Assembly: GCA_017656235.1 (NCBI GenBank)
Contig: JACDOF010000001.1
Span: forward strand, 496,001 to 560,000
DNA: 64,000 nucleotides
Direction: 5' to 3'
Source of the DNA: Brevibacillus sp.
GTDB lineage: Bacteria; Bacillota; Bacilli; Brevibacillales; Brevibacillaceae
Below the pieces are notes generated by a model that saw nothing but the letters and a program-made list of their open reading frames with translations, did not search any database and was not told the DNA's origin. This document shows positions 1 through 64,000 of this stretch, piece after piece (within the stretch, counting starts at the first letter, position 1; each line of letters opens with the position of its first letter). A program made the position numbers and the translations under genes.

Positions 1-552
1 ACTTACATTGTTGCCCAAAACGAAACGGGCATGTATCTCATCGATCAACATGCAGCCCAGGAGCGCATCTTCTACGAGTATTTTATGAGCAAACTTCGTC
101 AGGAGAATACAGCCAGTCAGATGCTGCTGTTCCCGCATACAGTCGAGTGTTCCGCCGGCGAGGAGGCGCTGCTTCAACAACACCTGCCGCTGCTTCAATC
201 ATTTGGTTTGGAGATCGAATGGTTTGGGAATCGAACGTTTCTCGTTCGTGCTCATCCCCACTGGTTTCCGGCGGGAAGTGAAGTGGAGGTTATCGATGAG
301 TTAATCTCGTTTGTGCTGGCGGCAGCGGAAAAGGGTACGCCCGACATGAGTGAACTGCGGGAAAAGGCAGCGATTATGATGTCCTGCAAAGCGGCCATCA
401 AAGCGAATCGTTATCTCAACCGGCAGGAGATGGAAGCGCTGCTTGCCAGTTTGCGTTCCACCAGCAGTCCGTTTACCTGCCCCCACGGCAGGCCGATTAT
501 CATCCACTTTACGTCCTATGAGTTGGAGAAAATGTTTAAGCGAGTGATGTAA
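1..552 (+). CDS. mutL: DNA mismatch repair protein MutL, C-terminal part (5' end outside window)
   Basis: Mismatch repair: MutL couples MutS recognition to strand removal. The reading frame is open from base 1, so only the last 183 residues are seen: the C-terminal dimerisation and endonuclease domain. The motif DQHAAQERIFYE fits the DQHA(X)2E(X)4E metal site of nicking MutL proteins, which occur in bacteria without MutH. Two further motifs of that site, SCKAAIKAN and CPHGRP, are present near the end. The methyltransferase gene begins 2 bases after the stop, so these genes are probably cotranscribed. Confidence 0.96.
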   Translation, partial: TYIVAQNETGMYLIDQHAAQERIFYEYFMSKLRQENTASQMLLFPHTVECSAGEEALLQQHLPLLQSFGLEIEWFGNRTFLVRAHPHWFPAGSEVEVIDELISFVLAAAEKGTPDMSELREKAAIMMSCKAAIKANRYLNRQEMEALLASLRSTSSPFTCPHGRPIIIHFTSYELEKMFKRVM

Positions 553-554
553 AG

Positions 555-1340
555 GTGATCGTGACTACCGGCTTGACACCGAATGCGCAGGTACGTCTGC
601 ACGCAATCGAACTGGCCGAGCGGCATGGTTTGCCGCTCGTTGAGCGGGGGGAGCACTCACTCGATGAACTGCGGCGCCTCTATCAGACGGATGAGATCCT
701 TGTGGTTACTGCCAAGGGGACACGTTTGGAGTCAAGCGAGGGGGAGCCGTTCTTTTTTCACCCGAATACTGCTGCCTTTCGTATAAAGCGCCTGGAGAGA
801 GGCGATACTGATACTATGCTTCGCGTCTGCCAAATTAAACCAGGTGATCACGTATTGGACGCCACCTTGGGCCTCGCGGCGGATGCCATTGTCTTTGCCC
901 ACGCCGTCGGAGAAACTGGCCGGGTGGTTGGCGTGGAAGCACAGCGGACAATCGCCCTGGTTGTGGAAGACGGACTACGTCACTACCGGGATGGTTCGGA
1001 GACACTGCGGCAGGCGATGTCCCGCGTGGAAGTTGTGTTGGATCACCACCTCACTTTTTTGCAATCTCAGCCAGACTGTTCGTTTGATGTCGTATACTTT
1101 GATCCGATGTTTGAGCGCCAGGTTTCGTTGTCTTCCGGCATTGCAGCATTGAGGAGATTTGCGGAAGCCGGTTTGCCGGATGAAGCCGCGATTTCCGAGG
1201 CGCTGCGGGTTGCCAGACGCCGGGTGGTGCTGAAAGAAGGAAAAACAGGGAGGCTGTACGAGCGGTTTGGTTTTACACCTTTTCGCAATCGTCGCGATCA
1301 GGTGACATATAGTTTTAAAGAGAAAGACGGAGGGGAGTGA
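555..1340 (+). CDS. Class I SAM-dependent methyltransferase, RsmJ-like
   Basis: A 261-residue protein with a Rossmann methyltransferase core. DATLGLAADA (about residue 100) is the SAM-binding motif I region, and YFDPMF (about 178) matches the DPMF motif of the RsmJ (DUF548) family, which methylates 16S rRNA in enterobacteria. Whether this one acts on rRNA is inference. The GTG start at 555 lies 2 bases after the mutL stop; GTG at 561, behind AAGGTG, is an alternative. The stop is followed immediately by miaA, so it sits inside a mutL-miaA-hfq type operon. Confidence 0.8.
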   Translation: MIVTTGLTPNAQVRLHAIELAERHGLPLVERGEHSLDELRRLYQTDEILVVTAKGTRLESSEGEPFFFHPNTAAFRIKRLERGDTDTMLRVCQIKPGDHVLDATLGLAADAIVFAHAVGETGRVVGVEAQRTIALVVEDGLRHYRDGSETLRQAMSRVEVVLDHHLTFLQSQPDCSFDVVYFDPMFERQVSLSSGIAALRRFAEAGLPDEAAISEALRVARRRVVLKEGKTGRLYERFGFTPFRNRRDQVTYSFKEKDGGE

Positions 1341-1341
1341 C

Positions 1342-2295
1342 GTGCAGGAAAAACAGCCACTGGTAGTGATCGTGGGACCTACGGCTGTAGGCAAGACCGC
1401 GCTCAGCCTGACGCTGGCCCGACGACTAAACGGCGAGATCATCTCCGGCGACTCCATGCAGGTGTACCGCCAGATGGACATTGGGACGGCGAAGGCGACT
1501 CCGGAAGAGCGCTCTGTCGTGCCTCACCACTTGATTGACATTATCGATCCCGACGAGGAGTATTCCGTCGCTCACTTTCAGGAGATGGCTACCCGCCTGA
1601 TCGCTGATATTCATCGTCGCGGTCGCCTGCCGTTTATTGTAGGGGGGACGGGACTGTACATCGAATCTGTAACGCATCGCTTTCAGTTTTCGGATGCAGC
1701 GCAGGATCATGAGCTGCGGGAACGACTGAAGCGACTGGCGGAGGCAGAAGGGGTGGAGGCTTTGCACCGGCAGTTGGCCTTGATTGATCCCGTAACGGCA
1801 GAGCGGCTTCATCCCAACGATGTAAAGCGTGTGATCCGCGCCATTGAGATTTACGAGCTGACAGGTCAGCGGATGTCCGACTATCAGTACCGGGCCCAAC
1901 AATCGCCTTACGATTTGTACATGATCGGTCTTACGATGGAACGCGCGTTGTTGTATGAACGGATTAACCGGCGGGTCGATCAAATGATCGAGGACGGGCT
2001 GGTGGAGGAAGTGCGGCAGCTGCTTGATCGCGGCTACGACCCGTCGCTTGTCTCGATGCAGGGACTGGGATACAAGGAACTGGTTCCATATCTTTACGGT
2101 GAGATTCCATTGCAGCAGGCAATTGCCGAGATAAAGAAGCGGACGCGCCGATTTGCCAAACGGCAGCTTTCCTGGTTCCGGCGGATACCGGACGTACACT
2201 GGTTTGATGTGAGCAATCCCGAGAACTATCCGTCCATTGTGGATACAATTCACCATGCATTGGCAGGAAAGTTTCTCCGTACACCGAATATATAA
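1342..2295 (+). CDS. miaA: tRNA dimethylallyltransferase MiaA
   Basis: Transfers a dimethylallyl group to A37 of tRNAs that read codons starting with U. The product has 317 residues, usual for the family. It opens with a P-loop, GPTAVGKT (residues 12-19), followed by SGDSMQVYRQMDIGTAK (substrate site) and FIVGGTGLY; the C-terminal half has RRFAKRQLSWFR. The GTG start follows the methyltransferase stop by one base, with GGAGGGGAG as ribosome binding site. hfq follows after 30 bases, the classical miaA-hfq order. Confidence 0.97.
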   Translation: MQEKQPLVVIVGPTAVGKTALSLTLARRLNGEIISGDSMQVYRQMDIGTAKATPEERSVVPHHLIDIIDPDEEYSVAHFQEMATRLIADIHRRGRLPFIVGGTGLYIESVTHRFQFSDAAQDHELRERLKRLAEAEGVEALHRQLALIDPVTAERLHPNDVKRVIRAIEIYELTGQRMSDYQYRAQQSPYDLYMIGLTMERALLYERINRRVDQMIEDGLVEEVRQLLDRGYDPSLVSMQGLGYKELVPYLYGEIPLQQAIAEIKKRTRRFAKRQLSWFRRIPDVHWFDVSNPENYPSIVDTIHHALAGKFLRTPNI

Positions 2296-2325
2296 CTTAC
2301 AAGTCCTGTTAGGGGGTAAATGATC

Positions 2326-2571
2326 ATGAAGCAGTCGATCAACATCCAAGATACGTTTTTGAACCATTTGCGCAAGGAAAACGTCGCCGTCACCATCTAT
2401 CTGGTAAATGGTTTTCAACTGCGGGGATATATCAAGGCATTTGACAACTTCACCATTGTGATTGACAGTGAAGGCAAACAGCAGTTGGTTTACAAGCACG
2501 CCATTTCCACTTTTACACCACAGCGCCCCGTGTCGCTGGTTCCTCCGGAAAACAACCAACAACAGCAATAG
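2326..2571 (+). CDS. hfq: RNA chaperone Hfq
   Basis: Small Sm-like protein that forms a hexameric ring and binds small RNAs and A-rich RNA. The Sm1 region includes [16 protein letters not shown]; the Sm2 signature is YKHAISTF. I chose ATG 2326 (MKQSINIQD, 81 residues) because AGGGGG at 2311-2316 is 9 bases upstream and because B. subtilis Hfq also starts near there; ATG 2320, in frame, is only 3 bases from that site. The Gln/Asn-rich tail ENNQQQQ is short. A hairpin directly after the stop probably ends the mutL-hfq transcript. Confidence 0.96.
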
Positions 2572-2613
2572 CAGGCGACAAAGCCGGAATTGTCCGATTC
2601 CCGGCTTTCCTGC
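2571..2613 (+). terminator. Hairpin after hfq, probable terminator
   Basis: AAAGCCGG (2580-2587) pairs with CCGGCTTT (2601-2608) around a 13-base loop, and an outer GCAGG/CCTGC pair (2571-2575 with 2609-2613) extends the stem. The tail TGTCTTA is a weak U-tract. The remaining stretch to 2855 shows no gene or repeat that I can support. Confidence 0.6.
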
Positions 2614-2855
2614 TGTCTTAAACCATTAACGAAACGTTCGTCGCAGCAGATGTCATTCGTTGATCTGCCCCTCGAGGACTTCAACGTGCGGCGAATCAGG
2701 AGAAAAGCGTCCTTCGTTCGCTTGGTCGAGCGATGGATGCTTTTATTTTTTTCTGCGAAGGACAAATGAGCTTACATGCAAGGGCCTGACCCGGCCAGCC
2801 TGCATGGATGGGTTGGACAAGTAGATAACACTTCCTGCACTTTTAGAAAAACTCC

Positions 2856-2885
2856 TTGACGAGAGAATGAAAGCGTTTTTATAAT
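2856..2885 (+). promoter_or_regulatory. Sigma-A promoter of the first paa operon
   Basis: TTGACG (2856-2861) and TATAAT (2880-2885) with an 18-base spacer, about 90 bases before the EthD gene. It overlaps a cre-like sequence and is followed by a repeated ACG-containing operator candidate. Confidence 0.8.
2867..2881 (+). promoter_or_regulatory. Candidate cre (CcpA) site in the first paa promoter
   Basis: ATGAAAGCGTTTTTA matches the Bacillus cre consensus WTGNAANCGNWNNCW at every fixed base except one (T where C is expected near the 3' end). It occupies the -35/-10 spacer and touches the -10 box, a position where CcpA binding would block polymerase. This implies catabolite repression of phenylacetate use; inferred from sequence only. 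Confidence 0.6.
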
Positions 2886-2898
2886 AAAAATACGGAAT

Positions 2899-2921
2899 TG
2901 CGTTATAAATACGTTATATAA
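2899..2921 (+). promoter_or_regulatory. Candidate PaaX operator, first paa operon
   Basis: TGCGTTATAAATACG (2899-2913) matches 11 of 15 bases of the element found before paaA, and the following ACGTTATATAA (2911-2921) is the exact reverse complement of an 11-mer before paaA. It lies just downstream of the -10 box. Assignment to PaaX is inferred from the regulon pattern. Confidence 0.5.
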
Positions 2922-2976
2922 TATGTTCGTCATATGATGGGTGCACATGGCGAAACATGAGAACAGGGAGGAAAAA

Positions 2977-3276
2977 ATGGTTAAGTTAATTGCTGTTTAT
3001 CGCAAACCGGAAGATGTCGAAGCATTTGATCAACATTACTTCAACGTGCATGCCCCGCTGGCAGCCAAGATGCCTGGTCTCATCAAGCTGGAAGTGAACA
3101 AGATTTACGGTGGACCGATGGGAGAAAGCGATCTGCATCTAATCGCGGAAATGTATTTTGAAAGTAAAGAGGTATTAATGGCGGCTCTATCATCTCCGGA
3201 AGGAAAAGCAGCGGGCAAGGATTTGATGGGATTTGCCGGAAAACTGGTATCCATGCACTTCGCGGAAGTCTTGTAG
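2977..3276 (+). CDS. EthD-family protein of the phenylacetate cluster
   Basis: A 99-residue ferredoxin-like alpha/beta barrel protein of the EthD family: short beta strand VKLIAVYRKP, the conserved HYFNVHAPLAAKMPGL region near residues 17-32, and the FAGKLVSMHFAEV end. EthD proteins often accompany oxygenases; no reaction is established for this type. ATG 2977 is chosen because AGGGAGG lies 6-7 bases upstream, although the frame is open to GTG 2941. First gene of the paa island, 10 bases before paaI. Confidence 0.8.
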   Translation: MVKLIAVYRKPEDVEAFDQHYFNVHAPLAAKMPGLIKLEVNKIYGGPMGESDLHLIAEMYFESKEVLMAALSSPEGKAAGKDLMGFAGKLVSMHFAEVL

Positions 3277-3286
3277 GTGACCGGGA

Positions 3287-3739
3287 ATGAACAAATACCC
3301 GAGCGATCAAGAAACCCATGCGAAATACTACGGACAGATTTGCGAGAAAGTGAAGCAGGATGCCTTCGCTCGATTTCTTGGCATAAAGCTGCTCGAGTTG
3401 GGCGAGGGTACTGCCACAGCGGAATTGGTGGTGGACGACCGGATGCTAAATGCGCACGGCACTGCTCATGGGGCGGTGATATTCTCTCTTGCCGATTTCG
3501 TGTTCGCCGCAGCCTGTAATTCTTATGGAAAAACCGCCGTTGCCCTTTCGATGAATATCGGATTTTTGGCTCCCAGCTTTCAGGGAGCGCTGTTGCGGGC
3601 AACTGCCACCGAAGAGAGACGAAACAATCGTACGGCTTGGTACCGGATCAGAGTGGAGAGCGAAAATGAGCTGGTTGCTACCCTTGACGCGCTGGCCTAT
3701 CGCAAAAATGATTATTTTGTGCCGATAGAAACAGAGTAA
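3287..3739 (+). CDS. paaI: PaaI-type hotdog thioesterase
   Basis: A 150-residue single-hotdog acyl-CoA thioesterase. NAHGTAHGAVIFSLAD (about residues 54-69) is the PaaI signature: the Asn/His and the Asp at the end of this stretch are the usual catalytic positions. PaaI hydrolyses dead-end ring-hydroxylated phenylacetyl-CoA products and frees CoA. It follows the EthD gene by 10 bases. Length is typical (about 140). A second thioesterase of the same fold follows. Confidence 0.88.
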   Translation: MNKYPSDQETHAKYYGQICEKVKQDAFARFLGIKLLELGEGTATAELVVDDRMLNAHGTAHGAVIFSLADFVFAAACNSYGKTAVALSMNIGFLAPSFQGALLRATATEERRNNRTAWYRIRVESENELVATLDALAYRKNDYFVPIETE

Positions 3740-3800
3740 GGTGGGAGATTTCCGGTAATTGACCATTTTTTCTTTATTTTCAGCAGCAGGGGTGGAAATC

Positions 3801-4199
3801 GTGACAAGTAGCAGCAAGAACCGTTTCAATCATTACCTGGGGATTGAAATATGTCATGCAGATGAAAACGGGTGCAGGGCAGCCTTAAAAATCCGTCCGG
3901 AGCTGTATAACAGCATAGAAGGGGTTGTTCATGGGGGGGTTACCGCTACGCTGGCGGATGTCGTCATGGGACATGCAGCGGCGCCTCATGTGGACGGTGT
4001 GCAGCAGTGCGTAACCGTCGAAAGCAAGATTCACTACCTTGCTCCGGCAAGAGGGGAACTGCTTGTAGCCGAGTCCGGGGTATTGAAAAGGGGCGGCAGG
4101 CTGATTGTGATGGAAGCCCGGGTTACCTGCGACGGAGAGCTCGTTGCTTATGCCACCGGCACCTACGCGCGGGTTAAACAGAAACAGCGGGAGAAGTGA
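3801..4199 (+). CDS. Second PaaI-like hotdog thioesterase
   Basis: A 132-residue hotdog protein. NSIEGVVHGGVTATLADVVMG is the active-site segment (HGG and Asp). GTG 3801 is chosen as start because AGGGGTGG sits 4 bases upstream; the open frame reaches back to 3759 but that part has no homology-like character. It shares the fold but little sequence with the upstream PaaI, so this is an old paralogue pair rather than a recent duplication. Its role beside PaaI is unknown; detoxifying another acyl-CoA is plausible. Confidence 0.8.
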   Translation: MTSSSKNRFNHYLGIEICHADENGCRAALKIRPELYNSIEGVVHGGVTATLADVVMGHAAAPHVDGVQQCVTVESKIHYLAPARGELLVAESGVLKRGGRLIVMEARVTCDGELVAYATGTYARVKQKQREK

Positions 4200-4209
4200 G
4201 GGGGATCAT

Positions 4210-4995
4210 ATGGAACAGGAAACGGTGCTGCTAAAGCGGCAAGACTGCATCGGGATCATCAAGCTGAATCGACCCAATGAGCTGAACACATTCAATTACC
4301 CAACGCTCGTTCGATTGGGAGAAATTATTGAAGAATTGCAGCAGGACGTGAAGGGAACGCGCGTCGTGATCTTGCAGGCTGAGGGCAGAGCGTTTTCCGC
4401 CGGCGCAGATTTAAAGGAACGCCGTACATTGAACGAGCAGCAAGTACGGCGAAATGTCAAAAAAATCAGGGACGTGTTTTCCGCACTGGAGCGGCTTCCC
4501 CAACCGACGATTGCCGCCATCAACGGGTTTGCGTTCGGGGGAGGCTTCGAATTGGCCCTCTCCTGTGATTTTCGCTACGCCGTGAGAGATTCCAAGATGG
4601 GTCTGACAGAGGTGAGCCTGGGGATTATTCCCGGTGCAGGAGGAACGCAGCGCCTGCCCAGGTTGATCGGCTTCGCCAAGGCAAAAGAACTGATCTTGAC
4701 CGCACGCAAAGTCAGCGCCGAGGAAGCGATGAATTTCGGCATTCTCAATGGAGTGGCGGACAATTTGGAACAACTGCAAGAGATTGTATCCGCTTTGGCA
4801 AATGAGATCCTCGCCAACGCTCCACTGGCCGTCTATCAAGCCAAATTCGCGATTGACCGGGGAAGCAGCGTGGACCTGCAAACCGGTTTGGAGCTTGAAT
4901 CAAAAGCGTATGAAGTGATTATTCCGACGAAAGATCGGCTGGAAGCTCTGGACGCCTTTCGAGAAAAACGAAAACCGGTTTTCCGCGGCGAATGA
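4210..4995 (+). CDS. Enoyl-CoA hydratase/isomerase family protein
   Basis: A 261-residue crotonase. The oxyanion-hole segments are AFSAGADLKER (about residues 64-74) and NGFAFGGGFELALSCD; both catalytic Glu positions are kept, in GGFELAL and in TEVSLGIIPGAGGTQRLP. The long C-terminal helix ends AFREKRKPVFRGE, as usual. The sequence resembles methylglutaconyl-CoA-hydratase-type crotonases more than PaaF. Because no paaZ fusion is present, a role in oxepin-CoA hydrolysis or in lower beta-oxidation is possible but unproven. Start ATG 4210 follows GAGGGGGAT. Confidence 0.88.
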   Translation: MEQETVLLKRQDCIGIIKLNRPNELNTFNYPTLVRLGEIIEELQQDVKGTRVVILQAEGRAFSAGADLKERRTLNEQQVRRNVKKIRDVFSALERLPQPTIAAINGFAFGGGFELALSCDFRYAVRDSKMGLTEVSLGIIPGAGGTQRLPRLIGFAKAKELILTARKVSAEEAMNFGILNGVADNLEQLQEIVSALANEILANAPLAVYQAKFAIDRGSSVDLQTGLELESKAYEVIIPTKDRLEALDAFREKRKPVFRGE

Positions 4996-5050
4996 CCTAT
5001 CGCCCATTTCTTTTTCCGAAATTTCCCTGTATTTTATCTATTTCAAATAG

Positions 5051-5079
5051 TTTACAATGATTGAAAAGTTCCGCATAAT
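5051..5079 (+). promoter_or_regulatory. Sigma-A promoter before paaK
   Basis: TTTACA (5051-5056), 17-base spacer, CATAAT (5074-5079), 30 bases before the paaK start. The 15-base element found before the EthD, paaX and paaA genes is not seen here. Confidence 0.6.
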
Positions 5080-5109
5080 TTGAAGGTTTGAAGGTAAGGA
5101 GGAAGGCAG

Positions 5110-6438
5110 ATGATCTTTAATGTTGAAGTGGAAGCAATGTCCCGTGAAAAAATGAAAGCGATTCAACTGGAAAGGCTGAAACAAACAGTAAAACGGGCTT
5201 ATGAAAATGTTCCCTTTCAGAAGGCATCGTTCGACAAGTCAGGGATCAAACCGGAGGATATCCAGTCTCTGGAGGATATCCAGAAGCTGCCGTTTATGAA
5301 AAAGTCCGACCTGCGGGAAAACTATCCGTTTGGGTTGTTTGCTGCAGAGATGAAAGATATCGTGCGGATTCACGGTTCGTCCGGGACAAAAGGAAAACCA
5401 ACGGTCGTCGGATATACGAAAAAAGATATCGAAAACTGGTCGGAAATTGTCGCCAGAGCAATCTGCTGCGCGGGCGGCCGCCCCGGCGATGTGTTTCACA
5501 ATGCTTATGGGTACGGCCTGTTTACGGGCGGGCTGGGGCTACATTACGGCATTGAGTACTTGGGAGCGGTTGCCGTGCCGGTCTCCGGCGGGAATACCAG
5601 TCGGCAAATCACGCTGATTCAGGATTTCCAGCCGCGCGGATTATCGGCTACGCCGTCTTACGTGCTGAATATTGTGGAAGAGATGAAAAAAATGGGCATC
5701 AATCCTCGTGAAACAAGCGTGGAATACGGGATATTTGGTGCGGAACCCTGGTCGGAGGAGATGCGTGAGCAGCTTGAAGAGGAGTTAAATATCAAAGCAA
5801 TTGATATTTACGGGCTAAGTGAAGTGATGGGGCCGGGCGTCTCCATCGAGTGCTGGGAGGCGCAGGACGGTTTGCATATCGCGGAAGACCATTTTCTGGC
5901 GGAAATCATCGATCCGAAAACCGGAGAGCTGCTGCCATACGGAGAGGAAGGGGAACTGGTGTTTACCTCGCTCACCAAAGAAGCATTCCCTGTGATTCGC
6001 TACCGCACAGGAGATATCGCTTCGCTTCATCCGGAAACATGCAAGTGCGGGCGAACCACGATCAGGATGTCGCGTATCAAAGGTAGAGTGGACGATATGC
6101 TGATTATTCGCGGTGTAAATGTATTTCCGACAGAAATAGAATCGGTGCTGCTAACATTTAAACAGCTTGCTCCGCATTATCAGGTAGTGATTGAACGCGA
6201 GGGTGCGCTCGACCGATTCGAAATACACTGCGAGATTACGTCCGAATATATGAGCCAGATCGGTAATTTGGCAGACAGCCAGGAGATAGCCGATTTGTCC
6301 AAAGTGATTTCCCGTGCGATGAAAGACATGTTGGGGGTTTCCGTCGTATTGCGCGTGAACAAGCCCCATTCGATTGCGCGCAGCGAGGGCAAAGCGATTC
6401 GGATTGTGGACAACCGCAGCAAAGCCGTTACGGCATAG
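5110..6438 (+). CDS. paaK: Phenylacetate-CoA ligase PaaK
   Basis: Activates phenylacetate to phenylacetyl-CoA with ATP, the entry step. The product has 442 residues (family about 430-440). It has the adenylation P-loop HGSSGTKGKPTVVGY (about residues 93-107), the YGLSEVMGPG motif (about 236-245), YRTGDI, and the C-terminal lid with the IKGRVDDMLIIRGVNVFPTEIE stretch containing the hinge and lid motifs. The CKCGR sequence is the small Cys pair common in this family. Ribosome binding site AAGGAGGAAGG. It starts its own transcription unit or is read from both upstream promoters. Confidence 0.96.
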   Translation: MIFNVEVEAMSREKMKAIQLERLKQTVKRAYENVPFQKASFDKSGIKPEDIQSLEDIQKLPFMKKSDLRENYPFGLFAAEMKDIVRIHGSSGTKGKPTVVGYTKKDIENWSEIVARAICCAGGRPGDVFHNAYGYGLFTGGLGLHYGIEYLGAVAVPVSGGNTSRQITLIQDFQPRGLSATPSYVLNIVEEMKKMGINPRETSVEYGIFGAEPWSEEMREQLEEELNIKAIDIYGLSEVMGPGVSIECWEAQDGLHIAEDHFLAEIIDPKTGELLPYGEEGELVFTSLTKEAFPVIRYRTGDIASLHPETCKCGRTTIRMSRIKGRVDDMLIIRGVNVFPTEIESVLLTFKQLAPHYQVVIEREGALDRFEIHCEITSEYMSQIGNLADSQEIADLSKVISRAMKDMLGVSVVLRVNKPHSIARSEGKAIRIVDNRSKAVTA

Positions 6439-6512
6439 GCAGAGTCCTCATTCATACAGCCGCCTCCGCGGAGCCGGAAGCATACCCAGTTTGCCGGGAA
6501 GGAAGGAATAGG

Positions 6513-7286
6513 ATGTCATACCAATATATCAAAGTGTCGGTAGATGAAGCGGTGGGGATCATTACCCTAAACCGTCCGGACGTACTGAATGCGTTAAATC
6601 TGCAAGTAGTCGATGAGTTGGTTGCTGAGATGGAACGGATGGATCGTGACGATTCCATTCGTACGATTCTTCTAACCGGAAATGAGAAAGCTTTTGCAGC
6701 AGGTGCAGACATTACCGAGATGGCGGATGAGTCGGCGATTGCGATTATGCTCAAAGATCAATTCGCTGTATGGGACCGGATCGCTAGGATTTCCAAACCG
6801 ATTGTCGCTGCGGTCAGCGGTTTTGTCCTCGGCGGAGGCTGTGAACTGATGATGAACTGCGATCTGATCGTCGCTTCTGAAACAGCGCGAATCGGTCAGC
6901 CGGAAATCAAACTGGGGATCATGCCCGGCGCTGGCGGAACGCAGCGGTTAACCAAAGCGGTAGGGAAACACAGGGCAATGGAAATGCTTATGACCGGCGA
7001 GCCCATCACGGCCGAAGAAGCGCTCCGTTACGGATTGGTCAACAAGGTGGTGCCGGTTGAAGTGTATTTCGAGGAAGCCGTAAAACTGGCGAAACAGCTT
7101 GCTGGCCAGGCGCCGCTGGCCGTTCGCATGATCAAACAAGCCGTTTTCAAAGCGCAAGATTTGCCCCTGGAAGAAGGATTGCACTACGAACGGAACTGTT
7201 TCTACCTTTTGATGGCCAGTGAGGACAGAAAGGAAGGCATCCAAGCGTTTTTGGAAAAGCGGAAACCAACATTCAAGGGGCATTAA
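6513..7286 (+). CDS. paaF: Enoyl-CoA hydratase, PaaF-type
   Basis: A 257-residue crotonase expected to hydrate 2,3-dehydroadipyl-CoA to 3-hydroxyadipyl-CoA. AFAAGADITEM and SGFVLGGGCELMMNCD form the oxyanion hole; both catalytic Glu residues are present (GGCEL and QPEIKLGIMPGAGG). It is flanked by paaK and paaG with short gaps, which supports the PaaF call over a general fatty-acid hydratase. Start ATG 6513 follows GGAAGGAAGG. Confidence 0.88.
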   Translation: MSYQYIKVSVDEAVGIITLNRPDVLNALNLQVVDELVAEMERMDRDDSIRTILLTGNEKAFAAGADITEMADESAIAIMLKDQFAVWDRIARISKPIVAAVSGFVLGGGCELMMNCDLIVASETARIGQPEIKLGIMPGAGGTQRLTKAVGKHRAMEMLMTGEPITAEEALRYGLVNKVVPVEVYFEEAVKLAKQLAGQAPLAVRMIKQAVFKAQDLPLEEGLHYERNCFYLLMASEDRKEGIQAFLEKRKPTFKGH

Positions 7287-7297
7287 GGGGGCATCCC

Positions 7298-8074
7298 ATG
7301 TACGAAACGATTCTCTACGAGGTGTACGATGGCATTGCCAGGATGACAATGAATCGACCCGACAAGTTTAATGCCTTTACCCGGCAGATGAACCGGGAGA
7401 TTACGGAGGCGTTGAAGCAGGCACAGAAAGATGACCATGTTCGCTGCATCGTGCTGACCGGTGCCGGTAAGGCGTTTAACGCCGGTCAGGATCTTGGCGA
7501 TGTGCAGGGGACGGATGTTGATTACGGGGAGTTTCTGAGAAAACGTTACAACCCGATGATCCTGCAGTTTCAGAAAACGGAAAAACCGATAATTGCCGCT
7601 GTCAACGGAGTAGCGGTAGGGGCGGGGATGAGCGTCGCTTTGGCCTGCGATATTCGGCTGGCATCGGAAAATGCCTCCTTTATCGACGTTTTTGTCAGCA
7701 TCGGACTGGTTCCCGATTCCGGGGGGTGTTACTTCCTGCCGCGAATTGTCGGGATCGGCAAGGCGCTTGAGTTGGCAATCACAGGAGAGAAAGTATCAGC
7801 GGAAGAAGCGTACCGCATCGGACTGGTCAATAAAATCTGCTCTGCGGAAAACTTTGAAGCAGAAGTGATGGCGTACGCCGCGAAGCTGGCAAAGCTGCCG
7901 ACACGCGCTGTCGGTTTGATCAAGCGAACGATGTACAAGGGTCTTCAGATGAACCTGGAAGAAACGTTGGAATATGAAGCGTTTGCGCAAGAGATTGCGG
8001 GGAATACCGAGGACCACAAAGAAGGGGTGAAAGCCTTTTTTCAAAAAAGATCGCCAGAGTTTACAGGCAGATAA
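7298..8074 (+). CDS. paaG: Ring 1,2-epoxyphenylacetyl-CoA isomerase PaaG
   Basis: A 258-residue crotonase that rearranges the ring epoxide to the seven-membered oxepin-CoA. PaaG features are clear: AFNAGQDLGD, RYNPMILQF, VNGVAVGAGMSVALACDIRL, and DVFVSIGLVPDSGGCYFLPR, where the Asp of PDSGG is the isomerase acid/base in place of the second hydratase Glu. Gap to paaF is 11 bases; the start is ATG 7298 behind AAGGGGG. Confidence 0.93.
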   Translation: MYETILYEVYDGIARMTMNRPDKFNAFTRQMNREITEALKQAQKDDHVRCIVLTGAGKAFNAGQDLGDVQGTDVDYGEFLRKRYNPMILQFQKTEKPIIAAVNGVAVGAGMSVALACDIRLASENASFIDVFVSIGLVPDSGGCYFLPRIVGIGKALELAITGEKVSAEEAYRIGLVNKICSAENFEAEVMAYAAKLAKLPTRAVGLIKRTMYKGLQMNLEETLEYEAFAQEIAGNTEDHKEGVKAFFQKRSPEFTGR

Positions 8075-8091
8075 TTGAAGGAGGGAATGGC

Positions 8092-8949
8092 GTGGCGGTG
8101 CATTCGATAGGAGTGATTGGCGCAGGGACGATGGGGGCGGGTATCGCCCTCGTTTGTGCTCGCAAGGGACATCGCGTTCATCTGCTTGACACGAATCAGG
8201 ACGTTTTGAACAAGGCGCAATCCTATCTGCTGGAAGTCCTCTCGAAGGATGTGCAAAAAGGGAGAATCAGCAAGCAGCAAAAGGAGCAGACGTATCGGCT
8301 TGTCGTTCCCGTTCAGGACATGGCGCTTCTCAAGGAGAGCGATATCGTGATAGAAGCTGTACCGGAGCGGCTGGAACTGAAGAAATCAATTTTTGCATCT
8401 TTGACCGAGGTGTGTCGGAGCGACTCGCTGCTCTTGACCAACACTTCCTCTCTCTCGATTACGGAAATTGCCGGCGGGCTCACACATGCCGAGCGGATTC
8501 TCGGCTTTCACTTTTTTAACCCGGCTCCGGTCATGCCGCTGGTTGAAGTAGTGCGCGGCAAGCAGTCGAGTGAGCAGAACGTAACCAGGGCGTACCAGTT
8601 TGCACGTGATTTGGGCAAGGTGCCGGTAGTGGTTGCTGACACCCCCGGCTTTATCGTCAACCGCGTCGCTCGCCCTTATTACAATGAAGCATTGCGCATC
8701 TTAGGAGACGGTATCGCCGAGGTGGACCAGATCGACCGGATCATGACGCTGGCCGGCGGGTTTAAAATGGGACCATTTGAACTGCAGGACATGATCGGCA
8801 TCGATATTAACTTTGCGACCACAGAATCGGTTTACACAAACTTTTTCCATGAAGGCCGATTTAAACCAAGCCGGATCCAACAGCGCATGGTGCAGGCGGG
8901 CAAATTGGGCAGAAAAACAGGGGAGGGCTTTTATGACTACAGCAAGTAA
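8092..8949 (+). CDS. paaH: 3-hydroxyacyl-CoA dehydrogenase, PaaH-type
   Basis: Oxidises 3-hydroxyadipyl-CoA with NAD to 3-oxoadipyl-CoA. The 285-residue protein has the Rossmann motif GVIGAGTMGAG (near residue 6), the catalytic GFHFFNPAPVMPLVEV segment with His and Glu, DTPGFIVNR, and the C-terminal helical domain GGFKMGPFELQDMIG. GTG 8092 is the start (GAAGGAGG upstream). The end overlaps the next gene by 17 bases, so translation is probably coupled. Confidence 0.94.
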   Translation: MAVHSIGVIGAGTMGAGIALVCARKGHRVHLLDTNQDVLNKAQSYLLEVLSKDVQKGRISKQQKEQTYRLVVPVQDMALLKESDIVIEAVPERLELKKSIFASLTEVCRSDSLLLTNTSSLSITEIAGGLTHAERILGFHFFNPAPVMPLVEVVRGKQSSEQNVTRAYQFARDLGKVPVVVADTPGFIVNRVARPYYNEALRILGDGIAEVDQIDRIMTLAGGFKMGPFELQDMIGIDINFATTESVYTNFFHEGRFKPSRIQQRMVQAGKLGRKTGEGFYDYSK

Positions 8950-9688
8950 AACGGTTTTGTTAACAGGAACCAGTCCTCTCTATTCGGAACTGCTGCAGCT
9001 GCTAAAGGAAAAGGGATACCGGGTTGTCTCCCTGGCGGAAATGGCTGAAAACCGGACGGAGATTCGTTTTGCCGTGGAAGTGACCAATCTTGATCTGGAG
9101 TTGAAAAAAGCAGCTATACGGGAGCTGGATGGGAAGCTCCCTGCGAATGTTCCGATTTTAACCACTTCATTGGCCATAACCGCCACAGAAGTCGCTTCAT
9201 GGACGCAATGCCCTGCGCGGGTGTGCGGATTCGGCACGCTTGTACCGCTGGCCGAAAGGGAATTGATCGAAATCGCGCCTGCGCTGCAAACGGCACCAAG
9301 CGTTTTGGAACAGGCGGAAGCGTTTCTGCAATCGATGGGCAAGCAGACGGAGGTTGTGGTCGACGAGATCGGCTTGGTATTTCCGCGCATTCTTTCGCTG
9401 ATTATCAATGAAGCGGCCTTCACGGTCATGGAAAGAACGGCCACTGCTCAGGATATCGATACGGCGATGAAAAAAGGAACCAATTATCCGTATGGTCCCC
9501 TGGAATGGGCTGACCAAATCGGACTTGATGACGTATATGCAATCATCCGCGGTCTGCACCGAGACCTGGGCGAAGAGCGATACCGTCCTGCTCCCCTGCT
9601 TCGCAAGCTGGTGTTGGCAGGAAGGGTAGGAAAACGCAGCAACCAAGGTTTTTATCAATATGAGCCAAAAGAGGTTTCCTACAGATGA
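8933..9688 (+). CDS. 3-hydroxyacyl-CoA dehydrogenase-like protein, probably not an active dehydrogenase
   Basis: A 251-residue paralogue of the preceding enzyme. The C-terminal domain is well kept ([34 protein letters not shown]). The N-terminal part is degenerate: instead of GxGxxG it reads [11 protein letters not shown], and the catalytic segment HFFNP is replaced by GTLVP, so the active-site His is absent while the following Glu (ELIEI) remains. The frame is intact with a good ribosome binding site (GGGGAGGG) and ATG 8933 inside the end of paaH, so it looks selected, not decaying. A structural partner or substrate-binding role is inference. Confidence 0.8.
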
Positions 9689-10884
9689 ACATGAAGCGAA
9701 AAGACGTATATGTTACGGCTGCGGTGCGCACGCCGATCGGCAAGCTGGGTGGAAGTTTGCAACACGTGCCGATCGATGATCTGTCGGCGATCGTCATGCA
9801 GGAAGTTTTGCAGCGGACGGGTGTGCCCGGGGAACAGATAGACGGCGTCATCATGGGCAATGTCATTTCCGCAGGCCCGTTTATCAATATCGCCAGAGTC
9901 GGTCTGCTCAAGGCGGGGCTGCCGGAATCTGTACCTGGTCTTACTGTAAATCGCGTCTGTGCTTCCGGATTGGAGGCGATCAATCTTGCCGCACAGTCCA
10001 TCCAGGCAGGACACGGCGAAATCATGCTGGCCGGCGGAGTGGAAAACTTAACGCGTTCTCCATATATCCTGGAAAAGTTTGAGCAGCCGTATCAGCGTGG
10101 GCCGCAAACGTTGATGGAATCTTTTGGCGGACCGCGCTCGGCCCCTGTTTCCCTGTATGGGGACCTGACCATGGGCGATACGGCCGAAAACGTGGCGGAG
10201 CGGTTTGCCATCAGCCGCGAGGATCAGGATCTGTTCGCGGCGGAAAGTCATCGGCGCGCGATTCGCGCAATCGACAACGGATGGTTTAAGGAAGAAATCG
10301 TACCGGTAACGGTAACACGGAAAAAGGGGGAAACCATCGTTTTTGACACGGACGAGTTTCCCCGCCGGGACACCTCGCTGGACGCATTAGCCAAACTGAA
10401 GCCCGCCTTTCGCAAAAACGGTACGGTAACGGCTGGCAACTCGTCGGGAATCAATGACGGGGCCGCTGCCGTTCTGTTAATGAGCGAGAAGAAGCTGGTG
10501 GAGCATCGACTGGCTCCGCTTGGCCGGATCGTCCATTTTGCCTGCGTCGGCGTTGATCCGAACGTGATGGGGATCGGACCGGTAGCTGCCATCCGCAAGC
10601 TGCTGGCAGAGGTAAAGATGAATCTGGAGCAGATTGATCTGTTTGAATTAAACGAGGCTTTTGCATCCCAGGCGTTGGCCTGCATCAGGGAGCTTGGCCT
10701 GCCGATGGAGAAAACCAACGTAAACGGCGGAGCGATTGCCCTTGGCCATCCGCTGGGGTGCAGCGGAGCAAGACTGCTCGGCACGGTGCTGTATGAACTG
10801 CGCAGGCGCAAACAGCGTTATGGCGTCGTTTCGTTATGCATCGGCGGAGGACAGGGATTGGCTACCCTGGTGGAGGCCGTGTAG
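9685..10884 (+). CDS. paaJ: Acetyl-CoA acyltransferase (thiolase), PaaJ-type
   Basis: Cleaves 3-oxoadipyl-CoA to succinyl-CoA and acetyl-CoA, and likely the dehydro form higher in the pathway. The 399-residue thiolase has the acyl-accepting Cys in [10 protein letters not shown] (about residue 92), NEAFASQ, and the C-terminal [10 protein letters not shown] with the second His and Cys, then CIGGGQG. The ATG overlaps the previous stop by 4 bases (ATGA). A second thiolase follows, about equally complete. Confidence 0.9.
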
Positions 10885-10934
10885 GCGCAGCAAGAGCGAC
10901 TGCGTGGAAGAACATGTCGAGGGAGGAGTTTCCA

Positions 10935-12134
10935 TTGAAAACAGCGGTTATTGTCGATGCAGTCCGCACCCCCATCGGTCGATACGGGGGAGCGTTGAAA
11001 GAGGTGCGACCTGATGATTTGGGCGCGCTGGTAATCCGTACCTTGATGGAACGAAATCCGTTTGATCCGCAGTTGATCGACGACGTTGTATTGGGCTGCG
11101 CCAACCAAGCCGGAGAAGATAACCGCAACGTGGCAAGAATGTCGCTGTTGTTGGCCGGGCTCCCTGTCGAGGTGCCGGGCGTGACCGTAAACCGTCTTTG
11201 CGGTTCCGGTCTTGAGGCAGTCAACCAAAGCGCCAATGCGATCGCGGCCGGAACGGGGCAGGTGTATGTCGCGGGCGGTACGGAAAGCATGACGCGAGCG
11301 CCGCTGGTGATGATGAAGCCAGGCGCCGCTTTTAAGCGAGGAAATCAACAACTGCATGACACAACGCTAGGCTGGAGGTTGGTAAACGATAAGCTGGCTG
11401 CTGTTTACCCGCCGATCAGTTTGGGAGAAACAGCGGAAAATGTAGCGGAGCAGTACGGGATTAGCCGTGAGGAGCAGGACCATTTCGCTCTTGAAAGCCA
11501 GCAGAAATGCGCCAAGGCGCAGGCGGAGGGGAAATTTGCCGCAGAGATCGTGCCCGTGGAGGTTGTCGGGCGAAAGGGAGAGGTCACGCTGTTTGAGCGC
11601 GACGAACATCCTCGACCTCAGACCACGCTGGAGCAGCTGAGCAAGCTGGCACCAGCCTTCAAACAGGGAGGAACGGTAACCGCAGGTAACTCCTCCGGCA
11701 TCAATGACGGAGCCTGCGCGTTATTGTTGATGGAGGAAGAGACGGCAGAGCGATTGGGGTTCAAGCCGCGTGCCCGAATTGTCGCCTCGGCAGTGGCCGG
11801 GGTAGATCCGGCGTTGATGGGGATCGGCCCGGTGCCTGCCACCCGCAAGGTGTTGACAAAAGCAGGCTTGACGATCGGGGATATCGATCTGTTCGAAATC
11901 AACGAGGCGTTTGCTGCTCAAGCCGTGGCAAGCGTTCGTGAATTAAACATCGATCCCGGGCGCGTCAACGTCAATGGTGGAGCGATTGCTCTCGGCCATC
12001 CGCTCGGCTGCAGCGGTGCGCGTATTTTGACTACCTTGCTGTACGAATTGGAGCGCCGGGAAGCTCGTTACGGTTTGGCAGCAATGTGTATCGGTGTTGG
12101 GCAGGGGATTGCCACTGTCATTGAGCGTGTGTAA
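10935..12134 (+). CDS. Second thiolase of the phenylacetate cluster
   Basis: A 399-residue thiolase with all catalytic parts: [40 protein letters not shown] and CIGVGQG. I take TTG 10935 as start ([18 protein letters not shown] follows, aligned with other thiolases) because GGGAGGAG lies 7 bases upstream; ATG 10914 and the open frame back to 10836 lack that. The phenylacetate route uses a 3-oxoacyl-CoA thiolase at two steps, so one enzyme per step is a reasonable inference. Confidence 0.9.
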
Positions 12135-12214
12135 GGGGTACCCGCAGGGCACAAAATCTCGCTCTTGCGAGGAAGTATTTCGACGTTGAGTCGCGAGTAA
12201 GGGGGACTTGGTCG

Positions 12215-12634
12215 TTGAAGGCAGGATTGCAGCCGGGGGTGACGGCAGGGGTTACGGTGACGGTGACAGAGGACATGCGTCCGATATTTGACGGGAAAGT
12301 TGTGCATCACGTGATGTCTACCGTGAGCATGATTTATTACATGGAAAAGGCAGGGCGGCAGGTAATCCTCCCCTTTCTGGAAGAGGATGAGGAGGGGGCA
12401 GGTTTCGGGATCGACATCAAGCACGTAGGTCCGGCCGTGATTGGGCAAGAAGTAAGATTCAAAGCGATCTGTACAGAGGTCACGCACAAACGGGTTGTTT
12501 GTGACGTGTTTGCCGAGACAGATTTCAATCTGGTGGGAAAAGGTTCGTTTACCCAGGTGATTTTCAACAAAACGGAAATCATGCAGCGCTTTGCAGAGCT
12601 TCAGCAAAAGGTAGATGAACAGAGCCGGAAATAG
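12215..12634 (+). CDS. FlK-like hotdog thioesterase
   Basis: A 139-residue protein of the fluoroacetyl-CoA-thioesterase-like hotdog group. The FlK triad positions appear kept: Thr in VMSTVSM, Glu in YYMEKAG, and His in IKHVGPA. TTG 12215 is the start (AAGGGGG at 12199-12205). It is the third hotdog thioesterase of the island and differs clearly from the first two. It may remove a toxic CoA ester formed in phenylacetate breakdown, such as a CoA thioester of a shunt product; the substrate is unknown. Confidence 0.72.
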   Translation: MKAGLQPGVTAGVTVTVTEDMRPIFDGKVVHHVMSTVSMIYYMEKAGRQVILPFLEEDEEGAGFGIDIKHVGPAVIGQEVRFKAICTEVTHKRVVCDVFAETDFNLVGKGSFTQVIFNKTEIMQRFAELQQKVDEQSRK

Positions 12635-12672
12635 TAGAAATGTCGATGGGAGTCGAAGCTTGAAAAAGAATA

Positions 12673-12701
12673 TTGACAATTATATTATAATTTTATATAT
12701 T
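12673..12701 (+). promoter_or_regulatory. Sigma-A promoter of paaX
   Basis: TTGACA (12673-12678), 17-base spacer, TATATT (12696-12701). The region is very AT-rich. The candidate operator begins at the base after the -10 box, so autorepression is likely. Confidence 0.8.
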
Positions 12702-12716
12702 AACGATATAAAAACG
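12702..12716 (+). promoter_or_regulatory. Candidate PaaX operator at the paaX promoter
   Basis: AACGATATAAAAACG matches AACGTTAGAAAAACG before paaA in 13 of 15 bases. It covers the expected start point of transcription. Further downstream, TTATATATCGACTTAA (about 12741-12757) is a possible inverted partial copy. Confidence 0.55.
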
Positions 12717-12829
12717 TCATATTCTTAAATTGTTATATATCGACTTAAGATCGTTTCACGAAAATACCATTATATGTTACACTTCATTTTGGAACAAAAG
12801 TTGAAGAAACGATCTGGGAGTTGATAGGG

Positions 12830-13657
12830 ATGAAGCCAAAATCCATGCTATTCACAATATACGGTGAATACGTCCGACACTACGGCAGTGAAATCTGGGT
12901 AGGAAGTCTAACCCGCCTGATGGGCGAGTTTGGCTTATCGGAACAGGCTGTTCGGGCAGCGATTTCCCGTATGCTTCGACAGGGGTGGTTGGAATCACGC
13001 AAAGTCGGCAATCGCAGTTATTATTCCATGTCTGCCCGCGGCAAGAAACGTTTGGACGAAGCGGCAGCGAGAATTTACAAACAAGGATCCGACGTGTGGA
13101 GTGGCAAATGGTGCATCGCCAGCTACAACATTCCGGAAGAACGCAGAGAGGTACGCGACCAACTGCGCAAAGAATTGACATGGCTGGGTTTCGGGATGTT
13201 GACAACCAGTACGTGGATCAGCCCGAATGATCTTGTCGACAGGGTAAAAGAGATAACGGAAGCCCACAAGATTACCGACCATGTAGAGATTTTTGTCGCC
13301 GAGCATATTGGCTGGAGCAATCCAAAGCGATTGGTGGAAAAGTGTTGGGATATCGAGCAGATCAATGCCGCTTACAAGGAATTCATTGAGGTATATCAGC
13401 CCCAGTACGAGAGCCTGGTAAACAAGCTGAAGAACAACGAAGAGATCCCCAACAGCTTCTGTTTTGTCGAAAAGACAAAACTGGTCCATGAATACCGCAA
13501 GTTCTTGTTTATCGACCCCGATTTGCCGCAAGAGCTTTTACCCGATGTCTGGATGGGCCGGGAAGCAGACCAACTGTTCCAAAACTACTATTCCTTGCTT
13601 CATCCCGGCGCTGTTCAATTTTTTGAAGAAGTTTATGAAACCGCACCGCAGAAATAA
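12830..13657 (+). CDS. paaX: Phenylacetate degradation repressor PaaX
   Basis: A 275-residue repressor; PaaX-family proteins release DNA when phenylacetyl-CoA binds. The N-terminal winged helix (FTIYGEYVR, LMGEFGLSEQAVRAAISRML, GWLESRKVGNRSYY) spans about residues 8-68, followed by the PaaX central domain (WSGKWCIASYNIPEERREVR, about 90-110) and the C-terminal PaaX domain ending in PELLPD-like and LHPGA segments. ATG 12830 is preferred over TTG 12821, with GGGAG 9 bases upstream. It sits in the middle of the cluster, on the same strand as its presumed targets. Confidence 0.93.
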   Translation: MKPKSMLFTIYGEYVRHYGSEIWVGSLTRLMGEFGLSEQAVRAAISRMLRQGWLESRKVGNRSYYSMSARGKKRLDEAAARIYKQGSDVWSGKWCIASYNIPEERREVRDQLRKELTWLGFGMLTTSTWISPNDLVDRVKEITEAHKITDHVEIFVAEHIGWSNPKRLVEKCWDIEQINAAYKEFIEVYQPQYESLVNKLKNNEEIPNSFCFVEKTKLVHEYRKFLFIDPDLPQELLPDVWMGREADQLFQNYYSLLHPGAVQFFEEVYETAPQK

Positions 13658-13677
13658 ACTCCTCACATTCGACAGAA

Positions 13678-13708
13678 CGAGCCCTATACCAGAGAGGGAT
13701 GGGGCTCG
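13678..13708 (+). terminator. Hairpin after paaX, weak terminator candidate
   Basis: CGAGCCC (13678-13684) pairs with GGGCTCG (13702-13708) with a 17-base loop. No T-run follows, so termination may be partial. Confidence 0.35.
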
Positions 13709-13738
13709 TCAAGGAACATTCCTCTGCTTTAACGCAGG

Positions 13739-13753
13739 TTGAAAGCGGTTACA
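13739..13753 (+). promoter_or_regulatory. cre (CcpA) site before the liv-type transporter
   Basis: TTGAAAGCGGTTACA fits the consensus WTGNAANCGNWNNCW at every defined position. It lies 65 bases before livH and overlaps a possible -10 box TACAAT (13750-13755), for which the -35 is weak. It suggests that uptake as well as breakdown of the aromatic acid is under catabolite repression. Confidence 0.65.
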
Positions 13754-13817
13754 ATTATTGGACTGCGCACCCACTAACGGTACTGGCGGGTACATTGATG
13801 AAAGGGAGGTACACCAC

Positions 13818-14696
13818 GTGGCAGAATTGCTTCAGTATGTAGCGAACGGTTTCGTTGGCGGGGGAATCTACGCAATCATCGCTGTCGGTTTCGTCACCAT
13901 TTACAACGTAAGTAAAGTGATCAATCTCGCCCAGGGAGAGTTTTTGATGTTGGGCGGCATGATCATGGTTTCGCTGATCGGATTGCACGTGCCTTATGGA
14001 TTGGCATTTTTACTGGCTGTCACAGCGGTCACGATCTTCGGTATTCTCTTGCAAAAATATGTAATCAGCTACGTGAAAAGAGCGACACCGCTTAGTCTGA
14101 TCATATTAACCATCGGAGTGTCAATCCTGATCCGCGGATTTGCCAGCTTGATCTGGGGAAAAGATGCATTTGCGCTTGAACCGATTACCAGCCACGAGCC
14201 CATCTCGTTTGGAGGCATTACGATAGCTCAGCAAAGCGTATGGGTGATTGCTGCCGTACTCGTCATCCTGTTGTTCCTTTGGTATTTGATGGACAAAACC
14301 ATGGTGGGCAGGAAAATCAAGGCCTGTTCCGTGAACACGAAGGCTGCCCGATTAATGGGCATCAGTCCGGGGAAAATGGCAGGGCTGGCTTTTGCCATCA
14401 GTGCTGCAAGCGGAGCAGTCGCTGGAATCGTCATCGCTCCTTTAAGCGTAACATCCTACGATGTCGGGGTCCTGCTCGGGGTCAAGGGGTTTTCCGCCGC
14501 TATCCTCGGAGGATTGGGGAATCCGATTGGAGCGGTCATCGCCGGATTTTTGCTGGGACTTCTGGAATCGCTTGGCGCCGGTTACATCAGTTCAGGCTTG
14601 AAAGACGCAATCGCCTTCATCGTACTGATTGCTTTCCTGGTGATTAAACCAACGGGCATATTTGGAGAACGCAGCGTGGGCAAAGGAGGTTTATGA
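13818..14696 (+). CDS. livH: Branched-chain-type ABC transporter permease LivH
   Basis: A 292-residue membrane protein with about eight hydrophobic helices. Family landmarks: VINLAQGEFLMLGG (about residues 36-49) and AGLAFAISAASGAVAGI. GTG 13818 is the start, behind AAAGGGAGGT; the upstream open frame to 13758 covers the promoter region. First gene of a five-gene importer (H, M, G, F, K). Position inside the paa island points to phenylacetate or a related aromatic acid as substrate, rather than leucine or valine; this is inference. Confidence 0.88.
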   Translation: MAELLQYVANGFVGGGIYAIIAVGFVTIYNVSKVINLAQGEFLMLGGMIMVSLIGLHVPYGLAFLLAVTAVTIFGILLQKYVISYVKRATPLSLIILTIGVSILIRGFASLIWGKDAFALEPITSHEPISFGGITIAQQSVWVIAAVLVILLFLWYLMDKTMVGRKIKACSVNTKAARLMGISPGKMAGLAFAISAASGAVAGIVIAPLSVTSYDVGVLLGVKGFSAAILGGLGNPIGAVIAGFLLGLLESLGAGYISSGLKDAIAFIVLIAFLVIKPTGIFGERSVGKGGL

Positions 14697-15709
14697 TGCG
14701 CTCAATCGTTAAAAAATTGGGAATAGGATTTATTTTCTATCTATTGTTGGTAATCATCTTTCCTTTTTTGCTGTCCAATGAGTACTATCTCTCCGTTGGT
14801 ATTGTAATTGGGCTGCATGCGATCGTCACCGTCGGTTTATGCCTCTTGATGGGACTGGCTGGACAAATATCGATTGGACAAGCTGCTTTTTGGGGAATCG
14901 GTGCCTATACCTCAGCCGTTCTGTCAACAAAGTACGGACTGCCACCCGCAATCGGATTGCTTGCTTCCGCGATTATTCCCGGCATCTTCGCTTTTCTTTT
15001 GGCCCGCGCGATCGCCGGATTGCAAGGATACTACCTGGCGATGGCCACCCTTGCTTTCGGCTACATCGTACAGATCGGCTTAACCGAGTGGGAATCGGTG
15101 ACCGGAGGGGCAAACGGCATGATCAGCATCCCTAAGCTCCAATATTTTGGCGATAGTGAATTAAGCATGTACTATCTCATTTGGGCGGTCGTAACCTGTG
15201 TGCTGATCTTCTCCCTTAATATTTTGAAATCGCGTGTGGGGCGGGCATTCCGGGCGATTCACAAAAGCGAGATTGCCGCCACTACAATGGGGATAGACGT
15301 GCGCCAGGCCAAGCTGGGTGCCTTCGTTTTAAGCGGAATGTTTGCCGGCATCTCCGGGGGCCTGTACGCCCATTACATGGGGATTCTCGATCCACAACCT
15401 TTCGGGCTGCATGAATCGATCAAATTTATCACCATGGTGGTCGTAGGCGGGATGACGAGCATCTGGGGTGCATTGGTTGGGACGGTATTGATTGACTCCA
15501 TCAACGAGATGTTGATTTTGCTCAGTGAATATATACCGGGATTGCAGGGGGATGTCGACACGATTGTGTTCGGCGCGATCCTTGTCTTTATCATCATGTT
15601 CATGCCGGAAGGATTGGTTCCCCGCTGCCGCGCCTTCTATGAAAAAGTCAAAGCGAAAAAAAGAAAGGCAGCCGGTTCGCAGCAAGCGGAAAGGAAGACG
15701 GTAGCATGA
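14693..15709 (+). CDS. livM: Branched-chain-type ABC transporter permease LivM
   Basis: The partner permease, 338 residues, with about nine hydrophobic segments. LAGQISIGQAAFWGIGAYTSA (near residue 60) and GRAFRAIHKSEIAATTMGID (cytoplasmic loop contacting the ATPases) identify LivM. The ATG overlaps the livH stop (ATGA). The C-terminal tail is Lys/Arg rich and cytoplasmic. Confidence 0.88.
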   Translation: MMRSIVKKLGIGFIFYLLLVIIFPFLLSNEYYLSVGIVIGLHAIVTVGLCLLMGLAGQISIGQAAFWGIGAYTSAVLSTKYGLPPAIGLLASAIIPGIFAFLLARAIAGLQGYYLAMATLAFGYIVQIGLTEWESVTGGANGMISIPKLQYFGDSELSMYYLIWAVVTCVLIFSLNILKSRVGRAFRAIHKSEIAATTMGIDVRQAKLGAFVLSGMFAGISGGLYAHYMGILDPQPFGLHESIKFITMVVVGGMTSIWGALVGTVLIDSINEMLILLSEYIPGLQGDVDTIVFGAILVFIIMFMPEGLVPRCRAFYEKVKAKKRKAAGSQQAERKTVA

Positions 15710-16503
15710 CAAACGTACTGTTGGATGTGAAAGCGATTTCCAAAAATTTCGGCGGTGTTCAGGCCGTAAGCCTTGTCGATTTTGACGTCCGGAAGGGGGA
15801 GATCGTCGCTCTTATCGGGCCAAACGGAGCAGGGAAAAGCACCGTCTTGAACATGATCTCGGGTGTTGTCCCGCCGACTCAAGGGGAGATCTACTTCGAG
15901 GAACGCCTGATGGCAAATGTTCCCGGATCCCAGTATGCTGGCCTGGGGATCACCAGAACGTTTCAGAACCTCCAAACCTTTGATGACATGACTGTTTTGG
16001 AGAACGTGATGGTCGGCTGCCACTCTCGAACCCAATCAGGGCTGCTCGCCTGCGGACTAAAGCTGGGACAAGCCCGAAGAGAGGAGGTGGACATGCATCA
16101 CCGTGCCCTTCAGTGGCTGGAAATCGTCGGTCTTTCATCGGTTGCGAACACGCTGGCCGGCAATCTGCCCTATGGCATGCTTCGCTTGATGGAAATTGCC
16201 AGAGCGATGGTGTCCGAACCCAAACTGCTGCTGCTGGATGAGCCCGCCGCCGGTCTTAACCATACGGAAACAGCAGACATGACCAACATGCTCAAGCGGA
16301 TTCGCGCCAACGGAACGGCCATATTACTGGTGGAACACGATATGGACATGGTGATGAACGCGGCGGATCGGATTGTCGTGCTGGATCAGGGAGAGAAGAT
16401 TGCGGAAGGGACGCCGGCGCAAATTCAAGAGAGTCCGGAGGTAATCGCTGCCTACCTGGGAACGGAAGAGGTCATGCAGACAAGGGGGGAATCAGTTGGA
16501 TAA
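15706..16503 (+). CDS. livG: ABC transporter ATP-binding protein LivG
   Basis: A 265-residue ATPase of the importer. Walker A is GPNGAGKSTVLNM (about residues 38-50), Walker B LLLLDEPAAGLNH, and the switch His lies in LLVEHDMDMV. The signature region reads LPYGMLRLMEIARAM, where the family usually has LSYGQQRRLEIARAL, so the central Gln is replaced by Met. Overlaps livM by 4 bases and livF by 8, showing tight coupling. Confidence 0.9.
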   Translation: MTNVLLDVKAISKNFGGVQAVSLVDFDVRKGEIVALIGPNGAGKSTVLNMISGVVPPTQGEIYFEERLMANVPGSQYAGLGITRTFQNLQTFDDMTVLENVMVGCHSRTQSGLLACGLKLGQARREEVDMHHRALQWLEIVGLSSVANTLAGNLPYGMLRLMEIARAMVSEPKLLLLDEPAAGLNHTETADMTNMLKRIRANGTAILLVEHDMDMVMNAADRIVVLDQGEKIAEGTPAQIQESPEVIAAYLGTEEVMQTRGESVG

Positions 16504-17239
16504 GACGATCTTGAGAGTCCAGAATCTTACGGCACACTATGGTCCGGTTCAGGTGCTGCACGACATCAACCTGAATATCGCGGAAGGGGAGATCGTCTCC
16601 CTGTTGGGCGCCAACGGCGCGGGAAAAACCACGCTGCTTAACTGTATCTGCGGTCTGCACACGGCAACAACAGGCAGGGTGGAATGGAACGACCAAGACA
16701 TTACCCTGCTGCCCGCTGAAAGAGTGGTACGGTTAGGGATGGCCCATGTCCCCGAACGGCGGCAAATCTTTTCCACCCTGTCAGTAGAGGATAATCTCTG
16801 GCTTGGTGCTTCTTATCGGCTTTCCAAGGTGAGCAGGAAAGAAATCTTGCGCGAGATGGACGAGATCTATCAGCGCTTTCCCATCCTGGCCCAGCGTAAA
16901 TGGCAGTTGGGCGGCACGCTTTCAGGCGGCCAGCAGCAAATGCTGGCAATCGGCCGGGCGCTGCTCTCCCGCCCCAAGCTGCTGCTGCTCGATGAACCGT
17001 CTCTCGGGTTGGCCCCGCTCATCGCCAAAGAAATACTCCAAATCGTTCAGCAAATCCGCTCAGAGTGGAAAACAACGATTCTGCTGGTGGAACAAAATGC
17101 GCGAGCAGCCTTGGCGATATCAGACCGGGCCTATGTGCTCAGCACGGGCACGGTTATGCTCGAAGGTACAGCGGCAGAGATAGCGCGGGACTCGCGGGTG
17201 CAATCAGCTTATCTGGGTGAAGCTCACACGAAGCTGTAA
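16496..17239 (+). CDS. livF: ABC transporter ATP-binding protein LivF
   Basis: The second ATPase, 247 residues. Walker A GANGAGKTTLLN, signature LSGGQQQMLAIGRAL, Walker B LLLLDEPSLGLAP and switch LLVEQNARAAL are complete. TTG 16496 is used, inside the end of livG, with AAGGGGGGA upstream. Since LivG has an altered signature, this subunit carries the canonical one. Confidence 0.9.
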   Translation: MDKTILRVQNLTAHYGPVQVLHDINLNIAEGEIVSLLGANGAGKTTLLNCICGLHTATTGRVEWNDQDITLLPAERVVRLGMAHVPERRQIFSTLSVEDNLWLGASYRLSKVSRKEILREMDEIYQRFPILAQRKWQLGGTLSGGQQQMLAIGRALLSRPKLLLLDEPSLGLAPLIAKEILQIVQQIRSEWKTTILLVEQNARAALAISDRAYVLSTGTVMLEGTAAEIARDSRVQSAYLGEAHTKL

Positions 17240-17272
17240 ACAATAATGATAGATTGTAAGGGGGATTTTATC

Positions 17273-18490
17273 GTGAAGAAACAAATGAGAAGCTGTTTTT
17301 TTCTGCTGCTGCTTGCCTCCCTTGTCCTGATCGCCGCTTGTTCCAACGGGGCGAATCCGGCTGCCGACACAGGCAGCAATACTCCTGCAAGTCAAACCGC
17401 TTCTGGAGGCGGCGGCGAGAACAAGGAGCCGATCAAAATAGGCGCTGTCTTTTCGCTGACCGGGCCAAACAGCCCGCTGGGAGTGCCGGAAAAGCAGGCG
17501 GTGGAGATGCTTGTCAAAGAAATCAACGGCAGCGGCGGGGTTGATGGACGACCGCTGGAAGTGATCTTTGAAGACGACAAGTCGGATAACACGGAGGCGG
17601 TAAAAGCGATCAAAAAGCTGGTCTCCAAAGAAAACGTCATGGCCGTACTCGGTTCTTCCGGCAGCGGTCCGTCTCTCGGCATGGCTGACTTCGCCGCCCA
17701 ACAAAAGCTGCCAATGATCTCGATGGCTGCAGCCGATCAGATCACCAACCCGGTTCGTCCCGGCATTTTCAAGACTCCGCATACCGATCTGCACGCAACA
17801 AAACGCATCTATAAATTTTTGCAAGAAAAAGGCATTACCAAAGTGGCCATGTTGAATGACAGCAACGCGTATGGAAGCGGCTTTACCGCGCAGTTGAAAA
17901 AATTCGCGCCCGAATACGGTATTACCATTGTTGCCGAAGAAAAGTACGGCACAAAAGATCCGTCGATGACTTCACAGCTGACCAAGATTAAAGGCACGGA
18001 TGCGGAAGTGCTGATTGTTGCCGGCACCAACCCGGGACCTGCCACGATTGCAAAGGAAGCCAAACAGCTCGGTTTCACCATCCCGATTATCAGCAGCCAC
18101 GGCAGTGCCAACAGCAAATTCATCGAACTGGCGGGTGAAGCAGCAGAAGGTGTGCTGCTCGTTGCGGGGAAATTGCTTGTGGCTGATCAAATCGATGCCA
18201 ACGATCCGCAAGCGGCGATCATCAAGAAATTCGTCGACGAATACCAGGCTGCCTACAATGCTCCCGCCGATGGGTTTGCCGGATATGGCTATGACGGCTT
18301 GAACATTTTGATCGAAGGTCTGAAGCTTGCCGACTTCGATCCCTCCAAACTGGCGGAATCATTGGAAAAAGTGAATTATGTAGGGGTTACCGGGGAGTTT
18401 GCGTTTAGCGCCGAGGACCACAACGGATTGCATGAGGACAGCATGATTATGGTGGAAGTGAAGGACGGTACTTTCCAAATCCTGAAATAA
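17273..18490 (+). CDS. livK: Branched-chain-type substrate-binding lipoprotein LivK
   Basis: A 405-residue extracellular binding protein. The signal peptide ends at LIAAC with Cys23 as lipidation site, followed by a Ser/Gly/Asn-rich linker. The mature part has the type I periplasmic-binding fold (IKIGAVFSLTGPNSPLG, VDGRPLEVIFEDDKSD, KVAMLNDSNAYGSG). GTG 17273 follows AAGGGGG. Last gene of the importer and followed by a strong hairpin. Specificity cannot be read; the paa context suggests an aromatic acid. Confidence 0.88.
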   Translation: MKKQMRSCFFLLLLASLVLIAACSNGANPAADTGSNTPASQTASGGGGENKEPIKIGAVFSLTGPNSPLGVPEKQAVEMLVKEINGSGGVDGRPLEVIFEDDKSDNTEAVKAIKKLVSKENVMAVLGSSGSGPSLGMADFAAQQKLPMISMAAADQITNPVRPGIFKTPHTDLHATKRIYKFLQEKGITKVAMLNDSNAYGSGFTAQLKKFAPEYGITIVAEEKYGTKDPSMTSQLTKIKGTDAEVLIVAGTNPGPATIAKEAKQLGFTIPIISSHGSANSKFIELAGEAAEGVLLVAGKLLVADQIDANDPQAAIIKKFVDEYQAAYNAPADGFAGYGYDGLNILIEGLKLADFDPSKLAESLEKVNYVGVTGEFAFSAEDHNGLHEDSMIMVEVKDGTFQILK

Positions 18491-18507
18491 ACTAGATGAC
18501 CAGCAAC

Positions 18508-18529
18508 GGGGGCGCAGGCCCCCCCTTTG
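18508..18529 (+). terminator. Terminator after livK
   Basis: GGGGGC (18508-18513) pairs with GCCCCC (18518-18523) around a GCAG loop, followed by CCTTTG. Short and GC-rich with a brief T-run. Confidence 0.6.
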
Positions 18530-18587
18530 TTGTCTATGGGGTTCTGCGGTCGTCAATCATGTTGTGAGCGAAAAAGGGGGAGAAGGC

Positions 18588-19415
18588 ATGTCACACATTT
18601 TGCACAGTTTGCTTACCGTAGCTCCTGTACTGAACAAAGGGCTTATCTTCGACTGCATGGTCGGGGTAACCGATACGGAAAAGTTTCTCGCCTATTATCC
18701 GGCGAAAACACTTGATTTGAAGATAAACCCAGGCGATCCCCTGCGACCGGGAAGCATTAACTATACCGCAATCCAGGAAAAACGGCGGGTGATGCGCAAG
18801 ATTGCCCGCGAAGTGTACGGAGTTCCCTACATAGCCGCAGGTTTTCCGATCATCGATAACGGCGAGGTAGTAGGCTGCCTGGCTACCGGGGTATCGACAG
18901 ATAAAGAGGACCGCCTGGAAAGCATGGCCGATGAGCTCGCAGATGCACTTGGCAGCATCGTCAGCAGCACGGAAAACCTGGCCAAAAACTCGTCAGAATT
19001 GGCAGCCGCCAGCCAACAGGTAAACACATCTACCGTACTGGTCAGAGACAAGATTGAAAAAACCACGCAAATCAGCGAGTTGATTCGAAATATCTCTGCG
19101 AAAACAAATATTATCGGGATTAACGCGGCGATTGAAGCGGCCCGCGCCGGCCAACACGGAAGGGGATTTTCCATCGTCGCAAATGAAATTCGCATTCTGT
19201 CGGAGACGACGTCGGACTCCGCAGCAAGCATCTTTGAAGGGTTAAATGAAATGAAAGAACTCATTACCCTGGTATCCGCAGAGATGGAAAAAACGATGCA
19301 TCACACGCTGAGCCAGTCGGCGAGCATACAGGAGCTCTATTCCGTGGTCCAGCGACTGCACCGAATGACGGAAGAACTGCGCCATACGGCAAAGGTGGCC
19401 AAACACGATGATTAG
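18588..19415 (+). CDS. Small soluble methyl-accepting chemotaxis-like protein (YfmS-type)
   Basis: A 275-residue protein without any membrane segment. Residues about 1-115 form a sensory part of unknown ligand (FPIIDNGEVVGCLATGVS near 95-112 is PAS/Cache-like). The rest is a short chemoreceptor coiled coil whose tip includes NIIGINAAIEAARAG and GFSIVANEIRILSE, the CheA/CheW contact region. Length and make-up resemble B. subtilis YfmS. It lies between the importer and paaA, so sensing phenylacetate or phenylacetyl-CoA is an attractive inference. ATG 18588 has GGGGGAGAAGG upstream; GTG 18564 is a poorer start. Confidence 0.8.
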   Translation: MSHILHSLLTVAPVLNKGLIFDCMVGVTDTEKFLAYYPAKTLDLKINPGDPLRPGSINYTAIQEKRRVMRKIAREVYGVPYIAAGFPIIDNGEVVGCLATGVSTDKEDRLESMADELADALGSIVSSTENLAKNSSELAAASQQVNTSTVLVRDKIEKTTQISELIRNISAKTNIIGINAAIEAARAGQHGRGFSIVANEIRILSETTSDSAASIFEGLNEMKELITLVSAEMEKTMHHTLSQSASIQELYSVVQRLHRMTEELRHTAKVAKHDD

Positions 19416-19426
19416 CTATTGCAGAA

Positions 19427-19463
19427 TTATATAACGTTATGTTATTATAACGTTAGAAAAACG
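19427..19463 (+). promoter_or_regulatory. Candidate PaaX operator before paaA
   Basis: Contains palindrome ATAACGTTAT (19431-19440), a 16-base-spaced near repeat ATAACGTTAG (19447-19456), and AACGTTAGAAAAACG (19449-19463), the element shared with the paaX promoter. TTATATAACGT (19427-19437) is the reverse complement of 2911-2921. A sigma-A promoter must lie in this AT-rich stretch but I cannot place a convincing -35. Confidence 0.55.
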
Positions 19464-19522
19464 TATTATAAATAAAACGTAATTAATTTTTGAAATGCGG
19501 GACAGCGAGGGGAGGAAAGTGC

Positions 19523-20485
19523 ATGAATACAAAAGTGGCGGAATCAAACCAGGATGAAAAACGTGCCCAGTTTCAGGCCCGGATTGAGCGGGGAGAAAAA
19601 ATCGAAGCAGACGATTGGATGCCCGACGATTACCGGAATCAATTGATTAAACTCATTGCCATGCACGCGGTTAGCGAAATTATGGGAGCGCTTCCAGAAA
19701 AGGAGTGGGTGCCGAAAGCGCCAACCCTGCGGCGGAAGTTGGCGATTATGGCCAAGGTGCAGGATGAGGTGGGGCATGGACAGCTGCTGCTGCGAGTAGT
19801 AGAGGATCTGCTTGCACCTTTGGGCAAGACTCGCGAGGATTTGTTTGAGGACTTGTTTACCGGCAGGCTGAAGTTCCACAACGTGTTTCATATGAAAGCG
19901 CCTACATGGGCGGATGCCGGCGTGATCGGCTGGCTGGTTGACGGGGCGGCCATTATTACGCAGACGATGTCCCTGGACTCATCTTATGCCCCGTATGCGC
20001 GGGCCTTGTACCGCATTTGCGCGGAAGAGAAGTTTCACGCCCAACACGGCGAAAGCATCGTTCTGGAACTTGCGGAAGGAACACCCGCACAACGCCAATT
20101 GCTGCAGGATGCGGTAAATCGCTGGTGGCCGGCTCTGTTGATGTTCTTTGGACCGCCTGACGACGGCACCATTTCCAGCAATCAGCAGTTGAACATGCAG
20201 TATAAGATTCGTACGCAAACAAATGAAGAATTGCGTCAGGCGTTTTTTGACAAATACGTTCCGCGCATTTTCCACCTCGGCCTCACTTTGCCGGATAAGA
20301 CGATCCGTTACGATGAGGCAGAAGGAAAATGGCACTATCAACAACCCGATTGGGAAGAGTTTAAACAAATTGTCAGGGGCAACGGGCCTCGTTCGGCTCA
20401 GCGGCTGCAGCTGCGAAAAGTATCCTATGAAGAGGCGAAATGGGTTCGTGATGCTTTACTGGCAAAGCAGTGTGTGGCGGGTTAG
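19523..20485 (+). CDS. paaA: Phenylacetyl-CoA epoxidase catalytic subunit PaaA
   Basis: The di-iron subunit of the complex that epoxidises the ring of phenylacetyl-CoA using oxygen. The 320-residue ferritin-like protein keeps the carboxylate/His ligands in KVQDEVGHGQ (about residues 81-90) and CAEEKFHAQHGE (about 171-182). The family landmark WVPKAPTL lies near residue 66. ATG 19523 follows GGGGAGGAAAG; the frame extends to 19490 without a start signal. First gene of paaABCD-aldehyde dehydrogenase. Confidence 0.95.
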   Translation: MNTKVAESNQDEKRAQFQARIERGEKIEADDWMPDDYRNQLIKLIAMHAVSEIMGALPEKEWVPKAPTLRRKLAIMAKVQDEVGHGQLLLRVVEDLLAPLGKTREDLFEDLFTGRLKFHNVFHMKAPTWADAGVIGWLVDGAAIITQTMSLDSSYAPYARALYRICAEEKFHAQHGESIVLELAEGTPAQRQLLQDAVNRWWPALLMFFGPPDDGTISSNQQLNMQYKIRTQTNEELRQAFFDKYVPRIFHLGLTLPDKTIRYDEAEGKWHYQQPDWEEFKQIVRGNGPRSAQRLQLRKVSYEEAKWVRDALLAKQCVAG

Positions 20486-20496
20486 GAGGAAAACCG

Positions 20497-20832
20497 ATGA
20501 GCAACCAAGAGCAAGCGCAACAAACTTTTTCCGTGTTCGAAGTGTTTAGCCAAAAACATCCGATTTCCGGTTTTGTTCATCAGTTCAGCCTGTTGGCTCC
20601 CAACCATGAAGTGGCATTGTCGCTGGCGCGCGAGAATTTTCTTCGCCGTGAGCCTTGCAACAACATTTGGGTAGTCAAACGAGAGGACATCCACGCGATT
20701 CCCCCTGAAGAACGAAGGTATTTGGAACGGATGGATAACAAGAGCTACAGGGAAACCAAGGGATACGGCGATCTGCAAGCAAGATGGCGCTATCACAAAG
20801 AGCAGTACGAGAAAAATACGGCATCAAAGTAG
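20497..20832 (+). CDS. paaB: Phenylacetyl-CoA epoxidase subunit PaaB
   Basis: A 111-residue small subunit that bridges PaaA-PaaC dimers in the multicomponent epoxidase. Conserved segments are FEVFSQKHPISGFVHQFS, ALSLARENFLRRE (residues about 44-56) and WVVKREDI. ATG 20497 lies 11 bases after the paaA stop, with TAGGAGGA as ribosome binding site. Confidence 0.93.
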   Translation: MSNQEQAQQTFSVFEVFSQKHPISGFVHQFSLLAPNHEVALSLARENFLRREPCNNIWVVKREDIHAIPPEERRYLERMDNKSYRETKGYGDLQARWRYHKEQYEKNTASK

Positions 20833-20846
20833 AGCGGAGGAGTAAT

Positions 20847-21680
20847 ATGATTGATTATTCACGTGTCCAATCTGCGCAGCTGGCGATGCAGAATGCGGCA
20901 TATTTGCTGGCCCTCAAAGAGCTGCTGTTCCAATTGGCGGATGACGATTTTATCCTTGCGTACCGGGGATCGGAATGGTTGGGTTTGGCACCGCATATCG
21001 AAGAAGATGTCGCCTTTTCATCCATTGCTCAAGATACCATGGGGCACGCCGTGATCTTATATGAAATGTTGGAGGAATTGGGAGCCGGAAAGGCGGACGA
21101 CCTTGCCCAACTGAGGAATCCTGAGGACTTTCGCAATGCGATCCTGGTTGAACGGCGTAACGGAGCAGGTGAATATCTGGAGAATCCGCATTACGATTGG
21201 GCCTATGCGATTGCCCGAAACTATTCGTACGGATTGTTTAAGCAGATTCGCCTGGAGTCATTACACAATTCCTCCTATCTCCCATTGGCGCAGGTCTCGC
21301 GAAAAATGTTGACCGAACTAAACTATCACCTGTTCCACTGGCAGGTGTGGATAAGACATCTGGCCGAAAGCACCGAAGAGGCACGCCGTCGGCTGGAGGC
21401 AGCACTTGAAAAAGTCTGGGATGACATCGGCGATCTTTTTTCTCTCGGACCGCTGGCGGCCCATATGGTTAACTTCGGCCTGATCGCCGGGGAAGAGCTG
21501 CTTCTGCAGAGATGGAAAGAAAAGGGAAAAGAAGTGTTCCATTCGATTGGCCTCGAGTGGCCTGGTGATCCGCGCGTACCGCAGCAGAATGGCAGGGCGG
21601 GCGAGCATACGGACGACCTGGTCCAGGCTCTTGCCACGTTATCGGAAGTGTACCGTTTGGATCCTACAGCAAAATGGTAA
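20847..21680 (+). CDS. paaC: Phenylacetyl-CoA epoxidase structural subunit PaaC
   Basis: A 277-residue ferritin-like partner of PaaA that lacks the active di-iron site and serves structure. Typical segments: YRGSEWLGLAPHIEEDVAFSS cut by AQDTMGHAVILYEML (about residues 58-72), DWAYAIARNYSYGLF, and LNYHLFHWQVWIRHL. ATG 20847 is preferred (CGGAGGAG upstream) over the longer frame starting within paaB. Confidence 0.93.
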   Translation: MIDYSRVQSAQLAMQNAAYLLALKELLFQLADDDFILAYRGSEWLGLAPHIEEDVAFSSIAQDTMGHAVILYEMLEELGAGKADDLAQLRNPEDFRNAILVERRNGAGEYLENPHYDWAYAIARNYSYGLFKQIRLESLHNSSYLPLAQVSRKMLTELNYHLFHWQVWIRHLAESTEEARRRLEAALEKVWDDIGDLFSLGPLAAHMVNFGLIAGEELLLQRWKEKGKEVFHSIGLEWPGDPRVPQQNGRAGEHTDDLVQALATLSEVYRLDPTAKW

Positions 21681-21694
21681 AGAGGGGATGACCA

Positions 21695-22186
21695 ATGGCG
21701 CAGCAAACCTCACAGCTTCATGAAGAGCTGCTTTGGAACCTTCTGCAGGAAATAAAAGATCCGGAAATTCCGGTCATCAGCATGGTGGAGATGGGGATGA
21801 TTCACGACGTGAGTGCAGAAGACGGGGTTGTCACCGTGGACGTGCTGCCTACTTTTGTCGGCTGCCCCGCTCTCGATATCATGCGCGGCGCGATCACCGA
21901 AAAACTTGGTTCCGTAACGGGTGTTCGCGAAGTTCGAGTCAACTTTCTGTTTGAGCCTGCGTGGTCGTCGGAGCGCATCAGCGATGAAGGACGGGACAAG
22001 CTGCGCCAGTTTGGCATTGCCCCCCCTCCGCGCCAGTACAAGCCGGGTGAACCGTGGCAAGTTGACTGCCCTTACTGCGGCTCTCCCTGCACGACGATGG
22101 AAAATCTGTTTGGTCCCGCGGCATGCCGGAGCATCTTGTACTGCAAACAGTGCAGGAATCCGTTTGAGGCGTTAAAGCCGATCTAA
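21695..22186 (+). CDS. paaD: Phenylacetyl-CoA epoxidase accessory protein PaaD
   Basis: A 163-residue protein with an N-terminal MIP18/SufT-like (DUF59) domain (EIKDPEIPVISMVEMGMI, PTFVGCPAL) and a C-terminal four-Cys zinc- or cluster-type module: CPYCGSPC (about 126-133) and CRSILYCKQC. PaaD is thought to help mature the epoxidase. No paaE reductase follows; the next gene is an aldehyde dehydrogenase. Confidence 0.92.
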   Translation: MAQQTSQLHEELLWNLLQEIKDPEIPVISMVEMGMIHDVSAEDGVVTVDVLPTFVGCPALDIMRGAITEKLGSVTGVREVRVNFLFEPAWSSERISDEGRDKLRQFGIAPPPRQYKPGEPWQVDCPYCGSPCTTMENLFGPAACRSILYCKQCRNPFEALKPI

Positions 22187-22221
22187 CGCGAAATTTTCGC
22201 AACCTATCTTGGAGAGGGGTC

Positions 22222-23670
22222 ATGCAAGTGGAACAAGTGAAACCGATGTTTATCAACGGAGAATGGACCGAGGCGGAAAACGGCGAAACGCTGCAGGTGA
22301 TGAACCCGGCTACCGGAGAAGTGGTCGGCGTCGTCAGCTACGGCGATGAAAAAGAGGCCAAAAAAGCGATTGCCGCGGCTCACGAAGCGTTTAAGAGCTG
22401 GTCTCGACTGACGGCACGGGAACGTTCCAAACATTTGTATGCTTTGCACGAATTGATCCGCGACCATCGCGATGAACTGGCGGCGATCATTTCGGCAGAG
22501 ATGGGAAAACCACTGCGCGAGGCGAAGGGGGAAGTATTGGGAGCGGCTGACAATTTCCTCTGGTACGCGGAAGAGGCGAAGCGGGTATACGGAGAAACCA
22601 TTCCGTCTTCACTGGCCAACAAGCGGATCATGGTCATTCGGCAGCCGGTGGGGGTCGTGGGAGCGATCACCCCGTGGAACTTTCCGGTCAACATGGTTGC
22701 GCGCAAGATCGCCCCGGCCCTGGCGGCAGGCTGCACCGTTGTGCTGAAGCCTGCGGAAAGCACGCCGCTCAGCGCCATTCGGCTGTTTGAGCTGATTGAA
22801 AAAGCCGGGTTCCCGAAGGGAGTGGCCAATCTGGTCGTAGGAAAGCCGGAAGCAGTGGGCAAGGAATTTACCGATAACCCGAAAATACGAAAAATTGCGT
22901 TTACCGGCTCTACCAGAGTGGGCAAGCTGCTGATGGAAGCGGCGGCAAAACAGGTAAAACGGGTCAGCCTGGAGTTGGGCGGACACGCTCCTTTTATCGT
23001 ATTTGAGGACGCCGATCTCGATGCTGCCGTTGAGGGTTTATTTGAGAGCAAGTTCCGCAATTCCGGACAGATGTGTATTTGCACCAACCGTTTATATGTT
23101 CATGAAGCGGTTGTCGACGCTTTCAGCGAGAAGCTGGTGGAGCGTTTGAAAAAGGCAAAGGTGGGCGACGGCAGAAACAAGGAGACGGAGATTGGTCCGC
23201 TGGTCAATCAGCAGGCGTTGGATAAAGTGCTGGAGCATATTGAAGACGCGCGTGAAAAGGGAGGACGCGTCATTTACGGCGGCAGCCGTCTGACAGAGGG
23301 AGAGTACGCAAAGGGGTTTTTCTGTGAGCCGACCGTGATCGCTGACGTCAACACAGAGATGAAGATCGCACAGGAAGAGACGTTTGGACCGGTCGTGCCG
23401 ATTCTCCCCTTCCGGGACGAAGCTGCTGTGATCGAGATGGCCAACGATACCGTCTACGGCCTGGCTGCCTATGTGTATACCCAAAACAACAGCCGTTGTT
23501 TTCGCCTGGCCGAAGCGCTTGAATACGGGATTGTGGGCGTTAACGATGGGGCCCCCACTCAAACGCAGGCGCCATTTGGCGGGTTTAAGGAAAGTGGAAT
23601 CGGACGTGAAGGCGGGTATTACGGCTTGGAAGAATTCCTGGAGACAAAATTTGTGTCTTTCGGTATATAG
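22222..23670 (+). CDS. NAD(P)-dependent aldehyde dehydrogenase, GabD-like
   Basis: A 482-residue ALDH with complete motifs: GAITPWNFPVNM, the FTGSTRVGK nucleotide loop, catalytic Glu in LELGGHAPF and catalytic Cys in NSGQMCICTNRLYV, then EETFGPVVP and PFGGFKESGIGREGG. By sequence it resembles succinate-semialdehyde dehydrogenases. In the cluster it may do what the ALDH half of PaaZ does, oxidising the ring-opened semialdehyde; phenylacetaldehyde or succinate semialdehyde are alternatives. The start can be ATG 22222 or GTG 22228; GAGAGGGG precedes both. Last gene of the island. Confidence 0.88.
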   Translation: MQVEQVKPMFINGEWTEAENGETLQVMNPATGEVVGVVSYGDEKEAKKAIAAAHEAFKSWSRLTARERSKHLYALHELIRDHRDELAAIISAEMGKPLREAKGEVLGAADNFLWYAEEAKRVYGETIPSSLANKRIMVIRQPVGVVGAITPWNFPVNMVARKIAPALAAGCTVVLKPAESTPLSAIRLFELIEKAGFPKGVANLVVGKPEAVGKEFTDNPKIRKIAFTGSTRVGKLLMEAAAKQVKRVSLELGGHAPFIVFEDADLDAAVEGLFESKFRNSGQMCICTNRLYVHEAVVDAFSEKLVERLKKAKVGDGRNKETEIGPLVNQQALDKVLEHIEDAREKGGRVIYGGSRLTEGEYAKGFFCEPTVIADVNTEMKIAQEETFGPVVPILPFRDEAAVIEMANDTVYGLAAYVYTQNNSRCFRLAEALEYGIVGVNDGAPTQTQAPFGGFKESGIGREGGYYGLEEFLETKFVSFGI

Positions 23671-23701
23671 AAATATCTGCATTTAGGAATATCTGCTGCT
23701 G

Positions 23702-23738
23702 GGCCCATGGCCTTCTTGCGAAAGAAGGGGCATGGGCC
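23702..23738 (+). other. Long intergenic hairpin after the aldehyde dehydrogenase gene
   Basis: GGCCCATG (23702-23709) pairs with CATGGGCC (23731-23738), and inside it CCTTCTT/AAGAAGG closes a GCGA tetraloop (GNRA type). This is a 15-base-pair stem with one small internal loop. No T-run follows, so it may protect the 3' end of the paa mRNA rather than terminate. Confidence 0.6.
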
Positions 23739-23770
23739 TGTTGATTGGTTTGACATGTCAAAAGCAAAAG

Positions 23771-23809
23771 GCCGATATTCCCTTTGCAGCGGGAGTGTCG
23801 GCTTTTTTT
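23771..23809 (+). terminator. Rho-independent terminator closing the paa island
   Basis: GCCGA (23771-23775) pairs with TCGGC (23798-23802), with inner TTCCC/GGGAG pairs, followed by seven T (23803-23809). Confidence 0.85.
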
Positions 23810-24191
23810 GCTGCATCAGAACACATATATTTTTTCTGCGGCGGGTAAATACAGATGCAGGATTTTCCTTTACAAGTACCCCGAAGGTCGGTAGGCGCAC
23901 TGTTTTTGGTACCATAAAACTTGGTATGAGCAAAACGGAGGTGGATGAGTGCCTTCGGGCTTCTTCCCAACAACGAAAATAGTAAAGATATCAATCCCTA
24001 TTATTCGAGGGGCTGCCCAATCAAGGAAGCCATCTACCAGTGGAAAAATGAAAGGGGTCTGACCCCACAAACACAGGGAATATCCACTCAGGAAAGCTGT
24101 GTATTCCTCCAGACGAAACCAAACCGTTGGGAAAAGTTTTCTCTTACCGGGCGTATACTGGTGATACGACGCTGAAAGCGGGTGAACCACT
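23810..24191 (+). other. Gap of 382 bases between the paa island and spoVK
   Basis: No supported gene. A 76-codon frame at 23945-24175 has ACGGAGGTG before its ATG but its protein shows no recognisable character. The palindrome GGGGTCTGACCCC sits at about 24055-24067. No convincing sigma-E or sigma-K promoter was found before spoVK, though one is expected here. Confidence 0.5.
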
Positions 24192-25148
24192 GTGACGCAA
24201 CCGGAAAACCCATCCTCGGCCACCACGACGCCCATCGAAGGGGAGAACTCCCGCCGCATCCAGGTCATCATCAACCAGACCGCCGTTCCGAAAAAGCCTC
24301 GTTCGCTGGCAGACGCAGTCCGCACGACGGCCGGCGCCAACCTGGTGCAGTTGTTTGACGAACTGGAGCGGATGATCGGTTTGCGTGAAGCGAAACAGAT
24401 GATGTACGAGATATACGCCCTGCTTCGAGTCAATCTGGAGCGGGAAAAACAAAACCTGAAGCGGGAGCAGCAGGTGTACCACATGGTGTTTACCGGTAAT
24501 CCGGGAACCGGCAAAACCACCGTGGCGCGCATTGTCGGCAAGATCTTCAAAGAAATGGGACTGCTGGCCAAGGGGCACATGATCGAAGCGGAGCGGGCGG
24601 ACCTGGTGGGAGAGTTTATCGGCCACACGGCACAAAAGACGAGAGAACTCATCAAGAAAGCGCTGGGCGGCGTGCTGTTTATTGACGAGGCGTACTCACT
24701 GGGCAGAGGGGGAGAAAAGGATTTCGGCAAAGAAGCGATTGACTGTCTGACCAAGGCAATGGAAGATCACAAGAACGAATTTGTCTGCATTCTCGCCGGC
24801 TACACCGAGGAAATGAGCGAGTTCATGATGCTCAATCCAGGCCTTCCCTCCCGTTTTCCGATTCAGATTCACTTTCAGGATTACACGGTGGAGGAGCTGC
24901 TCAAGATCGCCGACATGATGGCCGCAGACAAGGAATACGTGCTCTCTTCAAAAGCGAGGGAGAGGCTTAGGCACCAACTGCTGAGGCTGCGCAACGATCC
25001 CTGCCAGGTCAACTTTAGCAATGCGCGCTATGTACGCAACCAGATTGAAAAAGCCGTGCGTGCGCAGGCGGTGCGCCTGCTCCAGGTGCCAGACCCGTCG
25101 CGGGAAGAGCTGCAGTTGTTGAAAGCAGAGGATTTCAGCTTGGTCTGA
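24192..25148 (+). CDS. spoVK: Stage V sporulation protein K, AAA ATPase
   Basis: A 318-residue CbxX/CfqX-type AAA protein needed for late spore maturation in B. subtilis. Walker A is GNPGTGKTT (about residue 102), Walker B GGVLFIDEAYSL, sensor and arginine-finger region GLPSRFPIQIHF. An N-terminal segment of about 60 residues precedes the AAA core. GTG 24192 is the start. In B. subtilis spoVK lies near hfq and next to ynbA/hflX, so the paa island separates a usual neighbourhood. Confidence 0.93.
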   Translation: MTQPENPSSATTTPIEGENSRRIQVIINQTAVPKKPRSLADAVRTTAGANLVQLFDELERMIGLREAKQMMYEIYALLRVNLEREKQNLKREQQVYHMVFTGNPGTGKTTVARIVGKIFKEMGLLAKGHMIEAERADLVGEFIGHTAQKTRELIKKALGGVLFIDEAYSLGRGGEKDFGKEAIDCLTKAMEDHKNEFVCILAGYTEEMSEFMMLNPGLPSRFPIQIHFQDYTVEELLKIADMMAADKEYVLSSKARERLRHQLLRLRNDPCQVNFSNARYVRNQIEKAVRAQAVRLLQVPDPSREELQLLKAEDFSLV

Positions 25149-25167
25149 AGCAAGCGCATGTAATTCG

Positions 25168-25196
25168 GCAGTCTGCTGGTGGCAGGCTGCTTTTTT
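25168..25196 (+). terminator. Terminator after spoVK
   Basis: GCAGTCTGC (25168-25176) pairs with GCAGGCTGC (25182-25190), one wobble, followed by six T. Confidence 0.85.
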
Positions 25197-25374
25197 CATG
25201 GATAATGGCGATAACTGTGGCGGCGCTGATCATGAACGGAGACGGCGCGGTCTGATAAGGAGAAAAGCAGATACGCAGATACCGGTGCTTGTTGTGATCT
25301 GTCGGGTAGGGTATGATTACAACAGGATCGGGTCACGACCTGACCGTTGACGGAACAGAAAGGACGTAGGCACG

Positions 25375-26658
25375 ATGGCGCGAGCCGCAGACCCAAAACA
25401 AGAGACGGCGATCCTCGTCGGCTGCCTGCTCGACGGGCGGGATGAACAGCGGATGCGTTTGTCGCTGGAGGAATTGGCCGAACTGGCCAACACGGCCGGT
25501 GTCGAGGTTAAGATGGTACTGACGCAGAACCGGGAACGGATTGAACCGGCCTGGTATCTGGGCAGCGGAAAAATCGCCGAGATTGCCCAACTCGCGGCCG
25601 ATCTGGAGGTAGATCTGGTCATCTTTAACGACGAACTCTCGCCGACGCATCATCGGAACATGGACACGTTATTTGACTGCAAGGTCATTGACCGGACGCA
25701 GTTGATTCTCGATATTTTTGCGAACCGCGCCCACTCGCGAGAGGGAAAACTGCAGGTAGAGCTGGCCCAGTACAATTACCTGCTGCCCCGCCTGGCTGGA
25801 CAAGGCAGGCAGCTTTCCCGACTGGGCGGAGGGATCGGGACGCGAGGGCCTGGTGAAACCAAGTTGGAGAGTGACCGTCGGCACATTAGACGGCGAATAC
25901 GCGAACTGAAGCAGCAGCTTGAGGACGTGGTCAGAACACGGCAGCTGCACCGGGAACGCCGCAAAAAAAACAACGTCTACCAGATATCATTGGTGGGCTA
26001 CACGAACACCGGCAAATCCACACTGTTAAACCGTCTGACCGCAGCCGATATTCTGGCCGAAAACAAATTGTTCGCTACGCTGGATCCAACAACCCGTCAG
26101 CTTACACTGCCCAGCGGTGCCGAGGCACTCTTGACCGATACGGTCGGATTTATCCAGGATTTGCCTACCACGCTGGTGGCCGCCTTTCGCTCCACGCTGG
26201 AAGGAGTGCGGGAGTCGGATCTGATTTTGCATGTGGTGGACAGCCACCATCCCGATTGCGAGATCCATATGGAGGTCGTACAAGGGATACTGCGCGAGCT
26301 GCGGGCGGATACGATTCCCCAATTGGTCGTGTACAACAAGGCCGATCTGATTGGAGAAGATACGTATCTGCCTCCGGTCGAGCATTCTCTCCTGATCTCC
26401 GCTTTTCGCGACGAAGATCTTGAGCGCCTGCGTGCTGTCATGGACCAGTTCGTTTGTCGTTCCTACAGGCCGCTCCGTTTGCGCATCCCCGCCGAGCGGG
26501 GCGACCTGCTGTCGCTTGTGTACAAAGAAGGCGCAGGCATCAAGCAGCAGTTTGTGGAACAGGACGGTTTCTACCGGGTAGAGGTCATGCTGAATCAGCA
26601 GACCCCGCTGTACGGGAGGCTTCTCCCGTTTATAGAGGAAGAACGGGTGGACGCGTAG
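25375..26658 (+). CDS. hflX: Ribosome-associated GTPase HflX
   Basis: A 427-residue GTPase that splits stalled or heat-damaged ribosomes. The N-terminal HflX domain has LGSGKIAEI and GGIGTRGPGETKLE (about residues 157-170), then a coiled linker, then the G domain: G1 GYTNTGKST, G3 DTVGFI, G4 NKAD. Start ATG 25375 behind AAGGACG. The upstream gap from the spoVK terminator holds a possible -10 (TATGAT, about 25312) without a clear -35. Confidence 0.96.
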   Translation: MARAADPKQETAILVGCLLDGRDEQRMRLSLEELAELANTAGVEVKMVLTQNRERIEPAWYLGSGKIAEIAQLAADLEVDLVIFNDELSPTHHRNMDTLFDCKVIDRTQLILDIFANRAHSREGKLQVELAQYNYLLPRLAGQGRQLSRLGGGIGTRGPGETKLESDRRHIRRRIRELKQQLEDVVRTRQLHRERRKKNNVYQISLVGYTNTGKSTLLNRLTAADILAENKLFATLDPTTRQLTLPSGAEALLTDTVGFIQDLPTTLVAAFRSTLEGVRESDLILHVVDSHHPDCEIHMEVVQGILRELRADTIPQLVVYNKADLIGEDTYLPPVEHSLLISAFRDEDLERLRAVMDQFVCRSYRPLRLRIPAERGDLLSLVYKEGAGIKQQFVEQDGFYRVEVMLNQQTPLYGRLLPFIEEERVDA

Positions 26659-26732
26659 CGCACATGGCCGTTTCCTTGTGCATGAGGCATGTTCAATGAT
26701 TTGCTTGTTTGACGGAAAGGTGAGGCCGGAAG

Positions 26733-28031
26733 ATGTTTGAGATGTTTACACACGGAAACCAACTGGCGCCCATCGTAAAAGAAGTAGAGGCGCAAATCGC
26801 CGGCCGCCATCGGGAAATTGCCGAGGTGGTCGACTACAACCAGTTAAAAGTACTGCGCTCGTTTCAAAAACATGAGGTGAACGAGTTTCACTTTGCTCCG
26901 TCTACCGGCTACGGTTACGATGATGTGGGCCGGGCGACGTTGGAATCGATTTACGCTGATGTGTTCGGAGGGGAAGCGGCGCTGGTGCGGCCGCAGATCA
27001 TTTCCGGAACACACGCGATCGCGATTTGCCTGTTTGGCATTCTGCGCCCGGGAGATGAGCTGTTGTACATCACCGGAAAACCGTACGACACCCTGGAAGA
27101 GGTGATCGGGGTGCGCGGCGAGGGACAAGGCTCCTTAAAGGACTACGGTATCTCCTATCGAGCGGTCCCGCTCACTCCGGCGGGAGAGGTGGATCTGGAG
27201 GCGGTGGCCCGCGCGATTACACCCGCCACCAAGGTGATCGGCATTCAGCGCTCCAGGGGATATGCTGATCGCCCGTCGTTCTCCATTGCCAAGCTGGCCG
27301 AGATGATCCGCTTTGTGAAGGAGATCAACCCCGAACTGATTGTTTTTGTTGACAATTGTTACGGGGAGTTTACGGAAAAGCAGGAACCGCTGCAGGTAGG
27401 AGCTGACATCATGGCCGGGTCCCTGATCAAAAACCCCGGCGGCGGAATCGTCAAGACGGGCGGATACGTGGTTGGCCGGTCCGATTTGGTGCGGCTCGCT
27501 TCCTATCGCATGGCTGCGCCTGGGATCGGTGCCGAAGGAGGCGCTTCGCTGTACTCGCTGCATGAGATGTATCAGGGATTTTTTCTCGCCCCCCATGTCG
27601 TCGGAGAAGCCCTGAAGGGAGCTGTCTTTTCGTCTGCGCTATTGGAGCGTCTTGGCTTTCGGACTGATCCGCTCTGGCATGAACCGCGCACCGATTTGAT
27701 CCAGTCGATCGAGTTTGGCTCGGCGGAGCGGCTGATTGCTTTCTGCCAGGGGATACAAAAGGCGGCCCCGGTGGATGCCCATGTCACACCGTATCCCAGC
27801 GAGATGCCGGGCTACGCCGATCCAGTGATCATGGCAGCTGGCACGTTTATTCAGGGAGCGAGCATCGAGTTTTCTGCCGATGGTCCGATTCGACCACCTT
27901 ATCTCGGTTTTGTGCAGGGCGGGCTGACCTACTCACACGTAAAGGTAGGAATCGTCACTGCTTTGGACGAGCTGTTGAAAAAAGGGCTGCTGCATCTTGA
28001 GGGAAACGAAAGCGGAGCATCAAACCGATAA
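26733..28031 (+). CDS. ynbB: Methionine gamma-lyase family / aluminium resistance protein YnbB
   Basis: A 432-residue PLP enzyme of the Cys/Met-metabolism fold. The PLP Lys is in [17 protein letters not shown] (about residue 230), and VDNCYGEF carries the Asp that holds the cofactor. GYGYDDVGR and SGTHAI mark the N-terminal part. Known as an aluminium-resistance-type protein; the natural substrate is unknown. It follows hflX by 74 bases, the same order as in B. subtilis. Confidence 0.92.
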
Positions 28032-28099
28032 CTCTCATTCTCCACGGTACACTTGTACCGAGTGAGAGGAAGCAGAAGGTACGGGAAGGAGCGAATGGG

Positions 28100-28894
28100 A
28101 TGAAACAATACCTGGATTTGTGCCGAAGGATTCTGGCGGAGGGGATCAAAAAAGAGGATCGGACCGGTACGGGGACGATCAGTATTTTCGGGCACCAGAT
28201 GCGTTTTGATTTGAGCGAGGGTTTTCCGCTGTTGACAACCAAAAAACTGCATGTAAAGTCGATTGTCCACGAACTGCTGTGGTTTTTATCAGGCAGTACC
28301 AACATTCGCTATCTGCAGGAGCACAATGTCCGCATTTGGAATGAGTGGGCCGATGAAAATGGTGATCTGGGTCCGGTTTACGGCAAACAGTGGCGCTCTT
28401 TCAGTGGACCAAACGGGGAGACCGTCGACCAGATCCAGTGGGTGGTGGACGAGATCAAGCGGAATCCCGATTCCCGCCGCCTGTTGGTCAGCGCCTGGAA
28501 TCCGGCGGAGCTGGACCGGATGGCACTGCCGCCCTGTCACTGTCTGTTCCAATTCTATGTGGCCGAAGGAAAACTCTCCTGCCAGCTATACCAAAGAAGC
28601 GGCGATACCTTTCTTGGCGTCCCCTTCAACATCGCCAGCTACGCGCTGCTGACCTGCATGATTGCCCATGTGACAGGGCTGAAGCCGGGCGAGTTTATTC
28701 ACACGTTGGGCGATGCCCACATCTATCTCAACCACTTGGAGCAGGTGCAGGAACAGCTGACCCGTGAACCGCTGCCACTGCCGACGCTTCAGTTGAACCC
28801 GGACGTTCGCTCAATCTTTGACTTTACCTACGAGGATATACAATTTATCAACTACCAGGCCCACCCGCACATCAAAGGGAGCGTTTCGGTATGA
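28100..28894 (+). CDS. thyA: Thymidylate synthase ThyA
   Basis: Methylates dUMP with methylene-tetrahydrofolate. The 264 residues match the usual length of the ThyA type. Motifs: [23 protein letters not shown], catalytic Cys in [12 protein letters not shown] (about residue 147), [17 protein letters not shown], and the C-terminal [10 protein letters not shown]. The gene overlaps folA by 4 bases, coupling dTMP synthesis to recycling of dihydrofolate. Confidence 0.97.
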
Positions 28895-29364
28895 TCAGCA
28901 TCCTTGTCGCGTACGCCAATGGCCGGGTAATCGGCAAAGACGGAAAAATGCCGTGGCATCTGCCCAACGATCTAAAGCATGTCAAAGAAGTGACCACCGG
29001 AAAGACGATCGTCATGGGGCGCAAAACGTTTGAATCGATTGGGCGACCGCTGCCCAACCGACGCAATGTGGTGCTGACCCGACGTCGTGATTATTCCGCA
29101 CCGGGGGTTGACGTGGTTCACACCAGAGAAGAGGTGTTGGCTCTCGGTGATGTGATCATATTTGGCGGGGCCGAACTTTACGCGCAGTTCCTGGATGTGG
29201 CCGACCGCCTCTACATTACGGAGATCGACCTGGACACACAGGGAGACACTTTTTTCCCGGAGTGGGACCGTGACGCTTTCCAGTTGGTGTGGAAGCGGGA
29301 AGGGACGGTGGATGAAAAAAACCCGCATCGGCATACCTTTTACTTGTATGAACGAAAGCAATAG
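28891..29364 (+). CDS. folA: Dihydrofolate reductase
   Basis: A 157-residue enzyme that reduces dihydrofolate. [18 protein letters not shown] (substrate Asp in PNDLKH, near residue 28), [22 protein letters not shown] and FGGAELY are all in place. ATG 28891 overlaps the thyA stop. A clear terminator follows. Confidence 0.96.
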
Positions 29365-29374
29365 CAAATCCCGG

Positions 29375-29413
29375 AAGACCTGTCGCCTGAATGCGGAGGC
29401 GGCGGGTCTTTTT
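29375..29413 (+). terminator. Terminator after folA
   Basis: AAGACC (29375-29380) with GTCGCCT pairs with AGGCGGCGGGTCTT, giving a stem of about 14 pairs with mismatches, followed by TTTTT. Confidence 0.85.
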
Positions 29414-29470
29414 GTGTAACAGGCGGAACAGAACATGACAGTATGGTTAACACGATAAGGAAAATATTTA

Positions 29471-29487
29471 TGTAAGTTTTTATTACG
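29471..29487 (+). promoter_or_regulatory. GlnR/TnrA box before glnR
   Basis: TGTAA-N7-TTACG fits the GlnR/TnrA consensus TGTNAN7TNACA except for the last base. It ends 4 bases before the -35 box of the glnR promoter, as expected for repression of glnRA under nitrogen excess. Confidence 0.8.
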
Positions 29488-29491
29488 TGTA

Positions 29492-29520
29492 TTGACAGCT
29501 TTTCTTCCGGTGGTTATAAT
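29492..29520 (+). promoter_or_regulatory. Sigma-A promoter of glnR-glnA
   Basis: TTGACA (29492-29497), 17-base spacer, TATAAT (29515-29520): consensus at both boxes. Transcription would start about 40 bases before glnR. Confidence 0.9.
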
Positions 29521-29570
29521 GATGACAGACTTGCACGAAGTTGAGTGTGACAGGAAGGAGGAATTCAGAT

Positions 29571-29981
29571 ATGAGCGATGACATTCGCCGGAATATGGCC
29601 CTCTTTCCCATGGGCATCGTGATGAAGCTGACAGATCTGACGGCCCGCCAGATTCGCTATTACGAGCAGCATGGACTGATTCATCCAGCCCGTACGGAAG
29701 GAAACCAGCGTCTTTTTTCCTTTAATGACGTGGATCGGCTGCTGGAGATCAAAGCACTCATCGAACAAGGGTTAAACATTGCGGGAATCAAGCAGGTGAT
29801 CAGCATGAAAGCTGAAGGGGCAGAGAAGACAGAAATCACCAGCAAGTCGGAACAGACCAGAAAAGAGCTGACCGACAAGGAACTTCACCAACTGCTCAAG
29901 CAGCAGCTGCTGCATCCCGGCACTGCTCGACCGGGCGAAACAGCCTTGATTCGAGGAGAGCTTTCCCGCTTTTTTCACTAA
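29571..29981 (+). CDS. glnR: Glutamine synthetase repressor GlnR
   Basis: A MerR-family repressor, 136 residues. The winged helix covers [20 protein letters not shown] and [17 protein letters not shown] (about residues 18-65). The C-terminal tail, which in B. subtilis binds feedback-inhibited glutamine synthetase, ends GELSRFF. ATG 29571 follows GGAAGGAGG; the frame back to 29541 overlaps the promoter. glnA follows after 39 bases. Confidence 0.95.
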
Positions 29982-30020
29982 TATGAACCATTTTGAGCAA
30001 ACGGTAGGAGGAGAGAAACG

Positions 30021-31355
30021 ATGAGCAAGTACACCCCGGAAGACATCATGCGCATGGCCAAGGAAGAAAACGTAAAGTACATCCGCCTGCAGTTCACCGA
30101 TTTGATGGGTGTAATCAAAAACGTGGAGATTCCACTGGCGCAGCTCCCCAAGGCGCTGGACAACAAAATGATGTTCGACGGTTCTTCAATTGAAGGGTTT
30201 GTGCGAATCGAAGAGTCCGACATGTACTTGTATCCCGATCTGGACACCTGGGTAGTCTTTCCGTGGGGGACGGAAGAAGGAAAAGTGGCCCGCCTGATCT
30301 GTGATGTCTACATGCCTGACGGCAGACCGTTTGAAGGTGATCCGCGCTACATCCTGAAGCGTGCCCTGAAGGAAGCGGAAGAGTTGGGCTTTACTGCGTT
30401 TAACGTTGGACCGGAACCGGAGTTCTTCCTGTTCAAACTGGACGAAAAGGGAGAGCCGACGCTCACCTTGAACGACCAAGGCGGATACTTTGACTTCGCT
30501 CCGTTGGACCTGGGCGAGAACTGCCGCCGCGACATCGTGCTGACCCTGGAGAAAATGGGCTTTGAAGTGGAAGCCTCCCATCACGAAGTGGCCCCCGGCC
30601 AGCACGAGATTGACTTTAAATACGCCAATGCGGTTCAGTCGGCCGACGAAATCGCTACCTTCAAACTGGTGGTCAAGACGATTGCACGTCAGCACGGCTT
30701 GCACGCGACGTTCATGCCGAAACCGCTGTTCGGGGTAAACGGCTCCGGAATGCACACGCACCAATCGCTGTTCCGCGGCAATGAGAACGCGTTCTACGAC
30801 GAATCTGATCCGCTGGGTCTGAGCCAAACCGCGAAACATTACCTGGCCGGGATTCTTGCTCATGCACGCGGATTCGCCGCCATTACCAATCCGTTGGTAA
30901 ACTCCTACAAGCGCCTGGTGCCGGGTTATGAAGCGCCCTGCTACGTCGCATGGTCGGCCAAAAACCGCTCTCCGCTGGTTCGGATTCCTGCTTCCCGCGG
31001 TTTGAGCACGCGGATCGAAGTGCGTAATCCTGACCCCGCTGCGAACCCGTACCTGGCCCTGGCCGTCATGCTCAAGGCCGGACTGGACGGCATCAAGAAC
31101 AAGCTGGAGCTGCCGCCTGCCGTGGATCGCAACATCTACGTGATGACCGAAGAAGAACGGGAGGCAAACGGCATTGAAAGTCTGCCGTCCACGCTGAAGG
31201 AAGCGATCGAGTGTCTGAAAGCTGACCCGGTGATCTGTGAAGCATTGGGTGAGCACGCTCTGGTACACTTTGTCGAAGCAAAAGAAATCGAGTGGGATAT
31301 GTTCCGTACCCGCGTACATGATTGGGAGCGCGATCAATACTTCAGCACGTACTGA
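30021..31355 (+). CDS. glnA: Glutamine synthetase, type I-alpha
   Basis: Makes glutamine from glutamate, ammonia and ATP. At 444 residues it equals the B. subtilis enzyme and lacks the adenylylation loop of the larger I-beta type. Motifs: [48 protein letters not shown] and [14 protein letters not shown] 30021 follows TAGGAGGAGAG. It is cotranscribed with glnR and probably subject to the same GlnR box. Confidence 0.98.
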
Positions 31356-31391
31356 TCGGATCGTTCCGGCCCCCTGCGGCTGTACGATGCC

Positions 31392-31426
31392 AAAACCCTT
31401 CTTTCCTTTGGGGAAGAAGGGTTTTT
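31392..31426 (+). terminator. Terminator after glnA
   Basis: AAAACCCTTCTT pairs with AAGAAGGGTTTT around a short loop, ending in TTTTT (31422-31426). Confidence 0.9.
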
Positions 31427-31541
31427 CTCCATGACTTGACAAAGACTGTGTTAAAAAGGGTAGGGACGGTGAAACTTTTTCCCTTCTCAGCCGTACACTA
31501 ATTTGGACGGATGTTTCACTAGTTTGGCATCGTGGGGGGAT

Positions 31542-32036
31542 ATGATGTTGGAAATCCTGCTGTGGATTGTCATCGTGGCTCTTTTTGCCCTCAGCATTCT
31601 CGGAGTGTTTTTACCCGTTCTGCCCGATACGGTATTGTTATGGGCTGGGTTTTTGCTATATCACTTCCTTCTGGCCGACCCTGGCGCGGGACTGCCCGCC
31701 TCGTTTTGGTGGGGGATGGTTGGTTTAAGCGTGTTGTTGTTTGGAGCGGATCTGATCACCAATCTGTTTTTTGTCAAAAAGTACGGAGGGTCCAAATGGT
31801 CATCCCTTGCTGCCGTGGCCGGTATCGTGCTCGGCCTGTTTTTGTTTCCCCCGTTTGGCATGCTGCTTCTGCCGTTCTTACTCGTCCTGGGTGTGGAAAT
31901 CGGAGTGGAAAAAAAGACGTTGGACGGCGCCCTCAAGGTGGCGCTGGGCACATTGGTTGCATTTCTCAGCAGTTCCGTGATGAAGGTGGTGATCCAACTG
32001 GGCATGATTTCCTGGTTTTTCCTGGTCGTCTGGTAA
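31542..32036 (+). CDS. DUF456 family membrane protein
   Basis: A 164-residue integral membrane protein with about five hydrophobic segments. LGVFLPVLPDTVLLWAGFLL (residues about 20-39) is the DUF456 hallmark, and a second half-repeat GLFLFPPFGMLLLPFLLVLG with GVEIGVEKK follows. Function unknown. ATG 31542 (or 31545) is chosen behind GTGGGGGG; the open frame reaches back to TTG 31503. Confidence 0.8.
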   Translation: MMLEILLWIVIVALFALSILGVFLPVLPDTVLLWAGFLLYHFLLADPGAGLPASFWWGMVGLSVLLFGADLITNLFFVKKYGGSKWSSLAAVAGIVLGLFLFPPFGMLLLPFLLVLGVEIGVEKKTLDGALKVALGTLVAFLSSSVMKVVIQLGMISWFFLVVW

Positions 32037-32090
32037 ACTGCCTGTCCTGCTGCTGACACGGTTTGCGGCTGTGATTCAATCAGCGAGCTG

Positions 32091-33110
32091 ATGAAGGAGA
32101 AAAAGGAATGGTCGCCGTTGAAGATAGGATACAGAACCATAAAAACGGCCGTGGGAACGGCACTGTCCATTTTTATCGCCCAGCAGGCTGGTCTGTCGTT
32201 TTTTGCATCTGCCGGGATCATAACGATACTGTGTGTGCAGGTGACGCGGAAAAAATCGGTTGCTGCAGCAATCGACCGCTTGCTGGCCAGCTTGTTGGGC
32301 CTGCTGCTTGGCGGTCTTTTTTATGAAGTGCTCGGTTATCATCCTTTCACGATTGGGCTGCTGCTGCTCTTGTTTATCCCGCTGAGCGTCCGCTTGAAGG
32401 TGAACGAAGGCTTCGTAACCAGTGCCGTTTTACTGCTCCACATTTACTCGCTTCAGCGGTTTGATCTGGCCATTGTGGCCAATGAATTGGGCCTGCTCTT
32501 GATTGGCACGGGCGTGGCCCTTCTGATGAATCTGTACATGCCAAGTCGGGAAAAAGAGTTGCGGTGGCTGCAGCGGGAAGTGGAGAAAAACTTTTCTGTG
32601 ATTCTCAAGGAGTTCAGCGATTACCTGCGCAATGGAAACAGTGACTGGAGCGGCAAGGAGATGCTGGAGACGGTGGAGCTGCTGGAGCAAGCGATTCAGC
32701 TATCCGTGCAGGATGTGGAAAATCGGCTGATCAAGCAGAAAGACAGCTATTACCAGTATTTTACGATGCGGGAGAAACAGTTTGAGCTGCTGGAACGGAT
32801 GCTGCCCATTATTTCGTCCCTGCATCTGCAGGTGCCGCAGGGGGCGCAGATTGCCGATTTTCTGGACGAGCTGAGCAATGCCGTTCACCCAGGCAATACG
32901 GCTTATCTGTTCCTTGACAAGCTGGCTGAAATGCGCAAGGCTTTGCAGCGCACCTCCCTGCCCACGACGAGGGAGGAGTTTGAGATCAGAGCATCGCTGT
33001 TTTACCTGCTGCGCGAGATCGAACGGTATTTGCACATCAAGGACGACCTTGGCAGGGGAAGAGAGACAGCGGAGCGCAGCAAGGAGAAGCGTAAAAGAGA
33101 AACAAGCTGA
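32091..33110 (+). CDS. Aromatic acid exporter family protein (YqjA-like)
   Basis: A 339-residue protein. Residues about 1-145 hold about four to five membrane helices of the FUSC/ArAE type (TAVGTALSIFIAQQAGLSFF then ASAGIITILCVQVTRKKS); the remainder is a cytoplasmic helical domain (ArAE_1 C-terminal). B. subtilis YqjA belongs to this family. Transport of aromatic acids is a family-level guess. The ribosome binding site before ATG 32091 is weak; TTG 32118 is an alternative. Convergent with lexA. Confidence 0.75.
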   Translation: MKEKKEWSPLKIGYRTIKTAVGTALSIFIAQQAGLSFFASAGIITILCVQVTRKKSVAAAIDRLLASLLGLLLGGLFYEVLGYHPFTIGLLLLLFIPLSVRLKVNEGFVTSAVLLLHIYSLQRFDLAIVANELGLLLIGTGVALLMNLYMPSREKELRWLQREVEKNFSVILKEFSDYLRNGNSDWSGKEMLETVELLEQAIQLSVQDVENRLIKQKDSYYQYFTMREKQFELLERMLPIISSLHLQVPQGAQIADFLDELSNAVHPGNTAYLFLDKLAEMRKALQRTSLPTTREEFEIRASLFYLLREIERYLHIKDDLGRGRETAERSKEKRKRETS

Positions 33111-33141
33111 CGCCTGGAATACAGACGTCAGCTTGTTTTTT
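33101..33141. terminator. Bidirectional terminator between the exporter gene and lexA
   Basis: AACAAGCTGACG (33101-33112) pairs with CGTCAGCTTGTT (33126-33137), T-run to 33141. The stem overlaps the exporter stop codon. On the other strand lexA transcripts meet the same stem. Confidence 0.85.
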
Positions 33142-33230
33142 GCGCCAACAGTGCCGTGCCGCCCGGTTGAACGCGGTGTAAGGGAATCGTGTTGGATGGG
33201 GAACGGCAGCTTGTCCGGCTGAGCGAAGTT

Positions 33231-33854
33231 TTAGTGGAAGAGTCGGTATACGCCGATCACTTTCCCCAAAATGGTGACAGACTGCAGAATGATCGGTTCC
33301 ATGGCGGAGTTTTCCGGCTGCAGGCGAACGTGCGATTTTTCCTTGAAGAAGCGTTTCACAGTCGCTTCGTCTTCCTCCGTCATGGCCACGACAATATCGC
33401 CGTTGTTGGCCACACTTTGCTGACGAACGATGACATAGTCTCCGTCCAGGATGCCGGCTTCGATCATACTATCTCCGGAGACTCGCAGCATGAAGACGTT
33501 GTCCGTAGAGACGAGACTCTCGGGCAGGGGGAAGTATTCCTCCACATGTTCGACGGCGGTAATCGGCTGACCAGCGGTTACTTTCCCGACGACGGGAATG
33601 CGAACAACCGACATTTCAAAATCGTTTTGGTAACCGTTGTCGTCGGTGAGCAGTTCTATTGCCCGTGGTTTGGTCGGATCGCGTCGGATCAGGCCCTTTT
33701 TCTCCAAACGGGCCAGATGGCCGTGTACGGTGGAACTGGAAGCCAACCCCACTGCTTCTCCGATTTCCCGTACAGACGGAGGGTAGCCTTTGTCTTTTAC
33801 TTCTTTTCTGATAAAATCCATGATCGCCTGCTGCCGGCTGGAAAGCTTGGTCAT
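33231..33854 (-). CDS. lexA: SOS repressor LexA
   Basis: A 207-residue repressor that cleaves itself when RecA is activated. The winged helix is at residues about 1-65 ([24 protein letters not shown]). The cleavage site Ala-Gly is in GKVTAGQPI (about 92). The protease Ser is in [12 protein letters not shown] and the Lys in DEATVKRFF. The start is ATG at 33854 with GTTGAGGTG upstream on the minus strand. Divergent from yneA, with SOS boxes between. Confidence 0.97.
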
Positions 33855-33892
33855 GATTACACCTCAACTCTCTCGATCCAATTGTTTTCTAT

Positions 33893-33921
33893 ATTATAAC
33901 ATGGGATCTTGCGTTCGACAA
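33893..33921 (-). promoter_or_regulatory. lexA promoter
   Basis: On the minus strand, TTGTCG (33921-33916) and TATAAT (33898-33893) with a 17-base spacer. An SOS-box-like sequence overlaps the -35. Confidence 0.75.
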
Positions 33922-33932
33922 ACATAAGTTCG
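33919..33932 (-). promoter_or_regulatory. SOS box of lexA
   Basis: Minus strand CGAACTTATGTTTG; the Bacillus consensus is CGAACNNNNGTTCG, one mismatch in the second half site. Position at the -35 supports autorepression. Confidence 0.75.
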
Positions 33933-33940
33933 ATTTTTCC

Positions 33941-33970
33941 TTGACATGAACATTTGTTCGCATGTAGAAT
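33941..33970 (+). promoter_or_regulatory. yneA promoter
   Basis: TTGACA (33941-33946), 18-base spacer, TAGAAT (33965-33970). The spacer contains the best SOS box of the region. Confidence 0.8.
33948..33959 (+). promoter_or_regulatory. SOS box of yneA (with a second weaker box downstream)
   Basis: GAACATTTGTTC, perfect in both half sites, sits between -35 and -10. A weaker copy, GAACAAATGTTT, follows at 33981-33992, near or just after the transcription start. Confidence 0.85.
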
Positions 33971-34045
33971 GGAAATGCAAGAACAAATGTTTGGGAAACG
34001 GGTGTTCGTTATTCTGGTTGATATCCGAAAGTTGAGGTGCAAATC

Positions 34046-34381
34046 ATGATGAATACGGTTCATTCCCGTTCTGCAATGGACAAGAGAAAAGGGAAAACAG
34101 GCATCACACGCGGTCAGGCTTTGCTGATTCTGTTTGCGTCACTGGTCTTCTTTTATCTTTTGACAGGACTGGTGTTCGCTGACGCCGAGCAGCCGGACCA
34201 AATGACGTACAAGGTAGTGACGGTTCAGCCGGGCGATAGCTTGTGGAAGTTGGCTGCCAAATATCGGGATGAGGCAGGGATGAGCCTTTATGAATTGATT
34301 GACGAGATCAAGTATCGAAACAACTTGTCCGGCGCACTGATCTACCCGGGACAAAACCTGATGATTCCGGTTCAGCAATAG
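34046..34381 (+). CDS. yneA: SOS-induced cell division inhibitor YneA
   Basis: A 111-residue protein: short cytoplasmic start, one membrane helix (ALLILFASLVFFYLLTGLVF, residues about 26-45), then an extracellular LysM domain (YKVVTVQPGDSLWKLAAKY to YPGQNLMIPV). YneA delays septation during DNA damage in B. subtilis. ATG 34046 has TTGAGGTG upstream. The yneB recombinase gene that separates yneA and ynzC in B. subtilis is missing here. Confidence 0.9.
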   Translation: MMNTVHSRSAMDKRKGKTGITRGQALLILFASLVFFYLLTGLVFADAEQPDQMTYKVVTVQPGDSLWKLAAKYRDEAGMSLYELIDEIKYRNNLSGALIYPGQNLMIPVQQ

Positions 34382-34475
34382 CGATCAGATGTGTGTTCCC
34401 CTTTTGTTTCCTCCTGTCCAGATGGCTGTGTCTGTGATATAATGACTTAACTATGCCAGGATGGGAGTGGAACGC

Positions 34476-34679
34476 ATGGTGACAGATGCAGAAATCAAGC
34501 GCATCAATGAGTTGGCCAGAAAGTCAAAGCAGCATGGGCTGACCGACAAGGAGAAGCAGGAACAGCAGGCGCTGCGCCAAAAGTACATCAAGGCTGTCCG
34601 CGCGTCGTTGAAAGCGAGCCTGGATTCTATCCGTTTTGTCGAAGATGTGACGGATGACGATCAGCGAATCAAGCATTAA
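34476..34679 (+). CDS. ynzC: DUF896 protein YnzC
   Basis: A 67-residue helical hairpin protein of the DUF896 family: IKRINELARKSKQHGLTDKEK then EQQALRQKYIKAVRASLK. B. subtilis YnzC is of the same size and lies in the same SOS neighbourhood. ATG 34476 is chosen behind GGGAG; the frame is open to 34461. Function unknown. Confidence 0.88.
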   Translation: MVTDAEIKRINELARKSKQHGLTDKEKQEQQALRQKYIKAVRASLKASLDSIRFVEDVTDDDQRIKH

Positions 34680-34755
34680 TTGCTCACAGGTTTTTGCTGC
34701 CGTAATCATCTATTTATAGAATTGTTTATGTTTATAGAGTGACGTTCTCATTCGG

Positions 34756-34780
34756 AACCCGCACACGCTGCGGGTTTCTT
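34756..34780 (+). terminator. Terminator after ynzC
   Basis: AACCCGCA (34756-34763) pairs with TGCGGGTT (34769-34776) around CACGC, followed by TCTT. Confidence 0.7.
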
Positions 34781-34891
34781 GTTCTGCTTGGCATCCTCTG
34801 TCTAACCACGGTAGACTGGAAAGGACAGGATGTCGAAAACGAGCCGAACCATTTTTGGATTTCGCCGTTGTGGCAAAGCGAGGTGTAGAAA

Positions 34892-35257
34892 GTGGCAATA
34901 CTGGCAGTTGCACTTGGCGGAGCAATCGGCTCCGTCTTGCGTTATCTCATCGGGGTGTGGGCCAATCAACCGGGGTGGCCGCTGGGAACATGGTTGGCCA
35001 ATCTGTCCGGATCTTTTTTGATTGGTTTGTTGTACGTGCTGGGGAAGGAGAAGGGGTGGCTTCCGCCAGACTTGTATTTGCTGCTGGCAACGGGAGTGAT
35101 GGGGGGCTTTACGACGTTTTCCACCTTTTCGCTGGAAGTTGTCACGTACGCAGCCCAGGGTCTGCCTGTACGAGCCTTTCTCTACGTACTGGCAAGTGTG
35201 GGAGCAGGGCTTGTAGCCGCCTGGTTGGGCTGGTGGGTGGGCCGGCAAGTGATGTAG
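34892..35257 (+). CDS. crcB: Fluoride channel CrcB/FluC
   Basis: A 121-residue membrane protein with four helices that forms a dual-topology dimer exporting fluoride. GGAIGSVLRYLIG, GTWLANLSGSFLIG (the conserved Asn) and GVMGGFTTFSTFSLE (the Phe-box and TTFST) are diagnostic. GTG 34892 has GAGGTG upstream. Only one copy is seen, whereas B. subtilis has two adjacent paralogues. No fluoride riboswitch is evident before it. Confidence 0.93.
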   Translation: MAILAVALGGAIGSVLRYLIGVWANQPGWPLGTWLANLSGSFLIGLLYVLGKEKGWLPPDLYLLLATGVMGGFTTFSTFSLEVVTYAAQGLPVRAFLYVLASVGAGLVAAWLGWWVGRQVM

Positions 35258-35351
35258 GAAGGAGAACCTGTTGGACACACGACGCCGGGTAGTCAGCACA
35301 GCCCGGATCGGCAGCACTAATCATCAAAACCCGGGGAAAGAGGGATGAGAA

Positions 35352-37582
35352 GTGTCGATACGGCATCCTGCATTCCGCGAGGAGCAGTCGCGGCTGGAGT
35401 GGACAATTGGCGTGGTTGTGCGTGAGATCGAACTGCTGCGCGAAGATATCAGGGAAGCGACGGATGATTATGTCAAACAGATAGTCAATGACAAAAAAGC
35501 CAAGGAACTTCGCTATTTGGAGACAGCACGGGACAAACCGTACTTTGGCAGGGTCGACTTTCGCCAGGCAGAGGATGGGGAAAAGGAGACCGTCTATATC
35601 GGCAAGCGCGGCATCGTGGACAGCACCAATCTGGAAGCCGTGGTGATCGATTGGCGAGCGCCGATTGCCAGTCTGTTTTACAGCGGCGAGAGTAAAGAAG
35701 CCGCTTATCGGACGCCGCGCGGTATCGTCCATGGTGAGGTGACGCTGAAACGCAACTTTGCGATAGAACGAGGTGTGATTACCGGGATATACGATGGTGC
35801 ACTGAAAGAGACCATTCAAAGGGAACTGGGCTCGCCGGACGATTTCTTGAGCGAGGGTTTTCTGGATGAATTCCTGGCCTCCAGCCTGAATCAAACCAAC
35901 GACAGCAGGCTCAAGGACATTGTGGCAACGATTCAGGCGGAACAAAACGAGATTATTCGTGCCGAGAAAGACCGACCCGTGGTGGTTCAGGGGGTTGCCG
36001 GAAGTGGCAAGACGACCATCGCCCTGCACCGCCTATCGTATCTGATCTACAACTACCAGGATGCACTCTCTTCGCACAAGTTCATGGTGTTTGCCCCCAA
36101 CCGACTTTTCCTCCATTACATATCCGAAGTGCTGCCGGAGTTGGGCGTCGAAGACGTACAGCAGTCCACCTTTTTTGAGTGGGGCGTGGGAATGATCAAA
36201 TCCCAGCTGCCAAAAGGATGGCGGTTCATCGATCCACATCGCACGCTGCGTCTCTTTTTTGAGCAGGGTGCGGTACGATCGGCGGAACAGGCGATCACCA
36301 AGACCCGTCTCCGTTTCAAAGGATCGCTGGCCATGCGGGATACGCTGGATCGCTTTGTACAATATTTGATTGAGGAAGTGATACGATACCGTTTCGCCCG
36401 ATCCGGTTTCGCTACAAAAAAACGGATCAGATTTTCACCGTGTCCGGGAAAGAAATCCACAGGCTCTTTACTGTCCAATTTGCTTCGCAGCCGCTGACGC
36501 AGCGGGCAGCGACGCTGCGGAAGCACTTGAAACAGCACCTGACCAAACAATTCTTTGCTCATGTGCGCGAACTGAAGATGGATGTGGACAAGCAGGTGCT
36601 GCTCCGCTTTGAACAGCAGTTGGAGCGGATTCTTGACACCTATCTGGAAAACTGGCCTGTTTTCGATGTGTTTGCGATGTACCGTGATTTGCTTACCCGT
36701 CCTGAAATGCTGAGAAAACTGGCTCCTGAGTGGGTAAGTGACGAGGTTGTTACTGCGGTCAGCCAATCATCGAAAGAACTGTTTGATGAGCAGCGGATGG
36801 AGGCGGAAGATGTTGCCCCTCTTCTCTATCTTACGTTTCTGCTGCACGGGGTAGAAGAACCAATGTTTGATCATGCGGTTGTGGATGAAGCTCAGGATTT
36901 GAGCGCGCTGGAGATCTTGTTGATCACCATGATGACCAAACGGAATTCCGTGACCATCGTGGGTGACTTGGCGCAGGCGATTCATGCCTACCGCGGTTTG
37001 GAAAACTGGAATGAACTGCTTGATGGCGTCTTTAAAGGATCGGCCAGCTTCTACACACTCCGGCAGAGCTACCGTTCAACCGTCGAAATCATGCGCTTCG
37101 CTAATCGGATACTAAACCGCGTCAAACTTCCCAACATCACGCCGGCTGTACCCGTTTTGCGGCACGGAGCAGAGCCCCAGGTTGTCCCAGTGGAAACACA
37201 GCACAAGATGTATCAAGAAATTCTCAGCCGGATACGGTCGTGCCAGCAGGAGGGGTACAAATCCATTGCCGTGGTCACCAAAACGGCAGAACGCAGTCGA
37301 CGGGCTGCCAAGGCCCTTGGCTCGTATCTGCCGGAAGCTGCCCTCATCAGTGCAAAAGATGTGGAGTTTCCGGGAGGTGTCACGTTCATGCCTGCTTATC
37401 TGACCAAGGGACTGCAGTTTGACGTGGTCATTCTGCTGGATGTGGATGAGGAACCCTATCCACTGGAAGGGGAAACGGCCAAACTTCTGTACGTAGCCAC
37501 GACACGTCCGGTGCACCGGTTGATTATTTTCCACATCAAGGGGAAAGCGTCGCCTTTGCTGACAGCGACCAGCACGGATTGA
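35352..37582 (+). pseudogene. HelD-like UvrD-family helicase gene interrupted by a one-base frameshift
   Basis: HelD proteins remove stalled or idle RNA polymerase. The two frames together span about 743 codons, close to B. subtilis HelD (774). Frame one (35352-36497) has the N-terminal coiled coil and Walker A VAGSGKTTIALHRLSYL; it then runs off into KKRIRFSPCPGK. The second frame carries DEAQDLSALEILL, VGDLAQAIHAYRG, RQSYRSTVEIMRFAN and LLYVATTRPVHRL. Loss of one T near 36392-36394 or one A in the A7 run at 36416-36422 would explain the switch. All motifs are intact on either side, so it is recent, a sequencing error, or programmed. Confidence 0.85.
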
Positions 37583-37629
37583 TCACTGCGGAAAATCATT
37601 AGGAAGGTTTCTGCGAAGCCTGAAGAAGA

Positions 37630-37646
37630 TGGCAAGAATCTTGCAT
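37630..37646 (+). promoter_or_regulatory. Sigma-54 promoter before the tandem nitrilase gene
   Basis: TGGCAAGAATCTTGCAT: the -24 GG and -12 GC are spaced exactly as in TGGCAC-N5-TTGC, with one mismatch in the -24 element. It lies 63 bases before the start codon. Confidence 0.75.
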
Positions 37647-37708
37647 AATCCCCATTGCGTGATATGGATATGGTTTTCTCATGACATCGACAAGGGGGTT
37701 TGGAGATA

Positions 37709-39454
37709 ATGGTACTGCAGAAACCTTTCAAAGTGGCCAGTGTTCAGTTTAATCCGAAGCTGGATGAAAGGGACGGCAATATCATCGCACTTCTGAAGGC
37801 TGTCGAAGAAGCCGCCGATAACGGGGCGAAATTGATTGTCACACCGGAAATGGCTACGACCGGCTATCACTACCACAGCAGAGAGGCCATTCAACCGTTT
37901 GTTGATACCATTCCAGGCTGTACGACCGATCAGTTCGCCGCATTGTGCCGCAAAAAGAATGTTTACGTCGTGGTCGGGATGCCGGAAGTAGATGCGGTTA
38001 CAGGCCTTTTCTACAATTCGGCAGCATTGATTGGACCGACAGGCTGGATCGGCACCTATCGGAAAGTCCACTTGTGGGAATTGGAGGCACACTGGGCAGT
38101 TCCCGGCGATTTGGGCATTCCGGTTTTTCCGACAGAATTGGGGAAAATAGCGATAAACATTTGCATGGATTCAATATTTTTTGAATCTGCCCGGCTGGCC
38201 GCATTGAAAGGTGCTGATATCCTGACTTTTCCGACCAATTCTACCGCACAGTCCATCTCTCTTCTGCAGGCCAGGGCCGAGTCAAACGGATTGTATGTCA
38301 TCAGCGCAAACCGATCCAACACCGAATGCGGTTACCATATGATTGGCGCTAGTGCAGTCTGGTCTCCCGCGGGAGAAAAGCTTGCTGAGTCTGTCTTTGT
38401 CCCTTCCCCTGAAGATGATATTCACGAGCCCTCCATCCTCTATGCAGAGATTGATCCGGCACAGTATCAGAACAAGGCAAAAGACAGAATGGACGAACGG
38501 AGACCGAGTATGTACAAGGAACTCATGCTGTATATATCGCCGTGGGATTATTCCCAAAAAAGCAGTCCGCGTGAATTGACGGTTGCCGCCATCCAGTACG
38601 AGCCTGTCCCAATGGGTATGTCGGAAAATTTGGAGAAAGCAAGGAGGCTGATCCAAACCGCTGCAGCTCATGCCGCTGCCGGAACAGCCAAGCTGTGCGT
38701 TTTGCCCGAGCTGTCTCTTACTGGACCTGTGTCTCTGCTCGAGCCACAGGAACGAATGCGCTTGGCCGAACCGGCAGATGGTCCTACGAGTCAGGTGATG
38801 AGAGAGTTGGCGCGCAGATACAAGACTGCAATCATTTATGGCTTCCTGGAAGAAAATGATGGTCGACTGTACAATTCTTGCGCGCTGATCAGTTCCGAAG
38901 GCCTGATCGAAGGAGTCTATCGACAGGTTCACCTTCGTCAGGAGGACAAGCAATGGGCGGCGCCTGGAGAAAGAATCAGCGTCATATCTTCCGCCGAGTT
39001 GGGCAGAGTTGGTATGATGATCGGGTATGATGCACTGTTTCCGGAAACAGCAGGGGTGCTGGCCGTTGGAAGAGCGGACTTGATTGCCATTCCAGCCAGC
39101 TTTGTCCAGGACGATGGAAAAGAGATTGCAATCAACCCGAGCATTTCCGCCAATCCCTACCCGGAAGGGGCCATCGCCATTCTCGACGCCATTGCAATTG
39201 GTTCACAGGCTTATACGGTCGTGGCCAACTTTACGGGAACGCAGCATCGCTTCACGGGGAGAAGTGGTATGTACACCCTTGACCCGCTCTATGGTTTGGA
39301 TCAACCTGTCATCGGGTCGGCGGATCGGGAAGAGGCGGTATTGGCGACGTGCACAACGATACAAGCAAATTGGTGGTTCCAGCAGGAAAAGCTGATCGCT
39401 GCACGACGTACGGCTGTATACAAACCACTGGTGTTCAACAACGCAAGAATGTAG
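37709..39454 (+). CDS. Tandem nitrilase-superfamily hydrolase, second half lacking catalytic residues
   Basis: A 581-residue protein made of two carbon-nitrogen hydrolase domains. Domain one (about 8-280) has the complete triad: Glu47 (VTPEM), Lys119 (YRKVHL) and Cys152 (INICMD), so it should hydrolyse an amide or nitrile. Domain two (about 290-575) keeps the fold and Glu334 (VLPEL) but has Gln406 for the Lys (YRQVHL) and Gly439 for the Cys (MIGYD). Single nitrilase enzymes are about 270-330 residues. ATG 37709 is preferred over TTG 37700. Followed by its likely regulators. Confidence 0.88.
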   Translation: MVLQKPFKVASVQFNPKLDERDGNIIALLKAVEEAADNGAKLIVTPEMATTGYHYHSREAIQPFVDTIPGCTTDQFAALCRKKNVYVVVGMPEVDAVTGLFYNSAALIGPTGWIGTYRKVHLWELEAHWAVPGDLGIPVFPTELGKIAINICMDSIFFESARLAALKGADILTFPTNSTAQSISLLQARAESNGLYVISANRSNTECGYHMIGASAVWSPAGEKLAESVFVPSPEDDIHEPSILYAEIDPAQYQNKAKDRMDERRPSMYKELMLYISPWDYSQKSSPRELTVAAIQYEPVPMGMSENLEKARRLIQTAAAHAAAGTAKLCVLPELSLTGPVSLLEPQERMRLAEPADGPTSQVMRELARRYKTAIIYGFLEENDGRLYNSCALISSEGLIEGVYRQVHLRQEDKQWAAPGERISVISSAELGRVGMMIGYDALFPETAGVLAVGRADLIAIPASFVQDDGKEIAINPSISANPYPEGAIAILDAIAIGSQAYTVVANFTGTQHRFTGRSGMYTLDPLYGLDQPVIGSADREEAVLATCTTIQANWWFQQEKLIAARRTAVYKPLVFNNARM

Positions 39455-39483
39455 GTACCTGTGCGTTCCCGCTGCTGCTGGTT

Positions 39484-39499
39484 TGGCGGTGTACTTGCT
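39484..39499 (+). promoter_or_regulatory. Possible sigma-54 promoter before the sensor kinase gene
   Basis: TGGCGGTGTACTTGCT has the right GG-GC spacing but two mismatches in the -24 element. It would make the two-component pair self-regulated, or it may be chance. Confidence 0.4.
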
Positions 39500-39527
39500 T
39501 ATCAGACGGGGAAAGTGGGGGGAATAG

Positions 39528-41624
39528 ATGTTGCACTTTTTTCGTTCAAGAATTATGAAGCGGTATTTGCTTCTGACGTTGGTCGTCATTCTGTTTACGC
39601 TCACCTCACTTTATTACCTGACCATACAGGTATTGGATTCTTCCGTACGGGAACAGATTGAGCTGCGGGACGACTTGATCGCGAGGACGCTTGGCAAGCG
39701 AATTGGTTTCACCATCACAAAGATGCTTGATGACATGCGGTTTGCTTCCAGTTACGTCCGGAAGGTTAACGAGAGGGAGTTTTATCTGAGCGAAATGCAG
39801 GGCTTGGTAGCGCGCAATCCCCTTTATTTGAGCATTCAAGCTTATGACAAGGATGGCAGCTTGCTCGTTCGAATTCCGGATGTGACGATGTTTGACTCAA
39901 ACGAAATCAGGCGGATTCACGATCGACTGTCCTGGAGCAAAACCTACTATGTCTCCGATTTGATCACGTTGCAGGACGGAAGAAAAACGTTTGCCGTCGC
40001 CTACTCGGCCCTTGACGAGAATGAGGCGTTTCTAGGGGCGGTAATCGCGTTTGTCAACATTAACGTCCTCTCCGATTATCTGAAGGAACTCAAGATCGGG
40101 CAAAGAGGGATCAACGCTGTTGTGGACAGAGAGGGAAGACTCATTGCCGTGAGCAGCCGGGATATAGAAGGGACGTCGCTGAAAAACCATGTACTGGGTC
40201 AGTACTTGTACAAGGAAAGATTCGGCATCTGGGAAGGGGAACTGTTTGACCAGCGGATGATTGTCGCCTATCGGCCTGTCATCTATGGATTTGGTCTTAT
40301 CGTCGGCGAGCCGATCACGCAGTCGCTGGAGCCAGCCTATCATGTCATGATCGTATTGTTTCAGGGGTTCCTGGTCGTTTTGCTGATTGCTGTCGGGCTC
40401 GGTGTATACGGAACGGCCCGGGTCGTGAAACCGATTCTGGAGCTGACCTCACAGGTAAAGGAATACCGGGAAAACAAACGAAGGAAGTTCCGTCCGATCC
40501 TGACGAGAGATGAACTGCAGGATCTTTCCGTCGTGATGGGGGAAATGGCGAAAGAATTAACGGATAAAGAGAGAAGGCTGTTTTATATTCTGGAATCGAT
40601 TCCGTACTGTATTATCACCACAGATCGTAACGGCAAGATTACAACCTTTAACAAGGGGGCGGAAGAACTAACGCTGTACAAGCGGGAGGAAGTGATAGGG
40701 AAATCCATTGTCGACCTTCCGTTAAAGGCGAGCAGGGAAGATTTTATTTCCTTGAAAACCCTGCAAGAAGGCAAGGCGTTTGAAGAAACGGAAAGCTATA
40801 TTTATGATAAACATATGGTGAAGCATGACGTCCGGATCTACTCGTCCCTTTTTCACGGGGAATATAATGAAGTCGCCGGTACCATTATCGTCATGAAAGA
40901 TGTAAGCGATATCAAAAAACTGGAACTGTACTTGAAACAAAGTGAGCGGCTTGCTTCGCTGGGGCAATTGACAGCAGGGGTTGCACATGAGATCAAGAAT
41001 CCGTTAAGCATCATTCACGCAGCTGCAGAAGCGATCCAGCTTGAGCTGAAAGACGAACAGCCGAAACTGGCGCTTGTCTCCGAGTTGACAGGCGATATCC
41101 TGGAGTCGACAGACCGCATGAACCGGTTGCTTGCGGATTTCCTGAAGCTCTCCAAAGAAGAACCCGAAGGGAACCGCACCTGGCTGAACATCATTGAATT
41201 GCTGAATGAACTCCTGCACCTCCTGCGCAACAAATGGAACGATCGGGGAATCGAAGTCATCCGATCCTATGAAGCGGAAGAAGCATGGGTATTTGGTGAT
41301 AAAAACCGCCTTACCCAGGTGTTTTTAAATATTTTTCTCAACAGTTTGGATGCCATGGAGAATGGTGGAACGCTTATCGTTCGCGTGAAGGAAATAAAAC
41401 AACATTGGGAAATATCCGTTAGCGACACGGGCAAAGGAATCCCGCAGGGGACCCTGCGCTGGATCTTTAATCCTTTCTTTTCCACCAAACCGGAGGGGAC
41501 GGGATTGGGATTGTCCATTGCGCACGAGATCATCTTGCAGCACCAGGGGAAAATCTACGCCGATAGTGAGTTGGGGCAAGGTACCACGCTCTACGTTCAG
41601 CTGCCGAAAGAGAAGGGGGAATGA
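39528..41624 (+). CDS. Membrane sensor histidine kinase with dCache and PAS domains
   Basis: A 698-residue kinase. Membrane helices lie at about 10-32 and 275-300; between them is an extracellular Cache-type sensor of about 240 residues (YDKDGSLLVRIPD, RKTFAVAYSAL). Then HAMP, a PAS domain (LESIPYCIITTDRNGKITTFN), HisKA with the phosphoacceptor in GVAHEIKNPLS, and HATPase (NRLTQVFLNIFLNSLDAM, DTGKGIPQG, GTGLGLSIAHEI). GTGGGGGGAATAG precedes ATG 39528. Four-base overlap with the response regulator. An extracellular small molecule, perhaps the importer's substrate, is the likely signal. Confidence 0.92.
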   Translation: MLHFFRSRIMKRYLLLTLVVILFTLTSLYYLTIQVLDSSVREQIELRDDLIARTLGKRIGFTITKMLDDMRFASSYVRKVNEREFYLSEMQGLVARNPLYLSIQAYDKDGSLLVRIPDVTMFDSNEIRRIHDRLSWSKTYYVSDLITLQDGRKTFAVAYSALDENEAFLGAVIAFVNINVLSDYLKELKIGQRGINAVVDREGRLIAVSSRDIEGTSLKNHVLGQYLYKERFGIWEGELFDQRMIVAYRPVIYGFGLIVGEPITQSLEPAYHVMIVLFQGFLVVLLIAVGLGVYGTARVVKPILELTSQVKEYRENKRRKFRPILTRDELQDLSVVMGEMAKELTDKERRLFYILESIPYCIITTDRNGKITTFNKGAEELTLYKREEVIGKSIVDLPLKASREDFISLKTLQEGKAFEETESYIYDKHMVKHDVRIYSSLFHGEYNEVAGTIIVMKDVSDIKKLELYLKQSERLASLGQLTAGVAHEIKNPLSIIHAAAEAIQLELKDEQPKLALVSELTGDILESTDRMNRLLADFLKLSKEEPEGNRTWLNIIELLNELLHLLRNKWNDRGIEVIRSYEAEEAWVFGDKNRLTQVFLNIFLNSLDAMENGGTLIVRVKEIKQHWEISVSDTGKGIPQGTLRWIFNPFFSTKPEGTGLGLSIAHEIILQHQGKIYADSELGQGTTLYVQLPKEKGE

Positions 41625-42991
41625 GCGTGAGAAGGATATTGCTTGTGGACGATGAAATAAAGCTTCTGCGAATCCTGCAATCTTCCCTTGCCAAAAAGGG
41701 ATATCAGGTTTATACGGCCGCAAACGGCCATGAGGCACGGAAGCGAATCAGCGAGAAGCCGGTTGATGTGGTCTTTTTGGATCTGATGCTGCCGGATACG
41801 ACAGGTCTCCAATTATTGCAGGAGTTTTTGCCGCTGTATCCGCACAAAGCTTTTATTCTATTAACCGCATTTGGAAACGTGGAAAGTGCCGTAACGGCGA
41901 TGAAAGCGGGAGCGTTTGACTATATCGTCAAACCTGCTAAATTGGAAGAACTGGAAATCATCATCGAGAAGGCTTATGAATGGTTAGAGATGAAGCAGGA
42001 GAACCAGTTTTTGCGGGAAAAACTGAAATCCGCAGAAATAGCCCACGATCTGATTGCGTTCAGTCCGGAAATGAAGCGGATTGTTCAATTGGTAGAAAAG
42101 GTGGCGAATACGGATGCCACGGTTCTCCTGGATGGTGAGAGCGGTACTGGCAAAAGCCTGCTGGCGCGCAAGATTCATCATTTGAGCAGCAGGAGCAGGG
42201 CGCCGTTTGTATCGGTAAACTGCGCAGCCATTCCGGAACAATTGTTGGAAAGTGAACTGTTTGGTTACGAAAAAGGGGCATTTACGGGGGCGCAGGTAAG
42301 CAGACAGGGAAAGTTTGAAGCAGCTGATGGCGGTACCATTTTTTTGGACGAGATAGGAGAAATCACACCGGCTTTACAGGCGAAACTGCTGCAGGTAACA
42401 CAGGAAAAAACGTTTATGCGGCTGGGAAGCAATTCGGCCAAGCAGGTCGACGTTCGTATCATATCGGCCACCAATCGCGATTTGAAACGGATGGTGGAGC
42501 AAGGGGATTTTCGCGAGGATTTGTACTATCGCTTAAACATCATCAACATCTATATTCCTCCCTTGCGTGACAGAAAAGACGACATCCCGTTTTTGGTGGA
42601 AACGTTTCTGGAGCGGCACAGACAACGATACGGACGCAACTACCGCATTTCACCGGAATTGATGAATGTGCTGCAGGAATATCACTGGCCCGGAAATGTC
42701 CGGGAGTTGGAAAATGCGTTGGAAAGAGCTGTCGTGTTGTGCTCTGGAGAGAAGTTGTCCATCGAAGATTTCCCCAGAGAAATCAGGGAAATCAGAGAGC
42801 AGGTAAGCACATCTGGTCTCCAAACGTACAAACTGACGAAAACCCTGCCGGAGCAAATGGAAGAAATAGAAAAGAGGTTTATCCTCCAGGCGTTGGAAGA
42901 GGCCCACGGGCAAGCGGCTGCAGCCGCCAGGATTCTAGGGATTTCCCGTCAAAGTCTGCTTTACAAAATGAACAAGTATTTTATCAACTGA
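41621..42991 (+). CDS. NtrC-family sigma-54-dependent response regulator
   Basis: A 456-residue activator: receiver domain with Asp54 (FLDLMLP) and Lys in YIVKPAK, AAA domain with Walker A DGESGTGKSLLA, the sigma-54 contact loop GAFTGAQ (in GYEKGAFTGA), Walker B GGTIFLDEIGE and arginine-finger region LYYRLN, then a Fis-type helix-turn-helix (AAAARILGISRQSLLYKMNK) at the C-terminus. It needs sigma-54 promoters, and two good ones lie at 37630 and 43152, on either side. Confidence 0.95.
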   Translation: MSVRRILLVDDEIKLLRILQSSLAKKGYQVYTAANGHEARKRISEKPVDVVFLDLMLPDTTGLQLLQEFLPLYPHKAFILLTAFGNVESAVTAMKAGAFDYIVKPAKLEELEIIIEKAYEWLEMKQENQFLREKLKSAEIAHDLIAFSPEMKRIVQLVEKVANTDATVLLDGESGTGKSLLARKIHHLSSRSRAPFVSVNCAAIPEQLLESELFGYEKGAFTGAQVSRQGKFEAADGGTIFLDEIGEITPALQAKLLQVTQEKTFMRLGSNSAKQVDVRIISATNRDLKRMVEQGDFREDLYYRLNIINIYIPPLRDRKDDIPFLVETFLERHRQRYGRNYRISPELMNVLQEYHWPGNVRELENALERAVVLCSGEKLSIEDFPREIREIREQVSTSGLQTYKLTKTLPEQMEEIEKRFILQALEEAHGQAAAAARILGISRQSLLYKMNKYFIN

Positions 42992-42993
42992 TC

Positions 42994-43027
42994 CTGTGGC
43001 AGTGAATATAACTGCCACAGTTTTTTT
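42994..43027 (+). terminator. Terminator after the response regulator gene
   Basis: CTGTGGCAGT (42994-43003) pairs perfectly with ACTGCCACAG (43011-43020), followed by seven T. Confidence 0.93.
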
Positions 43028-43113
43028 ACGGCGGAGAAATAAACGTACAATTTAGCCTCCTGAACGCGGATAACTTGTTAAAATTTTTTTACGATTTGTC
43101 TAATTTTTTTACA
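43021..43113 (+). promoter_or_regulatory. Phased TTTTTTTAC repeats, candidate activator binding region
   Basis: TTTTTTTACG at 43021-43030, TTTTTTTACG at 43084-43093 and TTTTTTTACA at 43104-43113. Spacings are 63 and 20 bases, about six and two helical turns. The last copy is about 38 bases upstream of the sigma-54 -24 element. The first copy doubles as the T-run of the terminator, so it may be incidental. Confidence 0.4.
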
Positions 43114-43151
43114 AAAACCCGTCTCTTCATGGCTTCCTCCCCAAAAAGATG

Positions 43152-43168
43152 TTGGCACGATTCTTGCT
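43152..43168 (+). promoter_or_regulatory. Sigma-54 promoter of the OpuC-like operon
   Basis: TTGGCACGATTCTTGCT matches TTGGCAC-N5-TTGCW in full. It is 46 bases before the first permease gene and 150 bases after the gene of an NtrC-type activator. Confidence 0.9.
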
Positions 43169-43213
43169 GAACACATTGAACGAAAAAAGAAGGCGACTTA
43201 AGGGGGGAGAACA

Positions 43214-43861
43214 ATGGAACTGGCGGCATTCATTCAAAACAATTGGACCGATTTGTTACGACTGACTTGGGAACACGTCCAGCTTGTGGGATTGGCTGTA
43301 AGCGTTTCCGTCCTGACGGGAGTGCCGTTTGGCATCTACATCGCGCAAAGAGAAATACTGGCTAACCTGGTCCTGACCGTAGCCGGTATTGTCATGACGA
43401 TTCCCAGTATTGCGCTATTTGGCATCATGATCCCGATCTTGTCCTATATTGGTCACGGTATCGGATTTCTGCCAGCCTTTCTGGCTCTTGTGCTTTACTC
43501 GCAGCTACCCATTATCCGCAATACGTACATTGCGATCAAGAATGTCAACCCGGACTTGCGGGAAGCCGCGATTGGCATGGGGATGACTACCTGGGAACGT
43601 CTGACCAAGGTTGAGATCCCCATGGCACTGCCTGTGATCATGGCAGGTGTCCGCATGGCCGTTGTTTTGACGATCGGAATTGGCGCCATTGCCGCCTATA
43701 TTGGAGCAGGTGGTTTGGGTGAGTACATCGCCAGAGGGATATCTACCAGCTACGAGACGATGGTTCAGGCGGGAGCCATTGCTGTCTCCCTGCTGGCGCT
43801 GGTTGTCGACTTTGTTTTGGGGAGTGTGCAAAAAAGACTTTCTCCCAAGACGGCCAGGTGA
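43214..43861 (+). CDS. OpuC-type (glycine betaine/choline family) ABC permease, first
   Basis: A 215-residue permease with about six hydrophobic segments. VSVLTGVPFGIYIAQRE, TIPSIALFGIMIPIL and the EAA-like loop REAAIGMGMTTWERLTKVEIP (interrupted here by length) are typical of OpuCB/OpuCD. ATG 43214 follows AAGGGGGGAG. First gene behind the sigma-54 promoter. Family substrates are quaternary amines such as betaine, choline and carnitine; the true substrate here is unknown. Confidence 0.88.
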   Translation: MELAAFIQNNWTDLLRLTWEHVQLVGLAVSVSVLTGVPFGIYIAQREILANLVLTVAGIVMTIPSIALFGIMIPILSYIGHGIGFLPAFLALVLYSQLPIIRNTYIAIKNVNPDLREAAIGMGMTTWERLTKVEIPMALPVIMAGVRMAVVLTIGIGAIAAYIGAGGLGEYIARGISTSYETMVQAGAIAVSLLALVVDFVLGSVQKRLSPKTAR

Positions 43862-43885
43862 TCATGAGAGGAAAGGGGATAATAG

Positions 43886-44890
43886 ATGATCCGTTTTAAA
43901 AATGTGACGAAAACGTATGAAAGTGAAAACAAGTCGGTAACCGCTGTTGACAATGTCAGTCTTGAGGTGGAAGCTGGACACATTTGCGTCTTTCTCGGGC
44001 CTTCCGGTTGCGGCAAGACTACGCTCCTTCGCATGGTGAATCGGCTCATTCCGATCACCAGCGGGACGATTGAGATTAACGGGAAAGAGATTCAATCGTT
44101 CGACGTCATCGAATTGCGGCGATCAATTGGATATGTCATCCAGCAAACGGGACTCTTCCCCAACATGACCATTGAGGAAAACATCTGTGTCGTCCCGCAG
44201 CTCCTGGGGTGGGACCGCGTGAAGATGAAGCAGCGGTATAACGAGTTGATGGATATGATGGGACTGAATCCTGATGAATACCGCAACCGGTATCCGTGGG
44301 AACTGTCCGGTGGTCAGCAGCAGCGAATCGGGGTAGCGAGAGCCTTGGCTGCCGATCCTCCGGTGATGCTGATGGACGAACCGTTTGGAGCCCTTGATCC
44401 GATCATTCGGGAACGGCTGCAAAACGAATTTTTGCGAATTCAAGGGGACGTAAAAAAAACAATCCTGTTCGTCAGCCATGATATCGATGAAGCAATCAAA
44501 CTGGGAGATACAATCGCGATTTTTCAGGCGGGTCGATTGATGCAGCACGGAACGCCGGATGAAATCCTGGCCAATCCGCAAGACCAGTTTGTCTCGGAAT
44601 TTGTCGGAAATGATCGCGCATTAAAGCGTCTTACTCTGTTTACGGTAAGAGAGCTTTTGAAAAAAGCAGGCTCCGGCACGGGAAAGGCCAGCGCCAATAA
44701 GTTGGCAGCAACCTCACAGGTACATGTGGATGCCAATCTGCGTACCGCTCTGTCCGTCATATTGTCTTCCGATACGGGTGAAGCTGCCGTTGTAGATGAT
44801 CAAGGCCAATCCGTAGCTGTGCTGCGTCTTGCAGACTTTGAATCGTTTACGGGAATCCACCCGAAACGACTGACATCGATCGTTCAATAG
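43886..44890 (+). CDS. OpuC-type ABC transporter ATP-binding protein
   Basis: A 334-residue ATPase. Walker A GPSGCGKTTLLRM (about residues 36-48), Q-loop YVIQQTGLFPNM, signature LSGGQQQRIGVARAL, Walker B VMLMDEPFGALDP and switch LFVSHDIDEA are intact. After about residue 240 only one CBS-like repeat remains (VHVDANLRTALSVIL, AAVVDDQGQSVAVLR), whereas osmoregulatory OpuCA/OpuAA proteins have a CBS pair. That suggests nutrient uptake instead of osmosensing. Confidence 0.88.
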   Translation: MIRFKNVTKTYESENKSVTAVDNVSLEVEAGHICVFLGPSGCGKTTLLRMVNRLIPITSGTIEINGKEIQSFDVIELRRSIGYVIQQTGLFPNMTIEENICVVPQLLGWDRVKMKQRYNELMDMMGLNPDEYRNRYPWELSGGQQQRIGVARALAADPPVMLMDEPFGALDPIIRERLQNEFLRIQGDVKKTILFVSHDIDEAIKLGDTIAIFQAGRLMQHGTPDEILANPQDQFVSEFVGNDRALKRLTLFTVRELLKKAGSGTGKASANKLAATSQVHVDANLRTALSVILSSDTGEAAVVDDQGQSVAVLRLADFESFTGIHPKRLTSIVQ

Positions 44891-44900
44891 GGGGATTCGT

Positions 44901-45638
44901 ATGAAGGGAAGACAAACGGAAAGAATCATACGCGGTTTTCTCTATTTGATTATCGCCGCCTTTTTGCTCTGGGCCTACAGATCGGGCGCATTTCAGTTCA
45001 TTTTGGACAATCCCGACGATCTCTTGTACCTGTTGAAACAACATATTGAATTGGTGGCGCTTTCATCGTTTCTGGCCGTCATGGTATCCGTTCCAGTCGG
45101 GATACTGGTTACCAGACCCAGGTTTCGGAAATATGCCTGGATCGCCGTCAACACCGCCAACATCGGTCAAACCATTCCCAGCCTGGCCGTACTTGCGCTG
45201 GTATTGACATACTTTGGCATTGGTTATTTCACCGCCGTCTTCGCGCTCTGGGTCTATTCCCTCCTTCCGATCCTGCGAAATACCATTGCGGGAATTGAAA
45301 ACATCAATCCATCCATCATTGACGCAGGGAAGGGGATGGGCATGACATCTCGGCAAATCCTGTGGAGGCTGGAGCTGCCCAATGCCTTGTACGCCATCTT
45401 GGCGGGCATCCGAACCTCCATCGTAATCAATGTAGGGACGGCTGCCTTGGCATTTTTGATCGGAGGAGGTGGTTTGGGCGATCTCATTTTCACCGGCATT
45501 TCACTGTATGATACCGGGATCATGCTTGCAGGAGCGCTGCCGGTGACGCTATTGGCCATTACGCTCGATTATGTCCTGGGTAAGGCGGAAAAATGGATCA
45601 TTCCAAAAGGATTGCAGCGCAATCTCGACCACGTATAG
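44901..45638 (+). CDS. OpuC-type ABC permease, second
   Basis: A 245-residue permease homologous to the first one (VSVPVGILVTRPRF, NIGQTIPSLAVLALVLTYFG, DAGKGMGMTSRQILWRLELP). An N-terminal cytoplasmic stretch and one extra helix make it longer. ATG 44901 follows AGGGGGA. Permease-ATPase-permease-binding protein is a variant of the OpuC order. Confidence 0.88.
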   Translation: MKGRQTERIIRGFLYLIIAAFLLWAYRSGAFQFILDNPDDLLYLLKQHIELVALSSFLAVMVSVPVGILVTRPRFRKYAWIAVNTANIGQTIPSLAVLALVLTYFGIGYFTAVFALWVYSLLPILRNTIAGIENINPSIIDAGKGMGMTSRQILWRLELPNALYAILAGIRTSIVINVGTAALAFLIGGGGLGDLIFTGISLYDTGIMLAGALPVTLLAITLDYVLGKAEKWIIPKGLQRNLDHV

Positions 45639-45657
45639 GGGAAAGGGGACATCGAAA

Positions 45658-46617
45658 ATGAAAAAGACTGTAAAAAGCCGCATCCTATCTGTCTTGTTGG
45701 TATCGCTGATGACCGGATTGTTGACCGCTTGTGCAGGAACAGGTCAACCGGCGGAGGGGCAAACGGGTCAGGCCCAACAGGGAGAAGCGGCAAAAGGGCC
45801 CATTACGGTGGGGGGAAAAGACTTTACCGAGCAGCATTTATTGACAAAATTGACCGCGATTTATTTGAAAGAAAAAGGGTACGACGTCAGTGAAGCGAGC
45901 AATATGGGAAGTACGGTCGTCCGCTCAGCACTGGAAAATGGACAGATTGATCTTTACTGGGAATACACGGGGACGGCGCTCGTCGTCTATCAAAAACAGC
46001 CTGTCGAAACGGACCCGGATAAAGCCTACGAAAAAGTGAAGGAAAAGGATAAGGAGAACAAGCTTGTCTGGCTGAACAAAGCCAACTTCAACAATACCTA
46101 CGCCATTCTCATGCGTCAGGACAAAGCGAATGAATTGGGGATCAAAACCATTTCCGATCTGGCCAAGTACGTGAACGAAAATCAGTATGCGCTAAAGTTT
46201 GCATCCAACGCGGAGTTCTACGCTCGTGAGGACGGCATCAAAGGTCTGGAGAGAAAATACGATTTCTCATTCCCGGCAAAAAACGTGACCAAGATGGATT
46301 CGGGATTGCTCTACAACGCTCTGAAAGAAAAGCAGGTTGACGTTTCGGTGGGGTTTGCCACAGACGGACGAATCAAAGGATTTGATCTTGTCGCGTTAGA
46401 GGATGATCAACAGTTCTTCCCCGCCTACAACGGTGCTCCTGTCATCCGTCAGGAAGTGCTGGACAAACACCCGGAATTGGCTGATCTCTTGAATGAGCTG
46501 GCTGACCGCTTGGATACCGAAACCATGATGAAACTGAATTACAGCGTCGACGTGGAACACAAAGATGAATCCGAGGTAGCACGAGAGTGGCTGGCATCTG
46601 AAAAACTGATCAACTAA
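45658..46617 (+). CDS. OpuC-type substrate-binding lipoprotein
   Basis: A 319-residue binding protein. The signal peptide ends in LLTAC with Cys25 as lipid anchor, then a Gln/Gly-rich linker. The mature domain shows the OpuAC fold: VGGKDFTEQHLL, NMGSTVVRSALENGQIDLYWEYTGT cut here to under the family's long motif, and the late GFATDGRIKGFDL. ATG 45658 is preferred (GAAAGGGG upstream) over the frame open to 45571. Ligand unknown. Confidence 0.88.
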   Translation: MKKTVKSRILSVLLVSLMTGLLTACAGTGQPAEGQTGQAQQGEAAKGPITVGGKDFTEQHLLTKLTAIYLKEKGYDVSEASNMGSTVVRSALENGQIDLYWEYTGTALVVYQKQPVETDPDKAYEKVKEKDKENKLVWLNKANFNNTYAILMRQDKANELGIKTISDLAKYVNENQYALKFASNAEFYAREDGIKGLERKYDFSFPAKNVTKMDSGLLYNALKEKQVDVSVGFATDGRIKGFDLVALEDDQQFFPAYNGAPVIRQEVLDKHPELADLLNELADRLDTETMMKLNYSVDVEHKDESEVAREWLASEKLIN

Positions 46618-46657
46618 CGCACAGCGAAGATACCGTGCAGAGGGGAGACACACGAGT

Positions 46658-47980
46658 GTGGTGAACAGCCGGCTAAGCGCATACATTCTTCAAGATGAAC
46701 CGCTTGAACATTGTGATGAACAAATCGTTCGCTGTGTCAAGGAGGCGTTGATGGACCTCATCGGATGCACCATTGCTGGATCGAAGGCAGATGTATCCGG
46801 GATGGTTCGGCGGTTTGCCGTCCGTCATTGGGCAAAGGGGAGAAGTTCCGTTATGTTGTCCAATCATAAGCTGCAGCCGACAGGGGCTGCATTGGTAAAC
46901 GCAACGATGGCCAACGCCCTTGACATGGATGATGGGCATCGCTTGACGAAAGGACATCCGGGGGCAGTAGTCTTTCCGGCGGTGCTGGCAGCGGCAGAGG
47001 ACTGTCAGGCAACAGGGAGGCAGTTCCTTACCTCTCTCCTTGTTGGCTATGAAGTTGCGATCAGGGCGGGAATGACTGCCCACCAACTTCGTCCCGAATA
47101 TCATTGTACGGGTTCGTGGGGGGCACTGGGTGCTGCGGCGGGAGTGGCCAGAATCTTGGGGTTGTCAGCCGAGGAAACCGAACATGCCTTGGGAATCTCC
47201 GAATATCATTCCACATACTCGCCGATGATGCGCTGCATTGATCATCCTTCCATGTTGAAAGATGGCATCGGATGGGGATGCATGACGGGGATCAGTTCCG
47301 CATACATGGCGAAAGAAGGATTTACTGGTATTCCATCCTTGTTTTCGCAGGAATCGTCGAAGGAACTTGTCTCTGAGTTGGGGGAGAAGTATCGGATTGA
47401 GCAGCTGTATTACAAGCCGTACGCCTGTTGCCGATGGGCTCAACCGGCAGTGGAAGGGGTAAAACTCCTGGTGGAGGAAAACCGGTTATCCCCGCACATG
47501 ATCGAAAGACTGGTGATTCACACGTTTACGGAGTCTTCACGATTGATGAAGCGGATGCCTGCCAATACGGAAGAGGCACAATACAATTTGTACTTTCCGG
47601 TAGCGGCGTACCTTATCTTTGGTGAAGTCGGTCCTCGACAGGTGCTGGACGAGCTGGAAAACGAACAGATCCGCGAAGTAATGACAAAAATGGAAACTGT
47701 GATTGACTCACACCTGGATGCGCAGTTCCCTGCAAAGGCATTGTGCAAGGTGGAACTGTTCACCATCGATGGCAGGCGGTTTATGTCCCCTGTGATGCAG
47801 GCGCGAGGAGACTTTGATTATCCGCTCACATCAGCGGAGAAGAGAGATAAATTCGTCTGGCTCACTGAGCCGGTCATCGGAACAGCAGAAAGTATCAAAC
47901 TACTCAATCTGATCGAGCATGTTGATGAACTCCAAAACATTTCCGACCTGACAGCAGCCATACCACCGGGAGCAGTGTAA
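46658..47980 (+). CDS. MmgE/PrpD family protein
   Basis: A 440-residue member of a family that includes 2-methylcitrate dehydratase, cis-aconitate decarboxylase and iminodisuccinate epimerase. The helical domain shows ALDMDDGHRLTKGHPGAVVFP (about residues 88-108), LLVGYEVAIRAG, and YKPYACCRWAQPAVEG near 250. The start is GTG 46658 or 46661 (AGGGGAG upstream). Substrate cannot be told; in this operon it likely acts on a di- or tricarboxylic acid or amino acid derivative carried in by the importer. Confidence 0.85.
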   Translation: MVNSRLSAYILQDEPLEHCDEQIVRCVKEALMDLIGCTIAGSKADVSGMVRRFAVRHWAKGRSSVMLSNHKLQPTGAALVNATMANALDMDDGHRLTKGHPGAVVFPAVLAAAEDCQATGRQFLTSLLVGYEVAIRAGMTAHQLRPEYHCTGSWGALGAAAGVARILGLSAEETEHALGISEYHSTYSPMMRCIDHPSMLKDGIGWGCMTGISSAYMAKEGFTGIPSLFSQESSKELVSELGEKYRIEQLYYKPYACCRWAQPAVEGVKLLVEENRLSPHMIERLVIHTFTESSRLMKRMPANTEEAQYNLYFPVAAYLIFGEVGPRQVLDELENEQIREVMTKMETVIDSHLDAQFPAKALCKVELFTIDGRRFMSPVMQARGDFDYPLTSAEKRDKFVWLTEPVIGTAESIKLLNLIEHVDELQNISDLTAAIPPGAV

Positions 47981-48017
47981 TGGTCCGCGCCGCAATAGCT
48001 GATACAAATCTTGCATG

Positions 48018-48046
48018 TGGCACGAAACTCGTTTCGCCTTGTGCCA
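48018..48046 (+). other. Hairpin between the MmgE/PrpD and hydrolase genes
   Basis: CGAAAC/GTTTCG (48023-48028 with 48031-48036) inside TGGCAC/GTGCCA (48018-48023 with 48041-48046). No T-run follows; perhaps an mRNA processing or attenuation signal. Confidence 0.4.
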
Positions 48047-48106
48047 ATGATTAACTGGCTATCAATGTTTGCTTTCCCTCTTACCTAACAATCCTGGGAG
48101 GAATAG

Positions 48107-48997
48107 ATGATGAGAGAACGAAAAATATCATTTTACAGCGAAGGATACAAACTGGATGGTACCGTCTACCTTCCGGATGATTACCAGCCAGGTGAAAAAC
48201 GACCTGCGATTATTCCCAATTCCGGATACAACGGGTTTAACGAGTTTTATCCGCGTCTGTTCGCACGGAATTTGACCAAAGCGGGGTATGTCTGCCTCGG
48301 TTTTGACTACAGGGGCTTTGCCAATAGTGAAGGAAAGCCCGGCAGGGTGATTTTGGATGAACAGGTGGAGGACATCAAAAACGCGATTACCTTCTTGCGT
48401 ATACAGGACGAAGTAAATCCTGACCAAATCGGACTGATCGGATGGGGAATGGGTGCATCCAACGTTGTACGGGTGGCCGCAGCAGACAAACGCGTAAAAG
48501 CAGTTGCCGCCCTGAACGGTTTCTTCAACGGGGAGAGATGGCTGAGATCGATTCATTCCTATGTTGAATGGAATCACATTTTACAGGTAATGGAGGAAGA
48601 TCGGATTCGGCGCGTTACGACAGGGGAATCTCTGTTGGCCGACCCGTTCATTCATTATCCGCTGGACCCGGCGACAGATGATTACGTGCAGAAGGAATTG
48701 GCTCCTCTTTCTCCGTTTGGCAAGCAGACCGCGCTTCAGTTTACGGAATCGATCGCAACGATGAATGCGGAAAAGGTAGTGGCCGATATTTCACCCCGTC
48801 CACTTTTTGTCGCTCACGGCAAGGATAATCTGCTGCATCCGGTTGACGAGTCGCTTTCCCTTTTTGAAGCGGCGAAAGAACCCAAACAGCTCTACTTGAT
48901 CGACGGAAAACACAACGACTTCATGTATCATGAGCATCCGGTATTTCAGGACCTGGTGAGCCGATTGAAGGAGTTCTTTGAGCAGAGTTTGAAATAA
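48107..48997 (+). CDS. Alpha/beta hydrolase-fold protein without the nucleophile Ser
   Basis: A 296-residue protein of the dienelactone-hydrolase/acyl-esterase type. The fold markers are present: RPAIIPNSGYNGF, GFDYRGFANSEG, and the late acid and base segments HGKDNLLHP and DGKHNDFM. The nucleophile elbow, however, reads GWGMGAS, so residue 114 is Gly where GxSxG needs Ser. It may be inactive toward esters, use another residue, or work as a different enzyme such as a lyase. ATG 48107 follows TGGGAGGA. Confidence 0.82.
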   Translation: MMRERKISFYSEGYKLDGTVYLPDDYQPGEKRPAIIPNSGYNGFNEFYPRLFARNLTKAGYVCLGFDYRGFANSEGKPGRVILDEQVEDIKNAITFLRIQDEVNPDQIGLIGWGMGASNVVRVAAADKRVKAVAALNGFFNGERWLRSIHSYVEWNHILQVMEEDRIRRVTTGESLLADPFIHYPLDPATDDYVQKELAPLSPFGKQTALQFTESIATMNAEKVVADISPRPLFVAHGKDNLLHPVDESLSLFEAAKEPKQLYLIDGKHNDFMYHEHPVFQDLVSRLKEFFEQSLK

Positions 48998-49228
48998 GCC
49001 TCGCAGATTGAAACAAAGCGAGTGTGACGGGAGAGCGGCCATTTTCCGCACGAATGACTTTGCCAACCATCCAAGCGGACAGTCCGGCTCCATTGGCGGT
49101 TGGCAATGGAGTGAGAAAAGGGAAATGGCCGCCTCCCCCTATCAAAACATGTCTGCACGCGGCGAGCAGCGGAATCGCTGCTCATTTCTGTATCACCCGG
49201 AGATTATTGATGAGGAAGGGATTCGTTC

Positions 49229-50107
49229 ATGTCTTTGTTTCATCCGCTGTTAAAAGGAGCCATTGAACTGCACTGCCACAGCTATCCCAGTCTGTTTCCG
49301 CGCCGACAAACGGACTGGGAATTGATTCAAGATGTCAAAGCTGCCGGGATGGCAGGAGTGGTGTTAAAATCTCATGAGTCACAAACCGTTGACCGCGCCA
49401 GCCTGATTCGCATGAAGGAGCCTGACTTGCTGGTATACGGCGGACTGGTGTGCAATCACTTTACGGGTGGATTGTCGCCTGCGGCGGTAGATGCGGCCAT
49501 CCGGCTGGGAGCAAAGGTGATCTGGATGCCGACGCTGTCTTCCAAGGAGCACCAGTGTCATTTTGGAAAAAAAAAGACGCGTTTTTTCAACACGGAACGG
49601 CCGCTCCTGCACCCGGATGAAGGGCTGGAAATATGGGATGAAAACCGTCGTATATTGCCCAACGTACACGAAATTCTTGCCCTGATTGGAGAAGCTGACA
49701 TCGTGCTGGCCACCGGTCACCTGCATGCTGACGAAGTGATGGCGCTGGTTGCAGCGGCAAAACAGCACAAGGTGGAAAAAATCCTGGTACAGCACGCTGA
49801 TTTGGGTATCGCCCCTGTCCCGCTGGACCTGCAGATGCAGCTCGCCAGGCAGGGGGCCATTTTGGAGAAGTGCTACTTGGCATGCAGTTCCGATTTTCGT
49901 GATTTGAGTGTAGCGCAAATGGCTGATACCATCAGCCAGATCGGGGCGGACGCCTGCGTGTTGGTGACAGACTACGGGCAGCTTCACAACATCCCGCCTA
50001 TTGCGGCCTTGAGCGAATTTGTGGAGCAGCTGCTTCGCTGCGGTATCCGTCAAGGGGACATCGAAAAAATGCTGGTTAAAAACCCGCGGGCCTTGTTAGG
50101 CGTCTGA
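49229..50107 (+). CDS. DUF6282 family protein (metal-dependent hydrolase-like)
   Basis: A 292-residue protein with an amidohydrolase/PHP-like layout: IELHCHSYPS (residues about 12-21) with an HxH metal motif, VLKSHE (about 45), TGHLHADE (about 170), QHADLG (about 193) and TDYGQLHN (about 250), enough His and Asp for a metal site. The reaction is unknown. ATG 49229 has GAGGAAGGG upstream. The preceding 231-base gap (48998-49228) shows nothing I can name. Confidence 0.72.
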   Translation: MSLFHPLLKGAIELHCHSYPSLFPRRQTDWELIQDVKAAGMAGVVLKSHESQTVDRASLIRMKEPDLLVYGGLVCNHFTGGLSPAAVDAAIRLGAKVIWMPTLSSKEHQCHFGKKKTRFFNTERPLLHPDEGLEIWDENRRILPNVHEILALIGEADIVLATGHLHADEVMALVAAAKQHKVEKILVQHADLGIAPVPLDLQMQLARQGAILEKCYLACSSDFRDLSVAQMADTISQIGADACVLVTDYGQLHNIPPIAALSEFVEQLLRCGIRQGDIEKMLVKNPRALLGV

Positions 50108-50130
50108 ACAACCGGAAAGGGGGAGCGCAA

Positions 50131-51537
50131 ATGAAGAAGCACGTGTTGGAGCAGATCCTTGCGATTGTTCCAAAGGAGCGTGTGTTACTCGATTTGGCGG
50201 AGCGATATTCCTACAGTTTTGATGCCTCTTTCGGACAGTATCTTCCGGACGTCGTCATTCAACCCGAAACGGCACAGGAAATCAGTCAGCTTGTGAAATT
50301 GGCCAATCAATACCTGATTCCCGTCTATCCTCGGGGGGCCGCCACATCCCTCAGTGGTGGCCCGCTGCCGGTTGAAGGTGGCATGGTGCTGGACATGTCG
50401 CGGATGAACAAAAAGTTGATTATTGATCGGGAGAACTTGCTTGCCATAGTCTCGCCGGGAGTGATCACGGCGGATGTACACAAGAGAGCGGAGGAAGTGG
50501 GGCTTTTTTACCCGCCTGATCCGAGCAGTTCCCACGTCTCCACGATTGGCGGGAATCTGCTTGAAAACTCCAGCGGGCCGAAAGGGCTGAAGTACGGAAC
50601 GACGAAGGAGTACGTCATCGGACTGGAGGTAGTGACACCGACTGGCGAGATCATCCGCACGGGCGGGAAAACCGTAAAAAATGTGACAGGTTATGACCTC
50701 ACCAGGCTTATCGTCGGTTCGGAAGGGACATTGGGGATTGTTACGGAAGCCATCTTGCGGCTCATTCCCAAACCGCTGGCGCGAAAAACGCTGTTGGCAA
50801 CGTTTCACCGATTGGAAGACTCTGGTCATGCCATCACCAAAATACTATCATCAGGAATACTGCCGGCCGCAATGGAATTAATGGACAACGCATGTATCCG
50901 CTCGGTGGAACAATACTCCCCGTGTGGCCTGCCGGTCGATGCGGAGGCCCTGATCATTATCGAGGTAGACGGACACCCGATGGCGGTGGAAGAGGAAATC
51001 AGGATATGTGAGCAGCTTTGTTATGAGCAGGGGGCGGCTCACGTGCGAGTGGCGCAAAACGAGAGCGAGCGAACGGACATCTGGAAAGCAAGAAAAATGG
51101 TATCGCCTGCGATTACCCAAATGGGCCCGACAAAAATCTCCGAAGATGCGACAGTGCCGCGCAGTCAAATCCCCGAAATGATGAGGCGGCTTGCCCAAAT
51201 TCGCGACAAATATCAATTGAATCTGGTGGTTTTTGGACATGCTGGAGACGGGAATCTTCACCCCAACATCATCACCGACAAACGCAACAAGGAAGAAATG
51301 AAGCGTGTGGAAGAGGCTGTAGGTGAAATATTTGAGGCGGCGGTTTCATTGGGCGGGACACTATCCGGAGAGCATGGGATCGGTACGATGAAGGCCCCAT
51401 ATATGGAGATGGAATTGGGCGAAGCGGGCTTGATGATGATGAAAAAACTGAAGCAGGCGTGGGACCCGAATCATATTATGAACCCTGGCAAAATCTTTCC
51501 GAAACCGGGACAGACGAGGGTGGTGTTGACGGAATGA
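50131..51537 (+). CDS. FAD-linked 2-hydroxyacid oxidase, GlcD-like
   Basis: A 468-residue flavoprotein of the glycolate oxidase/D-lactate dehydrogenase group. The FAD-binding domain has YPRGAATSLSGG (about 69-80), PPDPSSSHVSTIGGNL, GLKYGTT and VGSEGTLGIVTEA; the C-terminal domain has VFGHAGDGNLHPN (about 368) and LSGEHGIGTMK. It likely oxidises a 2-hydroxyacid and passes electrons to the iron-sulphur partner encoded next. GlcE is absent. It overlaps the next gene by 4 bases. Confidence 0.9.
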   Translation: MKKHVLEQILAIVPKERVLLDLAERYSYSFDASFGQYLPDVVIQPETAQEISQLVKLANQYLIPVYPRGAATSLSGGPLPVEGGMVLDMSRMNKKLIIDRENLLAIVSPGVITADVHKRAEEVGLFYPPDPSSSHVSTIGGNLLENSSGPKGLKYGTTKEYVIGLEVVTPTGEIIRTGGKTVKNVTGYDLTRLIVGSEGTLGIVTEAILRLIPKPLARKTLLATFHRLEDSGHAITKILSSGILPAAMELMDNACIRSVEQYSPCGLPVDAEALIIIEVDGHPMAVEEEIRICEQLCYEQGAAHVRVAQNESERTDIWKARKMVSPAITQMGPTKISEDATVPRSQIPEMMRRLAQIRDKYQLNLVVFGHAGDGNLHPNIITDKRNKEEMKRVEEAVGEIFEAAVSLGGTLSGEHGIGTMKAPYMEMELGEAGLMMMKKLKQAWDPNHIMNPGKIFPKPGQTRVVLTE

Positions 51538-52880
51538 ACCCGTACACATCGCAAACAGAGAAAGCGACCCAGCCGAACCCCCGGGCCTCCAACCTGTTTG
51601 AGCTGACATATGATGCTACCAATCAATGTGTTCAGTGCGGTTATTGTTTGCCGGTCTGTCCCACTTACGAATCGATGGGTAGAGAGTCTGCCTCTCCGCG
51701 GGGCAGGATTAATCTGGTGAAAATGGCGGCAGAGGGCAAAATCGACATTGATGAACATTTGGCAAGTCCGATCGATCTATGTTTGGGCTGCCGGGCATGT
51801 GAGGTGGCTTGTCCGGTAGGCGTTCCGTACGGACATATCCTGGAGTCGACCAAAGAAGTAATAGCCGGGAATGAGCAGGGCAGGCACGCTTCCGCGCGAA
51901 GTCACGTGCTGAAAAAAGCGCTGCTGACCAAACTGTTTCCAAAACCGGGGCGCCTGCGGATATTGGGTAATCTCGTCTGGATCTATCAAAAGCTGGGTCT
52001 GGGCAATCTAATCCGCAAAACGAAGGTACTGGAAGCGATCTCTCTTCCGGCAGCACAATTTGAAAAAGTCCTGCCACGGCTGGAATCGCCGGTTAAACGA
52101 ACCCGTTGGGGAGCGGTTTTCCCTGCCAAAGGCAAGAAAAAGGCACGGGTCGCCTTCTTTACCGGATGTATTATGGATGCACTGATGTACCAAACCAACC
52201 GGCTGACAATTGAACTGCTTGTCCTTGCCGGGTGTGAAGTCGTGATACCGAGGAAACAAAACTGCTGCGGCGCGCTGCACGCACACCAGGGCCTGATTGC
52301 CGAGGCAAAAGAGTTGGCCAAGGCAAATATCGAGGCCTTTGAGCAGTCCCAAGCCGACTACTATATCAACAATGCCGGGGGATGTGGCGCATCTCTGCGT
52401 GAATACGATCATCTGTTGGCTGGAGAAGACGATTGGGAGGAGCGCGCCAGAGCATTCGTAGACAAATCGAGAGATATCACGGAGATTCTTGTTGAACTGG
52501 GCCCCCTGCCGTTTTTGAATGAATGGAAAGGTATCATTACCTATCAGGATTCTTGCCACTTGCGGAACGTACAGGGAGTCGTGAACCAGCCGCGACAGCT
52601 GCTCAAGTCAATCCCGGGCGCCACGTATGTGGAACTGGAGGGAAGCGAGAGCTGCTGTGCTTCGGGAGGAATCTACAATCTTCTTCATTTTCATGAATCG
52701 ATGAAAATATTGGATGCCAAAATGGAGAAGGTGGAGAAAACGAAAGCGACCACAATTGTGACCACGAACCCGGGGTGTTTGCTGCAAATGAAGCTTGGCG
52801 TGGAAAGGCAAGGGAGAGAAAGGGAAGTACGGGTACTGCATATCGTAGAGGTTTTGGCCGAAGCGTGCGGAGTGAAGTAG
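51534..52880 (+). CDS. Iron-sulphur oxidoreductase subunit, GlcF-like
   Basis: A 448-residue partner of the flavoprotein. Two [4Fe-4S] motifs near the N-terminus, CVQCGYCLPVCP (about residues 33-44) and CLGCRACEVACP (about 83-94), and two CCG domains farther on (CCGALHAHQG near 245, and SCHLRNVQGV with CCASGG). Electrons probably go to the quinone pool. ATG 51534 overlaps the previous stop (ATGA); the open frame reaches back to 51459. Confidence 0.9.
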   Translation: MNPYTSQTEKATQPNPRASNLFELTYDATNQCVQCGYCLPVCPTYESMGRESASPRGRINLVKMAAEGKIDIDEHLASPIDLCLGCRACEVACPVGVPYGHILESTKEVIAGNEQGRHASARSHVLKKALLTKLFPKPGRLRILGNLVWIYQKLGLGNLIRKTKVLEAISLPAAQFEKVLPRLESPVKRTRWGAVFPAKGKKKARVAFFTGCIMDALMYQTNRLTIELLVLAGCEVVIPRKQNCCGALHAHQGLIAEAKELAKANIEAFEQSQADYYINNAGGCGASLREYDHLLAGEDDWEERARAFVDKSRDITEILVELGPLPFLNEWKGIITYQDSCHLRNVQGVVNQPRQLLKSIPGATYVELEGSESCCASGGIYNLLHFHESMKILDAKMEKVEKTKATTIVTTNPGCLLQMKLGVERQGREREVRVLHIVEVLAEACGVK

Positions 52881-52924
52881 GTCTTGTTTATCGGCGGGCG
52901 TGATCACAGGTGAGGAAGGACGAA

Positions 52925-52992
52925 CGGAGAGAAAACACCGTGAGCAGCAGCCTTGGCGCTGCCATCGGCTAAGCAAACCGGTTTTCTCTCCG
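52925..52992. repeat. Perfect 12-base inverted repeat enclosing a second hairpin
   Basis: CGGAGAGAAAAC (52925-52936) is the exact reverse complement of GTTTTCTCTCCG (52981-52992). Between them GCAGC/GCTGC (52947-52951 with 52958-52962) forms an inner stem. No T-run follows on either strand. It lies 44 bases after the GlcF-like gene; a 3' stabilising structure or a structured RNA are possible. Confidence 0.6.
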
Positions 52993-53062
52993 CCCTTGCG
53001 AACCCTTTGTGCAGTGGATTGCCAACGCACTTTTTCCCAATGGCTGTTTGGATCAAGATCCA

Positions 53063-53092
53063 TTGACTTTTTCGCATAAATCGTAGTAAAAT
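53063..53092 (+). promoter_or_regulatory. Promoter of the tRNA-Ser gene
   Basis: TTGACT (53063-53068), 18-base spacer, TAAAAT (53087-53092), 42 bases before the mature tRNA. Confidence 0.7.
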
Positions 53093-53134
53093 CTTTGTTG
53101 TCGCCAGAGGCACATGTCCTGCGGCAATCATTCT

Positions 53135-53227
53135 GGATGGGTGTCCGAGAGGCCGAAGGAGCACGATTGGAAATCGTGTAGACGGGGATAACTCGTCTCG
53201 TGGGTTCAAATCCCACCCCATCCGCCA
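53135..53227 (+). tRNA. tRNA-Ser (anticodon GGA)
   Basis: Acceptor GGATGGG pairs with CCCATCC; discriminator G, and CCA is encoded. The anticodon stem CACGA/TCGTG encloses loop TTGGAAA, giving GGA, which reads UCC and UCU. The long variable arm (GACG...CGTC) is the class II form expected for serine. T arm GTGGG-TTCAAAT-CCCAC. Confidence 0.97.
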
Positions 53228-53245
53228 TCATTGATCATTCAAATA

Positions 53246-53277
53246 AACTTTGCCAACAAATACGGGCAAAGTTTTTT
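53246..53277 (+). terminator. Terminator after tRNA-Ser
   Basis: AACTTTGCC (53246-53254) pairs with GGCAAAGTT (53265-53273); six T end the stem at 53272-53277. Confidence 0.88.
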
Positions 53278-53367
53278 ATTTTCTTTTCACCAGCAGGAGA
53301 AACGGGAGGATTTGCAGAAAAATAGTAGAAAACCTACCAAATTACAGGAGGAAGGTGAAGAGATCTT

Positions 53368-53919
53368 ATGCCAAAAAGAGTGCTCATCGTATCTGGTGAT
53401 GCCGTCGAGGCTCTCGAAATCTTCTACCCCTACTATCGCTGTCTGGAAGAAGGCTTCGAGACTGTGATCGCTTCCCCCACCAAGAAAACACTGCATACCG
53501 TATGTCATGACTTTGAGCCGCACAGCGAAACGTACACGGAGAAGCCGGCCTACCGTCTCGATTCGCATCTTTCCTTTGACGAGGTAAAAGCGGTCGAATT
53601 CGACGGTCTGATCATCCCGGGCGGACGTGCTCCTGAGCATATCCGGCTTCACCCCCGGTTGAAATCGATCGTCGCCCATTTCTTTGAAGCCAACAAACCG
53701 GTTGCGGTCATATGCCACGGCGCGCAGGTGCTGACGCAGGTCAGGGAACACCTGCAGGGCAGAGAGATGACGGCCTACCAGGCTTGTCGGCCCGAGGTGG
53801 AGGCAGCGGGTGCGGTATACAAAGAGGAGACGCTGTACGTCCACGACAAGCTGGTCAGCGGTCACGCCTGGCCGGACCTGCCCGGCTTCATGCGCGAGTT
53901 TATTCGGCTGCTGAAGTAG
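53368..53919 (+). CDS. DJ-1/PfpI family protein
   Basis: A 183-residue class I glutamine amidotransferase-like protein. VLIVSGDAVEALEIFYPYYR (first residues, with the conserved acidic residue near 11), GLIIPGGRAPEHI, and nucleophile-elbow Cys in AVICHGAQVLTQ (about 115). Such proteins act as chaperone/deglycase-like or protease-like enzymes. GGAGGAAGG lies before ATG 53368 at some distance (about 12 bases). Monocistronic. Confidence 0.88.
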   Translation: MPKRVLIVSGDAVEALEIFYPYYRCLEEGFETVIASPTKKTLHTVCHDFEPHSETYTEKPAYRLDSHLSFDEVKAVEFDGLIIPGGRAPEHIRLHPRLKSIVAHFFEANKPVAVICHGAQVLTQVREHLQGREMTAYQACRPEVEAAGAVYKEETLYVHDKLVSGHAWPDLPGFMREFIRLLK

Positions 53920-53933
53920 CTCAGGTCTATCCA

Positions 53934-53979
53934 AAAGCATTTCCGATTCAGATAAGGAATCAGAAATGCTTTATTTTTT
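53934..53979. terminator. Terminator after the DJ-1/PfpI gene
   Basis: AAAGCATTTC and GATTC (53934-53949) pair with GAATC and GAAATGCTTT (53957-53972); TTATTTTTT follows. On the other strand the A-rich flank gives a T-run for the convergent esterase gene 105 bases away. Confidence 0.88.
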
Positions 53980-54084
53980 GGGTGTTGCTTCTTTTTTCCA
54001 TTGTGCTTCTGGATGATTGGCCGGCCGTCGGCGGAAAGCAGGGACTAAATCAAAAGTGGAAAAGAAATACTAACCGTAGCTTCA

Positions 54085-54822
54085 TTATTTAAAATAGAGG
54101 CCAGAAAAGAAGTGTCGCAGTCCGTCGGGCAGCATTCGCTGCCAAAACCCCCACAGGTGTTCGCCGGCGTCTTCTACATATGTGACTTTTGCCTGTTTGT
54201 CCGCGAGGGCTTGACGTGTGCGCCGATTGCAATCGACAAAGTCAAAGGTGCCGATGTGGGTCTCAACGGCAGTCTCCTGCAGTCCCACGACCATCCATAA
54301 ACGAAGCCAGGAGAGATCGGATTCCTGGCCAATCCGCTCCAGTGTCGGCTGAAAAAACGCCCCTGACAAAGACAGGACACCATGAAACAGGTCAGGATAA
54401 TCGAGCGCCAGGTGAAGGGAAACGGTTCCACCCAATGAGTCGCCGGCCAACACTCTGCCCTGGGCTGTCTGGCGTACGGGATAGCGCTGTTCCATGTAGG
54501 GGAGCAGTTCCTCGGCAAAAAATTGTTTGTAGGTGTGGTTTCGCGCACCAGTGGCCGAGTACTCGCTGGTCCGCTTGCTGCGATCAACGGACACGCCGAC
54601 GATGATGATCGGTTCCATGCCTTCATCGAGAATTAATTTGTTCGTCAAGGTGGCGATCCGCCCCATGGTAAAGAAATCATTGCCATCCTGGCAGTACAGG
54701 ACGGGATAGGTAAGCAGTTCGTTGTACCCCGGCGGCAGGTAAACTTTTACCGAACGCGGCTCTCCAAGCAGGCTGCTGGGTACCTCTTCCTTGACAATTG
54801 TACGCTTGAGATAGTCTGCCAA
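54085..54822 (-). CDS. Esterase of the enterochelin esterase/YbbA type (alpha/beta hydrolase)
   Basis: A 245-residue hydrolase resembling the Fes/esterase D family: VYLPPGYNELLTYPVLYCQDG, the nucleophile elbow AGDSLGGTVSLHLAL (Ser in GDSLG, about residue 129), GVLSLSGAFF, and the catalytic His in GEHLWGFWQ. It is cytoplasmic with no signal peptide. TTG 54822 is preferred because GAGGTGG is 5 bases upstream; GTG 54831 and TTG 54861 are other choices. Divergent from pdhA. Confidence 0.85.
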   Translation of the reverse strand: MADYLKRTIVKEEVPSSLLGEPRSVKVYLPPGYNELLTYPVLYCQDGNDFFTMGRIATLTNKLILDEGMEPIIIVGVSVDRSKRTSEYSATGARNHTYKQFFAEELLPYMEQRYPVRQTAQGRVLAGDSLGGTVSLHLALDYPDLFHGVLSLSGAFFQPTLERIGQESDLSWLRLWMVVGLQETAVETHIGTFDFVDCNRRTRQALADKQAKVTYVEDAGEHLWGFWQRMLPDGLRHFFSGLYFK

Positions 54823-54894
54823 CGTATCCACCTCGTCTCCTGATTTCAGCAAGCACGCCAAACTCTGGTGTGCAGATTTTGCTAAAAGTTATCC

Positions 54895-54923
54895 TTGCAA
54901 AATACTGATACAGATTTTATGAT
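54895..54923 (+). promoter_or_regulatory. Sigma-A promoter of the pdh operon
   Basis: TTGCAA (54895-54900), 17-base spacer, TATGAT (54918-54923). The leader before pdhA would be about 155 bases long. Confidence 0.65.
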
Positions 54924-54945
54924 AAATGATAACAGTTCATAAATA

Positions 54946-56173
<1,228 letters not shown>

Positions 56174-56176
56174 ACC

Positions 56177-57157
56177 ATGGCGCAAATGACGATGGTTCAA
56201 GCCATTACCGACGCGCTGCGCGTAGAGCTGGCGCGCGACGAGAAGGTACTTGTGTTTGGGGAAGACGTAGGGGTTAACGGCGGTGTATTCCGCGCCACTG
56301 ACGGTTTGCAAAAAGAGTTTGGCGAACACCGCGTTTTTGACACACCGCTTGCGGAGTCGGGGATCGGAGGTCTGGCCGTTGGCCTTAGCATCAACGGTTT
56401 CCGTCCCGTAGCGGAAATTCAGTTCTTTGGTTTTGTGTTTGAAACGTTTGACGCAATCGCCTCGCAGGCAGCGCGGATGCGCTACCGTTCCGGCGGCCGT
56501 TACCACAGCCCGATCACCTTCCGTTCTCCGTTTGGCGGCGGGGTGAAGACGCCTGAGCTTCATGCCGATTCGCTGGAAGGATTGTTCCTGCAAACACCCG
56601 GGGTCAAAGTGGTCATTCCGTCCAATCCGTACGATGCCAAGGGATTGTTGATCTCCTCCATCCGCGACAACGATCCGGTTATTTTCCTGGAGCACATGAA
56701 GCTGTACCGTTCGTTCCGTCAAGAAGTGCCGGAAGGCGAGTACACGATCCCGCTGGGCAAAGCCAATGTGGTGCGTGAGGGCACCGATGTGACGATCGTC
56801 ACTTATGGGGCGATGGTACACACCAGCCTGAAAGCGGCGGAAGAGATCGAAAAAATGCGCGGCGCGAAAGTGGAAGTGATCGACCTTAGAACGATCAATC
56901 CGCTGGACATGGATACCGTGATCGAATCGGTGAAAAAGACCAACCGGGCGATCGTCGTTCAGGAAGCGCAAAAATCTGCCGGGGTTGCGGCAGAAGTGAT
57001 GGCACAAATCAACGAACGCGCCATCCTGCACCTGGAAGCGCCCGTGCTTCGCGTCACTGCACCGGATACGGTTTATCCGTTTGCTCAGGCAGAAGACATC
57101 TGGCTGCCTGACGTACAGCGGGTTGTGGACAAACTGGTTCAGGTGCTTGACTTCTGA
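56177..57157 (+). CDS. pdhB: Pyruvate dehydrogenase E1 component, beta subunit
   Basis: A 326-residue partner of PdhA that completes the TPP site. [52 protein letters not shown], and VIVVQEAQ-like [16 protein letters not shown] are the family stretches. ATG 56177 follows AGGAGTCG inside the pdhA end. Confidence 0.96.
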
Positions 57158-57172
57158 GATCTGCTTTCAGAC

Positions 57173-57203
57173 GGCGGAAAGGGGAGCTTTCCGCCTTCTT
57201 TTC
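57173..57203 (+). terminator. Hairpin between pdhB and pdhC, possible attenuator
   Basis: GGCGGAAA (57173-57180) pairs with TTTCCGCC (57188-57195), then TTCTTTT. It may reduce read-through and set the ratio of E1 to E2/E3, since pdhC follows on the same strand without a clear own promoter. Confidence 0.55.
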
Positions 57204-57235
57204 CGACGAATGGATATGATTAGGAGGGAACACAC

Positions 57236-58621
<1,386 letters not shown>

Positions 58622-58622
58622 C

Positions 58623-60035
58623 ATGGTAGTAGGAGAATTTACCACAGAAGTTGATGTGCTCGTCATTGGCGCCGGTCCCGGCGGGTATGTGGCAGCGATT
58701 CGTGCCGCCCAACTGGGCAAAAGCGTGACGGTCGTTGAGAGGGGCAATCTCGGCGGTGTCTGCCTCAACGTTGGCTGCATCCCGTCGAAGGCCCTGATCC
58801 ATGCTTCCCATACTTTCGAACAAATGAAGAAAGCGGAACAGCTCGGGATTTCTGCCGGAGAAGTGACCGTCGACTTCGCCAAGGTACAAGCGTGGAAGGA
58901 GAAGGTCGTAAACCAGCTTACCGGCGGCGTCGGTTCGCTGTTCAAGGGAAACAAGATCCAGACCGTACAAGGGGAGGCGCTGTTCGTCAGCGAAAACGAA
59001 GTGCGGGTGCTCAACGGTTATGAGGTGAACCGCTACAAGTTTAACCACTGCATCATTGCTACCGGTTCGCGGCCGATTGAGCTGCCGGCATTCAAGTTTG
59101 GCGAACGCGTGCTCTCCTCCACGGAGGCGCTTAATCTTACAGAGATTCCCAAGAGCTTGATCGTGATCGGCGGCGGGTACATTGGCATCGAGCTGGGCAG
59201 CGTCTACGCCCGCTTCGGCAGCAAAGTGACGATCCTGGAAGGTGCGGATCAAATCCTGCCTGGTTTTGAACCGGAAATGACCCGTTTGGTGGAACGAAAG
59301 CTGAAGAAGCTGCAGGCGGAGATTCACACCAAAGCACTGGCCAAGGGTATGGAGGAAACCAAGGATGGCGTGGTCGTCACTGCGGAAGTAAAAGGGGAAG
59401 AAAAGACGTTTGAAGCCGAGTACGTACTGGTAACCGTAGGCCGCCGCCCCAACACGGATGAGTTGGGCCTTCAGGATATCGGCATGAAACTGACTGAAAA
59501 GGGCTACGTGGTTGTAGACAAACAGGGGCAAACCAGCATACCCAACGTCTACGCCATCGGCGACATTGTGGAAGGTCCGGCACTGGCTCACAAAGCTTCC
59601 TATGAAGGCAAAGTAGCTGCGGAAGCGATTGCCGGTCATGCGTCTGCGGTAGACTACAAGGCAATTCCGGCGGTTGTCTTCTCCGATCCCGAAATTGCCA
59701 GCGTCGGCCTCAGTGAGCGGGAAGCCAAAGAACAGGGGATCAACTGCACTGTCGGCCGCTTTCCGTTTGCAGCCAACGGTCGGGCACTGTCGGTAAACGC
59801 CGGTGAGGGATTTGTCAAGTTGGTTGCCGACAAGGAAACAGGAGTGGTTCTGGGCGCGCAGATCGTTGGACCGGAAGCATCCAACATCATTGCCGAAGTG
59901 GGGCTGGCTATTGAAATGGGAGCGACGCTCGAAGACATCGAACTGACCATCCACGCTCATCCGACCCTTGGCGAGATGGTAATGGAAGCAGCAGAACTGG
60001 CTGCCGGTCACCCGATTCATGTATTGAACAAGTAG
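58623..60035 (+). CDS. pdhD: Dihydrolipoamide dehydrogenase (E3)
   Basis: A 470-residue FAD disulphide oxidoreductase that re-oxidises lipoamide. FAD motif [19 protein letters not shown], redox disulphide in [17 protein letters not shown] (about 45-61), NAD motif [19 protein letters not shown], second FAD motif YAIGDI, and the His-Glu pair in HAHPTLGEM. It shares the transcript with pdhABC and may also serve 2-oxoglutarate dehydrogenase. Confidence 0.96.
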
Positions 60036-60056
60036 ACGAGGATCATAACCCATCAT

Positions 60057-60094
60057 AAAAGCAGCCTTGCTCAGCGGATGAGCAAGGCTGTTTT
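60057..60094. terminator. Bidirectional terminator after the pdh operon
   Basis: CAGCCTTGCTCA (60062-60073) and TGAGCAAGGCTG (60079-60090) form a perfect 12-base-pair stem, flanked by AAAA and TTTT. It serves pdhD and the convergent desaturase-like gene. Confidence 0.92.
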
Positions 60095-60126
60095 GACGAG
60101 AGACTGACTGACCTGCGTGCAGGAAC

Positions 60127-61035
60127 CTAACTTGCCCCGCGCGCCGCCAGTCGCTCAGTGACTCGTTTCATTTTGTCGTAATGTTTGAGCAGGCGTACCT
60201 TGGCATGTTGGGCTTCCGTCCGGCTCGGCTGCAAGGCGTCAACGCCCCAGTAGTGTATCAGGTACTCGTACACCTGGTTGAAGTAGGCGATCGGTCCGTA
60301 GTTCGCTTTAGCCGCGATTACGCTCATTCTTTGTTCAAAATCGGGCATACTGCTGCCGGGCATTCGGAAGGTGGTCATCACCTTTTCAATGTAGTAGATG
60401 TAATTGTGGTCGATGGACAAGTATGCTTTTACGGCATCACGGTAAAAGGCGAAGTGAAGGGTTTCGTCCTTGGCCAACCGCCGGAGCAGACGGGACAGGT
60501 CTGGATCATAAGGTGCGGCTGCCTTGGCTACATTATTGTAGAAAACCATCGTCGCAAGCTCCTGTATGGTGGTGTAGACCATGGTTTCCAGGGCGGATTC
60601 CAGATCAGGTTCGAATCCCTGCTCGACAACCAGTTTACGCAGACGGTGCAGCGCATCGGGATCGGCATTGCGGGTGAGCAGGAGGTACGTCTCCAAAAGT
60701 GAGGAGTGCTGATCTTCCTCTGCTGTCCACGTGTGGACAAACTGGGTCAAGACTTCCAGCGACCCCTTGAACGTCACGGAAAGATAGGTGGTAAACCAGG
60801 GCAGATTAACCTCCGTCAGCAGGGCTGTCTCAATAGCCGTGTACACTTCATCGGATAGTGTGCGCTGACTGATATGCCAAGGGTCCCGTTTGAAGCATCT
60901 CCCCTTGTCCCAAGGGAGAAACTCGTGATAGCTCCAGTCAATTCTGGCAGCACGCTCACGGTGGGTATCGTACAATTCTCGCAATATCGGTTCCAGACGA
61001 TGGTCAAGCAGCTTGACCGCATAATGTTCTGCCAT
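60127..61035 (-). CDS. Soluble acyl-ACP desaturase-like di-iron protein
   Basis: A 302-residue ferritin-like protein of the stearoyl-ACP desaturase (FA_desaturase_2) group. The iron ligands can be seen: Glu in TEVNLPWFTTYL, Glu and His in TAEEDQHSSLLETYL (about residues 128-142), Glu in QELATMVFYN, and Glu and His in KDETLHFAFYRD. In plants and actinobacteria the family inserts double bonds in acyl-ACP; Bacillus usually uses membrane desaturases. ATG 61035 is the start. Substrate and electron donor are unknown. Confidence 0.85.
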   Translation of the reverse strand: MAEHYAVKLLDHRLEPILRELYDTHRERAARIDWSYHEFLPWDKGRCFKRDPWHISQRTLSDEVYTAIETALLTEVNLPWFTTYLSVTFKGSLEVLTQFVHTWTAEEDQHSSLLETYLLLTRNADPDALHRLRKLVVEQGFEPDLESALETMVYTTIQELATMVFYNNVAKAAAPYDPDLSRLLRRLAKDETLHFAFYRDAVKAYLSIDHNYIYYIEKVMTTFRMPGSSMPDFEQRMSVIAAKANYGPIAYFNQVYEYLIHYWGVDALQPSRTEAQHAKVRLLKHYDKMKRVTERLAARGAS

Positions 61036-61163
61036 GTGTTTGCTCCATTCTTCAGCGTAGTTACGCGTAGTTCACCTCATCATACCACATTTCTGGCAGC
61101 GGCATGAGGTTTTTTTCAAAAGGTTTTCCCTAGTGGATCAATTAAGCGGGTCCGGTGGCCGCC

Positions 61164-61931
61164 TTAGAGGCGGCTTTGTTCAATCGGATAATGGATCAGC
61201 CCGTAGGTTACGTGCAGCGTGTCACCACTCTGCGTATACTGAGGCGGATGAGGCATAAACCAGCTTGGATGCAGGGCAATCCTCTTCGTTTCGGCCGCAC
61301 CTTGTTCTGCCGCTGCAAGCGGCAAATAGATCACTTCAGCAGGATCAAGCTGAATGGGGAAGGGGAAGATTTCCTGCAAAAACAGACAGGCCGCCTGTGG
61401 ACTCCGCAGCGTCGCAAAGCGCAGCCGTTCGCGTGACACAATAGATTGGAATGATTCCCATTTATCCTTGAAAATGTAATGAATGTAAGCGGAAACAAAC
61501 AGGTTGAAGCGCCCTCTGGTCAATTCCGGTTCTTCCCAAAGATCGTGGAGCAGCGATTTGGCGGCATTTGCCTGAGCTGTTCGCTGAACGCTGGACTGAA
61601 GTGATTCCTGGAGAGACTGGACGAACTGGTCAAGCGGCAGCTCCGCCAGATAGGTGAACTGTTCTTCCTCCGTCTGGAGCGATTCTGTCCGATGCACGGC
61701 GAAGAGGGAAGGGATGGCATAGCAAAACAGGGGGAAAAAGTAAAGCCATTCGGCATAAATTCCCTCCTTTTTCATGATGTCCATGCTTTTTTTCACCCAT
61801 TGATGGTGGTGCAGGGTGGGCAGTACCTGTGTCAGGGTGTGCAAGCTTGCTGCCATTTCAAAGAGAGGGGAAACAGTGATGCGGACGGCTGGAGTTGAAT
61901 CGCTCATTTTGGAAAGATCAATCTTTATCAT
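61164..61931 (-). CDS. Uncharacterised protein, faintly like the sensor part of some ArsR-type regulators
   Basis: I do not recognise a firm family. The 255-residue protein is soluble, with an N-terminal RITVSPLFEMAASLHTL segment and HHHQWVKK, a pattern met in the N-terminal domain of some ArsR-like regulators, but no helix-turn-helix is visible. A helical middle part and a C-terminal beta-like part (DTLHVTYGLIHYPI) follow. The start is set at 61931 because AGGAGG lies 8 bases upstream on the minus strand; the frame is open to 61994. A GCCGCC/GGCGGC hairpin surrounds its stop codon. Confidence 0.6.
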   Translation of the reverse strand: MIKIDLSKMSDSTPAVRITVSPLFEMAASLHTLTQVLPTLHHHQWVKKSMDIMKKEGIYAEWLYFFPLFCYAIPSLFAVHRTESLQTEEEQFTYLAELPLDQFVQSLQESLQSSVQRTAQANAAKSLLHDLWEEPELTRGRFNLFVSAYIHYIFKDKWESFQSIVSRERLRFATLRSPQAACLFLQEIFPFPIQLDPAEVIYLPLAAAEQGAAETKRIALHPSWFMPHPPQYTQSGDTLHVTYGLIHYPIEQSRL

Positions 61932-62041
61932 TCTTACGGCCTCCTCACGCATGCTTCTTTCATCATACGCAGGTTTTTGGGACAATTCAATCATCAGGAC
62001 ACAATCCGGAAGCAGTGGACGAAGCTGAATAAAAAAGGCGC

Positions 62042-62074
62042 AAAAAAAGGCCGGAGGATATCACCTCTAGCCTT
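62042..62074 (-). terminator. Minus-strand terminator upstream of the uncharacterised gene
   Basis: On the minus strand AAGGC, GAGG pair with CCTC, GCCTT around TGATAT, with seven T after the stem (plus-strand A-run 62042-62048). It probably ends transcripts from the kinase gene 278 bases upstream. Confidence 0.65.
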
Positions 62075-62184
62075 CATGCGTCTTGATCTCCACTATCCAA
62101 CGTTCTAGTGGGGAACCGCAGGAATGCGGTTTCGAGGATGGATCGGTCCGAATCGGGGACAATAGCGGTGGGAGGTGATCCGCG

Positions 62185-62328
62185 GTGCGCGGCTTTGACA
62201 AAGCGTTTCAACGTCAGATCGAAGAATACCGAACCAATCCGCCGGGAAGCATCAATCAACGGACGGAGAAGGACAGGCACGACAGACAGGAACGTAAAGA
62301 GACCCGACTTGACAGCAATAACCGCTGA
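62185..62328 (+). CDS. Possible 47-residue charged small protein
   Basis: A short frame (GTG 62185 to TGA 62328) with a near-perfect ribosome binding site GGGAGGTG at 62170-62177, 7 bases before the start. The product is hydrophilic and rich in Arg, Glu, Asp and Gln (RGFDKAFQRQIEEYRTNPPG then a highly charged tail). It lies alone between two minus-strand genes, ending 23 bases before the kinase stop. No family recognised and no clear promoter; antisense frames of similar length exist, so this is tentative. Confidence 0.4.
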   Translation: MRGFDKAFQRQIEEYRTNPPGSINQRTEKDRHDRQERKETRLDSNNR

Positions 62329-62351
62329 CATCCACAAGCAGTATCGTAGGG

Positions 62352-63200
62352 TTACGGTACTGCTTTTTGGATGAGAAGAAAGCGGTCCAGGTCGTGGATC
62401 AGTTCACTTGCGGAACGGTACCCGCCCTCATTTTGGAAGAGTTTCTCTACAATTGCCCGGAGGTCCGGGGAGAGGGATAATTCTTCCCGCCAGCTTCGTT
62501 CCGGCTGCGTCTCTTCCGCTTCGTAGGTGGAGTAAAGCAGAAAGAGCAGAAAATGGCCAAGCGCTGTCAAGTCACTGGAGGGGTGAACAGCCCGCTTTAC
62601 CTGTTTTTCCTCCGGGTATTCATCCAGCGATTCAGCAGCGTAAGTAGGCGGGTCTCCCAGAAAACGGGCTAAACCAAAATCGATCAGGTATGGCCGGCTG
62701 CCGTTCATGACCACGTTGGGGATGCGTACATCGCGGTGAATCACGCCTTGCCGGTGCAGGTAATCGACTATTCCGGCCAGCTGGCGGACCAGGCGAACCG
62801 CATCAACTTCGCTGTATTTCCGCTTGTATTCGAACAACAACTGCTCGACAGTCACACCCGGCATATAGGACATCACCAAAAATCCCTGACCGTTCAGAAC
62901 AAAATGGTCCACAACCCGTGGAATCTGGGGGTGCTGAAGCGATTCCAGCACGTTTTTCTCATATTGCTGCATCGCCAGCCCCTTGGGGTGACCTTTACGG
63001 CTTGGCTTGGTCTGTTTGACGACTACCAATCCGTCTGCGGAAGGGGAGGAGGCGAGATAAGCAATTCCGTAACTGCCGATCCCCAGAACGGACTCAATCT
63101 GATAACCGCCTACCTTCCGTCCCGGGCGATACGGGCGATCCAGCCAGTACTTGTGATACACTTCTTTCCATTTCCGCCACAAATGATAACACGTCCTCAT
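62352..63200 (-). CDS. Small serine/threonine protein kinase (Hanks type)
   Basis: A 282-residue soluble kinase without membrane or PASTA segments. Gly-loop LGIGSYGIAYLA (about residues 39-50), Lys in VVVKQTKP, catalytic loop VIHRDVRIPNVVMN (about 153-166; DVRIPN replaces the more common DIKPEN) and metal motif LIDFGLARFL. The C-terminal lobe ends SASELIHDLDRFL. It resembles B. subtilis YbdM-type minimal kinases. Targets unknown. ATG 63200 lacks a strong ribosome binding site. Confidence 0.82.
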   Translation of the reverse strand: MRTCYHLWRKWKEVYHKYWLDRPYRPGRKVGGYQIESVLGIGSYGIAYLASSPSADGLVVVKQTKPSRKGHPKGLAMQQYEKNVLESLQHPQIPRVVDHFVLNGQGFLVMSYMPGVTVEQLLFEYKRKYSEVDAVRLVRQLAGIVDYLHRQGVIHRDVRIPNVVMNGSRPYLIDFGLARFLGDPPTYAAESLDEYPEEKQVKRAVHPSSDLTALGHFLLFLLYSTYEAEETQPERSWREELSLSPDLRAIVEKLFQNEGGYRSASELIHDLDRFLLIQKAVP

Positions 63201-63332
63201 GAGACACTTTACTCTTCATTATCCGTGATTTTCCCCTTTTTTGAAAGTGTCCGGGAGCCCAGGGCAGGCATGTGATCCATCCCGTATCGCCAATGATGCC
63301 CCCACCGCAGGGAGGATTTGTGCCTCTTACAG

Positions 63333-64000
63333 CTAGGTGAACAACGCAACCATCCGCAGACCGGCCTCGACCATGTTTAGTCCGGTTGCGTAGTCCGTTT
63401 CGTTGATCGCTGCAATCGGCTCGCTTTCTTCCAGATAGCGAAGCCAGCGCTCGTTACGATACCAGTCGACTCCGTCGGCAGCCGGTTGGACTGTGTCGGG
63501 CCATACCTTTCTGAGGGGAGGGCTGTACAGTTTGGGCCGGCCGGGGAGCAAACGTGCCCCTGACAGCCGCTCCTGATACGGTTCTTCAAACCGGATCGGT
63601 CGCACCGGTGTAAACAGATGGGGCCAGTAGTCGGCTCGCGAACCAGTGTGTTTGATCTCTTTGGCCCAGCCGAGGATGGACCGCAAACGCTTGCTGTCGT
63701 CAAACAACAGCTTGTACAAGGTGATGCCGACGTTAATTCTGGTGTCGACGTCAGGGAAATTGTTTATGCTGACACCGATCAATTGCAGCGGCTCATCCCC
63801 GGGGCGTTCCCGGTACGGAAACAGCACCTGATTGAGTGACAAAACGGACTGCGCCAGGAAGGCGAAACTCTGCAAAACCTGATGTCGGTAAAACGGTTGG
63901 CGTACCACCCGCTGTTCCACGTACTGCTGTTCGTTAATGATCAGCGCGCGCGACAGGCGCTGCGAGTCTTGGCTGTACAAAAAATCCCGCCAGATCGGGA
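63333..64000 (-). CDS. DUF2515 family protein (YppC-like), C-terminal part
   Basis: The minus-strand frame is open to the end of the window, so at least 222 residues of the C-terminal part are seen and the start is missing. DFLYSQDSQRLSRALI cut here, then INEQQYVEQRVV, YKLLFDDSKR, GSRADYWPHLF and DGVDWYRNERW fit the DUF2515/YppC family. Function unknown; no membrane helices in the visible part. Confidence 0.75.
   Translation of the reverse strand, partial: PIWRDFLYSQDSQRLSRALIINEQQYVEQRVVRQPFYRHQVLQSFAFLAQSVLSLNQVLFPYRERPGDEPLQLIGVSINNFPDVDTRINVGITLYKLLFDDSKRLRSILGWAKEIKHTGSRADYWPHLFTPVRPIRFEEPYQERLSGARLLPGRPKLYSPPLRKVWPDTVQPAADGVDWYRNERWLRYLEESEPIAAINETDYATGLNMVEAGLRMVALFT

Follow-up and report, generated by a model that had tools for sequence, protein, structure and literature searches.

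A gene in the 64,000-nucleotide stretch of Brevibacillus sp. DNA analysed here (the window) encodes two nitrilase folds in a single chain, one with a complete active site and one without a nucleophile. The locus raises the question of what the second half contributes to such an enzyme. The original prediction placed Glu47, Lys119 and Cys152 in the first domain and Glu334, Gln406 and Gly439 in the second, and proposed that the second half takes the place of the usual homodimer partner or binds a regulator or substrate. All six residues are found at exactly these positions in the open reading frame, and one live site combined with one dead site proves to be real and conserved over 34 tandem homologues.

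Domain organization and active-site residues

The gene and its key codons are as follows.

37709..39454, + strand: tandem CN-hydrolase (nitrilase-fold) protein, 581 aa, live domain 1 and dead domain 2, intact ORF
37709..38557, + strand: domain 1 (D1), residues 1-283, predicted catalytic, with a complete tetrad of E47, K119, E126 and C152
37847..37849, + strand: Glu47 codon, D1 catalytic base
38063..38065, + strand: Lys119 codon, D1
38162..38164, + strand: Cys152 codon, D1 nucleophile
38558..39451, + strand: domain 2 (D2), residues 284-581, nitrilase fold without nucleophile, a pseudoenzyme domain
38708..38710, + strand: Glu334 codon, D2
38924..38926, + strand: Gln406 codon, Lys position of D2
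39023..39025, + strand: Gly439 codon, Cys position of D2

Each half on its own matches the Pfam CN_hydrolase family (6.8e-46 and 3.9e-30), with 157 and 105 bits against a curated cut-off of 23.2 bits, and a comparison of one half with the other shows homology (32% over 140 aa, E 3e-18). The second half is thus a CN_hydrolase domain, and the C-terminal synthetase domain of NAD+ synthase is absent. The Glu-Lys-Cys site required in the nitrilase superfamily is present in D1 of 34/34 tandem proteins and in D2 of 0/34. The NCBIfam equivalog for archaeal-type nitrilase (NF040852) gives 269.5 bits for the whole protein and 179.1 for D1, below its cut-off of 500, and that for N-carbamoylputrescine amidase (TIGR03381) gives 172.9 bits, below 410. 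Since no NCBIfam equivalog passes its cut-off, a specific activity is not transferable to the window protein.

Conservation across the tandem homologues

The proposed search for the same fusion was run through the family, class and phylum of the window and through plasmids, and the resulting alignment holds 34 tandem proteins of 521-640 aa. Their sources are the genus and family of the window, other Bacilli, other classes of Bacillota and plasmids of Agrobacterium, Rhizobium, Pantoea and Klebsiella, and they span two phyla, Bacillota and Proteobacteria. Glu47, Lys119, Cys152 and Asp154 of D1 are present in 34/34, and position 126 is E or D in 34/34. At the Cys position of D2 there is Gly in 33 proteins, Asp in one and Cys in none, and the missing nucleophile is therefore a family trait. 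Position 334 is Glu in 32/34, a sign of continuing constraint on the dead pocket, and position 406 is Lys in 23 and Gln in 11, with no other residue. At least five Lys-to-Gln changes are forced by well-supported branches and six occur on the best tree, in a count that leaves out one very distant Klebsiella plasmid protein (L066). The nucleophile has indeed been lost, as predicted, but not recently: the Cys-to-Gly change is ancient and family-wide, whereas Lys-to-Gln is lineage-specific and recurrent. Recent pseudogenisation of D2 is ruled out by the 34 intact members, and local decay in the window gene by the same pattern across all of them.

The prediction would have to be revised if other residues of D2 supplied the catalytic Lys and Cys, and none that do so are found in the 34 tandems. 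No replacement nucleophile appears among the three D2 cysteines, which are nowhere conserved across the alignment, and of the other lysine columns only position 560 is even moderately conserved (K in 19/34), so that rescue by another D2 Cys or Lys is ruled out by column conservation. D2 might still be a different kind of catalyst, using Glu, Lys and a water molecule without a Cys nucleophile, since Glu334 is kept and Lys406 is kept in most members. This is the least credible of the readings considered, because the Lys is lost in 11/34, L066 lacks the Glu as well and an alternative nucleophile is conserved nowhere in D2.

In 99% of pairs D2 is the faster-diverging half, with a mean identity of 33% compared with 46% for D1, and between the window protein and its nearest relative D2 is 57% and D1 74% identical. 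That conservation falls below D1 so consistently would suit a functionless, decaying remnant. Such a remnant is nevertheless very improbable: D2 is intact in 34 members of two phyla, keeps its length, fold and pocket despite the faster divergence, has a confidently predicted fold and retains invariant positions (P333, G398, G435, P445 and E446) together with a near-invariant G439. The dead-pocket residues are among the most conserved D2 columns (Gly439 28/28, Glu334 27/28, Asp441 25/28), and position 440 is freely variable. In the nitrilase superfamily the nucleophile is located on a tight turn following a strand, and a Gly at the former Cys position is plausible as structural relief after loss of the Cys; the invariance of Gly439 is for this reason not in itself proof of ligand binding. 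A C-terminal R..Y motif is kept in both halves, R264/Y269 being invariant in D1 and Y571/L574 nearly so in D2, which suggests that both tails are in use, as would fit a pseudo-dimer.

Origin of the fusion

In a quick, midpoint-rooted tree built from D1 and D2, taken as separate sequences, and from single-domain homologues, 30/31 D1 copies fall in one clade (SH-aLRT 99) and a branch with support of 89 has all D2 copies on the same side. The topology is consistent with a single ancient fusion event, and the Klebsiella plasmid protein L066, distant and on a long branch, may stand apart. Two adjacent single genes in one genome (L017 and L026 in G277) were considered as the unfused ancestor and rejected, as both are live single nitrilases; because both keep the Cys, the pair is not a split tandem. 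A phage origin was likewise rejected, with no match in the phage collection.

Predicted structure and the role of the second half

The structure prediction gives a rigid two-domain chain. The AlphaFold2 model of the window protein, computed from 27 rows of tandem homologues, has a pLDDT of 92 and a pTM of 0.92, and both halves show the strand and helix order of the nitrilase fold. Against superfamily structures TMt is 0.89-0.90, in agreement with the alpha-beta-beta-alpha fold, with the Pyrococcus amidase bound to glutaramide (6ypa) and 3ivz ranking highest. As such a pTM is unexpected for a chain with loosely placed domains, the model argues for a fixed arrangement of D1 and D2. Members of the superfamily universally dimerise across the A-surface (PMC4700190).

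The protein is probably a single-chain, asymmetric amidase of the nitrilase superfamily, in which D1 catalyses and D2 is a built-in dimer partner. D1 would be a functional amidase with a Glu-Lys-(Glu)-Cys site, its nearest kin being the Pyrococcus amidase/nitrilase group. D2 would be an anciently fused copy whose nucleophile was permanently lost by the change of Cys to Gly, and which may serve as a covalent, obligate partner across the A-surface, so that each pseudo-dimer would have a single active site. Replacement of the homodimer partner is thus the best-supported part of the original proposal, drawing on A-surface pairing (PMC4700190), the rigid model and the tail motifs, although the geometry is a predicted one.

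Against pure scaffolding counts the retention in the dead pocket of Glu (32/34), of Lys or Gln only and of Asp. The other part of the proposal, that the second half binds a regulator or substrate, gains from these retained residues but ranks as a rival to the partner role. As a ligand sensor, the D2 pocket would still bind a ligand (the substrate, the product or a similar amide) but not hydrolyse it, and its occupancy would tune D1 through the shared interface. Glu334, Lys/Gln406 and Asp413 stand out against a fast-evolving background, with pocket residues among the most conserved of D2 and Lys406 replaced by Gln alone, and beta-ureidopropionase of the same superfamily is cooperatively regulated by substrate and product (PMC10741476). 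The Glu and the Gly elbow may, however, be retained for folding alone, and position 440 varies freely, so that a sensor is a possible but distinctly less likely reading. In a slightly more doubtful form of the idea, the dead half would be a conserved allosteric receptor: a nitrilase pocket without its nucleophile that senses the substrate or product of its own pathway and gates D1 within the same chain.

In this natural single-chain pair, with one half permanently dead, each half can be mutated separately. The role of one nitrilase subunit for the other is otherwise hard to test, since the subunits of the dimer are identical.

The gene cluster and its sigma54 sites

The tandem gene is followed by regulatory, transport and metabolic genes, with two sigma54-type promoters.

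37630..37645, + strand: sigma54 -24/-12-like promoter TGGCAAgaatcTTGCA, 79 bases before the tandem start codon, in the same place in three relatives
39528..41624, + strand: sensor histidine kinase (dCache, PAS, HisKA, HATPase)
41621..42991, + strand: NtrC/AtoC-type sigma54-activating response regulator
43153..43168, + strand: sigma54 promoter TGGCACgattcTTGCT, perfect consensus, 61 bases before the ABC operon, kept in relatives
43214..43861, + strand: ABC permease (ProW/OpuC type)
43886..44890, + strand: ABC ATPase (ProV type)
44901..45638, + strand: second ABC permease (ProW/OpuC type)
45571..46617, + strand: OpuAC/OsmF/ProX-like substrate-binding protein, the ORF start probably too far upstream
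46658..47980, + strand: MmgE/PrpD family protein
48107..48997, + strand: alpha/beta hydrolase
49229..50107, + strand: DUF6282 protein
50131..51537, + strand: GlcD-like FAD-linked 2-hydroxyacid dehydrogenase
51459..52880, + strand: GlcF-like iron-sulfur subunit, the ORF start probably too far upstream

Only three sigma54 sites of such quality occur in the 24 kb around the cluster, two of them at the heads of the tandem and ABC genes, and the genome encodes RpoN. Both sites recur in three close relatives (79-82 bases before the tandem gene and 63-66 before the ABC genes), and further relatives have sigma54 sites at other heads of the cluster. Judged from these sites, the tandem gene is predicted to head a sigma54-controlled regulon. 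Two direct copies of AATTTTTTTAC at 43082-43112 (+) precede the sigma54 site of the ABC operon and are possible candidate binding sites for the activator. The binding protein is related to binders of quaternary amines (choline, glycine betaine, carnitine and ergothioneine), and no paper on DUF6282 was found in the searched literature. Upstream, at 35352-37582 (+), the coding sequence of a HelD-type RNA polymerase recycling motor is broken, by a frameshift or an assembly error, into two ORFs (35352-36497 and 36440-37582) that overlap and lie in different frames; they match HelD positions 84-360 and 462-775.

In the proposed pathway, the sensor kinase and the NtrC-type activator would control the import and enzyme genes as a sigma54 regulon, and the OpuC-type transporter would import a small compound, probably quaternary-ammonium or betaine-like. 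D1 would free ammonia from an amide (or nitrile) of this compound, and the resulting acid may then be oxidised by the GlcDF-type dehydrogenase.

Gene context in relatives

In relatives at 51-65% identity the window partner genes recur in changed order. The histidine kinase, regulator, OpuC-type ABC, hydrolase, DUF6282, GlcD, GlcF and MmgE genes are syntenic in unrelated families of Bacilli, and a Priestia plasmid locus retains GlcD, GlcF, DUF6282 and the hydrolase. Most window partners are missing from 4/12 close members, and two of those four adjoin methyltransferases. Two 60%-identical relatives, from another class of Bacillota, adjoin quaternary-amine methyltransferases of the MTTB type, a pterin-binding methyltransferase and an MFS carrier, and one of them (L068) also has an MtgC-like corrinoid protein. 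The MTTB-family genes beside the tandem have no in-frame stop (L068 4186-5628; L069 5389-6942 and 12603-14051), and the L068 protein scores above the trimethylamine (pyrrolysine) equivalog cut-off.

A distant Proteobacterial clade adjoins urea/amide-type ABC importers with AmiC-like and ANTAR regulators, and the Pantoea tandem has a cytosine-type permease and an AmiC/ANTAR pair nearby. An acetamidase/formamidase (FmdA) gene lies beside a Klebsiella tandem and beside a second Bacilli tandem. On a Klebsiella plasmid (L066), the very distant tandem at 5989-7656, with 10647-11956, has nitrile hydratase genes and a regulator of the sigma54 type in its vicinity, and in its D2 the Cys is replaced by Asp and the Glu by Ala. 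Two shorter tandems (521-535 aa, L040 and L041) share a conserved neighbourhood that encodes radical SAM, GNAT, amidohydrolase, MTHFR-like, AIRS-like and FMN reductase proteins and seems more biosynthetic than catabolic.

The tandem neighbourhoods suggest that small amides or related nitrogen compounds are broken down, and for the window clade the putative substrate leans towards quaternary amines. As the context differs between clades, it names no single substrate. The clusters suggest new candidate substrates for amide or nitrile catabolism.

Comparison with known systems

Vanin and biotinidase have an N-terminal nitrilase domain and an extra C-terminal domain, as in the layout of the window protein. 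The vanin base domain resembles MYDGF and not nitrilase (PMC6901522), and a vanin-like base domain for D2 is ruled out by that study and the Pfam match.

The best match to D1 in both sequence and fold is the Pyrococcus amidase/nitrilase group (PH0642, PaNit; 1j31, 3ivz, 6ypa), with 36-38% identity over ~265 residues and the E-K-C set in common. These enzymes differ in being one-domain chains of ~262 aa, whose partner is a second identical subunit.

The tandem architecture is probably already in CDD as cd07578/cd07579 (nitrilase_1_R1 and R2), an uncharacterised two-nitrilase-domain subgroup. Its length and two-domain pattern are like those of the window protein, and the entry presumably just lists two repeats. 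Searches of the literature for two nitrilase domains, nitrilase pseudoenzymes and the CDD name found no paper describing a dead second site. The plasmid homologues carry the NCBI product name 'nitrilase-related carbon-nitrogen hydrolase', which in the searched literature appears in just two species descriptions.

The aliphatic amidase amiEBCRS system is known from Pseudomonas, and next to the clade-B tandem relatives there are likewise a binding protein resembling AmiC and a regulator of the ANTAR (AmiR-like) kind. The window operon differs from it in using a sigma54 two-component system and a tandem enzyme.
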